Assembly: GCA_023259175.1 (NCBI GenBank)
Contig: JAHFQV010000023.1
Location: 1 to 45,663 of the forward strand
Source: Oxalobacteraceae bacterium
GTDB lineage: Bacteria; Pseudomonadota; Gammaproteobacteria; Burkholderiales; Burkholderiaceae_D
Length of the DNA stretch: 45,663 nucleotides
Direction: 5' to 3'
Shown: positions 1 through 45,663 of the stretch, one piece after another
Numbering within the stretch: the first letter of the stretch is position 1
Layout: each line of letters opens with the position of its first letter
Program-made: the position numbers and the translations under genes
Notes under the pieces: model-generated
The model's database searches: none
What the model saw: the letters and a program-made list of their open reading frames with translations, nothing else
Told to the model about the DNA's origin: nothing

Positions 1-157
1 GGTTGACCTTAATTTGAATCCCTAGTTCGTTCCACATTCCCGCAAAGTGATCTTCAATTTGAGCGACGAAGGGCAAATCAGCGACTTCACGAATACATGC
101 AACCACTAAGTCTTCGCGTGGCGCTCGTTTCAAGTGACGATCTTTTCTTCGACTCAT
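1..157 (-). CDS. Unknown protein, N-terminal fragment cut by window edge
   Basis: An open frame on the minus strand begins with ATG at 157-155 (MSRRKDRHLKRAPREDLVV...) and runs off the left edge, giving 52 residues. The visible part is basic at the N-terminus and then amphipathic. I do not recognise the family. No clear Shine-Dalgarno sequence precedes the ATG. The frame stays open upstream to about 217 without another ATG, so the start is uncertain. It is co-oriented with the toxin-antitoxin pair behind it, 101 bases downstream of the antitoxin stop. It could be a real gene continuing to the left or a decayed remnant. Confidence 0.4.
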   Translation of the reverse strand, partial: MSRRKDRHLKRAPREDLVVACIREVADLPFVAQIEDHFAGMWNELGIQIKVN

Positions 158-258
158 CGATTTAACGTCTAAATTGAGGGGCTGCGCGTCTTTGCGCAGT
201 CGCTCTCGAATGCAAAGTTATGGCACTGTGATTGCATTGCTGATTCGCCGCACGAAAA

Positions 259-564
259 TTACGCATGAATAGCCTGTGCTACTAATCGAACACCTAACGC
301 TGTACACACTCGACTTATGGTATCAAAGCGTGGCTGGGCATTTGGTCGCAACGCCTTATATAGCGCTTCTCGCGTAATTCCCGATGCACTGGCAATTTCG
401 CTCATGCCTCGTGCACGCGCAATATCCCCCAAGGCTGCAGCCAGTAACGCAGGGTCATTCTCTTCGATGATTGCGGTCAAGTACGCAGCAACATCCTCTT
501 CAGTTTGTATATATTCCGCTGGATCAAATTCAGGTAGGTCAGCGATACGAATTTTCTTAGTCAT
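259..564 (-). CDS. Antitoxin of HigA/HI1420 type, helix-turn-helix
   Basis: This 101-residue protein matches the putative addiction-module antidote family typified by Haemophilus HI1420. The N-terminus (FDPAEYIQTEEDVAAYL) is the family's typical opening, and residues about 50-97 form a Cro/C1-type helix-turn-helix with the GMSEIASASGITREALYKAL core. It should bind and neutralise the toxin encoded just upstream and repress the shared promoter. The toxin stop and this ATG are separated by 2 bases. The Shine-Dalgarno sequence (GAGG) lies within the last codons of the toxin, so translation is probably coupled. Toxin-first order is normal for this family. The function rests on family resemblance. 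Confidence 0.85.
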   Translation of the reverse strand: MTKKIRIADLPEFDPAEYIQTEEDVAAYLTAIIEENDPALLAAALGDIARARGMSEIASASGITREALYKALRPNAQPRFDTISRVCTALGVRLVAQAIHA

Positions 565-566
565 AT

Positions 567-863
567 TTAATCCTCAAGCTCTGCCGCACGCTTTAGCGCT
601 TTTGCAATATCAGCCGACTGCGTGGATTTGTCACCACCACCAAGCATGACGATCAAAATAGCACCGCGCTGAACATAATACATGCGCCAACCAGGTCCGA
701 AATGCTCACGCATTTCAAAAACACCATCACCAACAGCTTTGATGTCACCCAAATTACCAAGCATCGCCTTACGCAATCGCGCATTGAGACGTTGTATAGT
801 CACACGATCTTTAATACCATCGAGCCAAATTGAAAATTCCGGTAGGAGTTTAATCGTATGCAT
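567..863 (-). CDS. Toxin of HigB/HI1419 type, RelE superfamily
   Basis: This 98-residue protein belongs to the phage Gp49-like/HI1419 addiction-module killer family, relatives of the RelE/HigB ribosome-dependent mRNA interferases. Visible marks are FSIWLDGIKD near the N-terminus, LGNLGDIKAVGDGVFEMREH with GPGWRMYYV in the middle, and the C-terminal GGGDKSTQSADIAKAL block, which is the most diagnostic part of the family. The expected role is growth inhibition by mRNA cleavage when the antitoxin is lost. It is first in a two-gene operon with the antitoxin. The start ATG at 863-861 fits the family length, but the predicted promoter places the transcription start on or next to it, so there is no room for a Shine-Dalgarno sequence. 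Confidence 0.87.
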   Translation of the reverse strand: MHTIKLLPEFSIWLDGIKDRVTIQRLNARLRKAMLGNLGDIKAVGDGVFEMREHFGPGWRMYYVQRGAILIVMLGGGDKSTQSADIAKALKRAAELED

Positions 864-868
864 ACCTA

Positions 869-898
869 CAATGTAATCGAACGATTACGCATTGTCAA
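869..898 (-). promoter_or_regulatory. Toxin-antitoxin promoter with palindromic operator
   Basis: Read on the minus strand, a perfect -35 TTGACA (898-893) is followed by a 17-base spacer and a -10 TACATT (875-870). A perfect inverted repeat, GTAATCG-AA-CGATTAC (873-888), fills most of the spacer and reaches the -10. This is where an autorepressing antitoxin would bind. A transcription start 6-7 bases after the -10 falls at about 863, the first base of the toxin ATG. The promoter elements are seen directly; repressor binding is inferred from known HigA-type autoregulation. Confidence 0.7.
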
Positions 899-1178
899 GA
901 TGATGGAGTAGCGCCTTTAAGTGCTAAACGTGATTTAATTTCACAAAATCAAAGATACCCGACCGCTTAAAAAAATGCAATTTGTTTCAACTTTCTCGAA
1001 ACCCGCATGAGGCTTGATTGAAATTGGATGTACTGTGCAAAAATTAGGTTTAACCAGACCGACAAAAAGTGCAGATCGAAGTAACTCAATACTCATCGTC
1101 TAAGCATCGAACAGAAAAAAAAGGGGTAGGTAACGCCATCCTTTCTCATCAGACTCAAACCATACAGCTCAAAACAGC
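899..1178. other. Non-coding DNA, no gene seen
   Basis: About 280 bases between the toxin promoter and the first repeat hold no credible reading frame on either strand and no convincing RNA gene. The stretch is AT-rich with several A-runs. It looks like degenerate accessory DNA. Confidence 0.5.
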
Positions 1179-1266
1179 TTACGCGTGGGCACGGTGAGAC
1201 TGTGCCCACCCTACGTTCGTCTTCGTATGATTGATTTCGGTGCTCAAGCTGAGTAGGGTGGGCACG
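1179..1266. repeat. 88-bp hairpin-rich repeat, copy 1
   Basis: First of two 88-base direct copies that differ at five positions. Inside are three copies of GTGGGCAC in alternating orientation. The first two pair as a hairpin (GTGGGCAC, 9-base loop, GTGCCCAC). The second and third extend to a perfect 13-base inverted repeat (GTGCCCACCCTAC with GTAGGGTGGGCAC). Just after the copy, GTGCTCAC can pair with the last GTGGGCAC around a T-rich loop. The pattern resembles REP-type short palindromic elements found between genes in many proteobacteria. Confidence 0.8.
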
Positions 1267-1334
1267 GTTTTTGTGCTCACGCGGTGCTTATGGAATTTCT
1301 TACCCGTAAAATACCTTCTTGCGTCATTGGGCGT

Positions 1335-1422
1335 TTACGCGTGGGCACGGTGAGGCTGTGCCCACCCTAGCTTCGTCTTCGTATGATTGGTTTCGGTGCT
1401 CAAGCTGAGTCGGGTGGGCACG
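1335..1422. repeat. 88-bp hairpin-rich repeat, copy 2
   Basis: Second copy of the 88-base repeat, starting 156 bases after the start of copy 1. The inner hairpin GTGGGCAC/GTGCCCAC is intact, but the 13-base arm carries mismatches (CCCTAG against GTCGGG). It ends 15 bases before the stop codon of mutY on the opposite strand, so it lies in the mutY 3' flank and may stabilise or end that transcript. Confidence 0.8.
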
Positions 1423-1437
1423 TCTTTTGAGCGAACG

Positions 1438-2595
1438 CTAGGGCGACTCTTCTCCCGAAGCAGAAAACCCCAATAGCAAAGACTTTATCGGCGCAGGTAA
1501 GGCCGCATCTGCCACCTGACTGAGTGGCAGCCAGGTGGATGTGGATTGTCCTATCGTTGGGTGTCGGGTACTTAGGTCAATGTGAAGTGCTTGAATATGA
1601 AGTGTGAAATGGGTGAAGCTGTGTTTGGTCGGGGGCAATGTGCGCAGCTGCGCGATTTCGCCCCAGTTTTGCGCTTGCAGGTTTATTTCAGGCGCGTCGT
1701 GCCAATTCCCATCGGGCAAATACGGTTCCTCTCGCATACCGTTGACTTCGGGTAGCGAAAGCAAACCACCCCAGATTCCATGCGCGGGGCGCTGTTCTAA
1801 CAACACCTCGCCTGCATGCGTCATCAAAAGCATGAGCGCATATTTTTGATTGATTTTCATCTTAGGCTTGGGCGTGGGCAAAAGCGTTGTACGTTCGGTT
1901 TGAAAAGCATTACAGCGTTGCCGCAAAGGGCATTGCAGGCAATTGGGACGACTACGGGTGCACAGCGTCGCGCCCAAATCCATCAATCCTTGGGTATAGG
2001 CTTCTATGCCCTGTTCGGGGATTAAGGCCGAGGCGCGCAACCATAAATCGTCTTCGATCACTTTGCTACCAGGATAGCCTTCCACCCCAAATACGCGCGC
2101 AAAAACCCGTTTGACATTGCCATCTAAAATTGCCGCCCGCGTTCCATATGAAAACGCAGCAATCGCGGCGGCGGTCGAGCGGCCTATCCCAGGCAGTGCT
2201 TGAAGTAATTCCGGATCGCTGGGAAAAACACCTTTGTATTGCAAAACGATTTGTTTGGCGCATTGATGCAAATTGCGGGCGCGGGTGTAATAACCCAATC
2301 CGCTCCATAAGGCCATGACCTCTTCGGAACTTGCGCTTGCCAAATCAATTAGCTGGGGAAATTTTTGCAGAAAGCGCTGATAGTAAGGAATGACCGCCGC
2401 AACCTGAGTCTGTTGCAGCATAATTTCTGATAACCATACACGATAGGCATCACGACTTTGTTGCCACGGTAAGCTATGTCGACCAAATTGCGCCTGCCAC
2501 GCGATCACATCGCGAGAAAAGCTTGGGTCTCTATACGATGCCTGTTTCTTCGCATTTTCTTCGCTCAATGAAGCGGCAGGAAGGACACGCTTCAT
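1438..2595 (-). CDS. mutY: A/G-specific adenine DNA glycosylase MutY
   Basis: MutY removes adenine mispaired with 8-oxoguanine. The 385-residue product is of family length. Residues about 28-205 form the HhH-GPD glycosylase domain, with catalytic Glu57 in SEIMLQQTQV, the hairpin LPGIGRSTAAAIAAF, and the essential Asp158 in ILDGNVKRV. Four cysteines, C212, C219, C222 and C228 (C-X6-C-X2-C-X5-C), match the 4Fe-4S cluster loop. The C-terminal third is the NUDIX-like domain that reads 8-oxoguanine. ATG at 2595 is preceded by AAGG at good spacing. It is the last of four co-oriented genes that begin with mutM, so both enzymes of the 8-oxoguanine (GO) repair system probably share a transcript; the gap to the preceding gene is 23 bases. 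Confidence 0.96.
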   Translation of the reverse strand: MKRVLPAASLSEENAKKQASYRDPSFSRDVIAWQAQFGRHSLPWQQSRDAYRVWLSEIMLQQTQVAAVIPYYQRFLQKFPQLIDLASASSEEVMALWSGLGYYTRARNLHQCAKQIVLQYKGVFPSDPELLQALPGIGRSTAAAIAAFSYGTRAAILDGNVKRVFARVFGVEGYPGSKVIEDDLWLRASALIPEQGIEAYTQGLMDLGATLCTRSRPNCLQCPLRQRCNAFQTERTTLLPTPKPKMKINQKYALMLLMTHAGEVLLEQRPAHGIWGGLLSLPEVNGMREEPYLPDGNWHDAPEINLQAQNWGEIAQLRTLPPTKHSFTHFTLHIQALHIDLSTRHPTIGQSTSTWLPLSQVADAALPAPIKSLLLGFSASGEESP

Positions 2596-2618
2596 CTATA
2601 CCTTAACCCAGGACATGT

Positions 2619-3752
2619 TCATTTCAACTTACGTAAATCAGGACCAAGGTAACGCAGTAATAAACCCTTAGGTCCAACCGCCCAAGCGATTTTGGTGTCG
2701 GCAAACGCCACGCTATTAACTGGAATTTCACTCATCACCTGCCAAGTTTTGCCTTGATCTCGGGTTAGCCCCAAACCTGCAAGACCACCCGCCACATACA
2801 TTTTGCCTTGTCCAGGAATATTGACCACCACTGAGAGAAAGCCCTTAGGCAAAGCAGCGGCGCTCGTCCAAGTTTTGCCACCATCGTCAGTACGCACCGC
2901 GTTTAAGCCTTCACCTTTGGCTTGCTGATAATCGCCCCCCACTGCCAGACCATGTTTCGCGTCCGCAAAAGCGATTGAAAACAAGCCCTTAGGCGGCGCG
3001 CCCGCGGTCACTGGCGTTACCGAGGAAGCCCATGTTTGTCCACGGTCATTGGAATAAAAAGCCCGACTATGTTCGGCACTACCACTGACAAAGCGGATCA
3101 CTTTTTTTCCTTGCACGATGAGGCAAGTGCCACTCGCCGCGAATGCACCTTCATTGGCCTGCGCCTCCAAACCACTTTTTCCATCGGACGAGGGTTTTAG
3201 CTTTGCTGCGGCCCAAGATTTTCCACCGTCTTCGGTCAACATGATCTTAAATTGTCCGTCAACAGGGTCGCCCAATACAGCACCATGACGAGCATCCCAA
3301 AAATCAATCGCATCCCAAAAACCGGTTTCATCCGAGTTGACACTAAGACGTTCCCAATGCACGCCACCATCCGTCGTTTTATACAGTGTCGACGCTTTGC
3401 CGGGGCCGGCGCTCATGGCGATTGCGCTCATCGCATCAAACCCCTGTATATCGCGAAAATCCAGCGTCGCTGCCTGTGGGTCAGATGCTGCGACGGAGAC
3501 ATCTTGCCAGTGCTCGCCGTCGATAGTGCGTATCACGGTTCCCTTCATACCACTGGCCCACGCCACTTTTTGATTTATGACAGACAGGCCACGCATTTCC
3601 ACGCTCACTGGGCTGTCGACGCGTTGCCATAGGTCTTGGGCATTACTGATGGAAGAATAAAGCCCGCAAAAAGCGAGCGTGGAATTGAAAGCGAGGTGTT
3701 TTAAAATTTTCAATTTGAGATTTTTCTTTGTGATGAAATCAAATTTTGACAC
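2619..3752 (-). CDS. Ycf48-like exported BNR/beta-propeller protein
   Basis: The 377-residue product starts with a basic region and a hydrophobic stretch ending SISNA-QD, a likely Sec signal peptide cleaved near residue 38, so it should act in the periplasm. The rest repeats units with the Asp-box/BNR pattern (TIDGEHWQDV, TTDGGVHWERL, TEDGGKSW, SNDRGQTWASS, TDDGGKTWTSA, TRDQGKTWQVM), as in Ycf48/HCF136 propellers and related proteins. Ycf48 assists photosystem II assembly in phototrophs; in a heterotroph the role is unknown, and the frequent 'oxidoreductase' label has no support here. The start is GTG at 3752, 6 bases after the GTPase gene stop, with a weak ribosome site; translation may be coupled. 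No enzymatic residues can be named. Confidence 0.75.
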   Translation of the reverse strand: MSKFDFITKKNLKLKILKHLAFNSTLAFCGLYSSISNAQDLWQRVDSPVSVEMRGLSVINQKVAWASGMKGTVIRTIDGEHWQDVSVAASDPQAATLDFRDIQGFDAMSAIAMSAGPGKASTLYKTTDGGVHWERLSVNSDETGFWDAIDFWDARHGAVLGDPVDGQFKIMLTEDGGKSWAAAKLKPSSDGKSGLEAQANEGAFAASGTCLIVQGKKVIRFVSGSAEHSRAFYSNDRGQTWASSVTPVTAGAPPKGLFSIAFADAKHGLAVGGDYQQAKGEGLNAVRTDDGGKTWTSAAALPKGFLSVVVNIPGQGKMYVAGGLAGLGLTRDQGKTWQVMSEIPVNSVAFADTKIAWAVGPKGLLLRYLGPDLRKLK

Positions 3753-3758
3753 TTACAA

Positions 3759-5672
3759 TTATTCGCGCGCCAATGCCGTTTGTATTTGATTGCGCAAATC
3801 CTCGAGCATTTTCTTTTGTCGTTCAACGTCGAGATAGAGGATTTCGAAACTTGAAATTTTTTCTTCCAAACTATCGGTGGCGACATGTATCCGCTGTATC
3901 GACTGCATGCGATTTTTGAGCTGATTTTTGTGTTCGCGGATTTGTGCTTCTATGGGTGCCATGACGACTTTTTGCCAAGCTTCGACATCGCGATTGGCCT
4001 GCGAAAAGCTCTGCCGCACCCGTGCTGATATTGAATCAAAAAACTTTTGAATTAATACTTTTTTCTCGGTCGTCATCAAAGTCAAGGTGCCGAACTGTCG
4101 CTGAAATACAGATTCAATCGCGATCACTTCTTGCATGTACTTGTCGAGCGAAAACGGCATCGGTGAGGAAAGTGCCAAGCCATGTTCGGTGGAAAATTTT
4201 CTGTACATGATGGACATCATTTCAGAAATTTCAGTGATCTTGCGATTAGAAGCGCCCAGATTAAGTTTGATTTGCGAAAAAAATTCGCGTATTGCTTCTT
4301 TCAAACCCATAGAAAATTTACTGTTTTCCATATCCTCACGCGCCGTATTGATTTCCTCCTTAAGAATATCCATACCCAAAGTCGTATAGACCTCGGTCGA
4401 AAGACGCGTAAAGACTGAGCGGGTCCCCTGCATTTTCATCAAACTTGCATCGAATTCTTGCTTCTCCATCGTAACGCGTTTCATCATATGTTCAACCACA
4501 TTATGATTTTTTCCGCGCAAACTTTTGAGTTCGTGTAACTGCTCGCTGACACCACGTCCGCGTGCCAAAATTATCGCCAATTGACCATCACTAATTTCTT
4601 GCAAATCAGAGGCCAACTGAGCGCGAATAATATTTTTCTTAGAGGGGATCAATTCGTTAGAAAGCGCATATTCTAATTTTGGCAAACGACTCTTGGCCAA
4701 CAGCGGCGCATCTTTATTAATTTTAGCGACCAAGCCCTTTTGCGCTGAAATCGGAAACACCTGTTTCTCTTCCAAACTTAAAGTGTGCGCGACCGAAGTA
4801 ATTTGATGTTGAATTTGCGATTCAACTTCTTCAAGCGAACGCAGCTCGTCCCACATACTATCAATTTTATTGAGCACAACCATGCGACCAGGTCCACTAC
4901 CGATATGATTGCGCCAAACATCCACATCGCTCTTAGTCACACCGGTATCAGCCGCCAAAATAAACAAAACCGCATGCGCATTCGGTATCAGATTCAAGGT
5001 CAACTCAGGCTCAGTACCAATGGCGTTGAGTCCTGGCGTATCGACGATAATCAATCCTTGTTTGAGTAAGGGATGCGGGAAATTCACAATCGCGTGGCGC
5101 CATTGGGAAATTTCAACCAAGCCTTCCTCATCAACTTCAAGCGCCGCATCAGGATCACTTTCATCAAACAATCCATATGATTTAGCGACTTCCTTGCTCA
5201 CTTTTTTAGTCAAGCTTACCTGCTTAAACGCCTCTAGCATGCCATCACCTGAATGCGGATCTAATGGCAATACTGTCCAGATGTGGTGCTGGCCTTTATA
5301 TTCAACCGTACTTAAAGCTTCGGCGCGGGTTTCAATCGGGAGTAGTCGTATGCAAGGAGGGATGGTTTCGTCGTAAAGTAATTCGGTCGGACACATGGTC
5401 GTGCGTCCTGCAGAAGAAGGCAGAATTCTTTGCCCATAATCGGCAAAGAAAATGGCATTGATCAATTCTGATTTGCCGCGGGAAAATTCAGCCACGAAGG
5501 CAATCGTCAATTTATCGTCAACCAAGCGTTCTTTTAAGCGCAAAATGCGTTGGTCTAAATTGGCATCTGCAAAATCGGTTCCAGCGATCCACGCACGATA
5601 GCGTTCGATGGCGCGCGTTACATCGCTGCGCCAGGTACTGTATTCCTGGAAATTTTGCACCAAATTACTCAT
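3759..5672 (-). CDS. Dynamin-family GTPase
   Basis: A 637-residue protein with a dynamin-type G domain in the N-terminal half. G1 is AEFSRGKS (61-68), threonines 91-92 in GRTTMCPTE are G2, DTPGLN (211-216) is G3, and NKID (268-271) is G4. The C-terminal half is helical, with a charged coiled-coil-like end, as in bacterial dynamin-like proteins that act on membranes. No clear transmembrane segment is visible, so membrane contact is inferred from the family. The first glycine of the P-loop consensus GxxxxGKS is alanine here, and the residue after GKS is Glu instead of the usual Thr. ATG at 5672 has a strong GGGGAA site. It lies 68 bases after mutM and 6 before the Ycf48-like gene. Confidence 0.82.
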   Translation of the reverse strand: MSNLVQNFQEYSTWRSDVTRAIERYRAWIAGTDFADANLDQRILRLKERLVDDKLTIAFVAEFSRGKSELINAIFFADYGQRILPSSAGRTTMCPTELLYDETIPPCIRLLPIETRAEALSTVEYKGQHHIWTVLPLDPHSGDGMLEAFKQVSLTKKVSKEVAKSYGLFDESDPDAALEVDEEGLVEISQWRHAIVNFPHPLLKQGLIIVDTPGLNAIGTEPELTLNLIPNAHAVLFILAADTGVTKSDVDVWRNHIGSGPGRMVVLNKIDSMWDELRSLEEVESQIQHQITSVAHTLSLEEKQVFPISAQKGLVAKINKDAPLLAKSRLPKLEYALSNELIPSKKNIIRAQLASDLQEISDGQLAIILARGRGVSEQLHELKSLRGKNHNVVEHMMKRVTMEKQEFDASLMKMQGTRSVFTRLSTEVYTTLGMDILKEEINTAREDMENSKFSMGLKEAIREFFSQIKLNLGASNRKITEISEMMSIMYRKFSTEHGLALSSPMPFSLDKYMQEVIAIESVFQRQFGTLTLMTTEKKVLIQKFFDSISARVRQSFSQANRDVEAWQKVVMAPIEAQIREHKNQLKNRMQSIQRIHVATDSLEEKISSFEILYLDVERQKKMLEDLRNQIQTALARE

Positions 5673-5740
5673 AGCTTCCCCATTGGTTTTTTACGACTAC
5701 TTCAATTTTCATGCCGCCCACGCTCTGCCTACATTCTGTC

Positions 5741-6574
5741 CTATTTTTGACAATTCACACAATAAAAGCTCGCCCTTTGCCCCTGTTTAATGTGTCTTAT
5801 TGTGCCTTGACAAACATAACAAGCCTGCCCTGCTCTATCATAAACAAAATACGACTGCTGAAAATAACCTGCTTTACCATCGGCACCCAGAAAATCTTTC
5901 AGGGTGCTGCCGCCACGTTTGATCGCTTCTGCCAAAATACTTTGAATGGCGCGTGCCAAAGCGCGATAACGTTCCAATCCTATCCGATTCGCGCCAGTCT
6001 TAGGATTAATCTTGGCTTGAAATAGACACTCAGAGGCGTAAATATTGCCTACTCCAACCACAATTTCTCCAGCTAAGAGTATTTGCTTAATCGACGTACT
6101 ACGTTGCCGTGTTTTCTCATAAATCAGTTTAGCTAAGTGTTCAGCGCTGTATCCTTCCCGCAGTGGTTCCACACCCAAGTTGCGTAACATCGGGTGGTTT
6201 TCAATCTCACCGTCGTCCGCCGGGTGCCACAAGACTGCGCCAAATCGGCGCGGGTCGGTCAATCTTAAAACGCAATGGGTAAAAACAAAATCGACATGGT
6301 CGTGCTTTTGCGCAGCTAGGTTTTTTCCAAGTATTTGCAAATGCCCCGACATCCCGAGATGAATCAAGATACTGCCTTTTTCAAATTGCAGTATTAAATA
6401 TTTGCCGCGCCTAGCCGTACTCAGCAAAACCTGTCGCCGTAGGTCAAGGGACAAGTGCCTAGGCATGGGCCAACGCAAATCGGCTCGGCGAAAAATAATA
6501 TTCTCCAGAATTTGCGCTTCCACATGCGGCGCGATTCCTAAACGAGTGACTTCAACTTCAGGTAATTCAGGCAT
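5741..6574 (-). CDS. mutM: Formamidopyrimidine-DNA glycosylase MutM (Fpg)
   Basis: Fpg excises 8-oxoguanine and ring-opened purines and nicks the strand by beta,delta-elimination. The 277-residue product has the invariant MPELPEVE start, with catalytic Pro2 and Glu3, the conserved lysine in RRGKYLI (K58), the helix-two-turn-helix region around VGVGNIYASE, and a C-terminal zinc finger C252, C255, C272, C275. All key residues are present. The ATG must be the start because Pro2 is the nucleophile, although the ribosome site is weak. It heads the co-oriented group mutM, dynamin-like, Ycf48-like, mutY, and is divergent from the TPR-lolB-ispE group across 211 bases that must hold both promoters. 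Confidence 0.97.
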   Translation of the reverse strand: MPELPEVEVTRLGIAPHVEAQILENIIFRRADLRWPMPRHLSLDLRRQVLLSTARRGKYLILQFEKGSILIHLGMSGHLQILGKNLAAQKHDHVDFVFTHCVLRLTDPRRFGAVLWHPADDGEIENHPMLRNLGVEPLREGYSAEHLAKLIYEKTRQRSTSIKQILLAGEIVVGVGNIYASECLFQAKINPKTGANRIGLERYRALARAIQSILAEAIKRGGSTLKDFLGADGKAGYFQQSYFVYDRAGQACYVCQGTIRHIKQGQRASFYCVNCQK

Positions 6575-6785
6575 AAATTCAAAGCATTAACAAAATTGGA
6601 GGTAGCACAACAAAATTAAATGGGAAAGCAATTGAGGGATTATGATTGATAACAACACGTTTGTGGCTCATTTCAGCGTAAAATGCCCGCCTGTACGCCA
6701 ATGCATCCGTTGTAAGTGAGAAATTTAAGCGTTTGAGTTCTGCAGGACTTATGTTTAAATACCGCGTAGACCAATTCAAACTCAG

Positions 6786-8588
6786 ATGAAAAAAACGCTT
6801 TGCTTAGTTTTTTTGTGTACGCTCAACGCGGCGTTCGCGCAAACTCAAACGCCTCCGCCTGAAGTGACGGAAATCCCCGTCGCCAGCGATACAATTCCTT
6901 TCATCAAGCCTTTAAAAGATAAGTCCAAAAACGTCGAAACCGTATTTGACGAAGAAAAGTTGGCCACTTTTCCACTCACCAAAGAAGTACTATTTCAAGT
7001 CTTAATAGCCGACATCGCGGTACAGCGCGGCCAATGGCAAAACGCTTTTGTGACCCTAGTCGAGTTGGCGCGCCAAACTAAGGACTGGCGATTAGCACGG
7101 CGCGCCGCAGAAATAGCGATGGCGGCACAACGTATTAACGAAGCGTTAGCTGCAGTAAAAACTTGGAAACGCCTCAGCCCAACATCAGTCGATGCAGAAC
7201 AATTTCACCTTCATCTTTTAACTTTGAAGAATGATTTAAACGAAATTCAAAAATATTTTCGCGCCAAACTCAATAACTGCGACGACATCCAAGTACCGCT
7301 TGTTTTTTACGAAGCGCAAAGCGTTTTATCGCAAGCGAGCGATCAGGCAGCCGCTTTTAATGTCCTTGAAAAACTCATCAAGCCCTATGACAAATCCGTA
7401 GACACACATATCGTGATGTCGCGCGCAGCCTTTTCAAACAAGGATACTGCATTAAGTATTGCAGAAGCAAAAAGTGCGCTCGCGATGGAGCCAAGTTCTG
7501 AAAGCGCCATTTTAGCTTTAGCGCAAGCCTTAGATCAAGAAGCTGCGTTTGCGGTCATTGCCGAATTCTTAGAAAAAAATCCTGAAGCGAGAACCGTCCG
7601 CCTCACCTACGCCAATATGCTTTTTGAACATAAACGCTACCACCCGGCGCGTTTGGTTTTTGAAGAAGTCTTACGCGATCAGGAAAAAAACGGTGGCGCG
7701 AGCATGCGCACTTTATCGCTGCTCGGCGTCATCAATATGTCGCTTAACAATCCCGATCAAGCAGAGGCGTATTTTTTGCGCTTTCTCAAAGAGCGGAGTG
7801 CCGACGACAATGCATCGACCATTTTCTTCAACCTCGCCCAACTTGAGCAAACACGTACTAACCTCGCGCAAGCCGAACGCTGGCTTTCCCAAATTAATTT
7901 CGATAACGGAAAAAATCGTATCTGGTTTCCCGTGCAACTTCAGAGGGCCGAACTTTTTGCGCGCTTAGGCGAGCTTGAGAAGGCGATGAAAATTATACGA
8001 GATTTAAGACCGAATAAAGAGAGTGATGAGGTCAGTCTACTAAGAACCGAGGCCAAGATTTTACGCAATGCGCAAAAGCAGCAGGAATCTTATGAAGTCC
8101 TCAAATCTGGCGCGGAAGTGTTTACCAAGAGCGACGACCTGATCTACGAATATGGCATGCAGGCAGAAGCCTTAGGCCATTACGAGGAAATGGAAAGCGC
8201 ATTACGTAGCGTCATTGCCCTCGTTCCCTTCAATGCCGACGCTTACAATGCTTTGGGATTTTCATTTGTGGAACGTAATATTCGACTCAAAGATGCGCTT
8301 GAGCTCCTAGAAAAAGCGATGGAATTGAGTCCCGAGGATCCCTTCATTTTAGACAGTGTCGCCTGGGCGCAGTATCGACTTGGAAATCTCAATGAAGCTG
8401 AAGTCCTACTACGAAAATCAATCGCCATCCACAAAGACCCCGATGTCAGTGTCCATCTCGCCGAAGTATTGTGGGTGCAAAACAGAAAAGAAGAAGCCTT
8501 GAATTTATTGCGCGAAGTGCAGACTAAGGACGCGAAAAACGAGCTTTTAGACAAAACACTAAAACACTTAAATATCCTTCTTAAATAG
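6786..8588 (+). CDS. Exported tetratricopeptide-repeat protein
   Basis: This 600-residue protein has a clear signal peptide (MKKTLCLVFLCTLNAAFA, cleavage before QTQT) and is otherwise made of helical TPR units. These are clearest at the C-terminus, for example EALGHYEEMESALRSVIALV, NADAYNALGFSFVERN and DPFILDSVAWAQYRLGNLNE. It resembles the conserved TPR protein found beside lolB in many beta- and gammaproteobacteria (PA4667-like), suggested to help outer-membrane lipoprotein or envelope assembly; the exact role is unknown. The stop is 13 bases before lolB, so the two are likely co-transcribed. The start is supported by the signal peptide; no strong ribosome site is visible. There is no enzymatic motif. 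Confidence 0.85.
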   Translation: MKKTLCLVFLCTLNAAFAQTQTPPPEVTEIPVASDTIPFIKPLKDKSKNVETVFDEEKLATFPLTKEVLFQVLIADIAVQRGQWQNAFVTLVELARQTKDWRLARRAAEIAMAAQRINEALAAVKTWKRLSPTSVDAEQFHLHLLTLKNDLNEIQKYFRAKLNNCDDIQVPLVFYEAQSVLSQASDQAAAFNVLEKLIKPYDKSVDTHIVMSRAAFSNKDTALSIAEAKSALAMEPSSESAILALAQALDQEAAFAVIAEFLEKNPEARTVRLTYANMLFEHKRYHPARLVFEEVLRDQEKNGGASMRTLSLLGVINMSLNNPDQAEAYFLRFLKERSADDNASTIFFNLAQLEQTRTNLAQAERWLSQINFDNGKNRIWFPVQLQRAELFARLGELEKAMKIIRDLRPNKESDEVSLLRTEAKILRNAQKQQESYEVLKSGAEVFTKSDDLIYEYGMQAEALGHYEEMESALRSVIALVPFNADAYNALGFSFVERNIRLKDALELLEKAMELSPEDPFILDSVAWAQYRLGNLNEAEVLLRKSIAIHKDPDVSVHLAEVLWVQNRKEEALNLLREVQTKDAKNELLDKTLKHLNILLK

Positions 8589-8601
8589 GCGAAAGCGGTC
8601 G

Positions 8602-9258
8602 ATGACATTTGCAACATCCCTACGAAAGATAGCAGCGCCATTAGTACTACTCAGCCTTGCAGCATGCGCCAGCTCAGGAAAACTCGGCCTTCTTGAGTCA
8701 GAAACACTGCCGACAACGGTCACAGAAGTTGCGACTGTCGAGCATAAACCGCACTCAATATCCCCTGAAGTACAAGCGCAATTCGACGCCAGTGGCCGCA
8801 TTTCCGTCCAATACCAACAGGACGAGCAAGATAAAAATCTCAGTGGCAGCTTTGAATGGCAACAAAATAATACAGAACTCAATATCAGACTGCTCTCGCC
8901 ACTAGGCCAAACAATCGCTGAAATTCGCCAAAATGAGAGCGGAGCACAATTGATACGGGCCAAAGAAGAAACCCGCTACGCCGCCAACATTGAAGCCTTA
9001 ATGAGCGAAAATTTGGCTTGGTCTTTGCCAGTACAGCGACTCAGTTGGTGGATGCAAGGATTTGATCTTGATGAAAACCAGCAAGCGCATGCTTTGCCCC
9101 GAACCGAAAAACTCGAACTACGTTGGCAGGAATGGCGAGTACGTATCATCGCTTGGCAAATGCGCGGCAAAACGAGCATCCCAAAGCGACTCGACCTAGA
9201 GCGGGTAACGACCGACATGGGGCTTTTGAAAATTCGCATCGTCCTCAATGCAGAATAG
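8602..9258 (+). CDS. lolB: Outer-membrane lipoprotein receptor LolB
   Basis: LolB accepts lipoproteins from periplasmic LolA and inserts them into the outer membrane. The 218-residue product has a lipoprotein signal with lipobox LAAC (Cys22), so it is itself lipid-anchored. The mature part shows the family pattern: FDASGRISVQY, GSFEWQQ, ELNIRLLSPLGQTIAEI, then LPVQRLSWWMQG and a final strand KIRIVL. Length is normal. It sits between the TPR protein and ispE, the standard arrangement lolB-ispE-tRNA-Gln-prs of this bacterial group. The ATG at 8602 gives a proper signal peptide. The beginning of the annotated ispE frame could overlap its end, but the better ispE start lies downstream. Confidence 0.9.
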   Translation: MTFATSLRKIAAPLVLLSLAACASSGKLGLLESETLPTTVTEVATVEHKPHSISPEVQAQFDASGRISVQYQQDEQDKNLSGSFEWQQNNTELNIRLLSPLGQTIAEIRQNESGAQLIRAKEETRYAANIEALMSENLAWSLPVQRLSWWMQGFDLDENQQAHALPRTEKLELRWQEWRVRIIAWQMRGKTSIPKRLDLERVTTDMGLLKIRIVLNAE

Positions 9259-9286
9259 AGCGAAGGCAATCACACAGGTAAAAGAA

Positions 9287-10168
9287 ATGAGCGAACACGA
9301 ACAACTCTTGAATTGCCCTGCACCGGCCAAGCTAAACCTATTTCTACACGTCATAGGTCGCAGAGCGGATGGCTACCATTTATTGCAGTCGGCTTTTCAA
9401 CTCATTACCTTGGGCGATACCATCGATTTTTATCGCAACGACGATGGTCGGATTCATCGTAGTCATACGCTGGCCGATGTTCCTGAGGATCAGGATTTAG
9501 TGGTACGTGCCGCAGCGCTGTTGCAAGCCCATTGCAATTGCAACTATGGTGTCCGCGTCCATTTACACAAACGCCTACCGACCGGTGCCGGATTAGGTGG
9601 CGGCTCATCCGATGCGGCGACCACTTTATTGGCGCTCAATCGCCTTTGGAACTGCGGTTTAAGTCGCAGCGAACTGATGCAATTAGGCCTAGGTTTGGGC
9701 GCCGATGTGCCATTTTTTATATTTGGCCAAAATGCCTTTGTCGAAGGCATCGGTGAACGAATGCAAGCCCTTGCAACACCATCGAAATGGTTTATTCTAA
9801 TTTGGCCTGATGTACATGTTCCTACGCCCAGAATTTTTTCGGCGCAGGAGTTGACACGCGATACGAAACCCGTCAGAATAACGGACTTTCCTGATGCGCA
9901 TAACGCAAGTAATGCAAATAATCTGGAATGGAAAAACGATCTGCAAGCCGTTGCTTGCGCTTGGTACCCGCAAATCCAAACAGCCATTCATTGGCTAGGG
10001 CAATTTGGGGAGGCAAGAATGACCGGGTCTGGCTCTTGTGTGTTTTGCGCTTTCGACGACGAAAATAGTGCGAACGAAGTTTTAAAACAAGTGCCGAACA
10101 CATGGTCAGCCTGGAAAACGCAAGCGCTGGAACAGCACCCATTGCTGAAGTGGTCAGATGAAGAATAG
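9287..10168 (+). CDS. ispE: 4-diphosphocytidyl-2-C-methyl-D-erythritol kinase IspE
   Basis: IspE phosphorylates CDP-methylerythritol in the non-mevalonate isoprenoid pathway. The GHMP-kinase signs are all present: CPAPAKLNLFLHV with Lys15, the ATP loop PTGAGLGGGSSDAA (98-111), catalytic Asp140 in LGADVPFFIFG, and the C-terminal MTGSGSCVF loop. I chose ATG 9287 (293 residues) because AGG stands 8 bases ahead and the protein then begins just before the conserved PAPAKLN. An in-frame ATG at 9248, inside lolB, would add 13 residues not expected in the family. It is followed by the tRNA-Gln gene and a terminator. Confidence 0.95.
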   Translation: MSEHEQLLNCPAPAKLNLFLHVIGRRADGYHLLQSAFQLITLGDTIDFYRNDDGRIHRSHTLADVPEDQDLVVRAAALLQAHCNCNYGVRVHLHKRLPTGAGLGGGSSDAATTLLALNRLWNCGLSRSELMQLGLGLGADVPFFIFGQNAFVEGIGERMQALATPSKWFILIWPDVHVPTPRIFSAQELTRDTKPVRITDFPDAHNASNANNLEWKNDLQAVACAWYPQIQTAIHWLGQFGEARMTGSGSCVFCAFDDENSANEVLKQVPNTWSAWKTQALEQHPLLKWSDEE

Positions 10169-10237
10169 AATTGAGTAGAATCAGCAGAATTTAGTTGGAA
10201 TGACTGAAAGTAAGATTGTAAGTGTGTCGTTTTGTGT

Positions 10238-10314
10238 AGGGGAATCGCCAAGCTGGTTAAGGCACCGGATTTTGATTCCGGCATGCGAAGGTTCGAATCC
10301 TTCTTCCCCTGCCA
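10238..10314 (+). tRNA. tRNA-Gln (anticodon TTG)
   Basis: A full cloverleaf can be drawn. The 7-bp acceptor stem pairs AGGGGAA (10238-10244) with TTCCCCT (10304-10310), followed by discriminator G and an encoded CCA. The anticodon stem is CCGGA/TCCGG with loop TTTTGAT, giving anticodon TTG at 10272-10274. The T arm contains GGTTCGAATCC. Its place between ispE and prs is the usual one in this group. Confidence 0.97.
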
Positions 10315-10404
10315 TTCATTTTTAGCCTAGGTTTTAAAAACGATTTTTTGAAACTCGCTACGGACACTTGGCAATGACATATCAGCACAACAAAAAAATA
10401 TTCC

Positions 10405-10446
10405 AAGCCGCCGCATACCAAATCAATGCGGCGGCTTTTCGGTTTT
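10405..10446 (+). terminator. Intrinsic terminator after tRNA-Gln
   Basis: A perfect 12-bp stem, AAGCCGCCGCAT (10405-10416) with ATGCGGCGGCTT (10426-10437), a 9-base loop, then a T-rich tail. It would end transcripts from ispE and tRNA-Gln, so prs probably has its own promoter in the following ~120 bases. Confidence 0.85.
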
Positions 10447-10564
10447 TGCGGTAAGATTTTTTATTGATTGAACTGGGGTTTCCCATTTACGCTCAGCCAG
10501 CGCAATAACGACATGGCAGTTGAGCTGTAAGCAGTGGAAATCTCGACCAAGTACAGGTGACGGC

Positions 10565-11521
10565 ATGGCACACGCTCTCGACAATATGATGCTTTTTACT
10601 GGCAACGCCAACCCTGCGCTCGCAGCGGGTGTTGCCAAGCAACTCGGCATCCGACTCGGCAAAGCCGACGTATCTAAATTTTCCGATGGCGAAGTCATGG
10701 TGGAAATCAATGAAAACGTTCGCGGCAAAGATGTCTTCGTATTGCAATCGACTTGCGCACCGACCAACGATAATTTGATGGAAATTATGCTGATGGTCGA
10801 TGCACTCAAACGTGCTTCGGCTGGCCGCATCACCGCCGCCATTCCCTATTTTGGTTATGCCCGCCAAGATCGCCGTCCACGTTCTGCGCGGGTCGCCATT
10901 TCAGCTAAAGTCGTCGCCAATATGCTGGAAGAAGCCGGTGTTGAACGGATTATGATTATGGATTTACACGCCGATCAAATCCAAGGTTTCTTTGATATTC
11001 CGGTCGATAACATCTATGCTTCCCCCATACTTCTGGGTGATCTAGTGAGTAAAAATTATGACGACTTACTCGTCGTTTCCCCTGACGTAGGTGGTGTGGT
11101 ACGCGCCCGTGCGCTGGCTAAGCGCTTGGGTTGCGATTTAGCGATTATTGATAAACGTCGCCCGAAAGCCAATGTCTCGGAAGTGATGAATATCATCGGT
11201 GAAGTTGAAGGTCGCAACTGCGTCATCATGGACGACATGGTGGACACCGCCGGTACTTTAACCAAAGCGGCCGAAGTTTTAAAAGAACGCGGCGCAAAAA
11301 AAGTTTTGGCTTATTGCACGCACCCAGTTTTATCGGGCCCTGCTATCGAACGCATTAATAATTCACCGCTAGACGAATTAGTCGTCACGGACACCATTCC
11401 TTTGTCCGATGCCGCACGTGCCTGCGCAAAAATACGTCAGTTATCCTGCGATAGTTTGCTGGCCGAGACTTTCCGCCGCGTGACCAAGGGTGAATCAGTC
11501 ATTTCGCTGTTTTCGGAATAA
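10565..11521 (+). CDS. prs: Ribose-phosphate pyrophosphokinase (PRPP synthetase)
   Basis: Prs makes 5-phosphoribosyl diphosphate from ribose 5-phosphate and ATP, for purine, pyrimidine, NAD, histidine and tryptophan synthesis. The 318-residue product shows the class I features: [16 protein letters not shown] (100-115), the divalent-metal site [12 protein letters not shown] (133-144), the flexible catalytic loop [13 protein letters not shown] (196-208) and the PRPP-binding loop [13 protein letters not shown] (220-232). The frame opens at 10520, but ATG 10565 is preceded by AGGTGA at ideal spacing and gives the normal length and N-terminus ([10 protein letters not shown]). It precedes rplY by 116 bases. 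Confidence 0.97.
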
Positions 11522-11566
11522 ATCGTTTTTCTGCAATCTGCACAGTTAGGCGCGGATTGTTTTTTC

Positions 11567-11590
11567 ACTCTCCTGGTCGCGGGAGAGTTT
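11567..11590 (+). terminator. Hairpin between prs and rplY (weak terminator?)
   Basis: ACTCTCC (11567-11573) pairs perfectly with GGAGAGT (11582-11588) around an 8-base loop. Only three T residues follow, so it may be a partial terminator, a processing site or a 3' stabiliser of prs rather than a full stop. Confidence 0.4.
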
Positions 11591-11637
11591 AACGTAGTCG
11601 CAGTCTAGCTGTTGGCTACACACTTTGGAGTATTAAA

Positions 11638-12225
11638 ATGAAAGTAATCGCATTTGCACGCAATGAACAGGGGACCGGAGCGAGCCGCCGCCTGCGCAAT
11701 GCTGGCCAAACACCTGGCATTATCTACGGTGGTACTGAGGCCCCAATGAGCATCGCTTTGGATCACAATGCTTTGTTCCATGCTTTGAAAAAAGAAGTTT
11801 TCCATTCATCCATTTTGGATATGGATATCGACGGAAAAGTTGAAAAAGTTTTGTTGCGTGATTTCCAAATGCACGCATACAAACAATTAGTTTTGCACGC
11901 TGATTTCCAACGTGTTGACGCTAGCAAAAAAATCCACGTTAAAGTGCCTTTGCATTTCGTGAATGCCGACGTTTCTCCAGCTGTAAAATTAGCTGCTGCA
12001 GTCATCAGCCACGTTGCTGTTGAACTCGACGTTGAATGTTTGCCTGCTGATTTGCCGGAATTCATCGAAGTTGATTTGTCCAATTTGGAAGCGGGTCAAT
12101 CTATCCACGTCTCCGCATTGAAATTGCCAAAAGGCGTGAGCGCCATCGTTCACGGTGATGACGCAACCGTTGCTTACGCAATGAAACCAGCTGGTGCAAC
12201 TTCTGCAGAAGCTGAAGCAAAATAA
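11638..12225 (+). CDS. rplY: Ribosomal protein bL25, Ctc-type long form
   Basis: bL25 binds 5S rRNA in the large subunit. The 195-residue product is the long (TL5/Ctc) form. Residues 1-95 are the L25 barrel ([37 protein letters not shown]), followed by the beta-rich C-terminal domain ([45 protein letters not shown]) and an Ala/Glu-rich tail. GGAG precedes the ATG. In many Burkholderiales the next gene is pth (peptidyl-tRNA hydrolase); here a terminator and then ggt follow instead. Confidence 0.96.
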
Positions 12226-12272
12226 TCGCGTCGTTTTGGCCTACTTAGCATAGGCCGAACAGAGTCCGATTC

Positions 12273-12310
12273 AAAAAAGCCGTCTTGGGTGTTCCTAAGG
12301 CGGCTTTTTT
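12273..12310 (+). terminator. Intrinsic terminator after rplY
   Basis: AAAAAAGCCGTCTTGG pairs with CTAAGGCGGCTTTTTT with G-T wobbles and a 6-base loop, followed directly by T residues. A smaller perfect hairpin, GGCCTA/TAGGCC (12238-12256), stands just upstream. It closes the prs-rplY unit. Confidence 0.88.
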
Positions 12311-12400
12311 CATGCCCATGCAAATTAGAAAAATTCGGTCATTCATAGTTTCTTTGGTAGACTTGCCACACATACGCGCTTCGCACCGAGGATTACGACC

Positions 12401-14161
12401 ATGCACTCAGCTCTATTCAGCAGTAAAAAAATTCAATTCGCAATCGCGCTATCGCTCACATTTTTTAGCGCGAATGCTTTGCACTTCGCACATGCGCAAA
12501 GCGCCGCGCCTGCGATTGTATATGACACCAGTTACAATATTATCAGCCCGGTTTATGCCGAACATGGCATCGTCTCAAGCGAGCATGCGCTGGCAAGTCA
12601 GATCGGTTTAGATGTTTTAAAACACGGAGGAAATGCAATCGATGCGGGCGTTGCAATGGGCTTTGCCTTGGCAGTCGTACTACCGAACGCGGGTAATATT
12701 GGCGGTGGTGGTTTCATGTTAATTCACGATGCCAAAAGCGGCAAGGACATCGCTTTAGATTTTCGCGAGCTAGCCCCCAGCCAAGCCCATCGCGACCTAT
12801 TCCTAGACAAGAATGGTACGATCATAAACGGCGCGTCGACTTCTAGCCATTTAGCGGTAGGCGTGCCCGGCACCGTGGCCGGTCTAGAACTGGCACTGAA
12901 AAAATACGGCAGCATGAAACTAAAAGACTTAATCGCGCCCTCAATTAAAATCGCGCAGCAAGGCTTTCCCGTATCCCCCCATTTAGCTGCGATGCTCGAA
13001 GTCAGTCGCCCTCAATTGGAAAGATGGCCCTCGAGTCGTGCGATTTTTTTTAAGGATAGTCATCCTTTGCGCGCTGGCGACATTTTGCTACAAGAAGATT
13101 TAGCTCACTCTCTTCAACTCATAGCAGAACACGGGTCACAGGCTTTTTATGAAGGCGAAATCGCGCAAAAACTGATCGCTGAAATGCAAAAACATCAGGG
13201 CATCATGCGCCTAGAAGATTTGAAAAACTATCGTGCAGTTGAGCGCGAGCCCGTCAAAGGCAACTATCGTGGCTATCAAATCGTGTCAATGCCACCGCCG
13301 AGTTCAGGCGGCGTTCATATCGTACAAATGCTCAACATGCTGGAGCCATTTCCCATCCGTGCGCAAGGTGTCAATGGTGCGCAAAACATTCATCTCATGG
13401 CCGAAGTTATGAAACTCGCGTATGCAGATCGTGCCGAATATTTAGGTGATCCTGATTTCACAAAAATCCCAGTCACCGGACTGACATCACGCGCCTACGC
13501 TGCCGAACTCGACCAAAAAATCAATCTCGACAAAGCCACTCCCTCTAGTCAGATACGCGCTGGAAAACCGCTGCCCTACGAAAGCGATCAAACCACCCAT
13601 TACTCGGTGGCCGATCAATATGGCAATGTGGTGGCGACGACTTACACACTCAATTTATTATTTGGCAGTGGCATCGTCGCGGAAGGAACGGGCATCACAC
13701 TCAATAATGAAATGGATGATTTTTCGGTTAAACCAGGCGTACCGAATGCGTTCGGATTGATCGGTGGCGAGGCGAATGCTGTGGGTGCAAACAAGCGCCC
13801 TTTAAGCTCGATGACCCCGACCATGGTGCTGAAAGATGGCAAACCTTTTCTGGTGACAGGCAGCCCTGGCGGCAGCCGCATTATCACCACTACTTTACAA
13901 ATTATTTTGAACGTCATCGACCATCAAATGAATGTGGCGGAGGCGACCATTACACCCCGCATGCATCATCAATGGGAACCCGATGTGATCCGAGTGGAAC
14001 AGGGATTTAGCCCAGATACCCTTGATTTACTACGAAAAAAAGGCCATCAAATTAGCTTAAATCGTTCGATGGGGCGCACCCAAACCATCAAAATTAAGGA
14101 GCATGGGTTCGAAGCCTACGCCGACCCGCGTAATCCCGACGGACGCGCACTCGGCTACTAA
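12401..14161 (+). CDS. ggt: Gamma-glutamyltransferase, periplasmic
   Basis: GGT cleaves the gamma-glutamyl bond of glutathione and transfers it to amino acids, peptides or water. The 586-residue preproprotein has a signal peptide ending near HAQSA (about residue 33). Autocleavage should occur between Gln397 and Thr398 in DQTTHYSVAD, Thr398 becoming the N-terminal nucleophile of the small subunit. Other family signs are GNIGGGGFMLIHD, FRELAPSQAHRD, MPPPSSGGVHIVQML, LNNEMDDFSVKPG, KRPLSSMTPTMV and the oxyanion loop GSPGGSRII. GAGGA precedes the ATG. The stop lies 12 bases before the sensor kinase, so ggt probably heads an operon with the two-component system and the proline-rich protein. Confidence 0.95.
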   Translation: MHSALFSSKKIQFAIALSLTFFSANALHFAHAQSAAPAIVYDTSYNIISPVYAEHGIVSSEHALASQIGLDVLKHGGNAIDAGVAMGFALAVVLPNAGNIGGGGFMLIHDAKSGKDIALDFRELAPSQAHRDLFLDKNGTIINGASTSSHLAVGVPGTVAGLELALKKYGSMKLKDLIAPSIKIAQQGFPVSPHLAAMLEVSRPQLERWPSSRAIFFKDSHPLRAGDILLQEDLAHSLQLIAEHGSQAFYEGEIAQKLIAEMQKHQGIMRLEDLKNYRAVEREPVKGNYRGYQIVSMPPPSSGGVHIVQMLNMLEPFPIRAQGVNGAQNIHLMAEVMKLAYADRAEYLGDPDFTKIPVTGLTSRAYAAELDQKINLDKATPSSQIRAGKPLPYESDQTTHYSVADQYGNVVATTYTLNLLFGSGIVAEGTGITLNNEMDDFSVKPGVPNAFGLIGGEANAVGANKRPLSSMTPTMVLKDGKPFLVTGSPGGSRIITTTLQIILNVIDHQMNVAEATITPRMHHQWEPDVIRVEQGFSPDTLDLLRKKGHQISLNRSMGRTQTIKIKEHGFEAYADPRNPDGRALGY

Positions 14162-14173
14162 AACGAGCTTCCT

Positions 14174-15799
14174 ATGCGCATCAAGTTTCCCATCGCGCTG
14201 CGCCTTTTTCTTGCCGTACTACTGGCCATCTTAAGCGTAGCGGCGGTGGTCGTGATGGTCATGCGCGATCGCTTCAGTCACAATTTCTACGACTATGCGA
14301 CCAAGATCGAGCTAGACCGACTCGATGATCTCAGCCATTCCTTACAAACCCAATATCATCAACACCAGAACTGGAATTTTATTAGCGGTGATGCGAGTGA
14401 AAAAGCCTTGTGGCTACAACACGAAGTACAAGCTCAGCAACAACGCAAACTCGAGCAATTTCAGCAAGAACTGATTTCACCACCGCCGCCCCAAAAGCCA
14501 CAGGCACCCCCAGCGCCACCCGCCGCACCTGCACCACCCGCGCCACCGCACTTACCTGCCCTGCCCGCACCAACACTGCCGACCGAGGCTCCCGACGTCT
14601 CCGACGATGAACCAAGCACCTTGGATGCGCCGCCGAACACGGTGCCGGAACCACTCTTGGCGCGTATCAGTCTTGTCGATCAAAATGGGCGTTATTTAGC
14701 GGGCCGAAGTTTAGATGGCCTAGGCTTTCAACAGCGTGCTATCTACGATCCAACGCAAAGTTCAACGCAAAGTTCAACCCAATCTCAAAAACAAGTCATC
14801 GCCTACCTGAGAGTCAAACAAAGTGCGCATCCTAACGACGCACTCGCTGCCGCATTCTGGGCAGAACAAAAACGCATCCTACTGCTCATCATCATCGTTA
14901 GCCTAGTTTTAAGCGCACTCGTCGCCAGCTTGTTGGCCTGGCAATTTCGCAAACCCATACTTGCGCTTTTACAAGCCGCGCAAAGACTCACCGACGGGCA
15001 ATATGGCATACGCTTACAGACCCAGCGTAGCGATGAGCTAGGCGAATTATCAGAGCGATTTAACCAGCTTGCCAAACAGCTCGATCAAGCAGAAACCCTT
15101 CGTCGCCAATGGGTCGCAGATACCTCGCACGAATTGCGCACCCCGATGTCGGTCTTGCGCGCACAAGTAGAAGCCATGCAGGACGGCATACGCGATTGCA
15201 GTCCGGAAAATCTGGCGCTGATGCACAAGCAAATCATGTTTCTCAACAAAATCATCGATGATTTATACGCCCTAAGTCTGGCCGATGCGGGCCGTTTGCA
15301 TTGCGAAAAACAAGTGCTCTCAGTTGAGCAATTATTTGACGAATGCCTCGCGCAATTTTCAGAAAAAATAAACCTAGCTGACTTAAAACTCAAGCGCGAC
15401 TATGCGCCATCGCTGCCACAAATCGAGGCTGATCGTGAACGTCTCGCGCAAGTCTTTCACAACTTATTGGAAAACTGTGTGCGCTATACCGATGCGGGTG
15501 GTCGGTTATCGATACAAATACAGCAGCAGCACCAGCACATACACCTAGTGCTAGAAGATTCCGCACCGGGGGTTGAGGCTGCCGCACTCCCACGCTTGGG
15601 CGAACGTTTTTATCGGGTAGATGCTTCGCGTTCTCGATCTGGCGGTCGCGATGCACATGGCGGTAGCGGCTTGGGGCTGGCGCTCTGCCTGCGTATTTTG
15701 CAAATGCACGATGCACGCATGAGCTTCGGTCATGCGAAACTGGGTGGTCTCGCAGTACACTTACAATTTCCGATTGCGAAACCTAAAGCGCCAACATGA
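14174..15799 (+). CDS. Sensor histidine kinase with proline-rich periplasmic domain
   Basis: A 541-residue kinase of the BaeS/EnvZ type. Membrane segments at about 9-30 and 235-257 enclose a periplasmic domain. A HAMP linker (258-309) follows, then the phosphoacceptor His319 in ADTSHELRTPMS, the N box HNLLENCVRYT (429-439), EDSAPGV, and the G2 box GGSGLGLAL. All catalytic parts are present. The periplasmic domain holds a proline/alanine tract at about 103-138 (PPPPQKPQAPPAPP...), an unusual insertion, and a Thr-Gln-Ser repeat at 194-205 made by a 12-bp tandem duplication (14751-14774). It lies between ggt and its response regulator; kinase-before-regulator order is as in baeSR. The ligand is unknown. 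Confidence 0.92.
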   Translation: MRIKFPIALRLFLAVLLAILSVAAVVVMVMRDRFSHNFYDYATKIELDRLDDLSHSLQTQYHQHQNWNFISGDASEKALWLQHEVQAQQQRKLEQFQQELISPPPPQKPQAPPAPPAAPAPPAPPHLPALPAPTLPTEAPDVSDDEPSTLDAPPNTVPEPLLARISLVDQNGRYLAGRSLDGLGFQQRAIYDPTQSSTQSSTQSQKQVIAYLRVKQSAHPNDALAAAFWAEQKRILLLIIIVSLVLSALVASLLAWQFRKPILALLQAAQRLTDGQYGIRLQTQRSDELGELSERFNQLAKQLDQAETLRRQWVADTSHELRTPMSVLRAQVEAMQDGIRDCSPENLALMHKQIMFLNKIIDDLYALSLADAGRLHCEKQVLSVEQLFDECLAQFSEKINLADLKLKRDYAPSLPQIEADRERLAQVFHNLLENCVRYTDAGGRLSIQIQQQHQHIHLVLEDSAPGVEAAALPRLGERFYRVDASRSRSGGRDAHGGSGLGLALCLRILQMHDARMSFGHAKLGGLAVHLQFPIAKPKAPT

Positions 15800-15809
15800 G
15801 GCTAGCACT

Positions 15810-16484
15810 ATGAATACCCACATACTCATCGTCGAAGATGAAGCCGATCTGGCGCAGCTGATGGCAGACTATGTGCGCAACGCGCAATTGACAGCCCATG
15901 TTTTGGGTGACGGCTTAGCCGCACTCGCCTATCTGAGCGATACCATGCCCAGCTTGATCGTACTCGATCTCATGTTGCCAGGTTTAGATGGCCTCAGTCT
16001 ATGCCAACAGATACGCCAACGCTCACAAGTACCAATCATCATCGTCACCGCGAAAGTGGAAGAAGTCGATCGCTTAATCGGTTTAGAAAGCGGCGCGGAT
16101 GATTATTTATGCAAACCGTTTAGCCCACGCGAATTAGTCGCACGCATCAAAACCATTTTGCGCCGTAGCCAAACATGGACAGCCAAGGAAAAATGCCTGC
16201 CGAGCTTTGAGATTAAGGCTGAAGCTCAGTGCATTTATCTTCAGGGGCAAGCCCTGGATTTGACGCGCAGTGAATTTTTTATTCTGTGCAGCCTCTTACA
16301 ACATTCAGGAAAAATCCTCTCCCGCCAACAGCTCCTCGACAATCTCAATCAAGATCATCTGGATGTCACGGATCGCGCCATCGACAGTCACATCAAAAAT
16401 CTACGCAAGAAAATTTCGGCGATACTGGCCGACTACAAACCCATTACCTCAATTTATGGCTTTGGTTACCGATTTGATTGTTAA
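15810..16484 (+). CDS. OmpR-family response regulator
   Basis: The partner of the kinase just upstream (10-base gap). Receiver domain residues 1-120: acidic pair in LIVEDEADL, phosphoacceptor Asp53 in VLDLMLPG, conserved Thr in IIIVTAK and Lys in YLCKPFSP. The C-terminal winged helix has the OmpR/PhoB signature (LTRSEFFILCSLL, ISRQQLLDNL-like, VTDRAIDSHIKNLRKKI, YGFGYRF). It is nearest in layout to BaeR. The frame is open from 15732, inside the kinase gene, but ATG 15810 with GAGG upstream gives the standard N-terminus MNTHILIVEDE. Target promoters are not known; the 108-base gap before the proline-rich gene is a candidate. Confidence 0.94.
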   Translation: MNTHILIVEDEADLAQLMADYVRNAQLTAHVLGDGLAALAYLSDTMPSLIVLDLMLPGLDGLSLCQQIRQRSQVPIIIVTAKVEEVDRLIGLESGADDYLCKPFSPRELVARIKTILRRSQTWTAKEKCLPSFEIKAEAQCIYLQGQALDLTRSEFFILCSLLQHSGKILSRQQLLDNLNQDHLDVTDRAIDSHIKNLRKKISAILADYKPITSIYGFGYRFDC

Positions 16485-16592
16485 CTTCATCAAAATAAGC
16501 TTCCCCATTATTTCTCCACAATCGACGCGCACACTTCGCAGTACCGGGACAAGATCTACCCGGCCACGATCACTACGCTATTAGGAGAAACT

Positions 16593-17087
16593 ATGAAACC
16601 ACTACTCATCGTCATTTTGTTGGCAGGCATCGGTGCAAGTGCGCTCAGCATCGCACAAAACCACGCCAAGGGAAGCACTAGCACACCCGACAAAACAAAG
16701 AAAGCCAAGTTCAACATTCATATTATTCATTGCGATGAGGACTGCCCCACGCCGCCTACACCTCCTGCGCCACCAGCGTCACCAGAAGCGCCGATGCCAC
16801 CAACACCACCCAATCCCCCCGTACCCGGAGCACCGATGCTGCCAGCGCCACCTACACCTCCTTCATTTACGCCACCACCGGCACCACCCACACCACCACT
16901 ACCACCTAAACTCATCATTCCCGATACCGTACACCAAGCTTGTCAGTCACTCAAAGCCGGTGCTCAAGCGACCTGGATTACGCCGGACCACAGTCGGTAT
17001 AGCGGAATATGTGAAACACGACACGGACAACTGAAATTACAAGTCCAATCTATTTCAAAAACAAGCGAGGATGTATCGCAAGACTAG
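16593..17087 (+). CDS. Small exported proline-rich protein
   Basis: I do not recognise a family. The 164-residue product has an N-terminal hydrophobic signal (LLIVILLAGIGASALSIA, likely cleaved near residue 21), a short His/Cys block HIIHCDEDC (43-51), a long proline tract at 52-106 with PPTPPAPPA-like units, and a compact C-terminal part with two more cysteines (C117, C140). AGGAGA at good spacing supports the ATG. It is the last of the ggt-kinase-regulator group. The sensor kinase carries a very similar proline/alanine tract in its periplasmic part, so this protein may be its periplasmic partner, ligand or decoy; that is an inference. Base composition is skewed by the CCA/CCT codons. Confidence 0.72.
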   Translation: MKPLLIVILLAGIGASALSIAQNHAKGSTSTPDKTKKAKFNIHIIHCDEDCPTPPTPPAPPASPEAPMPPTPPNPPVPGAPMLPAPPTPPSFTPPPAPPTPPLPPKLIIPDTVHQACQSLKAGAQATWITPDHSRYSGICETRHGQLKLQVQSISKTSEDVSQD

Positions 17088-17218
17088 ACTCATTCGTTTT
17101 TTATCGAGCGGCGCGGAAATAGAAAATCGGGGACAAGCATTTTTACCAGAATGCAGCTAATCACGATGGCATTTGGGCTACAATTGGGGTTCATCTTTTT
17201 CCCACCAGCCCATGCAAA

Positions 17219-18283
17219 ATGAATAGTCAAGACCTCGAAAATATCAACGTCAGCGCCTTTGATGCAATGCCGACTCCGCAAGAATTACATGCACGTTTGC
17301 CGCTATCGGAGCATGCGGCGGATGTAGTTGACGCGGGTCGGCGTGCACTCAGAGATATCCTCGATCGGAAAGACAAGCGCTTGATCGTCGTAGTCGGCCC
17401 CTGTTCCATCCATGACCCGGTGGCAGGACTTGATTACGCGCGCCGACTCAAAGCCTTACAAGCCGAAGTCAAAGACAGCCTGCTACTGGTGATGCGGGTG
17501 TATTTCGAAAAGCCACGTACCACCACAGGATGGAAAGGCTATATCAACGATCCCTTGATGGACGATTCTTTCCAAGTCAACCTCGGCATGGAAAAAGCAC
17601 GCGAATTTTTGCTGAACATATGTGAGCTGGGCCTGCCGACCGCAACCGAAGCGTTAGATCCAATTTCACCGCAATATTTAGGTGACCTGATCGCATGGAC
17701 GGCGATTGGTGCGCGTACGACCGAATCACAAACCCATCGCGAAATGGCATCGGGTTTATCAACACCGGTGGGATTTAAAAATGGTACGGACGGTGATATT
17801 GGCATCGCAATCAATGCGATTTTATCGGCCTCACATCCCCATTCTTTCCTCGGCTTAAATGACCAAGGTCGGGTTTCGATTGTCAGAACCCGTGGCAATC
17901 AATATGGTCATGTGGTTTTGCGTGGTGGAGATGGTCGTCCTAACTACGACACGGTATCGGTCGCAATGGCGGAACAGGCTTTAAAGAAAGCCAAATTACC
18001 CTGCAATATTATTGTCGATTGTTCGCATGCCAATAGCTACAAAAAACCCGAATTACAAAGTCTCGTCATGAACGATGTCGTCAATCAAATTCTCAACGGC
18101 AATCAGGCCTTAGTCGGCGTGATGATAGAATCCAATATCGAAGCAGGAAATCAAAGCATTCCCGCCGATTTACAGCAATTACGCTATGGTTGTTCGGTCA
18201 CCGATGCTTGTGTCGATTGGGCAAGCACAGAAAACATGATACGGGATGCAGCAAGGCGTTTACGCCAATGCTTTGAAAAGTAA
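17219..18283 (+). CDS. aroG: DAHP synthase, class I (AroG type)
   Basis: It condenses phosphoenolpyruvate with erythrose 4-phosphate, the first step of the shikimate pathway to aromatic amino acids. The 354-residue length is typical of AroG/F/H. Visible signs are VVVGPCSIHDP, MRVYFEKPRTTTGWKGYINDP, the lysine in VGFKNGTDGD, RGGDGRPNYD, and IIVDCSHANSYKKP with metal-binding His. Which amino acid inhibits it cannot be read from the sequence. A -10-like TACAAT stands at 17179-17184, but no good -35 or Shine-Dalgarno sequence is visible. Its last 24 bases overlap the end of the opposite-strand exporter gene. Confidence 0.95.
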   Translation: MNSQDLENINVSAFDAMPTPQELHARLPLSEHAADVVDAGRRALRDILDRKDKRLIVVVGPCSIHDPVAGLDYARRLKALQAEVKDSLLLVMRVYFEKPRTTTGWKGYINDPLMDDSFQVNLGMEKAREFLLNICELGLPTATEALDPISPQYLGDLIAWTAIGARTTESQTHREMASGLSTPVGFKNGTDGDIGIAINAILSASHPHSFLGLNDQGRVSIVRTRGNQYGHVVLRGGDGRPNYDTVSVAMAEQALKKAKLPCNIIVDCSHANSYKKPELQSLVMNDVVNQILNGNQALVGVMIESNIEAGNQSIPADLQQLRYGCSVTDACVDWASTENMIRDAARRLRQCFEK

Positions 18284-19060
18284 GCTCATTGCTACAGCGA
18301 AAAGGAGCACTGTAAAAATAATGTGTACTTTTTTTGCTGAGAATTTTTTGGCCAGTTGTCGCCCAAGTAGCATACCCGCGACGCTGGCAGCGGCAAATAA
18401 TGCAGTAAACATAGGCGGCAACACCGCCCCATGCGACACCGAAGAAACGACACCAAAACTGCCCACCAAACTAATCACCATCAAGGAAGTCGCCACGGCT
18501 CCATGCATCGTCACATTCGTAAAAGCACGCAATAAAGGCACGATAATAAAACCGCCGCCTACACCCAATAAACCGGTTACAAAACCCGCCGCCGCGCCAA
18601 TACTGGCGATCACTGTAGCCGCCTTAAACGACCAATCAAATTTTCCCGTGTGGGCGTTAATATGCGCTAGCGTATCGCGCGTTGGCACATCAAACTCTTG
18701 CGCACGTAAACGCCAGACCAGTTTTCCGGCGACCCAAAACAGCATCAGGGAAAAAATCAACATCAACCACATTTGCGATAAATGACCTGCAATTTGCACA
18801 CCCAACAAGGTCAAAGGTGCGCCCGCAGCCGCCATCAAAAGCGCGGCTTTATAACGCACCAATTTTTTACTAAAACCTTCTATCGTCCCTATCAGCGCAC
18901 TCAAACTCACCGCCAAGAGCGCGACAGGCATCGCCTCTTGCATGCTCCAACCCTGCGAGTAAACAAGCGCGGGTACAGCAAGAATACCGCCCCCAGCGCC
19001 GGTCAGTCCCATGATGCAACCAACGACAATACCTATCACAATCGCGAGTATAGTAATCAA
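18260..19060 (-). CDS. TauE/SafE (TSUP) family exporter, probably sulfite
   Basis: A 266-residue membrane protein with about eight hydrophobic segments and the duplicated TSUP motif: GLTGAGGGILAVPALVY near residue 20 and GLLGVGGGFIIVPLL near 165. Family members export sulfite, sulfoacetate or other sulfur anions. The start appears to be TTG at 19060, with AAGG at good spacing. It is divergent from a persulfide-dioxygenase-like gene, a pairing also known in the bigR/blh operons that detoxify sulfide, which makes sulfite the best guess for the substrate. Its 3' end overlaps aroG by 24 bases, tail to tail. Confidence 0.85.
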   Translation of the reverse strand: MITILAIVIGIVVGCIMGLTGAGGGILAVPALVYSQGWSMQEAMPVALLAVSLSALIGTIEGFSKKLVRYKAALLMAAAGAPLTLLGVQIAGHLSQMWLMLIFSLMLFWVAGKLVWRLRAQEFDVPTRDTLAHINAHTGKFDWSFKAATVIASIGAAAGFVTGLLGVGGGFIIVPLLRAFTNVTMHGAVATSLMVISLVGSFGVVSSVSHGAVLPPMFTALFAAASVAGMLLGRQLAKKFSAKKVHIIFTVLLFAVAMSLLFKALA

Positions 19061-19132
19061 AAATATCGCCTTTATAAAAATGATGTGACACTCAAAAAAT
19101 ACGCCCAGCTTGCGTTCAACTTGGGTTTTGCT

Positions 19133-19426
19133 ATTATCCTAGAAACGGCGATTGGACGGACATGAGTGTGCATTTTTTCGGTTCTCTGGCTAGAAGTGAC
19201 GACGACGCAACCTCCACGTTGATAGAGCCTGTCCTCGAATGCTTTAGTCGGGGAAGGAACGACAACGCCAGAGAGCCGAAAAAGTGTGCAATCATGTTCG
19301 TAGCGTATTCACCCAAATGGTGAACAGCAAAAAACAAGTAAAACTTTCATAAAATCATGTACTTATTGACGAAAATAAGCGGTCAATTGCGGTTTCTAGG
19401 ATTACCCTAGAAACGGCGATTGGACG
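19133..19426. repeat. Repeat-bounded 263-bp non-coding element
   Basis: CCTAGAAACGGCGATTGGAC(G) occurs as an exact 21-base direct copy at 19138-19158 and 19406-19426; with five upstream bases (ATTAT or ATTAC) the match is 25 of 26. An inverted version matching 17 of 21 lies at 19380-19400, so 19138-19400 is bounded by imperfect terminal inverted repeats and flanked by ATTAT and ATTAC. The stretch has no credible gene. This looks like a small non-autonomous mobile element (MITE-like), with an extra end copy, sitting in the gap between the divergent sulfur genes. Confidence 0.6.
19171..19286 (+). ncRNA. Candidate structured RNA inside the element
   Basis: A 20-pair outer stem joins 19171-19190 to 19267-19286, with a few G-T pairs that are stable only if the plus strand is the RNA. 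Directly inside it, GTTG (19218-19221) pairs with CAAC (19263-19266), then CCT with AGG, and TCCTCGA (19232-19238) with TCGGGGA (19248-19254) around a 9-base loop. A 27-base strand on the 5' side stays unpaired. Expression is not shown; it may only be the fold of a mobile element. Confidence 0.4.
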
Positions 19427-19489
19427 CTGTAATTCCTAAACCTAGATTTCCCACCCTATTTGCATCCCGCTCAGCATTCACCTTACCCT

Positions 19490-20350
19490 ATGAACAGTCA
19501 AATCCAAAGTTTTTTTGATACCCAAACCTGCACCGCCACCCATTTAATTTACGATCAAGTCGGTGGCCATGCGGCCATTATCGACCCTGTGCTCGAATAC
19601 GATCACAAATCGGGGCGTACCCAAACCGTACTGGCCGATCAACTCCTACAATTTTTGGCGCAACATCAGTTACATTTGGAATGGATTCTAGAAACCCACG
19701 CGCATGCCGACCATCTCTCCTCGGCCCATTATCTACAATCGAAGGTGGGTGGAAAAATAGCGATAGGTGCGCACATTGATCAAGTGCAGAACGTCTTTAA
19801 GAAATTATTCCATCTTGAATCCACTTTCCCTGTCGATGGTTCACAGTTTGATTATTTATTCACTGAAGATGAAGAATTTTCGATCGGGGCTTTACGCGCA
19901 AAGGCGCTCTATGTGCCCGGTCATACGCCAGCAGATATGGCCTATCAAATCGGTGATGCGGTGTTTGTAGGCGATACGCTCTTCATGCCCGATGTGGGGA
20001 CGGCGCGTTGCGATTTCCCGGGCGGCGATGCGCATATGCTGTATCGGTCTATCCAAAAAATTCTTAGCTTACCCAAGCAAACCCGTTTATTCATGTGTCA
20101 CGACTATCCACCGAATCAGCGCGCAGTTAACTATCAATGTACCGTGGAAGATCAAAAGCAAAACAATATCCATGTACGCGATGGCATTGATGAAGAAAGC
20201 TTCGTCGCCATGCGTAAAAAGCGCGACGCGACTTTGGATATGCCCGTCTTAATTCTTCCTTCGGTACAAGTGAATATTCGCGCGGGTGAATTACCCGATG
20301 CCGAAGAAAATGGCATTCGTTATTTAAAAATACCTCTCAATGGAATCTAG
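19490..20350 (+). CDS. MBL-fold persulfide dioxygenase-like hydrolase (Blh/ETHE1 type)
   Basis: A 286-residue metallo-beta-lactamase-fold protein with ETHAHADHLSSAHYL (metal ligands His70, His72, Asp74, His75), His145 in VPGHTPAD, Asp162 in GDTLF and His204 in CHDYPP. The arrangement fits ETHE1/SdoA/Blh enzymes, which oxidise glutathione persulfide to sulfite with one iron, better than glyoxalase II. Next to a sulfite-type exporter, a sulfide-detoxification role is likely. The frame opens with TTG at 19460, but ATG 19490 matches the usual N-terminus QIQSFFDTQTCTATHLI. No regulator gene (such as bigR) is beside it. It is followed after 4 bases by pfkA. Confidence 0.85.
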   Translation: MNSQIQSFFDTQTCTATHLIYDQVGGHAAIIDPVLEYDHKSGRTQTVLADQLLQFLAQHQLHLEWILETHAHADHLSSAHYLQSKVGGKIAIGAHIDQVQNVFKKLFHLESTFPVDGSQFDYLFTEDEEFSIGALRAKALYVPGHTPADMAYQIGDAVFVGDTLFMPDVGTARCDFPGGDAHMLYRSIQKILSLPKQTRLFMCHDYPPNQRAVNYQCTVEDQKQNNIHVRDGIDEESFVAMRKKRDATLDMPVLILPSVQVNIRAGELPDAEENGIRYLKIPLNGI

Positions 20351-20354
20351 TGCT

Positions 20355-21485
20355 ATGACAAACGCCCCATCTGGTATTCGTCGCATTGCGATTTCCACCG
20401 GTGGCGGCGATGCACCGGGACTCAATGCAGTCATTCGCTCTGTCGTGTTATCGGCCTTAAGTCGTGGCTGGGAATGCTTTGGCATACGCGAAGGCTTTAA
20501 CGGCATCTTATGTCCCGAACGCTATCCCCTCGATGGCGTATTTCCACTCACCAAAGAATCGGTAAAGGGAATCGCACATCTAGGTGGCACAATATTAGGC
20601 ACCACCAATCATGGCAACCCGCAGCGCTTTGTCACGACCATGCCTGATGGAAGTCTACAAGAAATTGATCGTACGGATGATTTAATTCGGCATCTGCGCT
20701 CGCTGAATATTGATGCCTTGATCTGTGTAGGTGGTGATGGCACCTTGACCATCGCCCATGCTTTGCACGAAAAAGGTGTAAGTCAGGGACTGCGCGTCGT
20801 CGGTGTGCCGAAAACCATCGACAACGACTTAGACAAAACTTACACCACCTTCGGCTTTGATACCGCAGTCTCGTTTGCCACCGAATGCGTGGATCGTTTG
20901 CACAGCACCGCCAATAGCCATCAGCGCATCATGGTGGTGGAAGTAATGGGACGTTATGCAGGCTGGATCGCGCTACATGCAGGTATCGCCAGCAATGCCC
21001 ACGTCGTTTTAATTCCCGAAATTCCCTATGACTTAAGCAGTATTGTGAACAAAATTCAGGCGCGTAGCGCCGCGGGACGACACTATACGCTCGTGATGGT
21101 GGCTGAAGGCGCAACTGAAAAATCGGAGCAAGCGGTACTTGAGCAAGCGGCCCAACTTGGAGGCGTAGAACGCTTAGGCGGCATCGGTGAACAACTGGCA
21201 GCGCAACTGCAAAATTTAACAGGCAAGGAAGCGCGTACCGTGGTTTTAGGGCATCTACTCCGAGGCGGTAGCCCAACCGCATTTGATCGGCTCTCAGCCA
21301 TGCGCTTTGGTGCTGCCGCCGTGCGTGCTTTAGATCAAGGCTACTCGGGCATCATGGTTGCGCTGGCCTTCCCCAATGTTAATTATGTTGAGCTTGCCGA
21401 AGTCGCAGGTCGTATGAAGGCCGTTCCCTTAGATGGCGACACCTTACAAACTGGTCGCGATATTGGAATCTGTTTTGGCGATTAG
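20355..21485 (+). CDS. pfkA: 6-phosphofructokinase, PfkA family
   Basis: It phosphorylates fructose 6-phosphate to the 1,6-bisphosphate. The 376-residue product has the phosphate-donor loop STGGGDAPGLNAVIR (14-28), VGGDGT (125-130) and PKTIDNDLD (152-160) with catalytic Asp156, and MGRYAGWIALHAG. The glycine in GGDG is the residue of ATP-dependent enzymes, whereas the lysine of PKTIDND is found in pyrophosphate-dependent and mixed group III enzymes; donor use is therefore not settled, with ATP more likely. I chose ATG 20355; an ATG at 20340 lies inside the previous gene. Its last 42 bases overlap the GGDEF/EAL gene tail to tail. Many Burkholderiales lack this enzyme. Confidence 0.92.
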   Translation: MTNAPSGIRRIAISTGGGDAPGLNAVIRSVVLSALSRGWECFGIREGFNGILCPERYPLDGVFPLTKESVKGIAHLGGTILGTTNHGNPQRFVTTMPDGSLQEIDRTDDLIRHLRSLNIDALICVGGDGTLTIAHALHEKGVSQGLRVVGVPKTIDNDLDKTYTTFGFDTAVSFATECVDRLHSTANSHQRIMVVEVMGRYAGWIALHAGIASNAHVVLIPEIPYDLSSIVNKIQARSAAGRHYTLVMVAEGATEKSEQAVLEQAAQLGGVERLGGIGEQLAAQLQNLTGKEARTVVLGHLLRGGSPTAFDRLSAMRFGAAAVRALDQGYSGIMVALAFPNVNYVELAEVAGRMKAVPLDGDTLQTGRDIGICFGD

Positions 21486-24400
21486 ATCGTTGTCCATCGG
21501 CACCGCGTGTAGATGGCTGGGTGGATGATTTTGTGCATGACCCTGTGCAACCTGGGTATTGACCGGCGTTTGCATAAACACGCAAAATTCATCCGGACTT
21601 AAGGCTTTGGAAAAATAAAATCCTTGGACTTCGTCACAGGCCTTGTCGCGCAAAAATTGCAATTGCGCGCTGTTCTCAACCCCTTCGGCTATCGTCGACA
21701 AACCTAGGCTATGCGCCATACTGATGACGGCGCTGACGATCGCTCGGTCTTCCGGATCGCTATTGATATCGCGCACGAAAGACTGATCGATTTTAAGCTT
21801 AGAGACTCTGAATTTTTTAAGATAGCTAAGCGAAGAATAACCCGTCCCAAAATCATCAATGGAAATACGTATGCCTCGATCATTAAGATCCTTCATGATC
21901 GCAATCGCGCCCGGCGGATCAACCATCGCAACACCTTCGGTTAATTCCAAATCCAAAAACTGCGGTGCCAAGCCTGCTTCCTGCAAAATCTGCGAAACCG
22001 TGCCGGGTAAATCAGAATGGCGAAATTGGATGACCGACAAATTGACCGCTATACCCAGATTAGTCCAACCCATGTCATGCCATAGCCGCGTTTGCTGCAC
22101 CGCATTTTGCAATACCCATTCACCGATCTGTAAAATCAAACCTGTTTCCTCTGCCACTGGAATAAATTCAGCTGCCGACACGGACCCCAATTCCGGATGA
22201 ATCCAGCGCAATAAGGCTTCCGTTCCTATCACTTCGCCCGTCAACAAATTAATCTGCGGCTGATACAAAATGCGGAATTCATTGCGTTCTAAAGCATGGC
22301 GCAGGGCATTGACCAATTCAAGATGACGACCCGAACGCGCTTGCATTTCTTGTGTGAAAAAGCGGAAACGATTCCGCCCATCTTTCTTGGCTCTATACAT
22401 CGCGGTGTCGGCATTTTTCAACAATGATTCCAGGTCTTCACCATCGTCTGGAAAAACGGCGATACCCATCGATGCCGATACGTTTAAATCATAGCGACCG
22501 AATTGAAATGGCTGATTAACGGCGTAGAGTAATTTCTCGGCGACTTTCTCAGCGCCCATCTCATCGACATTAGGTAGCAGGAAAATAAACTCATCCCCAC
22601 CCAAACGAGAAATGGTGTCACCCTCACGCAAAGTTTCACGCAGGCGTTTTGCAAGCTCGACTAACAATGCATCACCCGTACTATGTCCCAAAGAATCATT
22701 GATGTTTTTAAAGTGATCCAAATCCAAAAAGATCATTCCCAAAGAAGCGTTACCGCGTTTGGCTGAGGTAATCGAAAAACGCGCTCTTTCGTCCAACAGC
22801 GCGCGATTGGGCAAACCTGTTAAGACATCGTAATGGGCGAGATATTGAATACGTTCCTCGGTGATACGCTTATCAGTAATATCTTCTTGCACCGAGAGAA
22901 AATGCGTGATTTCGCCATTGACGTCACGCACTGGTGAAATATGCGCCAGCTCGGTGTATTCGGTTCCATCAACATGTCGATTGATGACCTCACCTTCCCA
23001 ATGATCGCCGTGCCGCAGCGCCTCCCACATTTCTTCGTAGGTCAACAAGGGCGTCTTCCCCGACTGCATAATACTCGGCCTTTGCCCCAAGACTTCTTGC
23101 ATACTACGGCCCGTCTTAGTCATGAAAGCGGCATTCACGTATTCGATATGGGCATCGGCATCGGTGATGATAATGGAATTTGGACTTTGCTCCACCGCCT
23201 GCGAAAGTTTATTCAAATTATCCTGAGCCTGATGTTTTTCAATCGCAATGGCAAGGAAATGGGCCACCATTTCTAATAGAACTAAATACGCGTGCTCCAC
23301 TTTGGTAGACGACTCAAAATACACCGCGACAGCACCCAAAATAGGATTACTCGAAGAACGTATCGGTTGCGACCAGCAGGCTTTTACTTTGAGTTGTTCG
23401 GCCAGTGGCCGCAGTTTCGCCCAATTCGGATGCGTCATCGTGTCGTCGATAATCGTGCGCTGTCCAGTAAACATGGCATGCACACACGCGCCCACACCTT
23501 CAGCCACTTCCATGCCTTCAACCACCTCGTGAAATTCCGGAGGCAAGCTACGCGCAGAGGCAATGCGCACATGCTGCCCTTCTTTATCCATCAGTAAAAT
23601 ACTACACATACTTTTCGGGATAATCGATTCGATATACTGTGCCACGTCGTCAAAAAACAGGTCTATCGGGGTCGCGCTATTAATGCGTTCTAGCATAAAA
23701 CTACGCACTGCATCAAGTTGCCGTGACCGCTGCCGACTCGCTTCCAATTCAAAGCGATTTAAGGCGAAACTTAAATCCATCGCCAGCTCGACTAATAGGG
23801 TTTGAATTTCCTCATCAAATGCGTAAGCTGTCCCAGCATAAAGATTAAAACTACCGTAAATCGCACCACTGCGAAACAAGGGAATTGAAGCGGCTGCTTG
23901 CCAGCCAAATCGCGAACCCAAATCATGCCAAGTAGTTGCAATGGTTTCGTCCATCATGTCTTGACACCAATACGGTCGACCATCACGAATCGCAGCGTAA
24001 AAGCTCTCGTTCTCAAAATTAGCAATATCCTGCATTGAGAACACCGACGTCGTCACCGCTTGGGTTCCTTCACCTTCGGCGGCAATGGCCTTGATATGAT
24101 GGGCTTCCAAGTCCAAAACACTGACCCACGCCATTTTGATACCCGCGTACTGCACCGTATCGCGACAAATTTGCTGGAACAATTCCTCTTCGGTACGACT
24201 GCGCACAATGGCCTTATTACATTGACTCAAGACGGTGTAAAACTGCGTCAACCTTTGATTGCGAATCTCTGCATCGCGCCTTTGTGTGTCGATACGCGCC
24301 AAGGCTTGTTGAGCAAGGCTGAGCAAGCCGAGCACGCTATGCTCAGCACCTCCTGGCACCACAATCGATTCAGAAAAATCACCGCGTCCCAAGCGATTCA

Positions 24401-25223
24401 ATAGCAGCCGTATTTGCGGCACGGCTGCGCCTAAAGTAAAACGCAAATTGAGATAAGCGCGCCATAAAACAAATAGCAAAACAGCGCTCAAACCAATAAA
24501 AAATATCCGCAAATGAATTGCAATTGAAGCGCTGCGCTTCACATCATCGGCGATGCGTGTCTCCATCATCCTATGGAATTCTGCAATCGGCAACATGACC
24601 TGGGCTTTTACCTTTTGATATGCGCCATCATTCAAGCTGGCATGAGCGGCTTGCGCAAGCTCGGCCTTATTGGCGAGATTCGAATCATAAAGGCGAATCG
24701 CTTCACGTTCGATATGCTCTAAAGTTCGCGCTCTTTGCAGCGCCAAATTAATTTGCGCGAATTCATCCGCAGTCACGTTTGTTTGGCCCAGCATTTCCAG
24801 TAAAGAGCTGGTTTGCCCTGTCGAAGCAAGCGTAGATTTTCGGTCGGACAATACGAGATCCCAATAAATCGTGTCGTAGTCCAGAGGGCGCGCCAACTTG
24901 CCATCTCGAATATCTAAAATTTCTTGATAATAGCGCTTATACACAGGGTCGCCTGTGCTGATGTAAGTACGCGCCATACGCCACGTATCATCAAGACTTT
25001 GCTTTAATTCCACCGCCAAAGAATGAGCGCGAAATCGCTGTTCGCTTACTTGAATAAGTTGTTTCTCGGTGTGAACGTAGATGGCGAATGCAATTGGGAA
25101 AACGATTAGCATCGATAAGGCAATCCAAAAACTAGATGCATGACGAGATTGCGGCATGATCGAACGATCACCCGATGCCGCCATCTCGGTATGCGCTAGT
25201 CCTCGATTGATACCCTCAGTCAT
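21444..25223 (-). CDS. GAF-GAF-PAS-GGDEF-EAL cyclic-di-GMP protein
   Basis: A 1259-residue membrane sensor. Membrane segments at about 31-50 and 236-256 flank a helical periplasmic region; then come two GAF-like domains (about 330-490 and 505-662), a PAS domain (about 672-788), GGDEF (about 795-955) and EAL (about 970-1225). GGDEF is intact at 875-879 with a product-inhibition site REGD five residues before it (866-869), so diguanylate cyclase activity is likely. The EAL domain keeps TEALLRW (1001-1007), LELTEGV, DDFGTGYSSLSYL and AEGVEN, so phosphodiesterase activity is also possible. The net effect cannot be told from sequence. GAGG precedes ATG 25223. It converges on pfkA with a 42-base overlap. 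Confidence 0.93.
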   Translation of the reverse strand: MTEGINRGLAHTEMAASGDRSIMPQSRHASSFWIALSMLIVFPIAFAIYVHTEKQLIQVSEQRFRAHSLAVELKQSLDDTWRMARTYISTGDPVYKRYYQEILDIRDGKLARPLDYDTIYWDLVLSDRKSTLASTGQTSSLLEMLGQTNVTADEFAQINLALQRARTLEHIEREAIRLYDSNLANKAELAQAAHASLNDGAYQKVKAQVMLPIAEFHRMMETRIADDVKRSASIAIHLRIFFIGLSAVLLFVLWRAYLNLRFTLGAAVPQIRLLLNRLGRGDFSESIVVPGGAEHSVLGLLSLAQQALARIDTQRRDAEIRNQRLTQFYTVLSQCNKAIVRSRTEEELFQQICRDTVQYAGIKMAWVSVLDLEAHHIKAIAAEGEGTQAVTTSVFSMQDIANFENESFYAAIRDGRPYWCQDMMDETIATTWHDLGSRFGWQAAASIPLFRSGAIYGSFNLYAGTAYAFDEEIQTLLVELAMDLSFALNRFELEASRQRSRQLDAVRSFMLERINSATPIDLFFDDVAQYIESIIPKSMCSILLMDKEGQHVRIASARSLPPEFHEVVEGMEVAEGVGACVHAMFTGQRTIIDDTMTHPNWAKLRPLAEQLKVKACWSQPIRSSSNPILGAVAVYFESSTKVEHAYLVLLEMVAHFLAIAIEKHQAQDNLNKLSQAVEQSPNSIIITDADAHIEYVNAAFMTKTGRSMQEVLGQRPSIMQSGKTPLLTYEEMWEALRHGDHWEGEVINRHVDGTEYTELAHISPVRDVNGEITHFLSVQEDITDKRITEERIQYLAHYDVLTGLPNRALLDERARFSITSAKRGNASLGMIFLDLDHFKNINDSLGHSTGDALLVELAKRLRETLREGDTISRLGGDEFIFLLPNVDEMGAEKVAEKLLYAVNQPFQFGRYDLNVSASMGIAVFPDDGEDLESLLKNADTAMYRAKKDGRNRFRFFTQEMQARSGRHLELVNALRHALERNEFRILYQPQINLLTGEVIGTEALLRWIHPELGSVSAAEFIPVAEETGLILQIGEWVLQNAVQQTRLWHDMGWTNLGIAVNLSVIQFRHSDLPGTVSQILQEAGLAPQFLDLELTEGVAMVDPPGAIAIMKDLNDRGIRISIDDFGTGYSSLSYLKKFRVSKLKIDQSFVRDINSDPEDRAIVSAVISMAHSLGLSTIAEGVENSAQLQFLRDKACDEVQGFYFSKALSPDEFCVFMQTPVNTQVAQGHAQNHPPSHLHAVPMDNDLIAKTDSNIATSL

Positions 25224-25545
25224 TACGCCTCGCTCAACAGATTAAGAAAATGTACCTGAATCCGATCTCGAACACACACCATGATGGAAAAATTCTTTTT
25301 TGTCTAGGCTTTCTCCCGTTTTTGTTGGATGTCATCCACCCTTTTTTCTATGTTTCGCCGACTTCGAAGTAAAGCTCTCAATTCGAAAATTTATGCGCCC
25401 ATAGGCTTAGGAAAAACCCTGACGAAAATAGCGAATGCAAAAAAATTTTCAATTGTGAAAAATTGTGTCATCGGTTTTGACTTGACATCCGTTATTGCAA
25501 AAGCGACACTTCGCACTTTTGGGAGGGGACCCCAATCTTGGTTAA
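25224..25545. other. Intergenic region between divergent genes
   Basis: No gene is visible between the GGDEF/EAL protein and the secreted TPR protein. A -35-like TTGACA stands at 25482-25487 on the plus strand, with only a weak GACACT 17 bases on, so promoter assignment is uncertain. There are AT-rich tracts and a small palindrome, TTTTCAATTGTGAAAA, near 25447. Confidence 0.45.
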
Positions 25546-25578
25546 AAAAACGGTGCAATACCTGCACCGCCCGTTTTT
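25546..25578 (+). promoter_or_regulatory. Terminator-like hairpin in the leader of the TPR gene
   Basis: AAAAACGG (25546-25553) can pair with CCGTTTTT (25571-25578), and alternatively CGGTGCA (25551-25557) with TGCACCG (25563-25569). The structure ends in five T residues and directly abuts the Shine-Dalgarno AAAGGA, 13 bases before the ATG. It could act as an attenuator or occlude the ribosome site; no regulator is evident. Confidence 0.5.
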
Positions 25579-25591
25579 AAAGGAATCAAAA

Positions 25592-26581
25592 ATGAAACTC
25601 AAGCACACCATGCCCACTTCCCTCCTAGCAACGCTCCTCATATTCGGCCTACTACCAGTCGCCAATGCGCATGAATACGATGCACTACTCAAAGCCAAAA
25701 AATACTCAGAAGCAGATCATGCTATCGCCAGCAAGCTCGCCATCGATCCGCAAAACAGCGATGCCCTGATTGCCAAGGTTGATCTCATTCTCAACGAAGG
25801 GAAGGAAAGTCGTCTCGATGAAGCTGTCAAAGCCGCCGAGCTCTGTATCAGCGCCCACCCGAAAAATTCAGAATGTCACGAATCCTTAGGCAATGTCCTT
25901 GGCACCAAAGCCCAACTAGGCGGTGTCATGTCCGCGATCAGCTATGTGAGCAAGATTAAAGATTCCTTCCGTACTGCAGTTGAACTTGATCCAAAAAACT
26001 TCAGTGCACGCGGCTCCTTACCTCAGTTTTATTTGCAAGCACCAGGCTTCGTCGGCGGCAGCACTTCAAAGGCCCACGACCTGATCGTGGAGACCATCAA
26101 AATCAACCCCAGCGCAGGGGCACTGCTACAGGCCAATTTCGATTTATATGAGAAAAATTTTGAACGGGCCGCCAGCGCCACCTTGGCTGTCAACACCGAT
26201 GCCAACCCTGTGCTAGCGCGGCAGCAACGCAAGCTCTTGTCTAACCTAGGTCGCACTTATATCAACAATAATCGTCTTGCCGATGCCGAAAAAATCTACA
26301 CCGAAATGTCACAACGCTTCCCCGACTCGGCCGCTGCCTATTTCGGTTTAGGTAAAAGTATTCTTGAGCAGGGCAAAGCCAAAGAAGCCATCCCACATCT
26401 AGAAAAATCACTGAGCTTAGAAGTCGCTTCCGGCACCTACTATCGCCTAGGAAAAGCTTGGCAAGCGCTGACCGACAAAACCAAGGCCTTGGCCTTTTAC
26501 GAAAAAGCACTCGCCGCATTACCCGAATTAGCACAGGAAACCAAGACCGATATTCAAAAGCAAATCAAGGCCTTGAAATAA
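25592..26581 (+). CDS. Exported tetratricopeptide-repeat protein
   Basis: The 329-residue product begins with a signal peptide (hydrophobic core SLLATLLIFGLLPVANA, cleavage before HEYD) and consists of TPR-like helices: KKYSEADHAIASKLAIDPQN, VELDPKNFSARGSLPQFYLQAPGF, LADAEKIYTEMSQRFPDSAAAYFGLGKSILEQGKAKEAIPHLEKSL and the final KTKALAFYEKALAALPE. It is probably a periplasmic scaffold; the partner is unknown. The frame is open from 25538, but ATG 25592 gives the signal peptide and has AAAGGA upstream. It stands alone, between a divergent c-di-GMP gene and a YitT-like gene. Confidence 0.85.
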   Translation: MKLKHTMPTSLLATLLIFGLLPVANAHEYDALLKAKKYSEADHAIASKLAIDPQNSDALIAKVDLILNEGKESRLDEAVKAAELCISAHPKNSECHESLGNVLGTKAQLGGVMSAISYVSKIKDSFRTAVELDPKNFSARGSLPQFYLQAPGFVGGSTSKAHDLIVETIKINPSAGALLQANFDLYEKNFERAASATLAVNTDANPVLARQQRKLLSNLGRTYINNNRLADAEKIYTEMSQRFPDSAAAYFGLGKSILEQGKAKEAIPHLEKSLSLEVASGTYYRLGKAWQALTDKTKALAFYEKALAALPELAQETKTDIQKQIKALK

Positions 26582-26938
26582 GCGCGGCAAAGACTTCACT
26601 CCACAATAGGACATACAAGGTAGCGCGCACAACACAGAGGAAAAGACATATCTTTACGAGACGCAGAGAAGTCCATGAGAACTTCATGAACTTACAATGA
26701 TACTGGAAACACTCCTCTCGATTTTCCTCTGTGCCTCTGTGCCTCTGCGTTAAGCGGTCTTTAAGTTTTTTTATTTATGCCATCGCCCGACTAATTCGAT
26801 TGCGCTTTACTGATGCCGCGCGCTCTTTGGGCAATTGACGCGCATCAAGAAGCCAACAAGTTTCTCCGCCTGACGCAACGCGGTCAAAGAAGGAGCTCTA
26901 CAATACAGAGCATCAACGACCACGAGTTCTGCATCGCA
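26582..26938. repeat. Non-coding region with imperfect palindromic element
   Basis: No gene is supported here. CACAGAGGAAAA (26633-26644) has a perfect inverted partner TTTTCCTCTGTG (26722-26733). Nearby GCAGAG and CTCTGC, and the doubled GTGCCTCT at 26731-26744, extend the pattern. Such CTCTGTG-rich inverted units are common intergenic repeats in proteobacteria. The rest, up to the YitT-like ATG, shows nothing clear. Confidence 0.5.
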
Positions 26939-27550
26939 ATGCCGCATTTAGCCACTCCCATCAAACATAATCTATTGGAAGACATCCTCGCCATTCTGAC
27001 GGGGACGCTTTTGGTGTCGCTTGGCGTTGCTCTGTTTAAGCACGCTGGACTATTCACTGGCGGCACGGCGGGGCTTGCATTTTTGATTCATTACGCGACA
27101 GGTATTTCATTCGGCATCATCTTCTTTTTTATCAATCTACCTTTCTATTGGTTTGCGTGGAAACACATGGGTTGGCGCTTTACTGTCAAAACCTTTTGCG
27201 CCGTCGCCCTTGTTTCGCTGTTGGCAAATATTCACACCCAGATGCTACAACTAGGAACGATTGCACCGCTGTATGCTGCGCTGATAGGCGGCTCTTTGAT
27301 GGGTGTCGGTTTCATCGTCTTATTCCGCCATCACGCCAGCTTAGGGGGCATCAACATCCTCGCGCTCTATCTGCAAGACAAACATGGTCTCCCCACTGGA
27401 AAATTACAGATGTTCATGGACATCGCAATCTTGCTCGCCTCTTTCCTCATCGTTTCGCCAATGGCAATGCTGCTTTCGATCGTGGGTGCCATCGTCCTGA
27501 ATCTTGCGATTTTGCTGAATCACCGCCCCGGTCGTTACATGGCAGTTTGA
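26939..27550 (+). CDS. YitT-family (DUF161) membrane protein
   Basis: A 203-residue integral membrane protein with five or six hydrophobic segments (IAILTGTLLVSLGVALF, GGTAGLAFLIHYATG, FGIIFFFINLPFYWFAW, TFCAVALVSLLANI, YAALIGGSLMGVGFIVLF, DIAILLASFLIVSPMAMLLSIVGAIVLNLAILL). The motifs GLFTGGTAGLAFL and ASLGGINILALYLQ are the duplicated glycine-rich signature of YitT proteins, whose transport substrate is not established. The frame is open from 26813, but ATG 26939 gives the usual family length and N-terminus; its ribosome site is weak. It is monocistronic by appearance. Confidence 0.82.
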   Translation: MPHLATPIKHNLLEDILAILTGTLLVSLGVALFKHAGLFTGGTAGLAFLIHYATGISFGIIFFFINLPFYWFAWKHMGWRFTVKTFCAVALVSLLANIHTQMLQLGTIAPLYAALIGGSLMGVGFIVLFRHHASLGGINILALYLQDKHGLPTGKLQMFMDIAILLASFLIVSPMAMLLSIVGAIVLNLAILLNHRPGRYMAV

Positions 27551-27672
27551 ACAAACCCTCTAAGTTTTAAACAACTTGGTTCGGGTCTAAAATACTTGTG
27601 TAAAATCAGCCATTTACCCCCTAATTCTCTGACCGCTATCCGCGGCCAAACGTCAACAACAAAGGCAAACAG

Positions 27673-28794
27673 ATGCAATCCATCGTCATTAGCGGCACCG
27701 GTCTATACACGCCTACCGAATCGATTTCTAACGAAGAACTGATCGCCAGCTACAACGCCTACGCTGCACGTTACAACACCGAAAATGCGGTCGCTATCGA
27801 CCAAGGTGAAATCAGCGCACTCGAAGCTTCCAGTGTCGGCTTCGTCGAGAAAGCCTCTGGTATCAAATCGCGCTATGTCATGAATAAAGAAGGCGTACTC
27901 GACATCAATCGTATGTGCCCTTCGCTCCCAGAACGTAGCGACGACGAACCCTCCATCATGTGTGAAATGGCCGTCGCCGCAGCCAAACAAGCCCTGCAAC
28001 GCGCAGGCAAAACTGCCGCCGACATCGATGCCGTCATCTGCGCCGCCAGCAATATGCAACGCGCCTATCCGGCAATGGCCGTTGAAATTCAAAATGCACT
28101 GGGTATTACAGGCTACGCTTACGACATGAACGTCGCCTGCTCTTCGGCCACCTTCGGCATCCAAGCAGCCGTAGGCGCACTACAAAGCGGACAGGCACGC
28201 GCCGTATTAGTGGTCAATCCTGAAATCACCAGCGGTCATCTTAACTGGCGCGACCGTGACAGTCATTTCATCTTTGGCGACGCCTGCACCGCAGTGATTG
28301 TGGAACTTGCTGAGCATGCGACATCGGCCCATCAATTCGAAATTCTGGCAATGAAACTCAAAACCCAGTTTTCCAACAATATACGAAACAACTTTGGTTT
28401 CCTCAATCGAGGCGACGAAACTGGCATAGGCCAAGCCGACAAACTGTTCCGGCAGCAAGGTCGCAAAGTATTCAAAGAAGTCTGCCCCATGGCGGCGGAA
28501 ATGATCAGCAACACAGTGCACAGTGCCAAGCTAAAGATCGAAGAAATTCAACGCTTCTGGCTGCATCAAGCCAACCTCAACATGAATCTCTTAATCGCCC
28601 GCCTCATCCTAGGCCGCGATGCCACACCGGAAGAGTCCCCGACCATTTTAGACCGCTACGCCAACACTTCATCAGCAGGCTCCATCATCGCCTTTCACCA
28701 ACATCAAGATGATTTAGCGAAAAATGCGATCGGTGTGATTTGTTCTTTTGGCGCGGGCTATTCAATCGGCTGCGTGGTCGTGCGGAAAAAATAA
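27673..28794 (+). CDS. FabH-like beta-ketoacyl-ACP synthase III
   Basis: A 373-residue thiolase-fold enzyme that condenses an acyl-CoA starter with malonyl-ACP or a related acceptor. The catalytic triad is visible: Cys156 in [10 protein letters not shown], His298 in [11 protein letters not shown] and Asn331 in ANTSSAGS. The C-terminal [11 protein letters not shown] is typical. It is longer than housekeeping FabH (about 320) through insertions around residues 35-95 and 215-260, and it is not next to plsX, fabD or fabG, so it is probably a specialised paralogue rather than the main initiator of fatty-acid synthesis. AAGG precedes the ATG. It converges on a methyltransferase gene with a 21-base gap. 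Confidence 0.9.
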
Positions 28795-28815
28795 ATGAGC
28801 CTGCGAACTGGCTGC

Positions 28816-29682
28816 TCAAGCGGGAGCGAAAAAGCGCTGCCGCAAACCATTTAAGCCCACGCTGTCGATTAATTCCGTCAATCGCTGGGCTGATTTAAGA
28901 TTTTGCGTACCGGTCCACTCGGCAATGATTAACTCGTTTTTCATCGAGTGCTCCCAGCCAACGAGTTCCGTGACACGCACTTGATAGCCATGGGATTCCA
29001 GTTGCAAACAGCGCAGCACATTAGTGATTTGGCTGCCAAATTCGCGGGTATGTATTGGATGTCGCCACAGCTCAGAAAGTGGATTTTGACGTACCGCCGC
29101 ACTCTTATTTTTCTTAAGTTCAGCCGCCACTTCAGCCTGACAACAAGGCACCAAAACCATCCATTTCGCACGCTTTTTGAGCGCAAAATCGATCGCATCG
29201 TCGGTCGCCGTATTACAAGCATGCAAGGCCGTAACAACATCAATCTGCGCTGGAAGTGCACTCGATTGCGTGGACTGCGCGACGCTGAGATTTAAAAATT
29301 CCATACCGACAAAATCCAAGCTTTGCGCTAATTCACGCGATTTAGCAACCAGCTCATCACGCGTTTCAATTCCGTAAATCCGAGAAGTATTTTCCACCCC
29401 CAAAGACTTAAAAAACAAATCGTACAAAATAAAACCCAAATACGATTTCCCCGCCCCATGATCGACCAAATTGATCGCGCCCTTTTCGGATAAAACCTGC
29501 TGCAGCAAAGGCTCGATAAATTGATAGAGATGATAGACCTGCTTAAGCTTACGACGACTGTCTTGATTGAGCTTGCCGTCACGCGTAAGAATATGCAATT
29601 CCTTAAGCAGCGCTATCGATTGTCCAGGTCGGATTTCGTGTTTTTCATGGGTAGGCGATACCGACTTTTGCTTCAATGCCAT
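28816..29682 (-). CDS. SAM-dependent methyltransferase (Methyltransf_32-like)
   Basis: The 288-residue protein has the SAM-binding motif LVDHGAGKSYLGF (72-84), an acidic ribose-binding strand IYGIETRDEL (102-111), LHACNTATDDAI (153-164) and VPCCQAE (178-184). The HAC-x-T-D and PCC-Q pattern belongs to the Methyltransf_32/GSTCD-type group, whose substrate is unknown; RNA or small molecules have been suggested for relatives. GAGACGGA precedes the ATG. Nothing in its neighbours (FabH-like gene, tRNA-Lys genes) fixes its role. Confidence 0.82.
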   Translation of the reverse strand: MALKQKSVSPTHEKHEIRPGQSIALLKELHILTRDGKLNQDSRRKLKQVYHLYQFIEPLLQQVLSEKGAINLVDHGAGKSYLGFILYDLFFKSLGVENTSRIYGIETRDELVAKSRELAQSLDFVGMEFLNLSVAQSTQSSALPAQIDVVTALHACNTATDDAIDFALKKRAKWMVLVPCCQAEVAAELKKNKSAAVRQNPLSELWRHPIHTREFGSQITNVLRCLQLESHGYQVRVTELVGWEHSMKNELIIAEWTGTQNLKSAQRLTELIDSVGLNGLRQRFFAPA

Positions 29683-29757
29683 TTCCGTCTCACATTTTTA
29701 ATTGTTACATTCATCTTGACACCCATTTTCGCACAAAGGGACGCAAATTAGGGACGC

Positions 29758-29790
29758 AAAAAAGGGCTACGCGCCTAAGCGAGTAACCCT
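29758..29790 (-). terminator. Terminator after the tRNA-Lys copy nearest the methyltransferase
   Basis: On the minus strand GGGTTAC pairs with GTAGCCC (one wobble), followed by TTTTTT. It ends the transcript of the tRNA at 29809-29884. Confidence 0.75.
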
Positions 29791-29808
29791 GTTCTGTACT
29801 GCTAATTT

Positions 29809-29884
29809 TGGTAGGCCGTGCGGGATTCGAACCTGCGACCAACGGATTAAAAGTCCGCTGCTCTACCAGCTGAGCTAACGACCC
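29809..29884 (-). tRNA. tRNA-Lys (anticodon TTT), copy 1
   Basis: The minus strand reads GGGTCGTTAGCTCAGCTGGT..., 76 bases with encoded CCA. The anticodon loop CTTTTAA gives anticodon TTT at 29849-29851, and the T arm contains GGTTCGAATCC. It is identical to the copy at 30001-30076. Confidence 0.97.
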
Positions 29885-29942
29885 AAAACTTTTCGACGCT
29901 CGCCTTGCAAACACTAGGCTAACATCCTTACCTGTTACAAAT

Positions 29943-29972
29943 AAAAAGGACTTAGATTTTCACCTAAGTCCT
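29943..29972 (-). terminator. Terminator between the two tRNA-Lys genes
   Basis: A perfect 9-bp stem, AGGACTTAG (29947-29955) with CTAAGTCCT (29964-29972) and an 8-base loop. On the minus strand it is followed by TTTTT, so it ends transcription from the tRNA at 30001-30076 before the next tRNA. Confidence 0.82.
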
Positions 29973-30000
29973 CATTAATCCGTCATAACGACTATATTCG

Positions 30001-30076
30001 TGGTAGGCCGTGCGGGATTCGAACCTGCGACCAACGGATTAAAAGTCCGCTGCTCTACCAGCTGAGCTAACGACCC
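30001..30076 (-). tRNA. tRNA-Lys (anticodon TTT), copy 2
   Basis: 76 bases identical to copy 1, starting 192 bases further along; anticodon at 30041-30043 and CCA encoded. The flanking sequences differ from those of copy 1, so this is an old duplication of the gene alone. Confidence 0.97.
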
Positions 30077-30129
30077 GAAAGAACGAGATTATAGAATGCC
30101 TCAGCCTTCCTGTCAATTATGACCCCAGA

Positions 30130-30891
30130 TTATTTTGTGAGTGAGAGCCTGTTTTTGGCTGCCTGCGCTGCATCGCTACCTGGAAATTGCGCGATGATAG
30201 CTTCCAAAATCTTACGGCTTTCCTTTTTGTCTTTCAACTCCAATTGGCAGTTCGCCATATTGAGCATCGCATCAGCCGCCTTGGGATGGTCGGGGAAATT
30301 TTTCAATAAGGCCTGCAAACTCAGCAAGGCATTTTTCCAGTCCCTCTGCGCATAGTAGGCATTGCTTAGCCAATATTGTGCTTGGCTATTGAAGATCGAG
30401 CTAGGATAATTCAAAGAAAAGGCGGCAAATGCGGTCGCCGCGTTGGGAAATTGCCCAGCCTTATACATCGCCAATGCCCCGTCAAAAGCGCGCTGTTCAA
30501 TTTGATCGACGACGACCTCCTGCCCATTGATACTTACTTTTTGCGGCTCCAAAGCGCGCAAACGGCGGTCTAAATCGACATAAAAGTCTTGCTGCCGTTT
30601 TTGCGCGTTCGCCAAATCATTCACCAGCACTTCGATTTGTCCACGTAGACCCGCAATCTCGCTACGCAATTGCTCGTTTTGGTTATTCAATTCCAAAACG
30701 TTCATTTTGTCTGCTTTTTCCTCCAATTTGGCGTCTAGTTTTGCGCTCAAGGCAGCCACTTTGGTACGCAAATCAAGTATCGCTTTGCGTGCTTCATCAT
30801 CGTCAAATAAACCAGCGCTGGCAAAAGTGGGCAGCAAAGCACACAGCAGAATTGCCCGCTTTGCTTGATTAATGAATGTAAGATATTTCAT
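30130..30891 (-). CDS. cpoB: Cell division coordinator CpoB (YbgF)
   Basis: CpoB is a periplasmic Tol-Pal partner that links outer-membrane constriction with peptidoglycan synthesis. The 253-residue product has a signal peptide ending TFASA before GLFDDDEARKAI, a coiled coil at about 40-105 (trimerisation region), and TPR repeats at about 130-250 (AMYKAGQFPNAATAFAAF, YWLSNAYYAQRDWKNALLSL, AADAMLNMANCQLELKDKKES). AGGG precedes the ATG. It is the last gene of the tol-pal cluster, but a terminator-like hairpin separates it from pal, and its 5' region holds an 11-bp tandem repeat (30943-30971). Confidence 0.93.
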   Translation of the reverse strand: MKYLTFINQAKRAILLCALLPTFASAGLFDDDEARKAILDLRTKVAALSAKLDAKLEEKADKMNVLELNNQNEQLRSEIAGLRGQIEVLVNDLANAQKRQQDFYVDLDRRLRALEPQKVSINGQEVVVDQIEQRAFDGALAMYKAGQFPNAATAFAAFSLNYPSSIFNSQAQYWLSNAYYAQRDWKNALLSLQALLKNFPDHPKAADAMLNMANCQLELKDKKESRKILEAIIAQFPGSDAAQAAKNRLSLTK

Positions 30892-30973
30892 GGGCTTGCC
30901 CTCTTTGAGCGAATAAAAAAATCAGCGGATCAGCAAATCGGCAAATTTTGTCGAAATTTTGTCGAAATTTTCT

Positions 30974-31017
30974 AAAAAAAAAGACTCTGCAGCATAACAC
31001 TGCAAAGCCCCTTTTTT
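30974..31017 (-). terminator. Terminator-like hairpin between pal and cpoB
   Basis: GACTCTGCAG (30983-30992) pairs with CTGCAAAGCC (31000-31009) with two wobble or mismatch positions. Poly-A stands on one side and poly-T on the other, so it could work in either direction. It would end or reduce transcription from pal into cpoB. Confidence 0.65.
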
Positions 31018-31038
31018 ACTAGCTTGAAGTACTAAATT

Positions 31039-31569
31039 TTATTGATAAACGATGTCGGAACGACGATTTTCAGCCCAAGAAGCTTCGTCACTGCCCATCG
31101 CTTTTGGCTTTTCCTTACCCAAGGAAACTGCTTCTACTTGAGTCTCAGAAACGTTGTACACAGCCAAAGCTTTACGCACGGCTTCTGCACGTTTTTGACC
31201 CAAAGCGATATTGTACTCACGGCCACCGCGTTCATCGGTATTACCTTGCACTAAAATTTTACGCGCTTTGTTCGTGACCAAATATTTAGCGTGGGCTTCG
31301 ATCAAGGATTTGAATTCGTCTTTGATGACATAGCTATCGTAGTCGAAATAAACACTGCGTTTCGCCAATGCACCAACGGTCAAAGGATCAACTTCTGGCG
31401 CTTTTACTGTCTCTACTTTGTATGGATCGGCCTTAGGCGTTTCCTTAACGATAGGCTTTTCTTCGACCTTCACTGGATCTTCCAACTTAACCGGTGTAGT
31501 GCAAGCAGTTAGCAAAGCAAAACTAGTCAACATTAAGGCCAATGTTTTTGAAACTGATGTAAAACGCAT
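31039..31569 (-). CDS. pal: Peptidoglycan-associated lipoprotein Pal
   Basis: Pal anchors the outer membrane to peptidoglycan and is loaded at the septum by the Tol motor. The 176-residue product has lipobox LTAC (Cys23), a charged Pro/Lys/Glu linker (30-60), and an OmpA-like peptidoglycan-binding domain with YFDYDSYVIKDEFKSLIEAH and the signature NTDERGGREYNIALGQKRAEAV. AGGAG precedes the ATG. It follows tolB after 81 bases. Confidence 0.97.
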   Translation of the reverse strand: MRFTSVSKTLALMLTSFALLTACTTPVKLEDPVKVEEKPIVKETPKADPYKVETVKAPEVDPLTVGALAKRSVYFDYDSYVIKDEFKSLIEAHAKYLVTNKARKILVQGNTDERGGREYNIALGQKRAEAVRKALAVYNVSETQVEAVSLGKEKPKAMGSDEASWAENRRSDIVYQ

Positions 31570-31650
31570 GTCTTTCTCCTGTAAATATGTCTAAATAAGT
31601 CTAAAACTGCAATGCAATGGCAAATTATAACCGAAATAGAGGGAAAACCA

Positions 31651-32928
31651 CTATTTCATCAAAGGTCCCCAAGTCGGCTCGCGAATTTCGCCTGCCTGCA
31701 GGCTAAGCTTTTGCTTCAATTTGCCGTCGGTGGAAACCACGCCTAGCGTACCGCGCCTGCCTTGCTGGGTCGCGTAGAGTACGTAGCGACCATTAGGGGC
31801 AAAACTTGGATACTCGTCCCGCGTGGTATCGGACAGCTTAAGTTCTTGTCCGTTCACTAAATCAAGTGAATAAACTTGATCACCACCTTCACGACGGGAG
31901 ATAAAAACCAGCATATTACCATCGGGTGAAATGCGCGGCGAAATATTGTAATTTCCTTTGAAGGTAACACGCTTCACTTCTTCGCCATTGGCATTCATGC
32001 GATAAATTTGCGGGCCGCCACTACGATCACTGACAAAATAAATGCTTTGCCCGTCAGGCGAAAAACGCGCTTCAGTTTCGATCCCATTGGTCTGGGTCAA
32101 ACGACGTAAGCCCGTGCCATCAGCATTGATCAAATACACTTGCGAAATCGCATCGCGTGACAAAGAAATCAAAAGCTGCGAGCCATCAGGTGACCATGAA
32201 GGTGCCGAATTATTTCCCTTAAAGCTCGCTACCGTACTGCGTTGTCCCGTCATTAAATTTTGAATGTAGATAATCGGCTTTTTCAGCTCCATCGAAACAT
32301 AGGCGATCTTAGTGCCATCGGGTGACCAAGTGGGCGACAAGATCGGCTCTTTGGAGGTCAGTGCCACTTGCACGCCTTCACCATCGGCATCGGCAATTTC
32401 CAAACGAAATTCGCTACCTGCTTTGGTCACGTAAGCGATACGAGTGGAAAAAACACCGGGCACGCCCAATAATTTCTCAAAAATATCGTCGGCGATTTTA
32501 TGTCCCGTTAAACGCATTCTCTGTGGTGGCGTGTCCATCGCAAAACCCGAGAGCAAACTCCCTTTGAACAGATCATATAATTTGTAACGCACTTCAAAAC
32601 GAGCATCGGCTTTTTTGTGAACGCTACCGACCACCAAAACGTCAGCCCCTTTTGCCTTCCATACGGGATAGTCGATGACTGTGCTATCGGACACTGCGCC
32701 GCCCACTTCGATTAATTTAAAATAGCCACTACGATTGAGGTCATCACGAACAATCGACGAAACCAATTGCGGCGATAAATCTTCATCGGAAAAACTGGCG
32801 ATGAGGATAGGGAGTTGCCCCGACCCTACACCCGAACCTTCAATTTTGAGCTGCGCATAAACGCTAGCCTGTGCCATCACACTGAAAAGAAAACCAAAAA
32901 CAATTTTCAGAAAAAAACGATTCTTCAT
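31651..32928 (-). CDS. tolB: Tol-Pal system propeller protein TolB
   Basis: TolB is periplasmic and shuttles between Pal and TolA. The 425-residue product has a signal peptide (cleavage near SVYAQ), an N-terminal alpha/beta domain (about 30-170) and a six-bladed propeller with repeated [45 protein letters not shown] and [10 protein letters not shown] blades. The SD AAGGAT overlaps the end of tolA and the gap is 6 bases, so translation is coupled. Length and domain order are normal. Confidence 0.97.
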
Positions 32929-32934
32929 GGAGAT

Positions 32935-33759
32935 TTAATCCTTCATTCTATGCTTATAATTAAAACTGGGCGGCGCTACCCCGGTCGATTTTTCTTTCGG
33001 AAAGGGGACTGAATTTTCGATCGCCGACGCAATCGCTTGGTCAAAAGCGGGAATGCCCGACGAACTCAGCAGTTTCACAGGCCCCCTCAGGGTGCCATCG
33101 GGAAAAAGATTAATTTGAAATTCGACTGTCGGATTATTCGAGGAATTATCTGAGCTCACGTAGGTTTTGTTATTCGACTTAATTTTTTCGCGTATCAGAT
33201 TTGCATACGTTGCGTCACCGCGATTATTGCCTGTCGATTTAAGGGCATCCCCCAAAATACTAGCATTCGCTTTCACTGCCTGACCGTTGAGACGCTTCAG
33301 ATCATCTGCGAATAATTTTTCTTTAATCGCATTTTCCTTGGCCAGTTTTTTCTTGTCTGCCTCGTCCTTCAATATTTTTTCTTTCTTTATTTTTTCTTCG
33401 GCGAGTTTCTCTAATTCTTTTTTCTTCACGAGTTCACGTTCTTCTTTGAGCGCTTTTGCTTCGAGTAGCTTACGTTTTTTTTCTTGCTCTAAAGCGATAT
33501 CGGGCTCTTCCTCTTTGCGCTGTACTTTCACTGGCTCCGCTTCTTGCACGATCACTTTCGGTTCGATTGGTTCAGCCTGCGCCGCCTGCCGCACCGTCAT
33601 GTCCCAGACCTCGGCCTCAACTGCAGTCGATTCTCGATTTTGCCATTGCACGCCAAACCATAAAAACCCGAGCAAAACGAGATGCACCAAGCCTGCCAAG
33701 CTAATTGAGGCCCAAGAAAACGCATCTTCATTCGCATTCATTCGCATTACATCAGACAT
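32935..33759 (-). CDS. tolA: Tol-Pal inner-membrane protein TolA
   Basis: TolA transmits the TolQR motor force to TolB-Pal. The 274-residue product has one membrane segment (about 18-38), a long Lys/Glu/Ala-rich helix (about 85-165) and a C-terminal TonB-like domain (about 185-274: VEFQINLFPDGTLRGPVKLLSSSGIPAFDQAIASAI). In the membrane segment the His of the SHLS motif is kept (His26), but the Ser four residues before it is Ala22. TolA normally follows tolR directly; here tamA and tamB stand between. A 14-bp tandem duplication lies just upstream of the ATG. Confidence 0.92.
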   Translation of the reverse strand: MSDVMRMNANEDAFSWASISLAGLVHLVLLGFLWFGVQWQNRESTAVEAEVWDMTVRQAAQAEPIEPKVIVQEAEPVKVQRKEEEPDIALEQEKKRKLLEAKALKEERELVKKKELEKLAEEKIKKEKILKDEADKKKLAKENAIKEKLFADDLKRLNGQAVKANASILGDALKSTGNNRGDATYANLIREKIKSNNKTYVSSDNSSNNPTVEFQINLFPDGTLRGPVKLLSSSGIPAFDQAIASAIENSVPFPKEKSTGVAPPSFNYKHRMKD

Positions 33760-33761
33760 TA

Positions 33762-33786
33762 TTAGTACACCATTGTTAGTACACCA
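33762..33786. repeat. 14-bp tandem duplication before tolA
   Basis: TTAGTACACCA occurs at 33762-33772 and 33776-33786, joined by TTG. On the minus strand this doubles a GGTG-containing stretch between the tamB stop and the tolA ATG, so it may offer two alternative ribosome sites or be a scar of rearrangement. Confidence 0.75.
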
Positions 33787-33794
33787 CTTTTACC

Positions 33795-36700
33795 TCAATT
33801 AAACGAGAAACTATAGCGCACATCGAGTGCATTATCATTACCTTTACGTCCAACCAAACGCAGTCGCCGACTCCACTGCCAACTCAAACTCAAGGCATTA
33901 CTTGCGTCCGATACGCCGCGCTCCACCGACAGTACCAAGCCCGGTTTGACATGTAGCCGGCCTGTCACTACATTTTCGTTGGCCGATGCGCCTACCGAAA
34001 TAGCACCCGCCACGGTTTGACTGGGTAACTTAGAAAACAAACCGTGTTCGGGCGGGCCAACCGTCAAGCTATCGAAGCCAAGTCCGCGCACCCAGGTAGC
34101 AGAAGACTCGCGACTCCCATCTCCCCCTAAAATCGCCCCCGCCGCCGACAACAATGCGGAAATATCGGTACTACCATTTTGTTCTGACTCGCGACCAAAC
34201 ACGAGCCAAGAAATTTTCTCATTATCCGGCACATTCGGCTCCGACACCAAGCGCACCTGTGGATTCGCTACGCTTCCGATGATGTCTACGCCCGCCTCCA
34301 CTTGCAAGCCTTTACGGAGCGCACGAATATTCAAACTAGGATTATTCGCAGCACCATGAAAATCTAAAATCCCGCGTTCAATGCTCAGCTGCTGCCCATA
34401 GCCTTCGTACACCCCGCCATCGGTGGCGATTCTGCCATTGGCAATCACGCTTTTGCCATCACTACTTTTAAGCCGCAGACTACCGGATAAAGCGGTATTC
34501 AAACCTCGCCCAACAAAAATAAAACGTGAGCCCATATCGACCGTTAAATCCAGCCGCGTTTTCAAACCCACCTTGTCGACACTTTGCTCTTCATCCGATT
34601 CGCTTGTCTTCGCGCTAGCGATCACCACGTCATCAGAAAGGCTAGGCGGCGGCAGTTTTGGCAATCGAAAAAACCCTGCGTCTGCACGCAAATTCCCTGT
34701 CAAAGCCCAAGCTTTATCCTGCTGCGCGATTTTGGCCTGTCCACTCATGACAAGCCAACGATCACGTCGCTGCAACAAGGGAAATTGCGTCCATTGAGCC
34801 GTAATACCGCCGGATTGGGCACGCCAATTCACATCACCACTGGCGGAAAATTGTCCTTGTGATTGTGATTGTGATTGTGCTTGCGTTTGTGTTTGTGATT
34901 GGCTCCAGCTTAAATCTTTAAAGCGTTCATGTTCAACAGGTCGGGTGATGGTCTGAGTAAACACTAATTTTTGCAGTGAGAGCGTATCCTCAGTCAAGGC
35001 GGCTTTCAGTTCGCCGTTAGGGAATAATAGCCCCTCAGATGCGAATGCCAATTCCAAGCGATGGCCTTCAATCTGCGCCTTGTACTTGGGCTTAAAAAGC
35101 TGGCCGCCCAACTGCGCATTCACATCCACACTTCCCTTCATCGTGAATTCTGGGCTTATTTGACTGGCCAGCCATTGTAATTCAGGTAGATGTACTTGCA
35201 TCTCACCCTGAATCGGAGTCTGGGCATCGAGTATCCAACGATCTTGGCCTTTCCGAATCTCACTTTGCAGATGGGCTTGCCAAGTCCCTAATCGCTGACC
35301 ACTGGCATTCAAATCAACCGCAACACGCTCGGCGTTTGGTTTGCCAGTTTGCGCTTGCGAAGTTAACTGTAAGTGCAAAGTTTCGATCCCCAGTGGCATC
35401 GTTTTTCCCGTACCATCGACATCACGTACCCCGATATCGCCGCCCTGTCTTTGCAAGTTCAAGGCTGCACGTAGGTGCTCCTTGAATTGAAAATCCCAAG
35501 TCAAACCCAAACGCAAATCCCCAACCAACGTCGGCTGTGGCTTCCACAGTGATAGCAAAGCAAGCGCTTGCAAGTCATCAAATTGCCCTTGCGAACTCAA
35601 ATTTTGCGGTGTCCATTCTAGCTGTTTTAGACTGAGCTTACCGAGTCGTCCTTGCAATACCGCCGCGCCCATCACGACCGCTTGACGATGAATGTTCAAT
35701 TCAAATGGGCTTTCCAAACGAAGGTCAGGCTCCACTTTTGCATTGGCACTGGTTTGACGATCTTGCGCCAAAAATCCATGCAAATTTAATTGCGTAACCC
35801 GACCTTTCCAGCCCAAATCTTGCCAAGCTGCACCCAGGATTCCACCGACCGCATCTAGGCTTAATTGGTGCTGGCGATCGAATTGAATTTCACTGTGAAT
35901 TTGATGCGCATCACGGGTGCCGCCGACTTCAATCTGCGCGCTCTCAAAATAAGTTCGCAGCTTCGCGGTATTTCCCTCGCTCGCAGTCGAAATTGATGTA
36001 GTTGCGGCTGGCGTCAAGTCCGACTGCAATTGCGCGAGCTTGAGTTTTAGCGCTAACACACCCTGACTACCCGCGCCTAGCGTAATCTGCCCTTGCGCAT
36101 GTGCAAGCCGCCGCCCATTTGAGAACACTAAATTCTCAGCCGCGAGATGAAGATCACTCTCGAAGGCAGAAAGTTTTCCCTTTAAAGACGCATCTATTTC
36201 TGCGCTACCATTCACGGGAAAACCGGTCTGCGCGGTCAATGCGGTTAAATCATTTCCTTTAAAATGTAGCTTAAGGATATCCTCGCCGTCACCCAGTTGT
36301 CCTTGCATTTCTAAATGATTGTCACCTAGGTGAAGCGCAGTTTGTTCAAATTTCAAACTACGAGCTTCCTTCCACTGGGAGTGCAATTGTCCTTCCAAAT
36401 TTCGCCCCTGCCAAACACCACTGAGGCTAGTCACATTCACTTGCAGTTGCCATGCCGGATCGCTTTGTCCTTCTATCGACAATTCCGCATCCACACGTCC
36501 CACCGGCAGGGCAAACCATTGTGCTGGGTTAAAGTGAGTCAATTTTCCGTTCAGTTTGAAGCGATGCGTGTCATTTAATTCGACCTGGGCTTGACCCGTT
36601 AAAGTCGATTGATCAGCACTCAATTCAAATTGATCTAAGAACAAACGGGCACCACCGCCCACGGTCTGCAAATCGATATGGGCGCGCGTCAGCAGACGGG

Positions 36701-38069
36701 TACGCGAGTCTTGTAATTTAGCTTGAAATTCGATGCGACTCTTGCCTTGATTTTGAATCTGAACTTGCCCCTCAACATCGGTATGGCGTACCCGGCTATC
36801 AATCGTCGCAAGATTAAGATGCCGCACATCGAAATGCGCTTCAACTTGAGGAAATTGATCTTTGCTAAAATCGGCACTCATTTTTCCACCGATTTTTCCT
36901 AGCGCGCTTTCCTGGCCATTTTTCTTGCTCGATTGCGCCCCAAGCTCCGCCGAAAAATCAGTCAAATCGAGCTTCTGATTGCGCCACACAAGCTGCGCAC
37001 TTAGTTGGCTCAGTGGTAGACCATTCTGATCCAAGGATGCGGCCTTCGCATTGCGCATTTGCAGCACACCCGACAAATGCAATAAGCGATCACGCTCTTC
37101 TTGTTGCAGTTTCAAATCCAAATCGAGTAAGGCATGTGGTGCGTTTGCCGCCAACAAATGCGGATCAAACTGGCGCATATGCGTCTCTAGCTTTTGCAGC
37201 ACATGGGCTGAAAACAGGTGCACCTCAAGTGCCAATTGCGCTTGAGCCGAACTCAAAATACGCATTTCTTTCGTTTGCGCAGAGTTCGATTTTGCGTCCG
37301 TCACGGGCACATTATTTGTTAGGATTTCTTCTGCGCTTTTCACGGAAAATTGGAAATGATCGAGGGTGCCGCGTGCATGTCCAACTAGATGCAAAGCAGG
37401 TAGCTCTTCTTGCGCTCGATTTTGATAATCGACATTCGCGTCCAGTGCAAATGGGCGCTGACTGGCGAGCTTTGCGTGGCCCGACAACTGTCCCCATTCC
37501 GAAGCGAACGCCAACGTCGCTTGATATTGATCGGAACTCGCCACTACACTTCCATGCAGCTTTTCAAAGCGCAGGGGTGGACTCGCCTTCGCTGCCTTCT
37601 CCACTATAAACAAGCTCGCTTGAGTGATCATCAACTGCTTTACATTAAACGCAAAGGGGGCTTGCAAATGAACTGGCAATTGGGCGGGCGTATCGTCTTG
37701 GGTGACATGAATCTGCAAGGCGGCGGCCTTCAGCACATCGATTTGTAGCGCACTTGAAAATAGGGAAGAAATTGACCAGTCCAATTGCACATCCTGTGCA
37801 TGAACGACTAATTTTTTGCTTTCGTAATCTAAATTTTTGATACGTAAATGATCGGCTAAGCGGCCTTCAACACCGTTAAGTTGAAGCCTACCCGGCGAGA
37901 CTTCTGTCACCAACATCAAGACTAAGCGACTTCCCGTTTGCGTCCAGACACTTAAAAAAACCAGGCCTATGATCAATCCAAGCACAGCAGCAATCAAGAT
38001 CAAACCGCGTTTAAGGCCGCGCCCTTTTACACTGGCTTTTTCTGGTGGCGGGGTGATGGCGACTGTCAT
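33795..38069 (-). CDS. tamB: Translocation and assembly module protein TamB
   Basis: TamB is an AsmA-like bridge from inner to outer membrane that works with TamA in outer-membrane protein assembly and in phospholipid transport. The 1424-residue product has an uncleaved N-terminal anchor (about 21-41, GLILIAAVLGLIIGLVFLSV), a very long beta-rich periplasmic part with amphipathic strands, and the conserved C-terminal DUF490 domain (about 1060-1424: GGVYEGYGQQLSIERGILDFHG, NPSLNIRALRKGLQVEAGVDI, WLVFGRE). Length is typical. It starts 15 bases after tamA and ends 35 bases before tolA. A Ser-Gln/Thr-Gln repeat near residues 1055-1072 comes from a hexanucleotide repeat. Confidence 0.94.
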   Translation of the reverse strand: MTVAITPPPEKASVKGRGLKRGLILIAAVLGLIIGLVFLSVWTQTGSRLVLMLVTEVSPGRLQLNGVEGRLADHLRIKNLDYESKKLVVHAQDVQLDWSISSLFSSALQIDVLKAAALQIHVTQDDTPAQLPVHLQAPFAFNVKQLMITQASLFIVEKAAKASPPLRFEKLHGSVVASSDQYQATLAFASEWGQLSGHAKLASQRPFALDANVDYQNRAQEELPALHLVGHARGTLDHFQFSVKSAEEILTNNVPVTDAKSNSAQTKEMRILSSAQAQLALEVHLFSAHVLQKLETHMRQFDPHLLAANAPHALLDLDLKLQQEERDRLLHLSGVLQMRNAKAASLDQNGLPLSQLSAQLVWRNQKLDLTDFSAELGAQSSKKNGQESALGKIGGKMSADFSKDQFPQVEAHFDVRHLNLATIDSRVRHTDVEGQVQIQNQGKSRIEFQAKLQDSRTRLLTRAHIDLQTVGGGARLFLDQFELSADQSTLTGQAQVELNDTHRFKLNGKLTHFNPAQWFALPVGRVDAELSIEGQSDPAWQLQVNVTSLSGVWQGRNLEGQLHSQWKEARSLKFEQTALHLGDNHLEMQGQLGDGEDILKLHFKGNDLTALTAQTGFPVNGSAEIDASLKGKLSAFESDLHLAAENLVFSNGRRLAHAQGQITLGAGSQGVLALKLKLAQLQSDLTPAATTSISTASEGNTAKLRTYFESAQIEVGGTRDAHQIHSEIQFDRQHQLSLDAVGGILGAAWQDLGWKGRVTQLNLHGFLAQDRQTSANAKVEPDLRLESPFELNIHRQAVVMGAAVLQGRLGKLSLKQLEWTPQNLSSQGQFDDLQALALLSLWKPQPTLVGDLRLGLTWDFQFKEHLRAALNLQRQGGDIGVRDVDGTGKTMPLGIETLHLQLTSQAQTGKPNAERVAVDLNASGQRLGTWQAHLQSEIRKGQDRWILDAQTPIQGEMQVHLPELQWLASQISPEFTMKGSVDVNAQLGGQLFKPKYKAQIEGHRLELAFASEGLLFPNGELKAALTEDTLSLQKLVFTQTITRPVEHERFKDLSWSQSQTQTQAQSQSQSQGQFSASGDVNWRAQSGGITAQWTQFPLLQRRDRWLVMSGQAKIAQQDKAWALTGNLRADAGFFRLPKLPPPSLSDDVVIASAKTSESDEEQSVDKVGLKTRLDLTVDMGSRFIFVGRGLNTALSGSLRLKSSDGKSVIANGRIATDGGVYEGYGQQLSIERGILDFHGAANNPSLNIRALRKGLQVEAGVDIIGSVANPQVRLVSEPNVPDNEKISWLVFGRESEQNGSTDISALLSAAGAILGGDGSRESSATWVRGLGFDSLTVGPPEHGLFSKLPSQTVAGAISVGASANENVVTGRLHVKPGLVLSVERGVSDASNALSLSWQWSRRLRLVGRKGNDNALDVRYSFSFN
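34855..34904. repeat. Hexanucleotide repeat inside tamB
   Basis: On the plus strand, TGTGAT-type 6-base units (TGTGAT, TGTGCT, TGCGTT, TGTGTT) follow each other about eight times, encoding alternating Gln with Ser, Thr or Ala on the minus strand. Length changes by slippage would stay in frame. Confidence 0.8.
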
Positions 38070-38084
38070 AACGAAGCTAGGAAT

Positions 38085-39980
38085 TCAAAAGGCAAAGGCA
38101 ATGGAAAAATCCAAACGAAAACGCTTGGTCTGCCTTCCATAAGCAAGATCAAGCGCAACTGGCCCCGCCGGTGTTTTCCAACGCAAGCCGGCACCATAGC
38201 CGCGCTGAGTCTGTATTGAATGCAAACTCGGTGCGACCGCACCCACATCATAAAAAACAGCCGCGCCTATACTCTCGCTGGACCAATGTAAATATTCCGC
38301 GCTGGCGGTACCCATCACAGGCCCGCCGAGGACCGCCGCTCCGGCGCGAATACCAATACTTTGATAGGCATAGCCGCGCACGCTATTGCTACCACCAATG
38401 CGAAATAAGTAGTCTTCAGGAATGCCGTCGATTTTTGAAGAAAACACTCTGCCCGCTTCGAATCGAAGTTGCAAAGAATCGCGTTTGGCGATAGGAAACC
38501 ATTGTTGATATTTGGTGTAAGCCCGGATAAAACTCTGATTACTGAGTAAAGAATGATGCGCCCCTGAAAAATCGAGCTGCAAACGATGTCCACTTCGCGG
38601 TGCGAGTAAATCATCTACATCCCGCCAGGTCCAACCCGTACTCAATACCGTTGCATGACTTTTTCTGTGCACTTGGGTCGTCACGTCGCGATTTTCCGTC
38701 ACGCTTTCCTGCATAAAATTGCCCCCCAAACGCTGTTCTACATGCCCACGCGTCGTCGTGCGCAAGACACCGAAAGCATAACGTGCTTGGGTAACGCCTT
38801 CTATTTTTGATTGGTCCCAAAGCACACCAAAGGAATCGAGCTGGTGATGGTCGCTCGGTGGTAGATAAATTTGCGCATAAGCGAGCTGGCGCTTTTGTTC
38901 TATACGTAAGGCGCTTTGTAAGTCCCATACTTGATTGGCGAAATTTCGGTCACGATAAGTAACTTCAGCATGTAAGCCTGTGTTCGAGCTTTCACCCAAA
39001 CTCAATCCCAAATCCCGCGCCTGTCGCTCATTGAGGGAAACCTCAATCGGCAAGGCTTGCGCTTTGCTGCTGTCGGGCTCAACATTAAATCCAACCGTAG
39101 AAAAATAGGCCGAATTTTGCAATGCACTTTGAAATTCCAAGAGTTTACGACTGGTATAAGCCTGTCCTTTTTTAGGTGGATCAAAGCGATCAATTAACCA
39201 GAGTGGATAGCGTTCCAAGCCTGTCACCTGCAAATCACCAAAATAAAATTCAGCACCGCTATCAAGATTCAAGATTAAGCTAACGCTGTGATTTTCGGCA
39301 TCCACTTCAGCACGGCTATCGACCCATGTCGCCCCCATGTAAAGTTCACTCTTAAGGCTTTCCATCAAATGGGTTTTCGCCTTACTCCAGTCATCTTGCC
39401 GAAACGGCTTTTCCAATGACAAAGTCCATGCCTTGATGAGATTTTCACGGCGTTGAATGGCAGAGTCCTTACCCGCATTTGCCGCGTCTTCCAGTGCGCC
39501 CGTAAAATGAATCTGTACTTCCTTGATGCTACTGCGTTGGTTCGGGCTAACACTGACCTGTATTAGATTTTGCCCGCCCTCATTGGCATTACCACTATCA
39601 GCGCCATCACGATCAAGCACGTCGAATTTGATTTGCGGTGAAAAATAGCCTTCAGTCGCTAAAATTTGCTCGATATCGTTTTGCAGCTTACGCAAAAGTC
39701 CCGGCGTTTGAATTTGCGCTTCAGCCTGCCTAGAAAACACGGCAATATGCTCTTCCAACAGTGCCATCAATTCCGCATCAAATTTTTCGAGACGAAAACG
39801 GCTTAAATTTTGATTTGAGCTTGCCACCTGCTCATCTGGCTTATTAACGTTTAAGGGCGGGGCACTTTGCGCCCCTACACTAGCAAACATGCACAACAAA
39901 ATGCCGCTGGCGCAGTGACGAAGAATAAAAGCAGCGTCACCCCTAAAAAATCCAGCATTCAATCTGCGCTTTCGCATCAT
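38085..39980 (-). CDS. tamA: Translocation and assembly module protein TamA (Omp85 family)
   Basis: TamA is the outer-membrane barrel of the TAM complex. The 631-residue product has an N-terminal export signal (ILLCMFASVGAQSA), POTRA domains in about residues 60-320, and a 16-strand-type barrel at about 325-631. The Omp85 signature FRIGGSNSVRGY lies at 526-537 and the chain ends in Phe, as barrel substrates of Bam do. Its ATG overlaps the tolR stop as ATGA (39980-39977), which couples it firmly to the tol operon. tamB follows after 15 bases. Confidence 0.94.
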   Translation of the reverse strand: MMRKRRLNAGFFRGDAAFILRHCASGILLCMFASVGAQSAPPLNVNKPDEQVASSNQNLSRFRLEKFDAELMALLEEHIAVFSRQAEAQIQTPGLLRKLQNDIEQILATEGYFSPQIKFDVLDRDGADSGNANEGGQNLIQVSVSPNQRSSIKEVQIHFTGALEDAANAGKDSAIQRRENLIKAWTLSLEKPFRQDDWSKAKTHLMESLKSELYMGATWVDSRAEVDAENHSVSLILNLDSGAEFYFGDLQVTGLERYPLWLIDRFDPPKKGQAYTSRKLLEFQSALQNSAYFSTVGFNVEPDSSKAQALPIEVSLNERQARDLGLSLGESSNTGLHAEVTYRDRNFANQVWDLQSALRIEQKRQLAYAQIYLPPSDHHQLDSFGVLWDQSKIEGVTQARYAFGVLRTTTRGHVEQRLGGNFMQESVTENRDVTTQVHRKSHATVLSTGWTWRDVDDLLAPRSGHRLQLDFSGAHHSLLSNQSFIRAYTKYQQWFPIAKRDSLQLRFEAGRVFSSKIDGIPEDYLFRIGGSNSVRGYAYQSIGIRAGAAVLGGPVMGTASAEYLHWSSESIGAAVFYDVGAVAPSLHSIQTQRGYGAGLRWKTPAGPVALDLAYGRQTKRFRLDFSIAFAF

Positions 39981-40420
39981 TTGGTCGCAAGTCCAACTCG
40001 GTGAATTCCAAGTTTTTTAGCTTCTGAAATCACTTGTATGACCTCGTCGTATTTAATGTCTTTATCGGCAGACACTAAGACCGACAAATCCGGTTGCGTG
40101 CGGTGATATTCGCGCAGTTTTTCCATCAGATCGCGACGATTCGCTGCGGTTTCTTTTGATATTTGTTGTGCGATACCTTTACTCGTTCCGTGTCGATTAA
40201 TACTAATCGTGGCAGAAGCATTTGGGCTCAAGGCGATTTCGATAAAATCGGGCGGCGCTTGGGTCGATTGCCCGGCGGTCGGCAGGTTGATGACGCTAGG
40301 ATTCGTCATGGGCGCTGCCACCATAAAAATAACCAGCAAAACCAACATCACGTCGATATAGGGAACGACATTGATTTCAGCTTTAAATTTGCGTTTACGT
40401 TCGCCACGAAGTGAACTCAT
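39977..40420 (-). CDS. tolR: Tol-Pal motor protein TolR (ExbD family)
   Basis: TolR forms, with TolQ, the proton-driven stator of the Tol system. The 147-residue product has a single membrane segment (about 20-40) with the essential Asp23 in VVPYIDVMLVLLVIF, and a periplasmic domain (VLVSADKDIKYDEVIQVISEAKKLGIHRVGLAT). It follows tolQ after 15 bases and overlaps tamA by four bases. All key features are present. Confidence 0.96.
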   Translation of the reverse strand: MSSLRGERKRKFKAEINVVPYIDVMLVLLVIFMVAAPMTNPSVINLPTAGQSTQAPPDFIEIALSPNASATISINRHGTSKGIAQQISKETAANRRDLMEKLREYHRTQPDLSVLVSADKDIKYDEVIQVISEAKKLGIHRVGLATK

Positions 40421-40435
40421 TTTCCTGCCGTTAGC

Positions 40436-41131
40436 TTAACGCGATTGCCTTTGCAAAATATTGGTAAACTCTTCGATGAAGCTCTCGAAACGGATCGCTA
40501 AGCGATCAATGTCATGGGAAAAACGGTTGTAGGCCAGGACCGCAGGAATCGCGGCAAATAAACCGATTGCGGTCGCCACTAAAGCTTCGGCGATACCGGG
40601 CGCCACCGCTGCCAAAGTCGCTTGCTGCACATTTGCCAAACCACGGAAGGCATTCATGATGCCCCATACCGTACCGAATAAACCGATGTAGGGAGACACC
40701 GAACCCACCGAAGCCAAGAAGGAAAGATGCGACTCTAAAATATCCATTTCACGTTGATAAGAAGCACGCATCGCCCTTCGAGCGCCGTCGAGCATCGCAC
40801 CCGCGTCCAAACTCGCTTTATTCGCGGCTTTTACTTTATGGTATTCGTTCATTCCAGCTTCAAAAATACGCTCTAAGGCACCGGATTTATCGCGACTTCC
40901 ACGTCGCTTGTTTAAAGCATTTTGATAGAGGTCAAGCAGGTTTCCACCAGCCCAAAACCCTTTCTCGAAGGCATCCGTTTGCGCACGCGCTTTTTTGATG
41001 GCAAACAGTTTGCTGAAAATATAATTCCAACTCGTCATAGACACGAGCAACAAGCCCGCCATCACGATTTGCACCAACAAAGATGCGCCGGTGATCAAAG
41101 AAAGAAAGGATAAATCTTGAGTGACTGTCAT
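40436..41131 (-). CDS. tolQ: Tol-Pal motor protein TolQ
   Basis: TolQ is the pentameric proton-channel subunit of the Tol motor. The 231-residue product has three membrane segments (about 12-35, 135-160 and 170-195) and the MotA/TolQ/ExbB signature in LASVGSVSPYIGLFGTVWGIMNAF and GIAEALVATAIGLFAAIPAVLAYN. It is 74 bases downstream of ybgC and is the first tol gene proper; a promoter might lie in that gap, but I see none clearly. Confidence 0.97.
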   Translation of the reverse strand: MTVTQDLSFLSLITGASLLVQIVMAGLLLVSMTSWNYIFSKLFAIKKARAQTDAFEKGFWAGGNLLDLYQNALNKRRGSRDKSGALERIFEAGMNEYHKVKAANKASLDAGAMLDGARRAMRASYQREMDILESHLSFLASVGSVSPYIGLFGTVWGIMNAFRGLANVQQATLAAVAPGIAEALVATAIGLFAAIPAVLAYNRFSHDIDRLAIRFESFIEEFTNILQRQSR

Positions 41132-41205
41132 AAAAATTCTAAGAAAATGAAGTGTCGTGTAAAGTGTAACGCTAGGCCTTACGCATCTCGAATGGGGCGA
41201 TGAAG

Positions 41206-41667
41206 CTAAGTCGCGCTCATCGAACTCGCGGCGACGATACGAGCCGCTAAAGTTGGCTCAAGCGGCATCACTCGCCAGTGGGTGCGGTCAACAAAGCAAA
41301 GCGTGATCTGCGCACTGGTTAATCGCTGATCGCCACGCATAATCGTCTGCTCAAGCACCAAAGAGGCACGCCCTAGTTTTTTGACCGCAAGTAGTGAGGC
41401 GAGTTCATCGTCTAAGCTCGCCGGTGCATGATACTCGACATTGCTCGATTTGACGACAAAGAAGCCACCAAATTTCTCCGCCCCTGAGGACGAATCAAAG
41501 TCCATGGTGCGCAACCATTCTGTCCTAGCACGCTCAAAAAATTTGAGGTAATTTGCGTAGAACACGATGCCAGCCGCATCGGTATCTTCAAAATAGACTC
41601 GTATTGGCCAACTAAAGACAAATCCTAGCGCCTTGTCTGCCGATCGATCAAACGTCACCCTACTCAT
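41206..41667 (-). CDS. ybgC: Tol-associated acyl-CoA thioesterase YbgC
   Basis: A hot-dog-fold thioesterase that in other bacteria acts on short- or long-chain acyl-CoA or ACP and is regularly found at the head of tol-pal operons. The 153-residue product has the family motif RVYFEDTDAAGIVFYANYLKFFERARTEWLR with catalytic Asp30. ATG 41667 gives the standard N-terminus; a TTG at 41688 would add seven residues. The ATG lies 8 bases inside the end of the SDR gene, so the two overlap and are likely co-transcribed. Confidence 0.93.
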   Translation of the reverse strand: MSRVTFDRSADKALGFVFSWPIRVYFEDTDAAGIVFYANYLKFFERARTEWLRTMDFDSSSGAEKFGGFFVVKSSNVEYHAPASLDDELASLLAVKKLGRASLVLEQTIMRGDQRLTSAQITLCFVDRTHWRVMPLEPTLAARIVAASSMSAT

Positions 41668-42424
41668 GCGATTGCGCTTCACGCACAATTGCTAAGGGCG
41701 AAAACCCCTGACAGGTCGGCATCATTTCTATGCTATTGATATTGATGTGAGGCGGTTGAGTCGCGATCCAATAGGTGGTTTCAGCAATATCCTCAGCCGT
41801 CAAAGCACTTGCGCCTTGATAGACTTTGGCCGCCGCCGCATCGTCCCCTTTAAAACGCACATTGGAAAACTCAGTGCCACTACACAAGCCCGGTGCAATA
41901 TTGCTGGCTCTGACCCCTGTGCCAATTAAATCCGCACGCAAATTAAGGGTAAATTGCTCGACAAAGGCTTTGGTCGCGCCATAAACATTACCTCCGGGGT
42001 AAGGAGTCGACCCTGCAATCGAGCCGATATTAATGATCAAGCCACGCCGTTTGGCGACCATCGCAGGAAGCAAGGCGCGCGTCATTCTGACCAAACCCTT
42101 GTTATTGGTTTCTATCATGGTCTCCCAATCTTCCAAATTGGCTTGCTGAGCAGGCTGTATGCCCAAAGCCAATCCTGCGTTATTCACCAAAACATCGATA
42201 TCGGCCCATTCTGGCGGCAGCGCGTCAAGCATCGCGGCGATGGAGCGTGGATCACAGACATCTAAGGCCAAAACCAACAAAGCATCACCTAATTCGTCTT
42301 GCAAAACGCGTAATTTATCCATACGCCGCGCGGCGGCAATCACACGATGCCCCTCGCGCACAAATTTGCGCGCCATCGCCGCGCCAAAACCTGAACTCGC
42401 CCCAGTTATCAAAACCAGCATCAT
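41660..42424 (-). CDS. Short-chain dehydrogenase, YdfG-like
   Basis: A 254-residue classical SDR with the NADP(H) loop TGASSGFG (7-14), NNAG (81-84) and the catalytic Ser135, Tyr148, Lys152 (GGNVYGATK). AARR after the second strand fits NADP preference. It is closest to YdfG-type 3-hydroxy-acid/serine dehydrogenases or malonic semialdehyde reductases; the real substrate is unknown. GAGGAG stands before the ATG pair at 42424 and 42421. It overlaps ybgC by 8 bases and therefore seems to head the long envelope operon, though a metabolic gene is not typical there. Confidence 0.87.
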   Translation of the reverse strand: MMLVLITGASSGFGAAMARKFVREGHRVIAAARRMDKLRVLQDELGDALLVLALDVCDPRSIAAMLDALPPEWADIDVLVNNAGLALGIQPAQQANLEDWETMIETNNKGLVRMTRALLPAMVAKRRGLIINIGSIAGSTPYPGGNVYGATKAFVEQFTLNLRADLIGTGVRASNIAPGLCSGTEFSNVRFKGDDAAAAKVYQGASALTAEDIAETTYWIATQPPHININSIEMMPTCQGFSPLAIVREAQSHE

Positions 42425-42755
42425 TTCTCTCCTCAAATACCTAATCTACACCGCAAGACATGAATACCGCAGCACAGCAGCCCAGCAAACCCAAAAGCGC
42501 CATTCTATCTTTTTTTCGCCGAATGCCCTACGACCAAGCTAAGCACTCTCTATATCGGCGCTCTACTGGAATGACATAGAAAAACCATGACACCAGTCTC
42601 GTTCGAAACAAACACGAGCGAGAGCGCTTTAGATTTCTAAGTCACTTCTGTTTTAACTAGGATTTTTTAACAGCCAAGCCGCTTATCATCCGCTTATCAT
42701 CCCATTCACAAGGCAAAAACAGATTTGTCTGAATTGATGTATTGCATTGCAGCAC
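42425..42755. other. Intergenic region with 11-bp tandem repeat
   Basis: No gene is seen between the SDR gene and the glyA promoter. CCGCTTATCAT is repeated exactly in tandem at 42679-42689 and 42690-42700. The promoter of the minus-strand operon must lie at the left of this stretch, but no clear hexamers were found. Confidence 0.5.
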
Positions 42756-42784
42756 TTGCCCAAAAAGCCTGCTTCACGTAAAAT
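42756..42784 (+). promoter_or_regulatory. Predicted sigma-70 promoter of glyA
   Basis: TTGCCC (42756-42761), 17-base spacer, TAAAAT (42779-42784). Transcription would begin near 42791, giving an unusually long leader of about 240 bases before the glyA ATG at 43031. Confidence 0.6.
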
Positions 42785-42800
42785 TTGCCCACCATTTTTG

Positions 42801-42917
42801 TCTCACGCAACTGGCGAAAATGTAGCGCGTTTTTATCCAAATCGCGTATGCAAAAGATGGAGTTCCATCGTGAAGCGTGAGATCTGCAGAATCATACTCA
42901 GCTTCAAAGTGATTCTG
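42801..42917 (+). ncRNA. Structured leader of glyA, candidate cis-regulatory RNA
   Basis: Perfect stem TCTCACGC (42801-42808) with GCGTGAGA (42875-42882) encloses two hairpins: TA(G)CGCG with CGCGTA (42823-42848, one bulge) and GATGG-AGTT-CCATC (42856-42869). Right after it comes a perfect 8-bp hairpin, CAGAATCA (42887-42894) with TGATTCTG (42910-42917). The layout is a three-way junction plus a following hairpin, as in riboswitches. I do not recognise the class; glycine, SAM and THF signatures were looked for and not seen. Confidence 0.45.
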
Positions 42918-43030
42918 GCCGTGCGCCTGGGTTAGTCTATGGTAAAAGTGATTGCGGCTTTGCCCTTGCATTTTTACGGATCAAACCCAATCAAATTTTT
43001 TTCAACTTCACGTTTTTCAACAGGACCCCC

Positions 43031-44278
43031 ATGTTCGCCAAGAATCATACTCTCGCTGAAATTGACCCGGAAATTCTGGTCGCAATTCAAAACGAAAACC
43101 ATCGCCAAGAAGAGCATATTGAGCTCATCGCATCGGAAAACTATACCTCACCGGCTGTCATGCAAGCCCAAGGCTCGCAACTGACCAATAAGTACGCTGA
43201 AGGCTATCCAGGAAAGCGCTACTACGGTGGCTGCGAAAACGTCGATGTCGTTGAACAATTGGCGATTGATCGCTTAAAGAAAATTTTCGGCGCGGAAGCC
43301 GCCAATGTGCAAGCTAATTCCGGCTCCCAAGCGAATCAAGGTGTTTTCTTTGCGGTCTTAAAACCGGGCGACACCATCATGGGAATGTCACTCGCCGAAG
43401 GTGGTCATTTGACCCACGGTATGCCACTCAATATGTCCGGCAAATGGTTTAATGTGGTGTCCTATGGCTTGAACGAAAAAGAAGAAATCGACTACGAAGC
43501 CATGGAGCGCCTAGCGCGCGAAACTCGGCCTAAACTCATCATTGCCGGCGCATCTGCCTACGCCCTCAGAATTGACTTTGAACGCTTCTCAAAAATCGCA
43601 AAAGAAGTCGGCGCTTACTTCATGGTGGACATGGCTCACTACGCTGGCTTAATCGCCGCAGGTGTCTATCCCAACCCCGTTCCACACGCTGATTTCGTCA
43701 CCTCCACGACGCACAAATCCCTGCGTGGCCCTCGTGGCGGCATCATCCTGATGAAAGCTGAACACGAAAAAATCATCAATTCGTCTATCTTCCCAGGCTT
43801 GCAAGGCGGCCCCTTAATGCACGTCATTGCGGGCAAAGCAGTTGCCTTCAAAGAAGCGCTCAATCCAGACTTCAAAGCCTACCAAGAACAGGTTCTCAAA
43901 AATGCCGATGCCTTGGCGAAAACGCTCATCAGCCGTGGCCTGCGCATCATTTCTGGCCGTACTGAATCGCATGTCATGTTAGTCGATTTGCGTTCCAAGA
44001 ACATCACCGGAAAAGCTGCTGAAGCGATTTTGGGTTCTGCACACATCACTTGCAACAAGAATTCCATCCCGAACGACCCAGAAAAACCATTCGTTACTTC
44101 TGGTATTCGTTTAGGTAGCCCAGCGATGACGACCCGTGGTTTCAAAGAAGAAGAATCCATCAAAGTCGGTCATTTACTATGCGATGTTTTGGATAATCCT
44201 AACGATGCGGCAACCATAGAACGTGTGAAAGCAGAAGTCAAAAAACTGACCTCCGCCTTCCCCGTCTACGAAGCGTAA
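43031..44278 (+). CDS. glyA: Serine hydroxymethyltransferase
   Basis: GlyA interconverts serine and glycine with tetrahydrofolate, the main source of one-carbon units. The 415-residue PLP enzyme has [32 protein letters not shown], the Asp200-Met-Ala-His element [13 protein letters not shown], and the PLP lysine Lys229 in [14 protein letters not shown]. It has full length and all active-site motifs. AGGA lies shortly before the ATG. A strong terminator separates it from nrdR. A predicted promoter about 250 bases upstream leaves a structured leader. Confidence 0.98.
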
Positions 44279-44283
44279 GCATC

Positions 44284-44315
44284 AAAAAAAAGCCACTCAA
44301 GCGAGTGGCTTTTTT
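44284..44315 (+). terminator. Intrinsic terminator after glyA
   Basis: AGCCACTC (44291-44298), loop AAGC, GAGTGGCT (44303-44310), flanked by A8 and T6. A textbook intrinsic terminator; the A-run makes it bidirectional in form. Confidence 0.93.
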
Positions 44316-44347
44316 CTATCCCGCACAACAGAAAGCGAGCTCAATGC

Positions 44348-44800
44348 ATGAAATGCCCGTTCTGCCATCATTCCGACACCCAAGTCCTAGATACCCGTAT
44401 CTCAGAAGAAGGCGATAGCATACGTCGTCGTCGTCGCTGCGCAAGCTGCGATAAACGTTTCACGACCTATGAGCGCATCGAATTGACGATGCCCGTGATC
44501 GTCAAGAAAAACGGCAGTCGCTCGGAATATGAATCAGGAAAATTACGCGCAAGCCTAATGCTAGCACTCAGAAAACGCCCAGTCTCCGCTGAAGCAGTTG
44601 ACACAGCCATTAGAAGAATCGAAGAAAAATTATTAGCCAGCGGCGAAAGAGAAGTGGTCTCAGGCCACGTAGGCGAACTCGTCATGCGCGAATTAAAACG
44701 TCTAGACAAAATAGCCTACATCCGATTCGCGTCGGTGTACAAAAGTTTTGAAGACGTTTCGGAGTTTGTTGAGGCGATTCAGGAGGTTAAGAAGCGGTGA
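44348..44800 (+). CDS. nrdR: Transcriptional repressor NrdR
   Basis: NrdR represses ribonucleotide reductase genes according to bound ATP/dATP. The 150-residue product has the zinc ribbon C3-X2-C6 and C31-X2-C34 ([34 protein letters not shown]) and the ATP cone (about 49-139: [45 protein letters not shown]). It follows glyA, the usual neighbour in betaproteobacteria, but a terminator between them means it relies on read-through or its own promoter. Confidence 0.97.
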
Positions 44801-44814
44801 AAATAACAGCCGAA

Positions 44815-44856
44815 GCGCACAAAAACTGGGCAAATAATTGATCAGTTTTTGTGCGC
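44815..44856. terminator. Long inverted repeat between nrdR and the pilin gene
   Basis: A perfect 14-bp stem, GCGCACAAAAACTG (44815-44828) with CAGTTTTTGTGCGC (44843-44856), and a 14-base loop, placed between two converging genes. It lacks a T-run after the stem in either direction, but a shared bidirectional terminator is the likeliest role. Confidence 0.6.
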
Positions 44857-44865
44857 AAAATGCAA

Positions 44866-45345
44866 CTATTTAGACCAACAAGTTTGAGTCGTCATGCCGT
44901 CGTCCAAAGTCCCAGAAGTACCTTTTTGACCTAGGTTGTTATAAGTTAAGGTTTTGCAAGGATCAGATGACATCGCGTTTTTGGGAACCGCCTGTAGGGT
45001 AAAACCCGTAGCGGTCACACTACTGGCCGCAAAAGAAATGTCGTAGTTTGTTGTCGTGCCCGAAGTATTCTTCGGCGCGATTATCGTTGGAAGCGTTGGT
45101 GTGGTTGCAACTCCGCTCGCATTCAACGGCATGTAGCTATTGCTTTCAGTAAATACGCGCTCCATATACTGCGCGTCCTCCAAAAGCAGAGCACGTGCAT
45201 CCGCTCGTTTCGCACTCCTTGAATTTTTAAGATAAGTTGGATATACCATCGCAGCGAGTAAAGCGACGATCACAACGGCAATCATCACTTCCATCAAGGA
45301 ATACCCGCCTGCGTTATTTCGTCGTTCAAAGACAGTTTGAGACAT
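44866..45345 (-). CDS. pilE: Type IV pilin-like protein (PilE family)
   Basis: The 159-residue prepilin has a basic leader, MSQTVFERRNNAGG, cleaved before Tyr15 (mature YSLMEVMIAVVIVALLAAMVYP), with the assembly Glu at mature position 5 (Glu19). The first mature residue is Tyr instead of the more common Phe. The globular part ends with a cysteine pair (SSDPCKTLTYN... and MTTQTCW), the usual D-loop disulfide. ATG 45345 has GAGG upstream; a longer frame from 45357 is less likely. It follows the pilY1-like gene by 48 bases, as minor pilins such as PilE do, so it is more likely a minor pilin than the major subunit. Confidence 0.87.
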   Translation of the reverse strand: MSQTVFERRNNAGGYSLMEVMIAVVIVALLAAMVYPTYLKNSRSAKRADARALLLEDAQYMERVFTESNSYMPLNASGVATTPTLPTIIAPKNTSGTTTNYDISFAASSVTATGFTLQAVPKNAMSSDPCKTLTYNNLGQKGTSGTLDDGMTTQTCWSK

Positions 45346-45393
45346 GATCAACCTCAATTAATTACACCAAAAAATAAGTATGGTGGGACATTA

Positions 45394-45663
45394 TTACTTA
45401 ATCAAAATTTGACGCCATAAGCGAGCTGTCGGAACCCCTTGCGACAACCCCAATTTGGCATCACGAATCTCCGCTGTCTTGGAATCAGCCTGAAAGATTT
45501 TGACAGAGCGATTACCCAAACGAATCACTGCCGTCCCAAATGTCGAATTCGTCTGACGTCCACTCACCATTTCATCCGAACTGTCCACTTTTCCGTCGCC
45601 AGTGACATCGATCGTTCTATAACCCAGTGGTGCGCCATTGAGCGGACTAATTTGCAAGGTCGT
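45394..45663 (-). CDS. PilY1-like pilus-tip protein, C-terminal end only
   Basis: The last 89 codons of a gene entering from the right edge. The visible part has LGYRTIDVTGDGKVDSSDEM, a DxDGxxD calcium-binding loop seen in PilY1 propellers, and a C-terminal tail SQGVPTARLWRQILIK similar to PilY1 ends. Together with the pilin gene after it, this supports a PilY1/PilC-type adhesin and pilus-biogenesis factor of the minor-pilin cluster. The 5' part is outside the window, so the identification is by fragment and context. Confidence 0.7.
   Translation of the reverse strand, partial: TTLQISPLNGAPLGYRTIDVTGDGKVDSSDEMVSGRQTNSTFGTAVIRLGNRSVKIFQADSKTAEIRDAKLGLSQGVPTARLWRQILIK

Follow-up and report, generated by a model that had tools for sequence, protein, structure and literature searches.

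How have the tamA and tamB genes come to be located between tolR and tolA in the genome of an Oxalobacteraceae bacterium, and does this location tie the two envelope systems together? In Proteobacteria, the tol-pal genes are arranged as ybgC-tolQ-tolR-tolA-tolB-pal-cpoB, and the Tol-Pal system pulls in the outer membrane; the translocation and assembly module (TAM) is the product of a tamA-tamB operon, ytfM-ytfN in E. coli, with TamA and TamB forming a bridge to the outer membrane. The locus was noticed in a stretch of 45,663 nucleotides (contig JAHFQV010000023.1), which we refer to as the window.

The nine open reading frames follow the order ybgC-tolQ-tolR-tamA-tamB-tolA-tolB-pal-cpoB, all on the minus strand (Table 1), and the Pfam and NCBIfam matches fit the corresponding nine proteins, in agreement with the initial annotation, the spacing of which is also reproduced by the coordinates: tolR and tamA overlap by four bases (39977-39980), and the gaps are 15 bases for tamA-tamB, 35 for tamB-tolA and 6 for tolA-tolB. 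In addition, tolR begins 15 bases past tolQ. The ATG start of ybgC at 41667, used in the initial annotation, falls within a longer ORF with a TTG start (41206-41688) and overlaps the 3' end of the upstream short-chain dehydrogenase/reductase (SDR) gene by 8 bases, so the SDR gene may be a member of the operon too; it is a constant upstream neighbour, adjoining ybgC in 75 of the 75 loci that hold both genes, with some genomes counted twice.

Table 1. Features of the tol-pal/tamAB locus in the window, with the matches or remarks that belong to each.
Feature	Position	Strand	Match or remark
SDR (YdfG-like) gene	41660..42436	-	PF00106 1.9e-51; NF007829 381.2 bits (cut-off 411)
ybgC, thioesterase	41206..41667	-	TIGR02799 139.7 bits (cut-off 141.35); TIGR00051 above cut-off
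Candidate sigma-70-like site, TTTACA-16-TAGAAT, directly before tolQ	41136..41163	-	10/12 matches
tolQ	40436..41131	-	TIGR02796 277.8 bits, above cut-off (221)
tolR	39977..40420	-	PF02472 99 bits, above cut-off; TIGR02801 117.1 (cut-off 127.3)
tamA, ATGA overlap with tolR	38085..39980	-	PF01103; NF047950 193.9 bits, below cut-off (625)
tamB	33795..38069	-	PF04357 128.3 bits, above cut-off (22.4); PDB TamB matches
tamB-tolA junction, 35 bases	33760..33794	.	Corresponds to the 3.6-kb insert site in G024 and to the point of the split in 17 genomes
tolA, docking His in TM helix	32935..33759	-	TIGR02794 70.8 bits, above cut-off (59.45)
tolB	31651..32928	-	TIGR02800 470.5, above cut-off (343.15)
pal	31039..31569	-	TIGR02802 133.6, above cut-off (125.35)
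cpoB	30130..30891	-	TIGR02795 109, above cut-off (90.1)

The tamA, tamB and tol genes of the locus are intact. TolQ, TolA, TolB, Pal and CpoB all exceed an NCBIfam cut-off, while the NCBI equivalog cut-offs are reached neither by TamA (193.9 of 625 bits) nor by TamB (208.7 of 825 bits); the TamA model looks narrow, since few TamA-positive genomes in the survey sample pass its cut-off (11 of 82). The best PDB match of TamA is TamA, both by sequence and by fold: the five best PDB folds for its AlphaFold2 model (mean pLDDT 82.4, pTM 0.66) are all TamA, and the model predicts a normal Omp85 barrel with three POTRA domains, read as POTRA-like units from the DSSP string. TamB has 1424 residues, a hydrophobic N-terminal helix (TM) and the PF04357 domain at residues 1067-1423; a search for a second TamB, confined to the window's genome, returns this single match. 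One TamA per genome is found in Undibacterium, besides BamA-type matches and split pieces.

The neighbour survey suggested in the initial annotation has revealed that the arrangement is common to a group of genera. Of 43 Undibacterium genomes, 39 show the block tolQR-tamAB directly (it is inferred in one, and three are too fragmented), as do all five Solimicrobium/Sapientia-type loci. A single contig carries the full nine-gene order in the window, in a further 17 Undibacterium genomes, among them the single-contig genomes G006, G014 and G016, and in 4/4 Solimicrobium-type genomes. By comparison, the family sample contains another 115 genomes with a TamA match, one of which lacks a TolQ match, and in none of them is tamA located beside tolQ, consistent with the earlier statement that tamAB normally lies elsewhere. 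The family and order surveys were rerun with TolQ, as TolB-based surveys miss a split state described below, and were compared by eye. The window is the whole of one contig of a 233-contig genome, which could invite the suspicion of an assembly or binning artefact; the recurrence of the order in many other genomes, several of them single contigs, together with a split state that is itself visible within single contigs, leaves that explanation with next to no credibility. A search of plasmids for tolR has returned 78 records, every one below 60 percent identity. At the level of the order, family f26 (G204, G290) has tolQ at 14-15 kb from tamA, with tolR not detected near that tolQ.

The junction between tamB and tolA is the variable part of the locus, being intact in 22 of the 43 Undibacterium genomes, occupied by a 3.6-kb insert in one (G024), split in 17 and unreadable in three. 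In the 17 split genomes, tolQR keeps tamAB, while tolA-tolB-pal-cpoB is located elsewhere; SDR-ybgC-tolQ-tolR-tamA-tamB stays one block with gene W44348 upstream (17/17), the displaced block is still followed by its usual methyltransferase gene in 14 of the 17, and the split state is visible within single contigs, e.g. in G037, G021 and G022. Joined species include U. macrobrachii and U. seohonense, split ones U. pigrum and U. oligocarboniphilum. A reading from TolB distances, according to which some Undibacterium genomes have lost the linkage of tamAB to tol, is thus rejected: tolQR-tamAB is intact there, and tolA-tolB-pal-cpoB has moved. In a tree of SDR, TolQ, TolR, TolB, Pal and CpoB (omitting ybgC, tolA, tamA and tamB, as well as genomes G020 and G159), the carriers of tamAB within tol form one side of a branch (100/100), the split genomes form one clade (100/99) and G024 is sister to that clade (97/94), showing one gain and one split. 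This clade-wide split was not part of the initial annotation. A second tolQR has not been found beside the displaced tolA: in approximately 5 kb upstream of tolA (loci L058-L068 and L070-L075), no match of either gene exceeds 35 bits. TolQ is matched once at E<=1e-45 in each of the Undibacterium genomes covered (36/36), next to weaker TolQ/ExbB-family matches; in the window's genome, its own TolQ as query gives one match at E<=1e-45, while three TolQ/ExbB-family matches (E<=1e-40) come up with the TolQ profile, of which only the tol one is among the matches listed.

The tolR-tamA and tamA-tamB junctions are tight: measured to the nearest start, the tolR-tamA gap ranges from -4 to +33 bases and the tamA-tamB gap from 0 to 62, two loci without a near tamB start excepted. 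At the tamB-tolA junction, on the other hand, the distance to the nearest start is 59-349 bases in another 20 joined Undibacterium genomes with a readable junction, all of them looser than the window with its 35 bases. The initial annotation had named an internal promoter and terminator as elements that could isolate tamAB; no promoter excess over shuffles is seen before tamA or tamB, and terminator-like sites are at chance level in the region, with one 7-pair hairpin at the 3' end of tamA. Sigma-70-like sites number 25 in the region, versus 15.5 (sd 4.1) in shuffles. The tight gaps, the absence of promoter excess and the chance-level terminators make co-transcription plausible for tolQR-tamAB; a fixed stoichiometry with TolA is not supported, given the wider tamB-tolA gap of the 20 genomes and the broken link of the 17. 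Promoter scores lie near those of shuffles for nearly all genes of the locus, and promoter logic is therefore uninformative. As hints only, the score in front of tolA is slightly raised in the split genomes (8.44 versus 7.75) and in the four Solimicrobium types (8.5 versus 7.67), where tolQ and pal rise too.

Conservation of the linkage needs to be read against its surroundings: SDR-ybgC, tolB-pal and pal-cpoB remain together in every case in which both members are found, so that tolR-tamA is retained no better than its background, and linkage alone is no proof of a coupling between tamAB and tol. Equally conserved neighbours, the lack of promoter excess before tamA and tamB, and a single gain and split on the tree would all suit a neutral capture, in which tamAB landed in a well-expressed operon and stayed because a promoterless exit is costly, its tie to Tol-Pal being shared transcription only. 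Against this stand the actions of Tol-Pal and TamB, which both bear on outer-membrane lipid balance in the parts of the literature consulted (PMC7391070, PMC12977461), and, as a weak hint, the independent occurrence of tamAB near tol-pal in three genera of family f59, approximately 5-6 kb downstream; we consider a neutral capture a possible, though unlikely, account.

The TamA and TamB trees, also new relative to the initial annotation, point to an origin outside the family. In both, Undibacterium and Solimicrobium group with genomes from outside the family, with the same five outside neighbours (SH-aLRT 99), whereas the TolB tree keeps them with other Burkholderiaceae (SH-aLRT 99); tamAB has thus probably been acquired laterally, judging from these sequence comparisons. 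AU tests reject a grouping of Undibacterium and Solimicrobium with other Burkholderiaceae for TamA (1.4e-6) and for TamB (3.7e-5; 37 rows, with G159 and seven far rows omitted); two narrower TamA tests (5.4e-4 and 0.0039; 9 of 45 rows dropped) were named after the tree was seen. The rejections partly reflect tree shape, since the other Burkholderiaceae do not form one group in either tree. Among the matches listed, the closest outside TamA proteins are those of Zoogloea and related genera (38-43 percent identity), compared with 28-39 percent in the other genera of the family. An early TamA tree held 19 of the 46 loci L146-L191; one tree run used 12 of 41 Undibacterium, and the next dropped 8 of 45 rows with long branches. 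Undibacterium as one clade is recovered by the six-gene tree only, not by TolB alone. Donors of the Zoogloea or Thauera type that would have carried a ready-made tolQR-tamAB were considered and rejected, since neither tolQ nor tolR is matched at more than 40 bits in loci L146-L149 and L151-L191. Alternatively, the tamAB pair already present in the genome was relocated to the tol operon, where rapid evolution followed, and its position in the trees is an artefact: TamA and TamB are fast-evolving, several branches are long and the other Burkholderiaceae are scattered, but the shared outside neighbours of the two proteins and the higher identity to Zoogloea and its relatives make such a vertical relocation rather improbable.

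The initial annotation had gone further and suggested a joint envelope machine, for which we have found no positive evidence. In its mechanical form, the bridge would be powered by the proton-driven motor TolQR through direct action on TamB (or TamA), and tamAB would occupy the usual place of tolA; tolQR does accompany tamAB rather than tolA in the 17 split genomes, and TamB resembles TolA in topology, with one N-terminal TM helix followed by a long periplasmic part. The testable signature is the TM histidine by which TolA docks on TolQ, as a TM histidine and an SHLS motif mark known transducers in the portions consulted of PMC12204202 and PMC12583513. Among rows with a match reaching the N-terminus and a clear TM (G027 is not included), TolA has the TM histidine in 42 of 42 Undibacterium/Solimicrobium proteins with a detected TM, or 49/49 including seven outgroups; TamB has any histidine in the TM region in 4/42 and in none of five outgroups, i.e. 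a TolA-type docking motif is mostly absent from TamB. Moreover, with one close TolQ per genome, the same motor must still serve TolA, and direct action of TolQR on TamB seems improbable to us. A related speculation, which we regard as a long shot, is that Undibacterium and Solimicrobium use TolQR as a motor for both systems, with TamB energised or gated by it in addition to TolA. If true, delivery of phospholipid and protein to the outer membrane would be driven by the proton-powered stator of constriction, an AsmA-like lipid bridge would gain an energy source, of which term searches of four TamB papers have found none, and the split clade would mark TamAB as a genetic partner of TolQR.

The explanation that we favour, and hold to be somewhat better than evenly probable as a whole, is that of a captured lateral tamAB co-expressed with tolQR. 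On this view, the ancestor shared by Undibacterium and Solimicrobium/Sapientia took up tamA-tamB laterally, in a single insertion between tolR and tolA, and the captured TamA is the only one now found in its descendants. The pair would be transcribed together with tolQ and tolR, forming the 3' half of one tolQ-tolR-tamA-tamB unit in which the start of tamA often overlaps the stop of tolR, and the envelope bridge would thus be made together with the Tol motor; tolA-tolB-pal-cpoB would have become a separate unit, set off by a longer gap and probably served by a promoter of its own, and in one Undibacterium clade a rearrangement would have parted the two. The benefit would be a matched dosage of two systems of outer-membrane homeostasis, and not a physical complex.

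Both Tol-Pal and the AsmA-like bridges (TamB, YhdP, YdbH) have ties to the lipid balance of the outer membrane, and Undibacterium, a cultured genus from a group of freshwater bacteria, offers a natural experiment in which sister species are joined or split: it may be asked whether dosage, timing or contact matters between Tol-Pal and TAM, and whether TolQR needs to be produced with TolA.

Compared with the tol-pal cluster of Proteobacteria, the joined state has the same seven genes in the same order and on one strand, and TolA keeps its motor-docking helix; it differs in that tamA-tamB lies between tolR and tolA, and tolQR is separated from tolA in one clade, so the uninterrupted tolQ-tolR-tolA-tolB-pal order is absent here. 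As in TAM, a three-POTRA Omp85 protein is followed by a 1424-residue TamB, 15 bases apart; unlike TAM, the pair is co-directional with tolR and overlaps it, and the TamA and TamB equivalog cut-offs are unreached. The TAM-operon survey PMC4494059 does not report tamAB inside tol-pal in the portions consulted, and 'tol' is unmatched in its main text. Family f59, three genera of the window's class, likewise has tol-pal and tamAB close together on one strand, but with tamAB beyond cpoB and not inside tol-pal; at locus L245, the interval holds SDR, HAD, methyltransferase, nucleotidyl transferase and UDP-sugar dehydrogenase genes and one ORF without a Pfam match. Lastly, the split types described in the consulted parts of PMC12204202, tolQRAB//pal-cpoB and tolQRA//tolB-pal-cpoB, both leave tolQR with tolA, unlike the 17-genome clade, in which the cut falls between the motor and transducer genes and adds to the catalogue of tol-pal layouts.

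The order of the genes in the window is ybgC-tolQ-tolR-tamA-tamB-tolA-tolB-pal-cpoB, as had been proposed in the initial annotation: nine consecutive open reading frames carry Pfam and NCBIfam matches that agree with these names, and the intergenic gaps and the tolR/tamA overlap have the values that had been claimed. TolR, TamA and TamB do not reach their NCBI equivalog cut-offs, and YbgC scores under that of TIGR02799 and over that of TIGR00051; the identities of these four proteins are settled by their position and Pfam scores, and in the case of TamA also by structure, its model consisting of POTRA domains and a barrel, with TamA of Pseudomonas and E. coli as the best five PDB matches. TamB shows the architecture typical of this protein, with a helix at the N-terminus and a domain at the C-terminus, and it is the one TamB match in the genome (4.03 Mb in 233 contigs, the window being contig C217). 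The end of an SDR gene located upstream overlaps ybgC by 8 bases, provided that the ATG at 41667 is the ybgC start. Two tRNA-Lys genes, separated by a 12-pair terminator-like hairpin, are located beyond cpoB. The coordinates of these and other features are listed in the table.

Coordinates of the features in the window and in the fetched loci
Feature	Location	Strand	Remark
ybgC to cpoB, nine open reading frames	window, 41688 down to 30130	minus	
Two tRNA-Lys(ttt) genes	window, 29809-30116		just past cpoB
Perfect sigma-70 consensus match	window, 30116-30088		beyond cpoB, near the tRNA-Lys pair
GAF-PAS-GGDEF-EAL protein (W21444)	window, 21444-25223		1259 aa
Insert of genome G024	L042:9100-12700		between tamB and tolA
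Second tamB piece of genome G037	L252:4842-5405		187 aa
tolQ of genome G046	G046:C9:1064-1756		
tolB of genome G046	G046:C2:285876-287129		

An assembly artefact, for which the order would occur in one assembly only, is contradicted by its distribution: the observed gene order is correct and lineage-wide. A TamA-alignment scan has returned at least 80 loci, at least 23 of them from Undibacterium, followed by Solimicrobium silvestre, Sapientia aquatica and related Oxalobacteraceae bins. The window's genus is probably Undibacterium, and genus g39 probably Solimicrobium/Sapientia. Among 43 Undibacterium genomes, TamA is present in all 43 and TolB in 40, and tolQ-tolR-tamA-tamB are found together wherever both ends are readable, i.e. 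in 22 joined or insert-bearing genomes and 17 split genomes (39/43, a count that omits the unreadable G023, G028 and G033); we infer the same linkage in G031 from tolQ and a piece of tamA on one contig. In the 36 genomes that are at least 90 percent complete, one TolQ match at E<=1e-45 is located beside tamA (36/36); the TolQ profile has extra, weaker TolQ/ExbB-family matches, with three in total in the genome of the window.

The junction between tamB and tolA is the variable one: it is intact in 22 of the 43 genomes (in G027 scored from a tamB tail that precedes tolA), interrupted by a 3.6-kb insert in one (G024), split in 17, also visibly so inside single contigs (e.g. G037, G021 and G022), and unreadable in G020, G028 and G033. 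The joined state occurs in U. macrobrachii, seohonense, flavidum, amnicola, fentianense, nitidum, baiyunense and terreum, as well as in Solimicrobium silvestre, Sapientia aquatica and three bins, the contig of locus L150 ending inside tolA; tolA is absent from the flank of ~5-6 kb past tamB in U. jejuense, sp. TS12, pigrum, rugosum, hunanense, umbellatum, crateris, rivi, curvum, griseum, oligocarboniphilum and squillarum. TolB distances had suggested that tamAB is unlinked from tol in 17 genomes, a reading that was rejected, as the fetched regions show tolQ-tolR-tamA-tamB intact there.

In the split genomes, the block on the left retains the upstream gene W44348 in 17/17 and the serine hydroxymethyltransferase gene (W43031) in 15/17, and tolA-tolB-pal-cpoB retains its downstream methyltransferase neighbour in 14/17; since neighbours are kept on both sides, the split is a break in the chromosome at the tamB-tolA junction, and not loss or decay. 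The observation can be stated in a stronger form: what stays constant is tolQR-tamAB, and the part that leaves it is tolA. The single break agrees with a boundary already present at this junction. The G024 insert, with metallo-beta-lactamase-fold, SDR and TetR genes, may represent a stage on the way to the split, or else a separate event that struck the same weak point. Two further features have been seen in split genomes: in some, a protein whose best window match is W21444 adjoins tamB or cpoB, and in G037 a second tamB piece, ~4 kb past the full tamB, has 59 percent identity to residues 1122-1297 of the window TamB, a value similar to the 58 percent of the full copy's C-terminal part.

The neighbour survey of Burkholderiales that had been suggested as a check confines the arrangement to this lineage among the genomes sampled. 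In the family sample (TamA in 127/145 genomes), tolQ adjoins tamA in 8 Undibacterium and 4 Solimicrobium-type genomes and in 0/115 other TamA-positive genomes (one without a TolQ match), where the closest pair on one contig is 45 kb apart. The adjacency is found in 0/59 genomes besides the window in the order sample (TamA 60/130, TolQ 123/130; two without a TolQ match) and, among the matches listed, in 0/81 others in the phylum sample (TamA 82/160, TolQ 156/160); the match lists were compared by eye and the samples share genomes. Shorter distances occur in two genomes of family f26 of the order sample (14-15 kb) and in G382 (15 kb) and G343 (21 kb) of the phylum sample; in the f26 loci, from two genera (L249, L250), tolQ is found downstream of tamA and lacks an adjacent tolR match. 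Family f59, of the same class as the window, has three genera (L245, L246, L247) in which tamAB lies ~5-6 kb past a tol-pal operon on the same strand, a closeness that is independent of the window lineage. Nine fetched outgroup genomes have tolQ-tolR-tolA-tolB-pal-cpoB uninterrupted and tamAB elsewhere; in G046 (Burkholderiaceae g5), tolQ and tolB are found on separate contigs, which may be a further split tol-pal layout.

In a tree of six genes (SDR, TolQ, TolR, TolB, Pal and CpoB; 52 genomes, 1459 columns), the split state is one change, with the split genomes forming one clade (100/99), also recovered in the TamA tree, and G024 as its sister (97/94). Undibacterium and Solimicrobium are located on one side of a branch, with 8 other Burkholderiaceae on the other (100/100), and therefore one insertion of tamAB suffices. 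The TolB tree places Undibacterium and Solimicrobium with other Burkholderiaceae (SH-aLRT 99), Undibacterium not being recovered as one clade in this tree alone; the TamA and TamB trees place them with G284 (Dechloromonas denitrificans), G279, G280, G192 and G182, of the same order and outside the family (SH-aLRT 99 in both). A clade with other Burkholderiaceae, which do not form one group in either tree, is rejected by the AU test (TamA 1.4e-6, TamB 3.7e-5); narrower TamA tests, with groups picked after the tree was seen, give 5.4e-4 and 0.0039. Among the matches listed, TamA of Zoogloea, Azonexus and Accumulibacter has higher identity than that of other Burkholderiaceae. Lateral acquisition of tamAB is the best reading of these trees, though not a certain one. 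The closest outside TamA among the matches listed (38-43 percent) belongs to Zoogloea-, Thauera- and Azoarcus-type loci (L146-L149, L151-L177), where the window's TamB has no match in the fetched flanks; the gene upstream in L146 encodes a PutA-like protein.

By nearest start, tolR-tamA gaps range from -4 to +33 and tamA-tamB gaps from 0 to 62 (apart from L039 and L043, in which no near tamB start was seen); the tamB-tolA gap is 35 in the window, 59-349 in 20 other readable joined Undibacterium and between -8 and 18 in 4 Solimicrobium types. Promoter-like sites occur in the window directly before tolQ (10 of 12 matches) and within the end of tamB, ahead of tolA (9 of 12). An internal terminator that isolates tamAB would speak against co-transcription; terminator-like hairpins are indeed seen at the 3' end of tamA (7-pair) and at the end of tamB (5-pair), but the region holds about as many such sites as chance would give (21 vs 17.7), and for this reason none of the promoter- or terminator-like junction sites is good boundary evidence. 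Across genomes, promoter scores are close to chance ahead of nearly all genes; they dip slightly under it ahead of tamA and tamB, and exceed it slightly ahead of tolA in the split genomes. We read tolQR-tamAB as a putative co-expressed unit.

The joint envelope machine that had been proposed is unproven. The transducers of TolQR-type motors dock via a transmembrane histidine in an SHLS motif, according to the text available of PMC12204202 and PMC12583513, the latter describing contacts of TolA S18 and H22 with TolQ. This histidine is present in 49/49 TolA sequences with a detected transmembrane segment, alike in split and joined genomes, while any histidine in the transmembrane stretch of TamB occurs in 4/42 Undibacterium and Solimicrobium sequences and in 0/5 outgroups; TamB therefore does not resemble a second TolA, and a TolA-like direct role is disfavoured, other kinds of contact being possible. 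Neighbouring gene pairs without a special link are conserved as well as tolR-tamA (counted by loci with both genes in the fetched stretch, some genomes twice), so that simple operon inertia could account for the lasting tolR-tamA linkage; a functional benefit of co-expression is possible but unproven.

No report of tamAB within tol-pal has been found among the papers listed in literature searches, mostly outside subscription journals. The survey of TAM operons and TAM evolution in PMC4494059 reports occasional transfer of TamB, and its main text does not mention tol among the TAM operons; lipid roles of Tol-Pal and TamB are described in the available text of PMC7391070 and PMC12977461. The arrangement is a variant of the known tol-pal operon, of good value for experiments. 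Among the tol-pal split types given in the available text of PMC12204202, none parts tolR from tolA, whereas the split clade of Undibacterium is cut at tamB-tolA.
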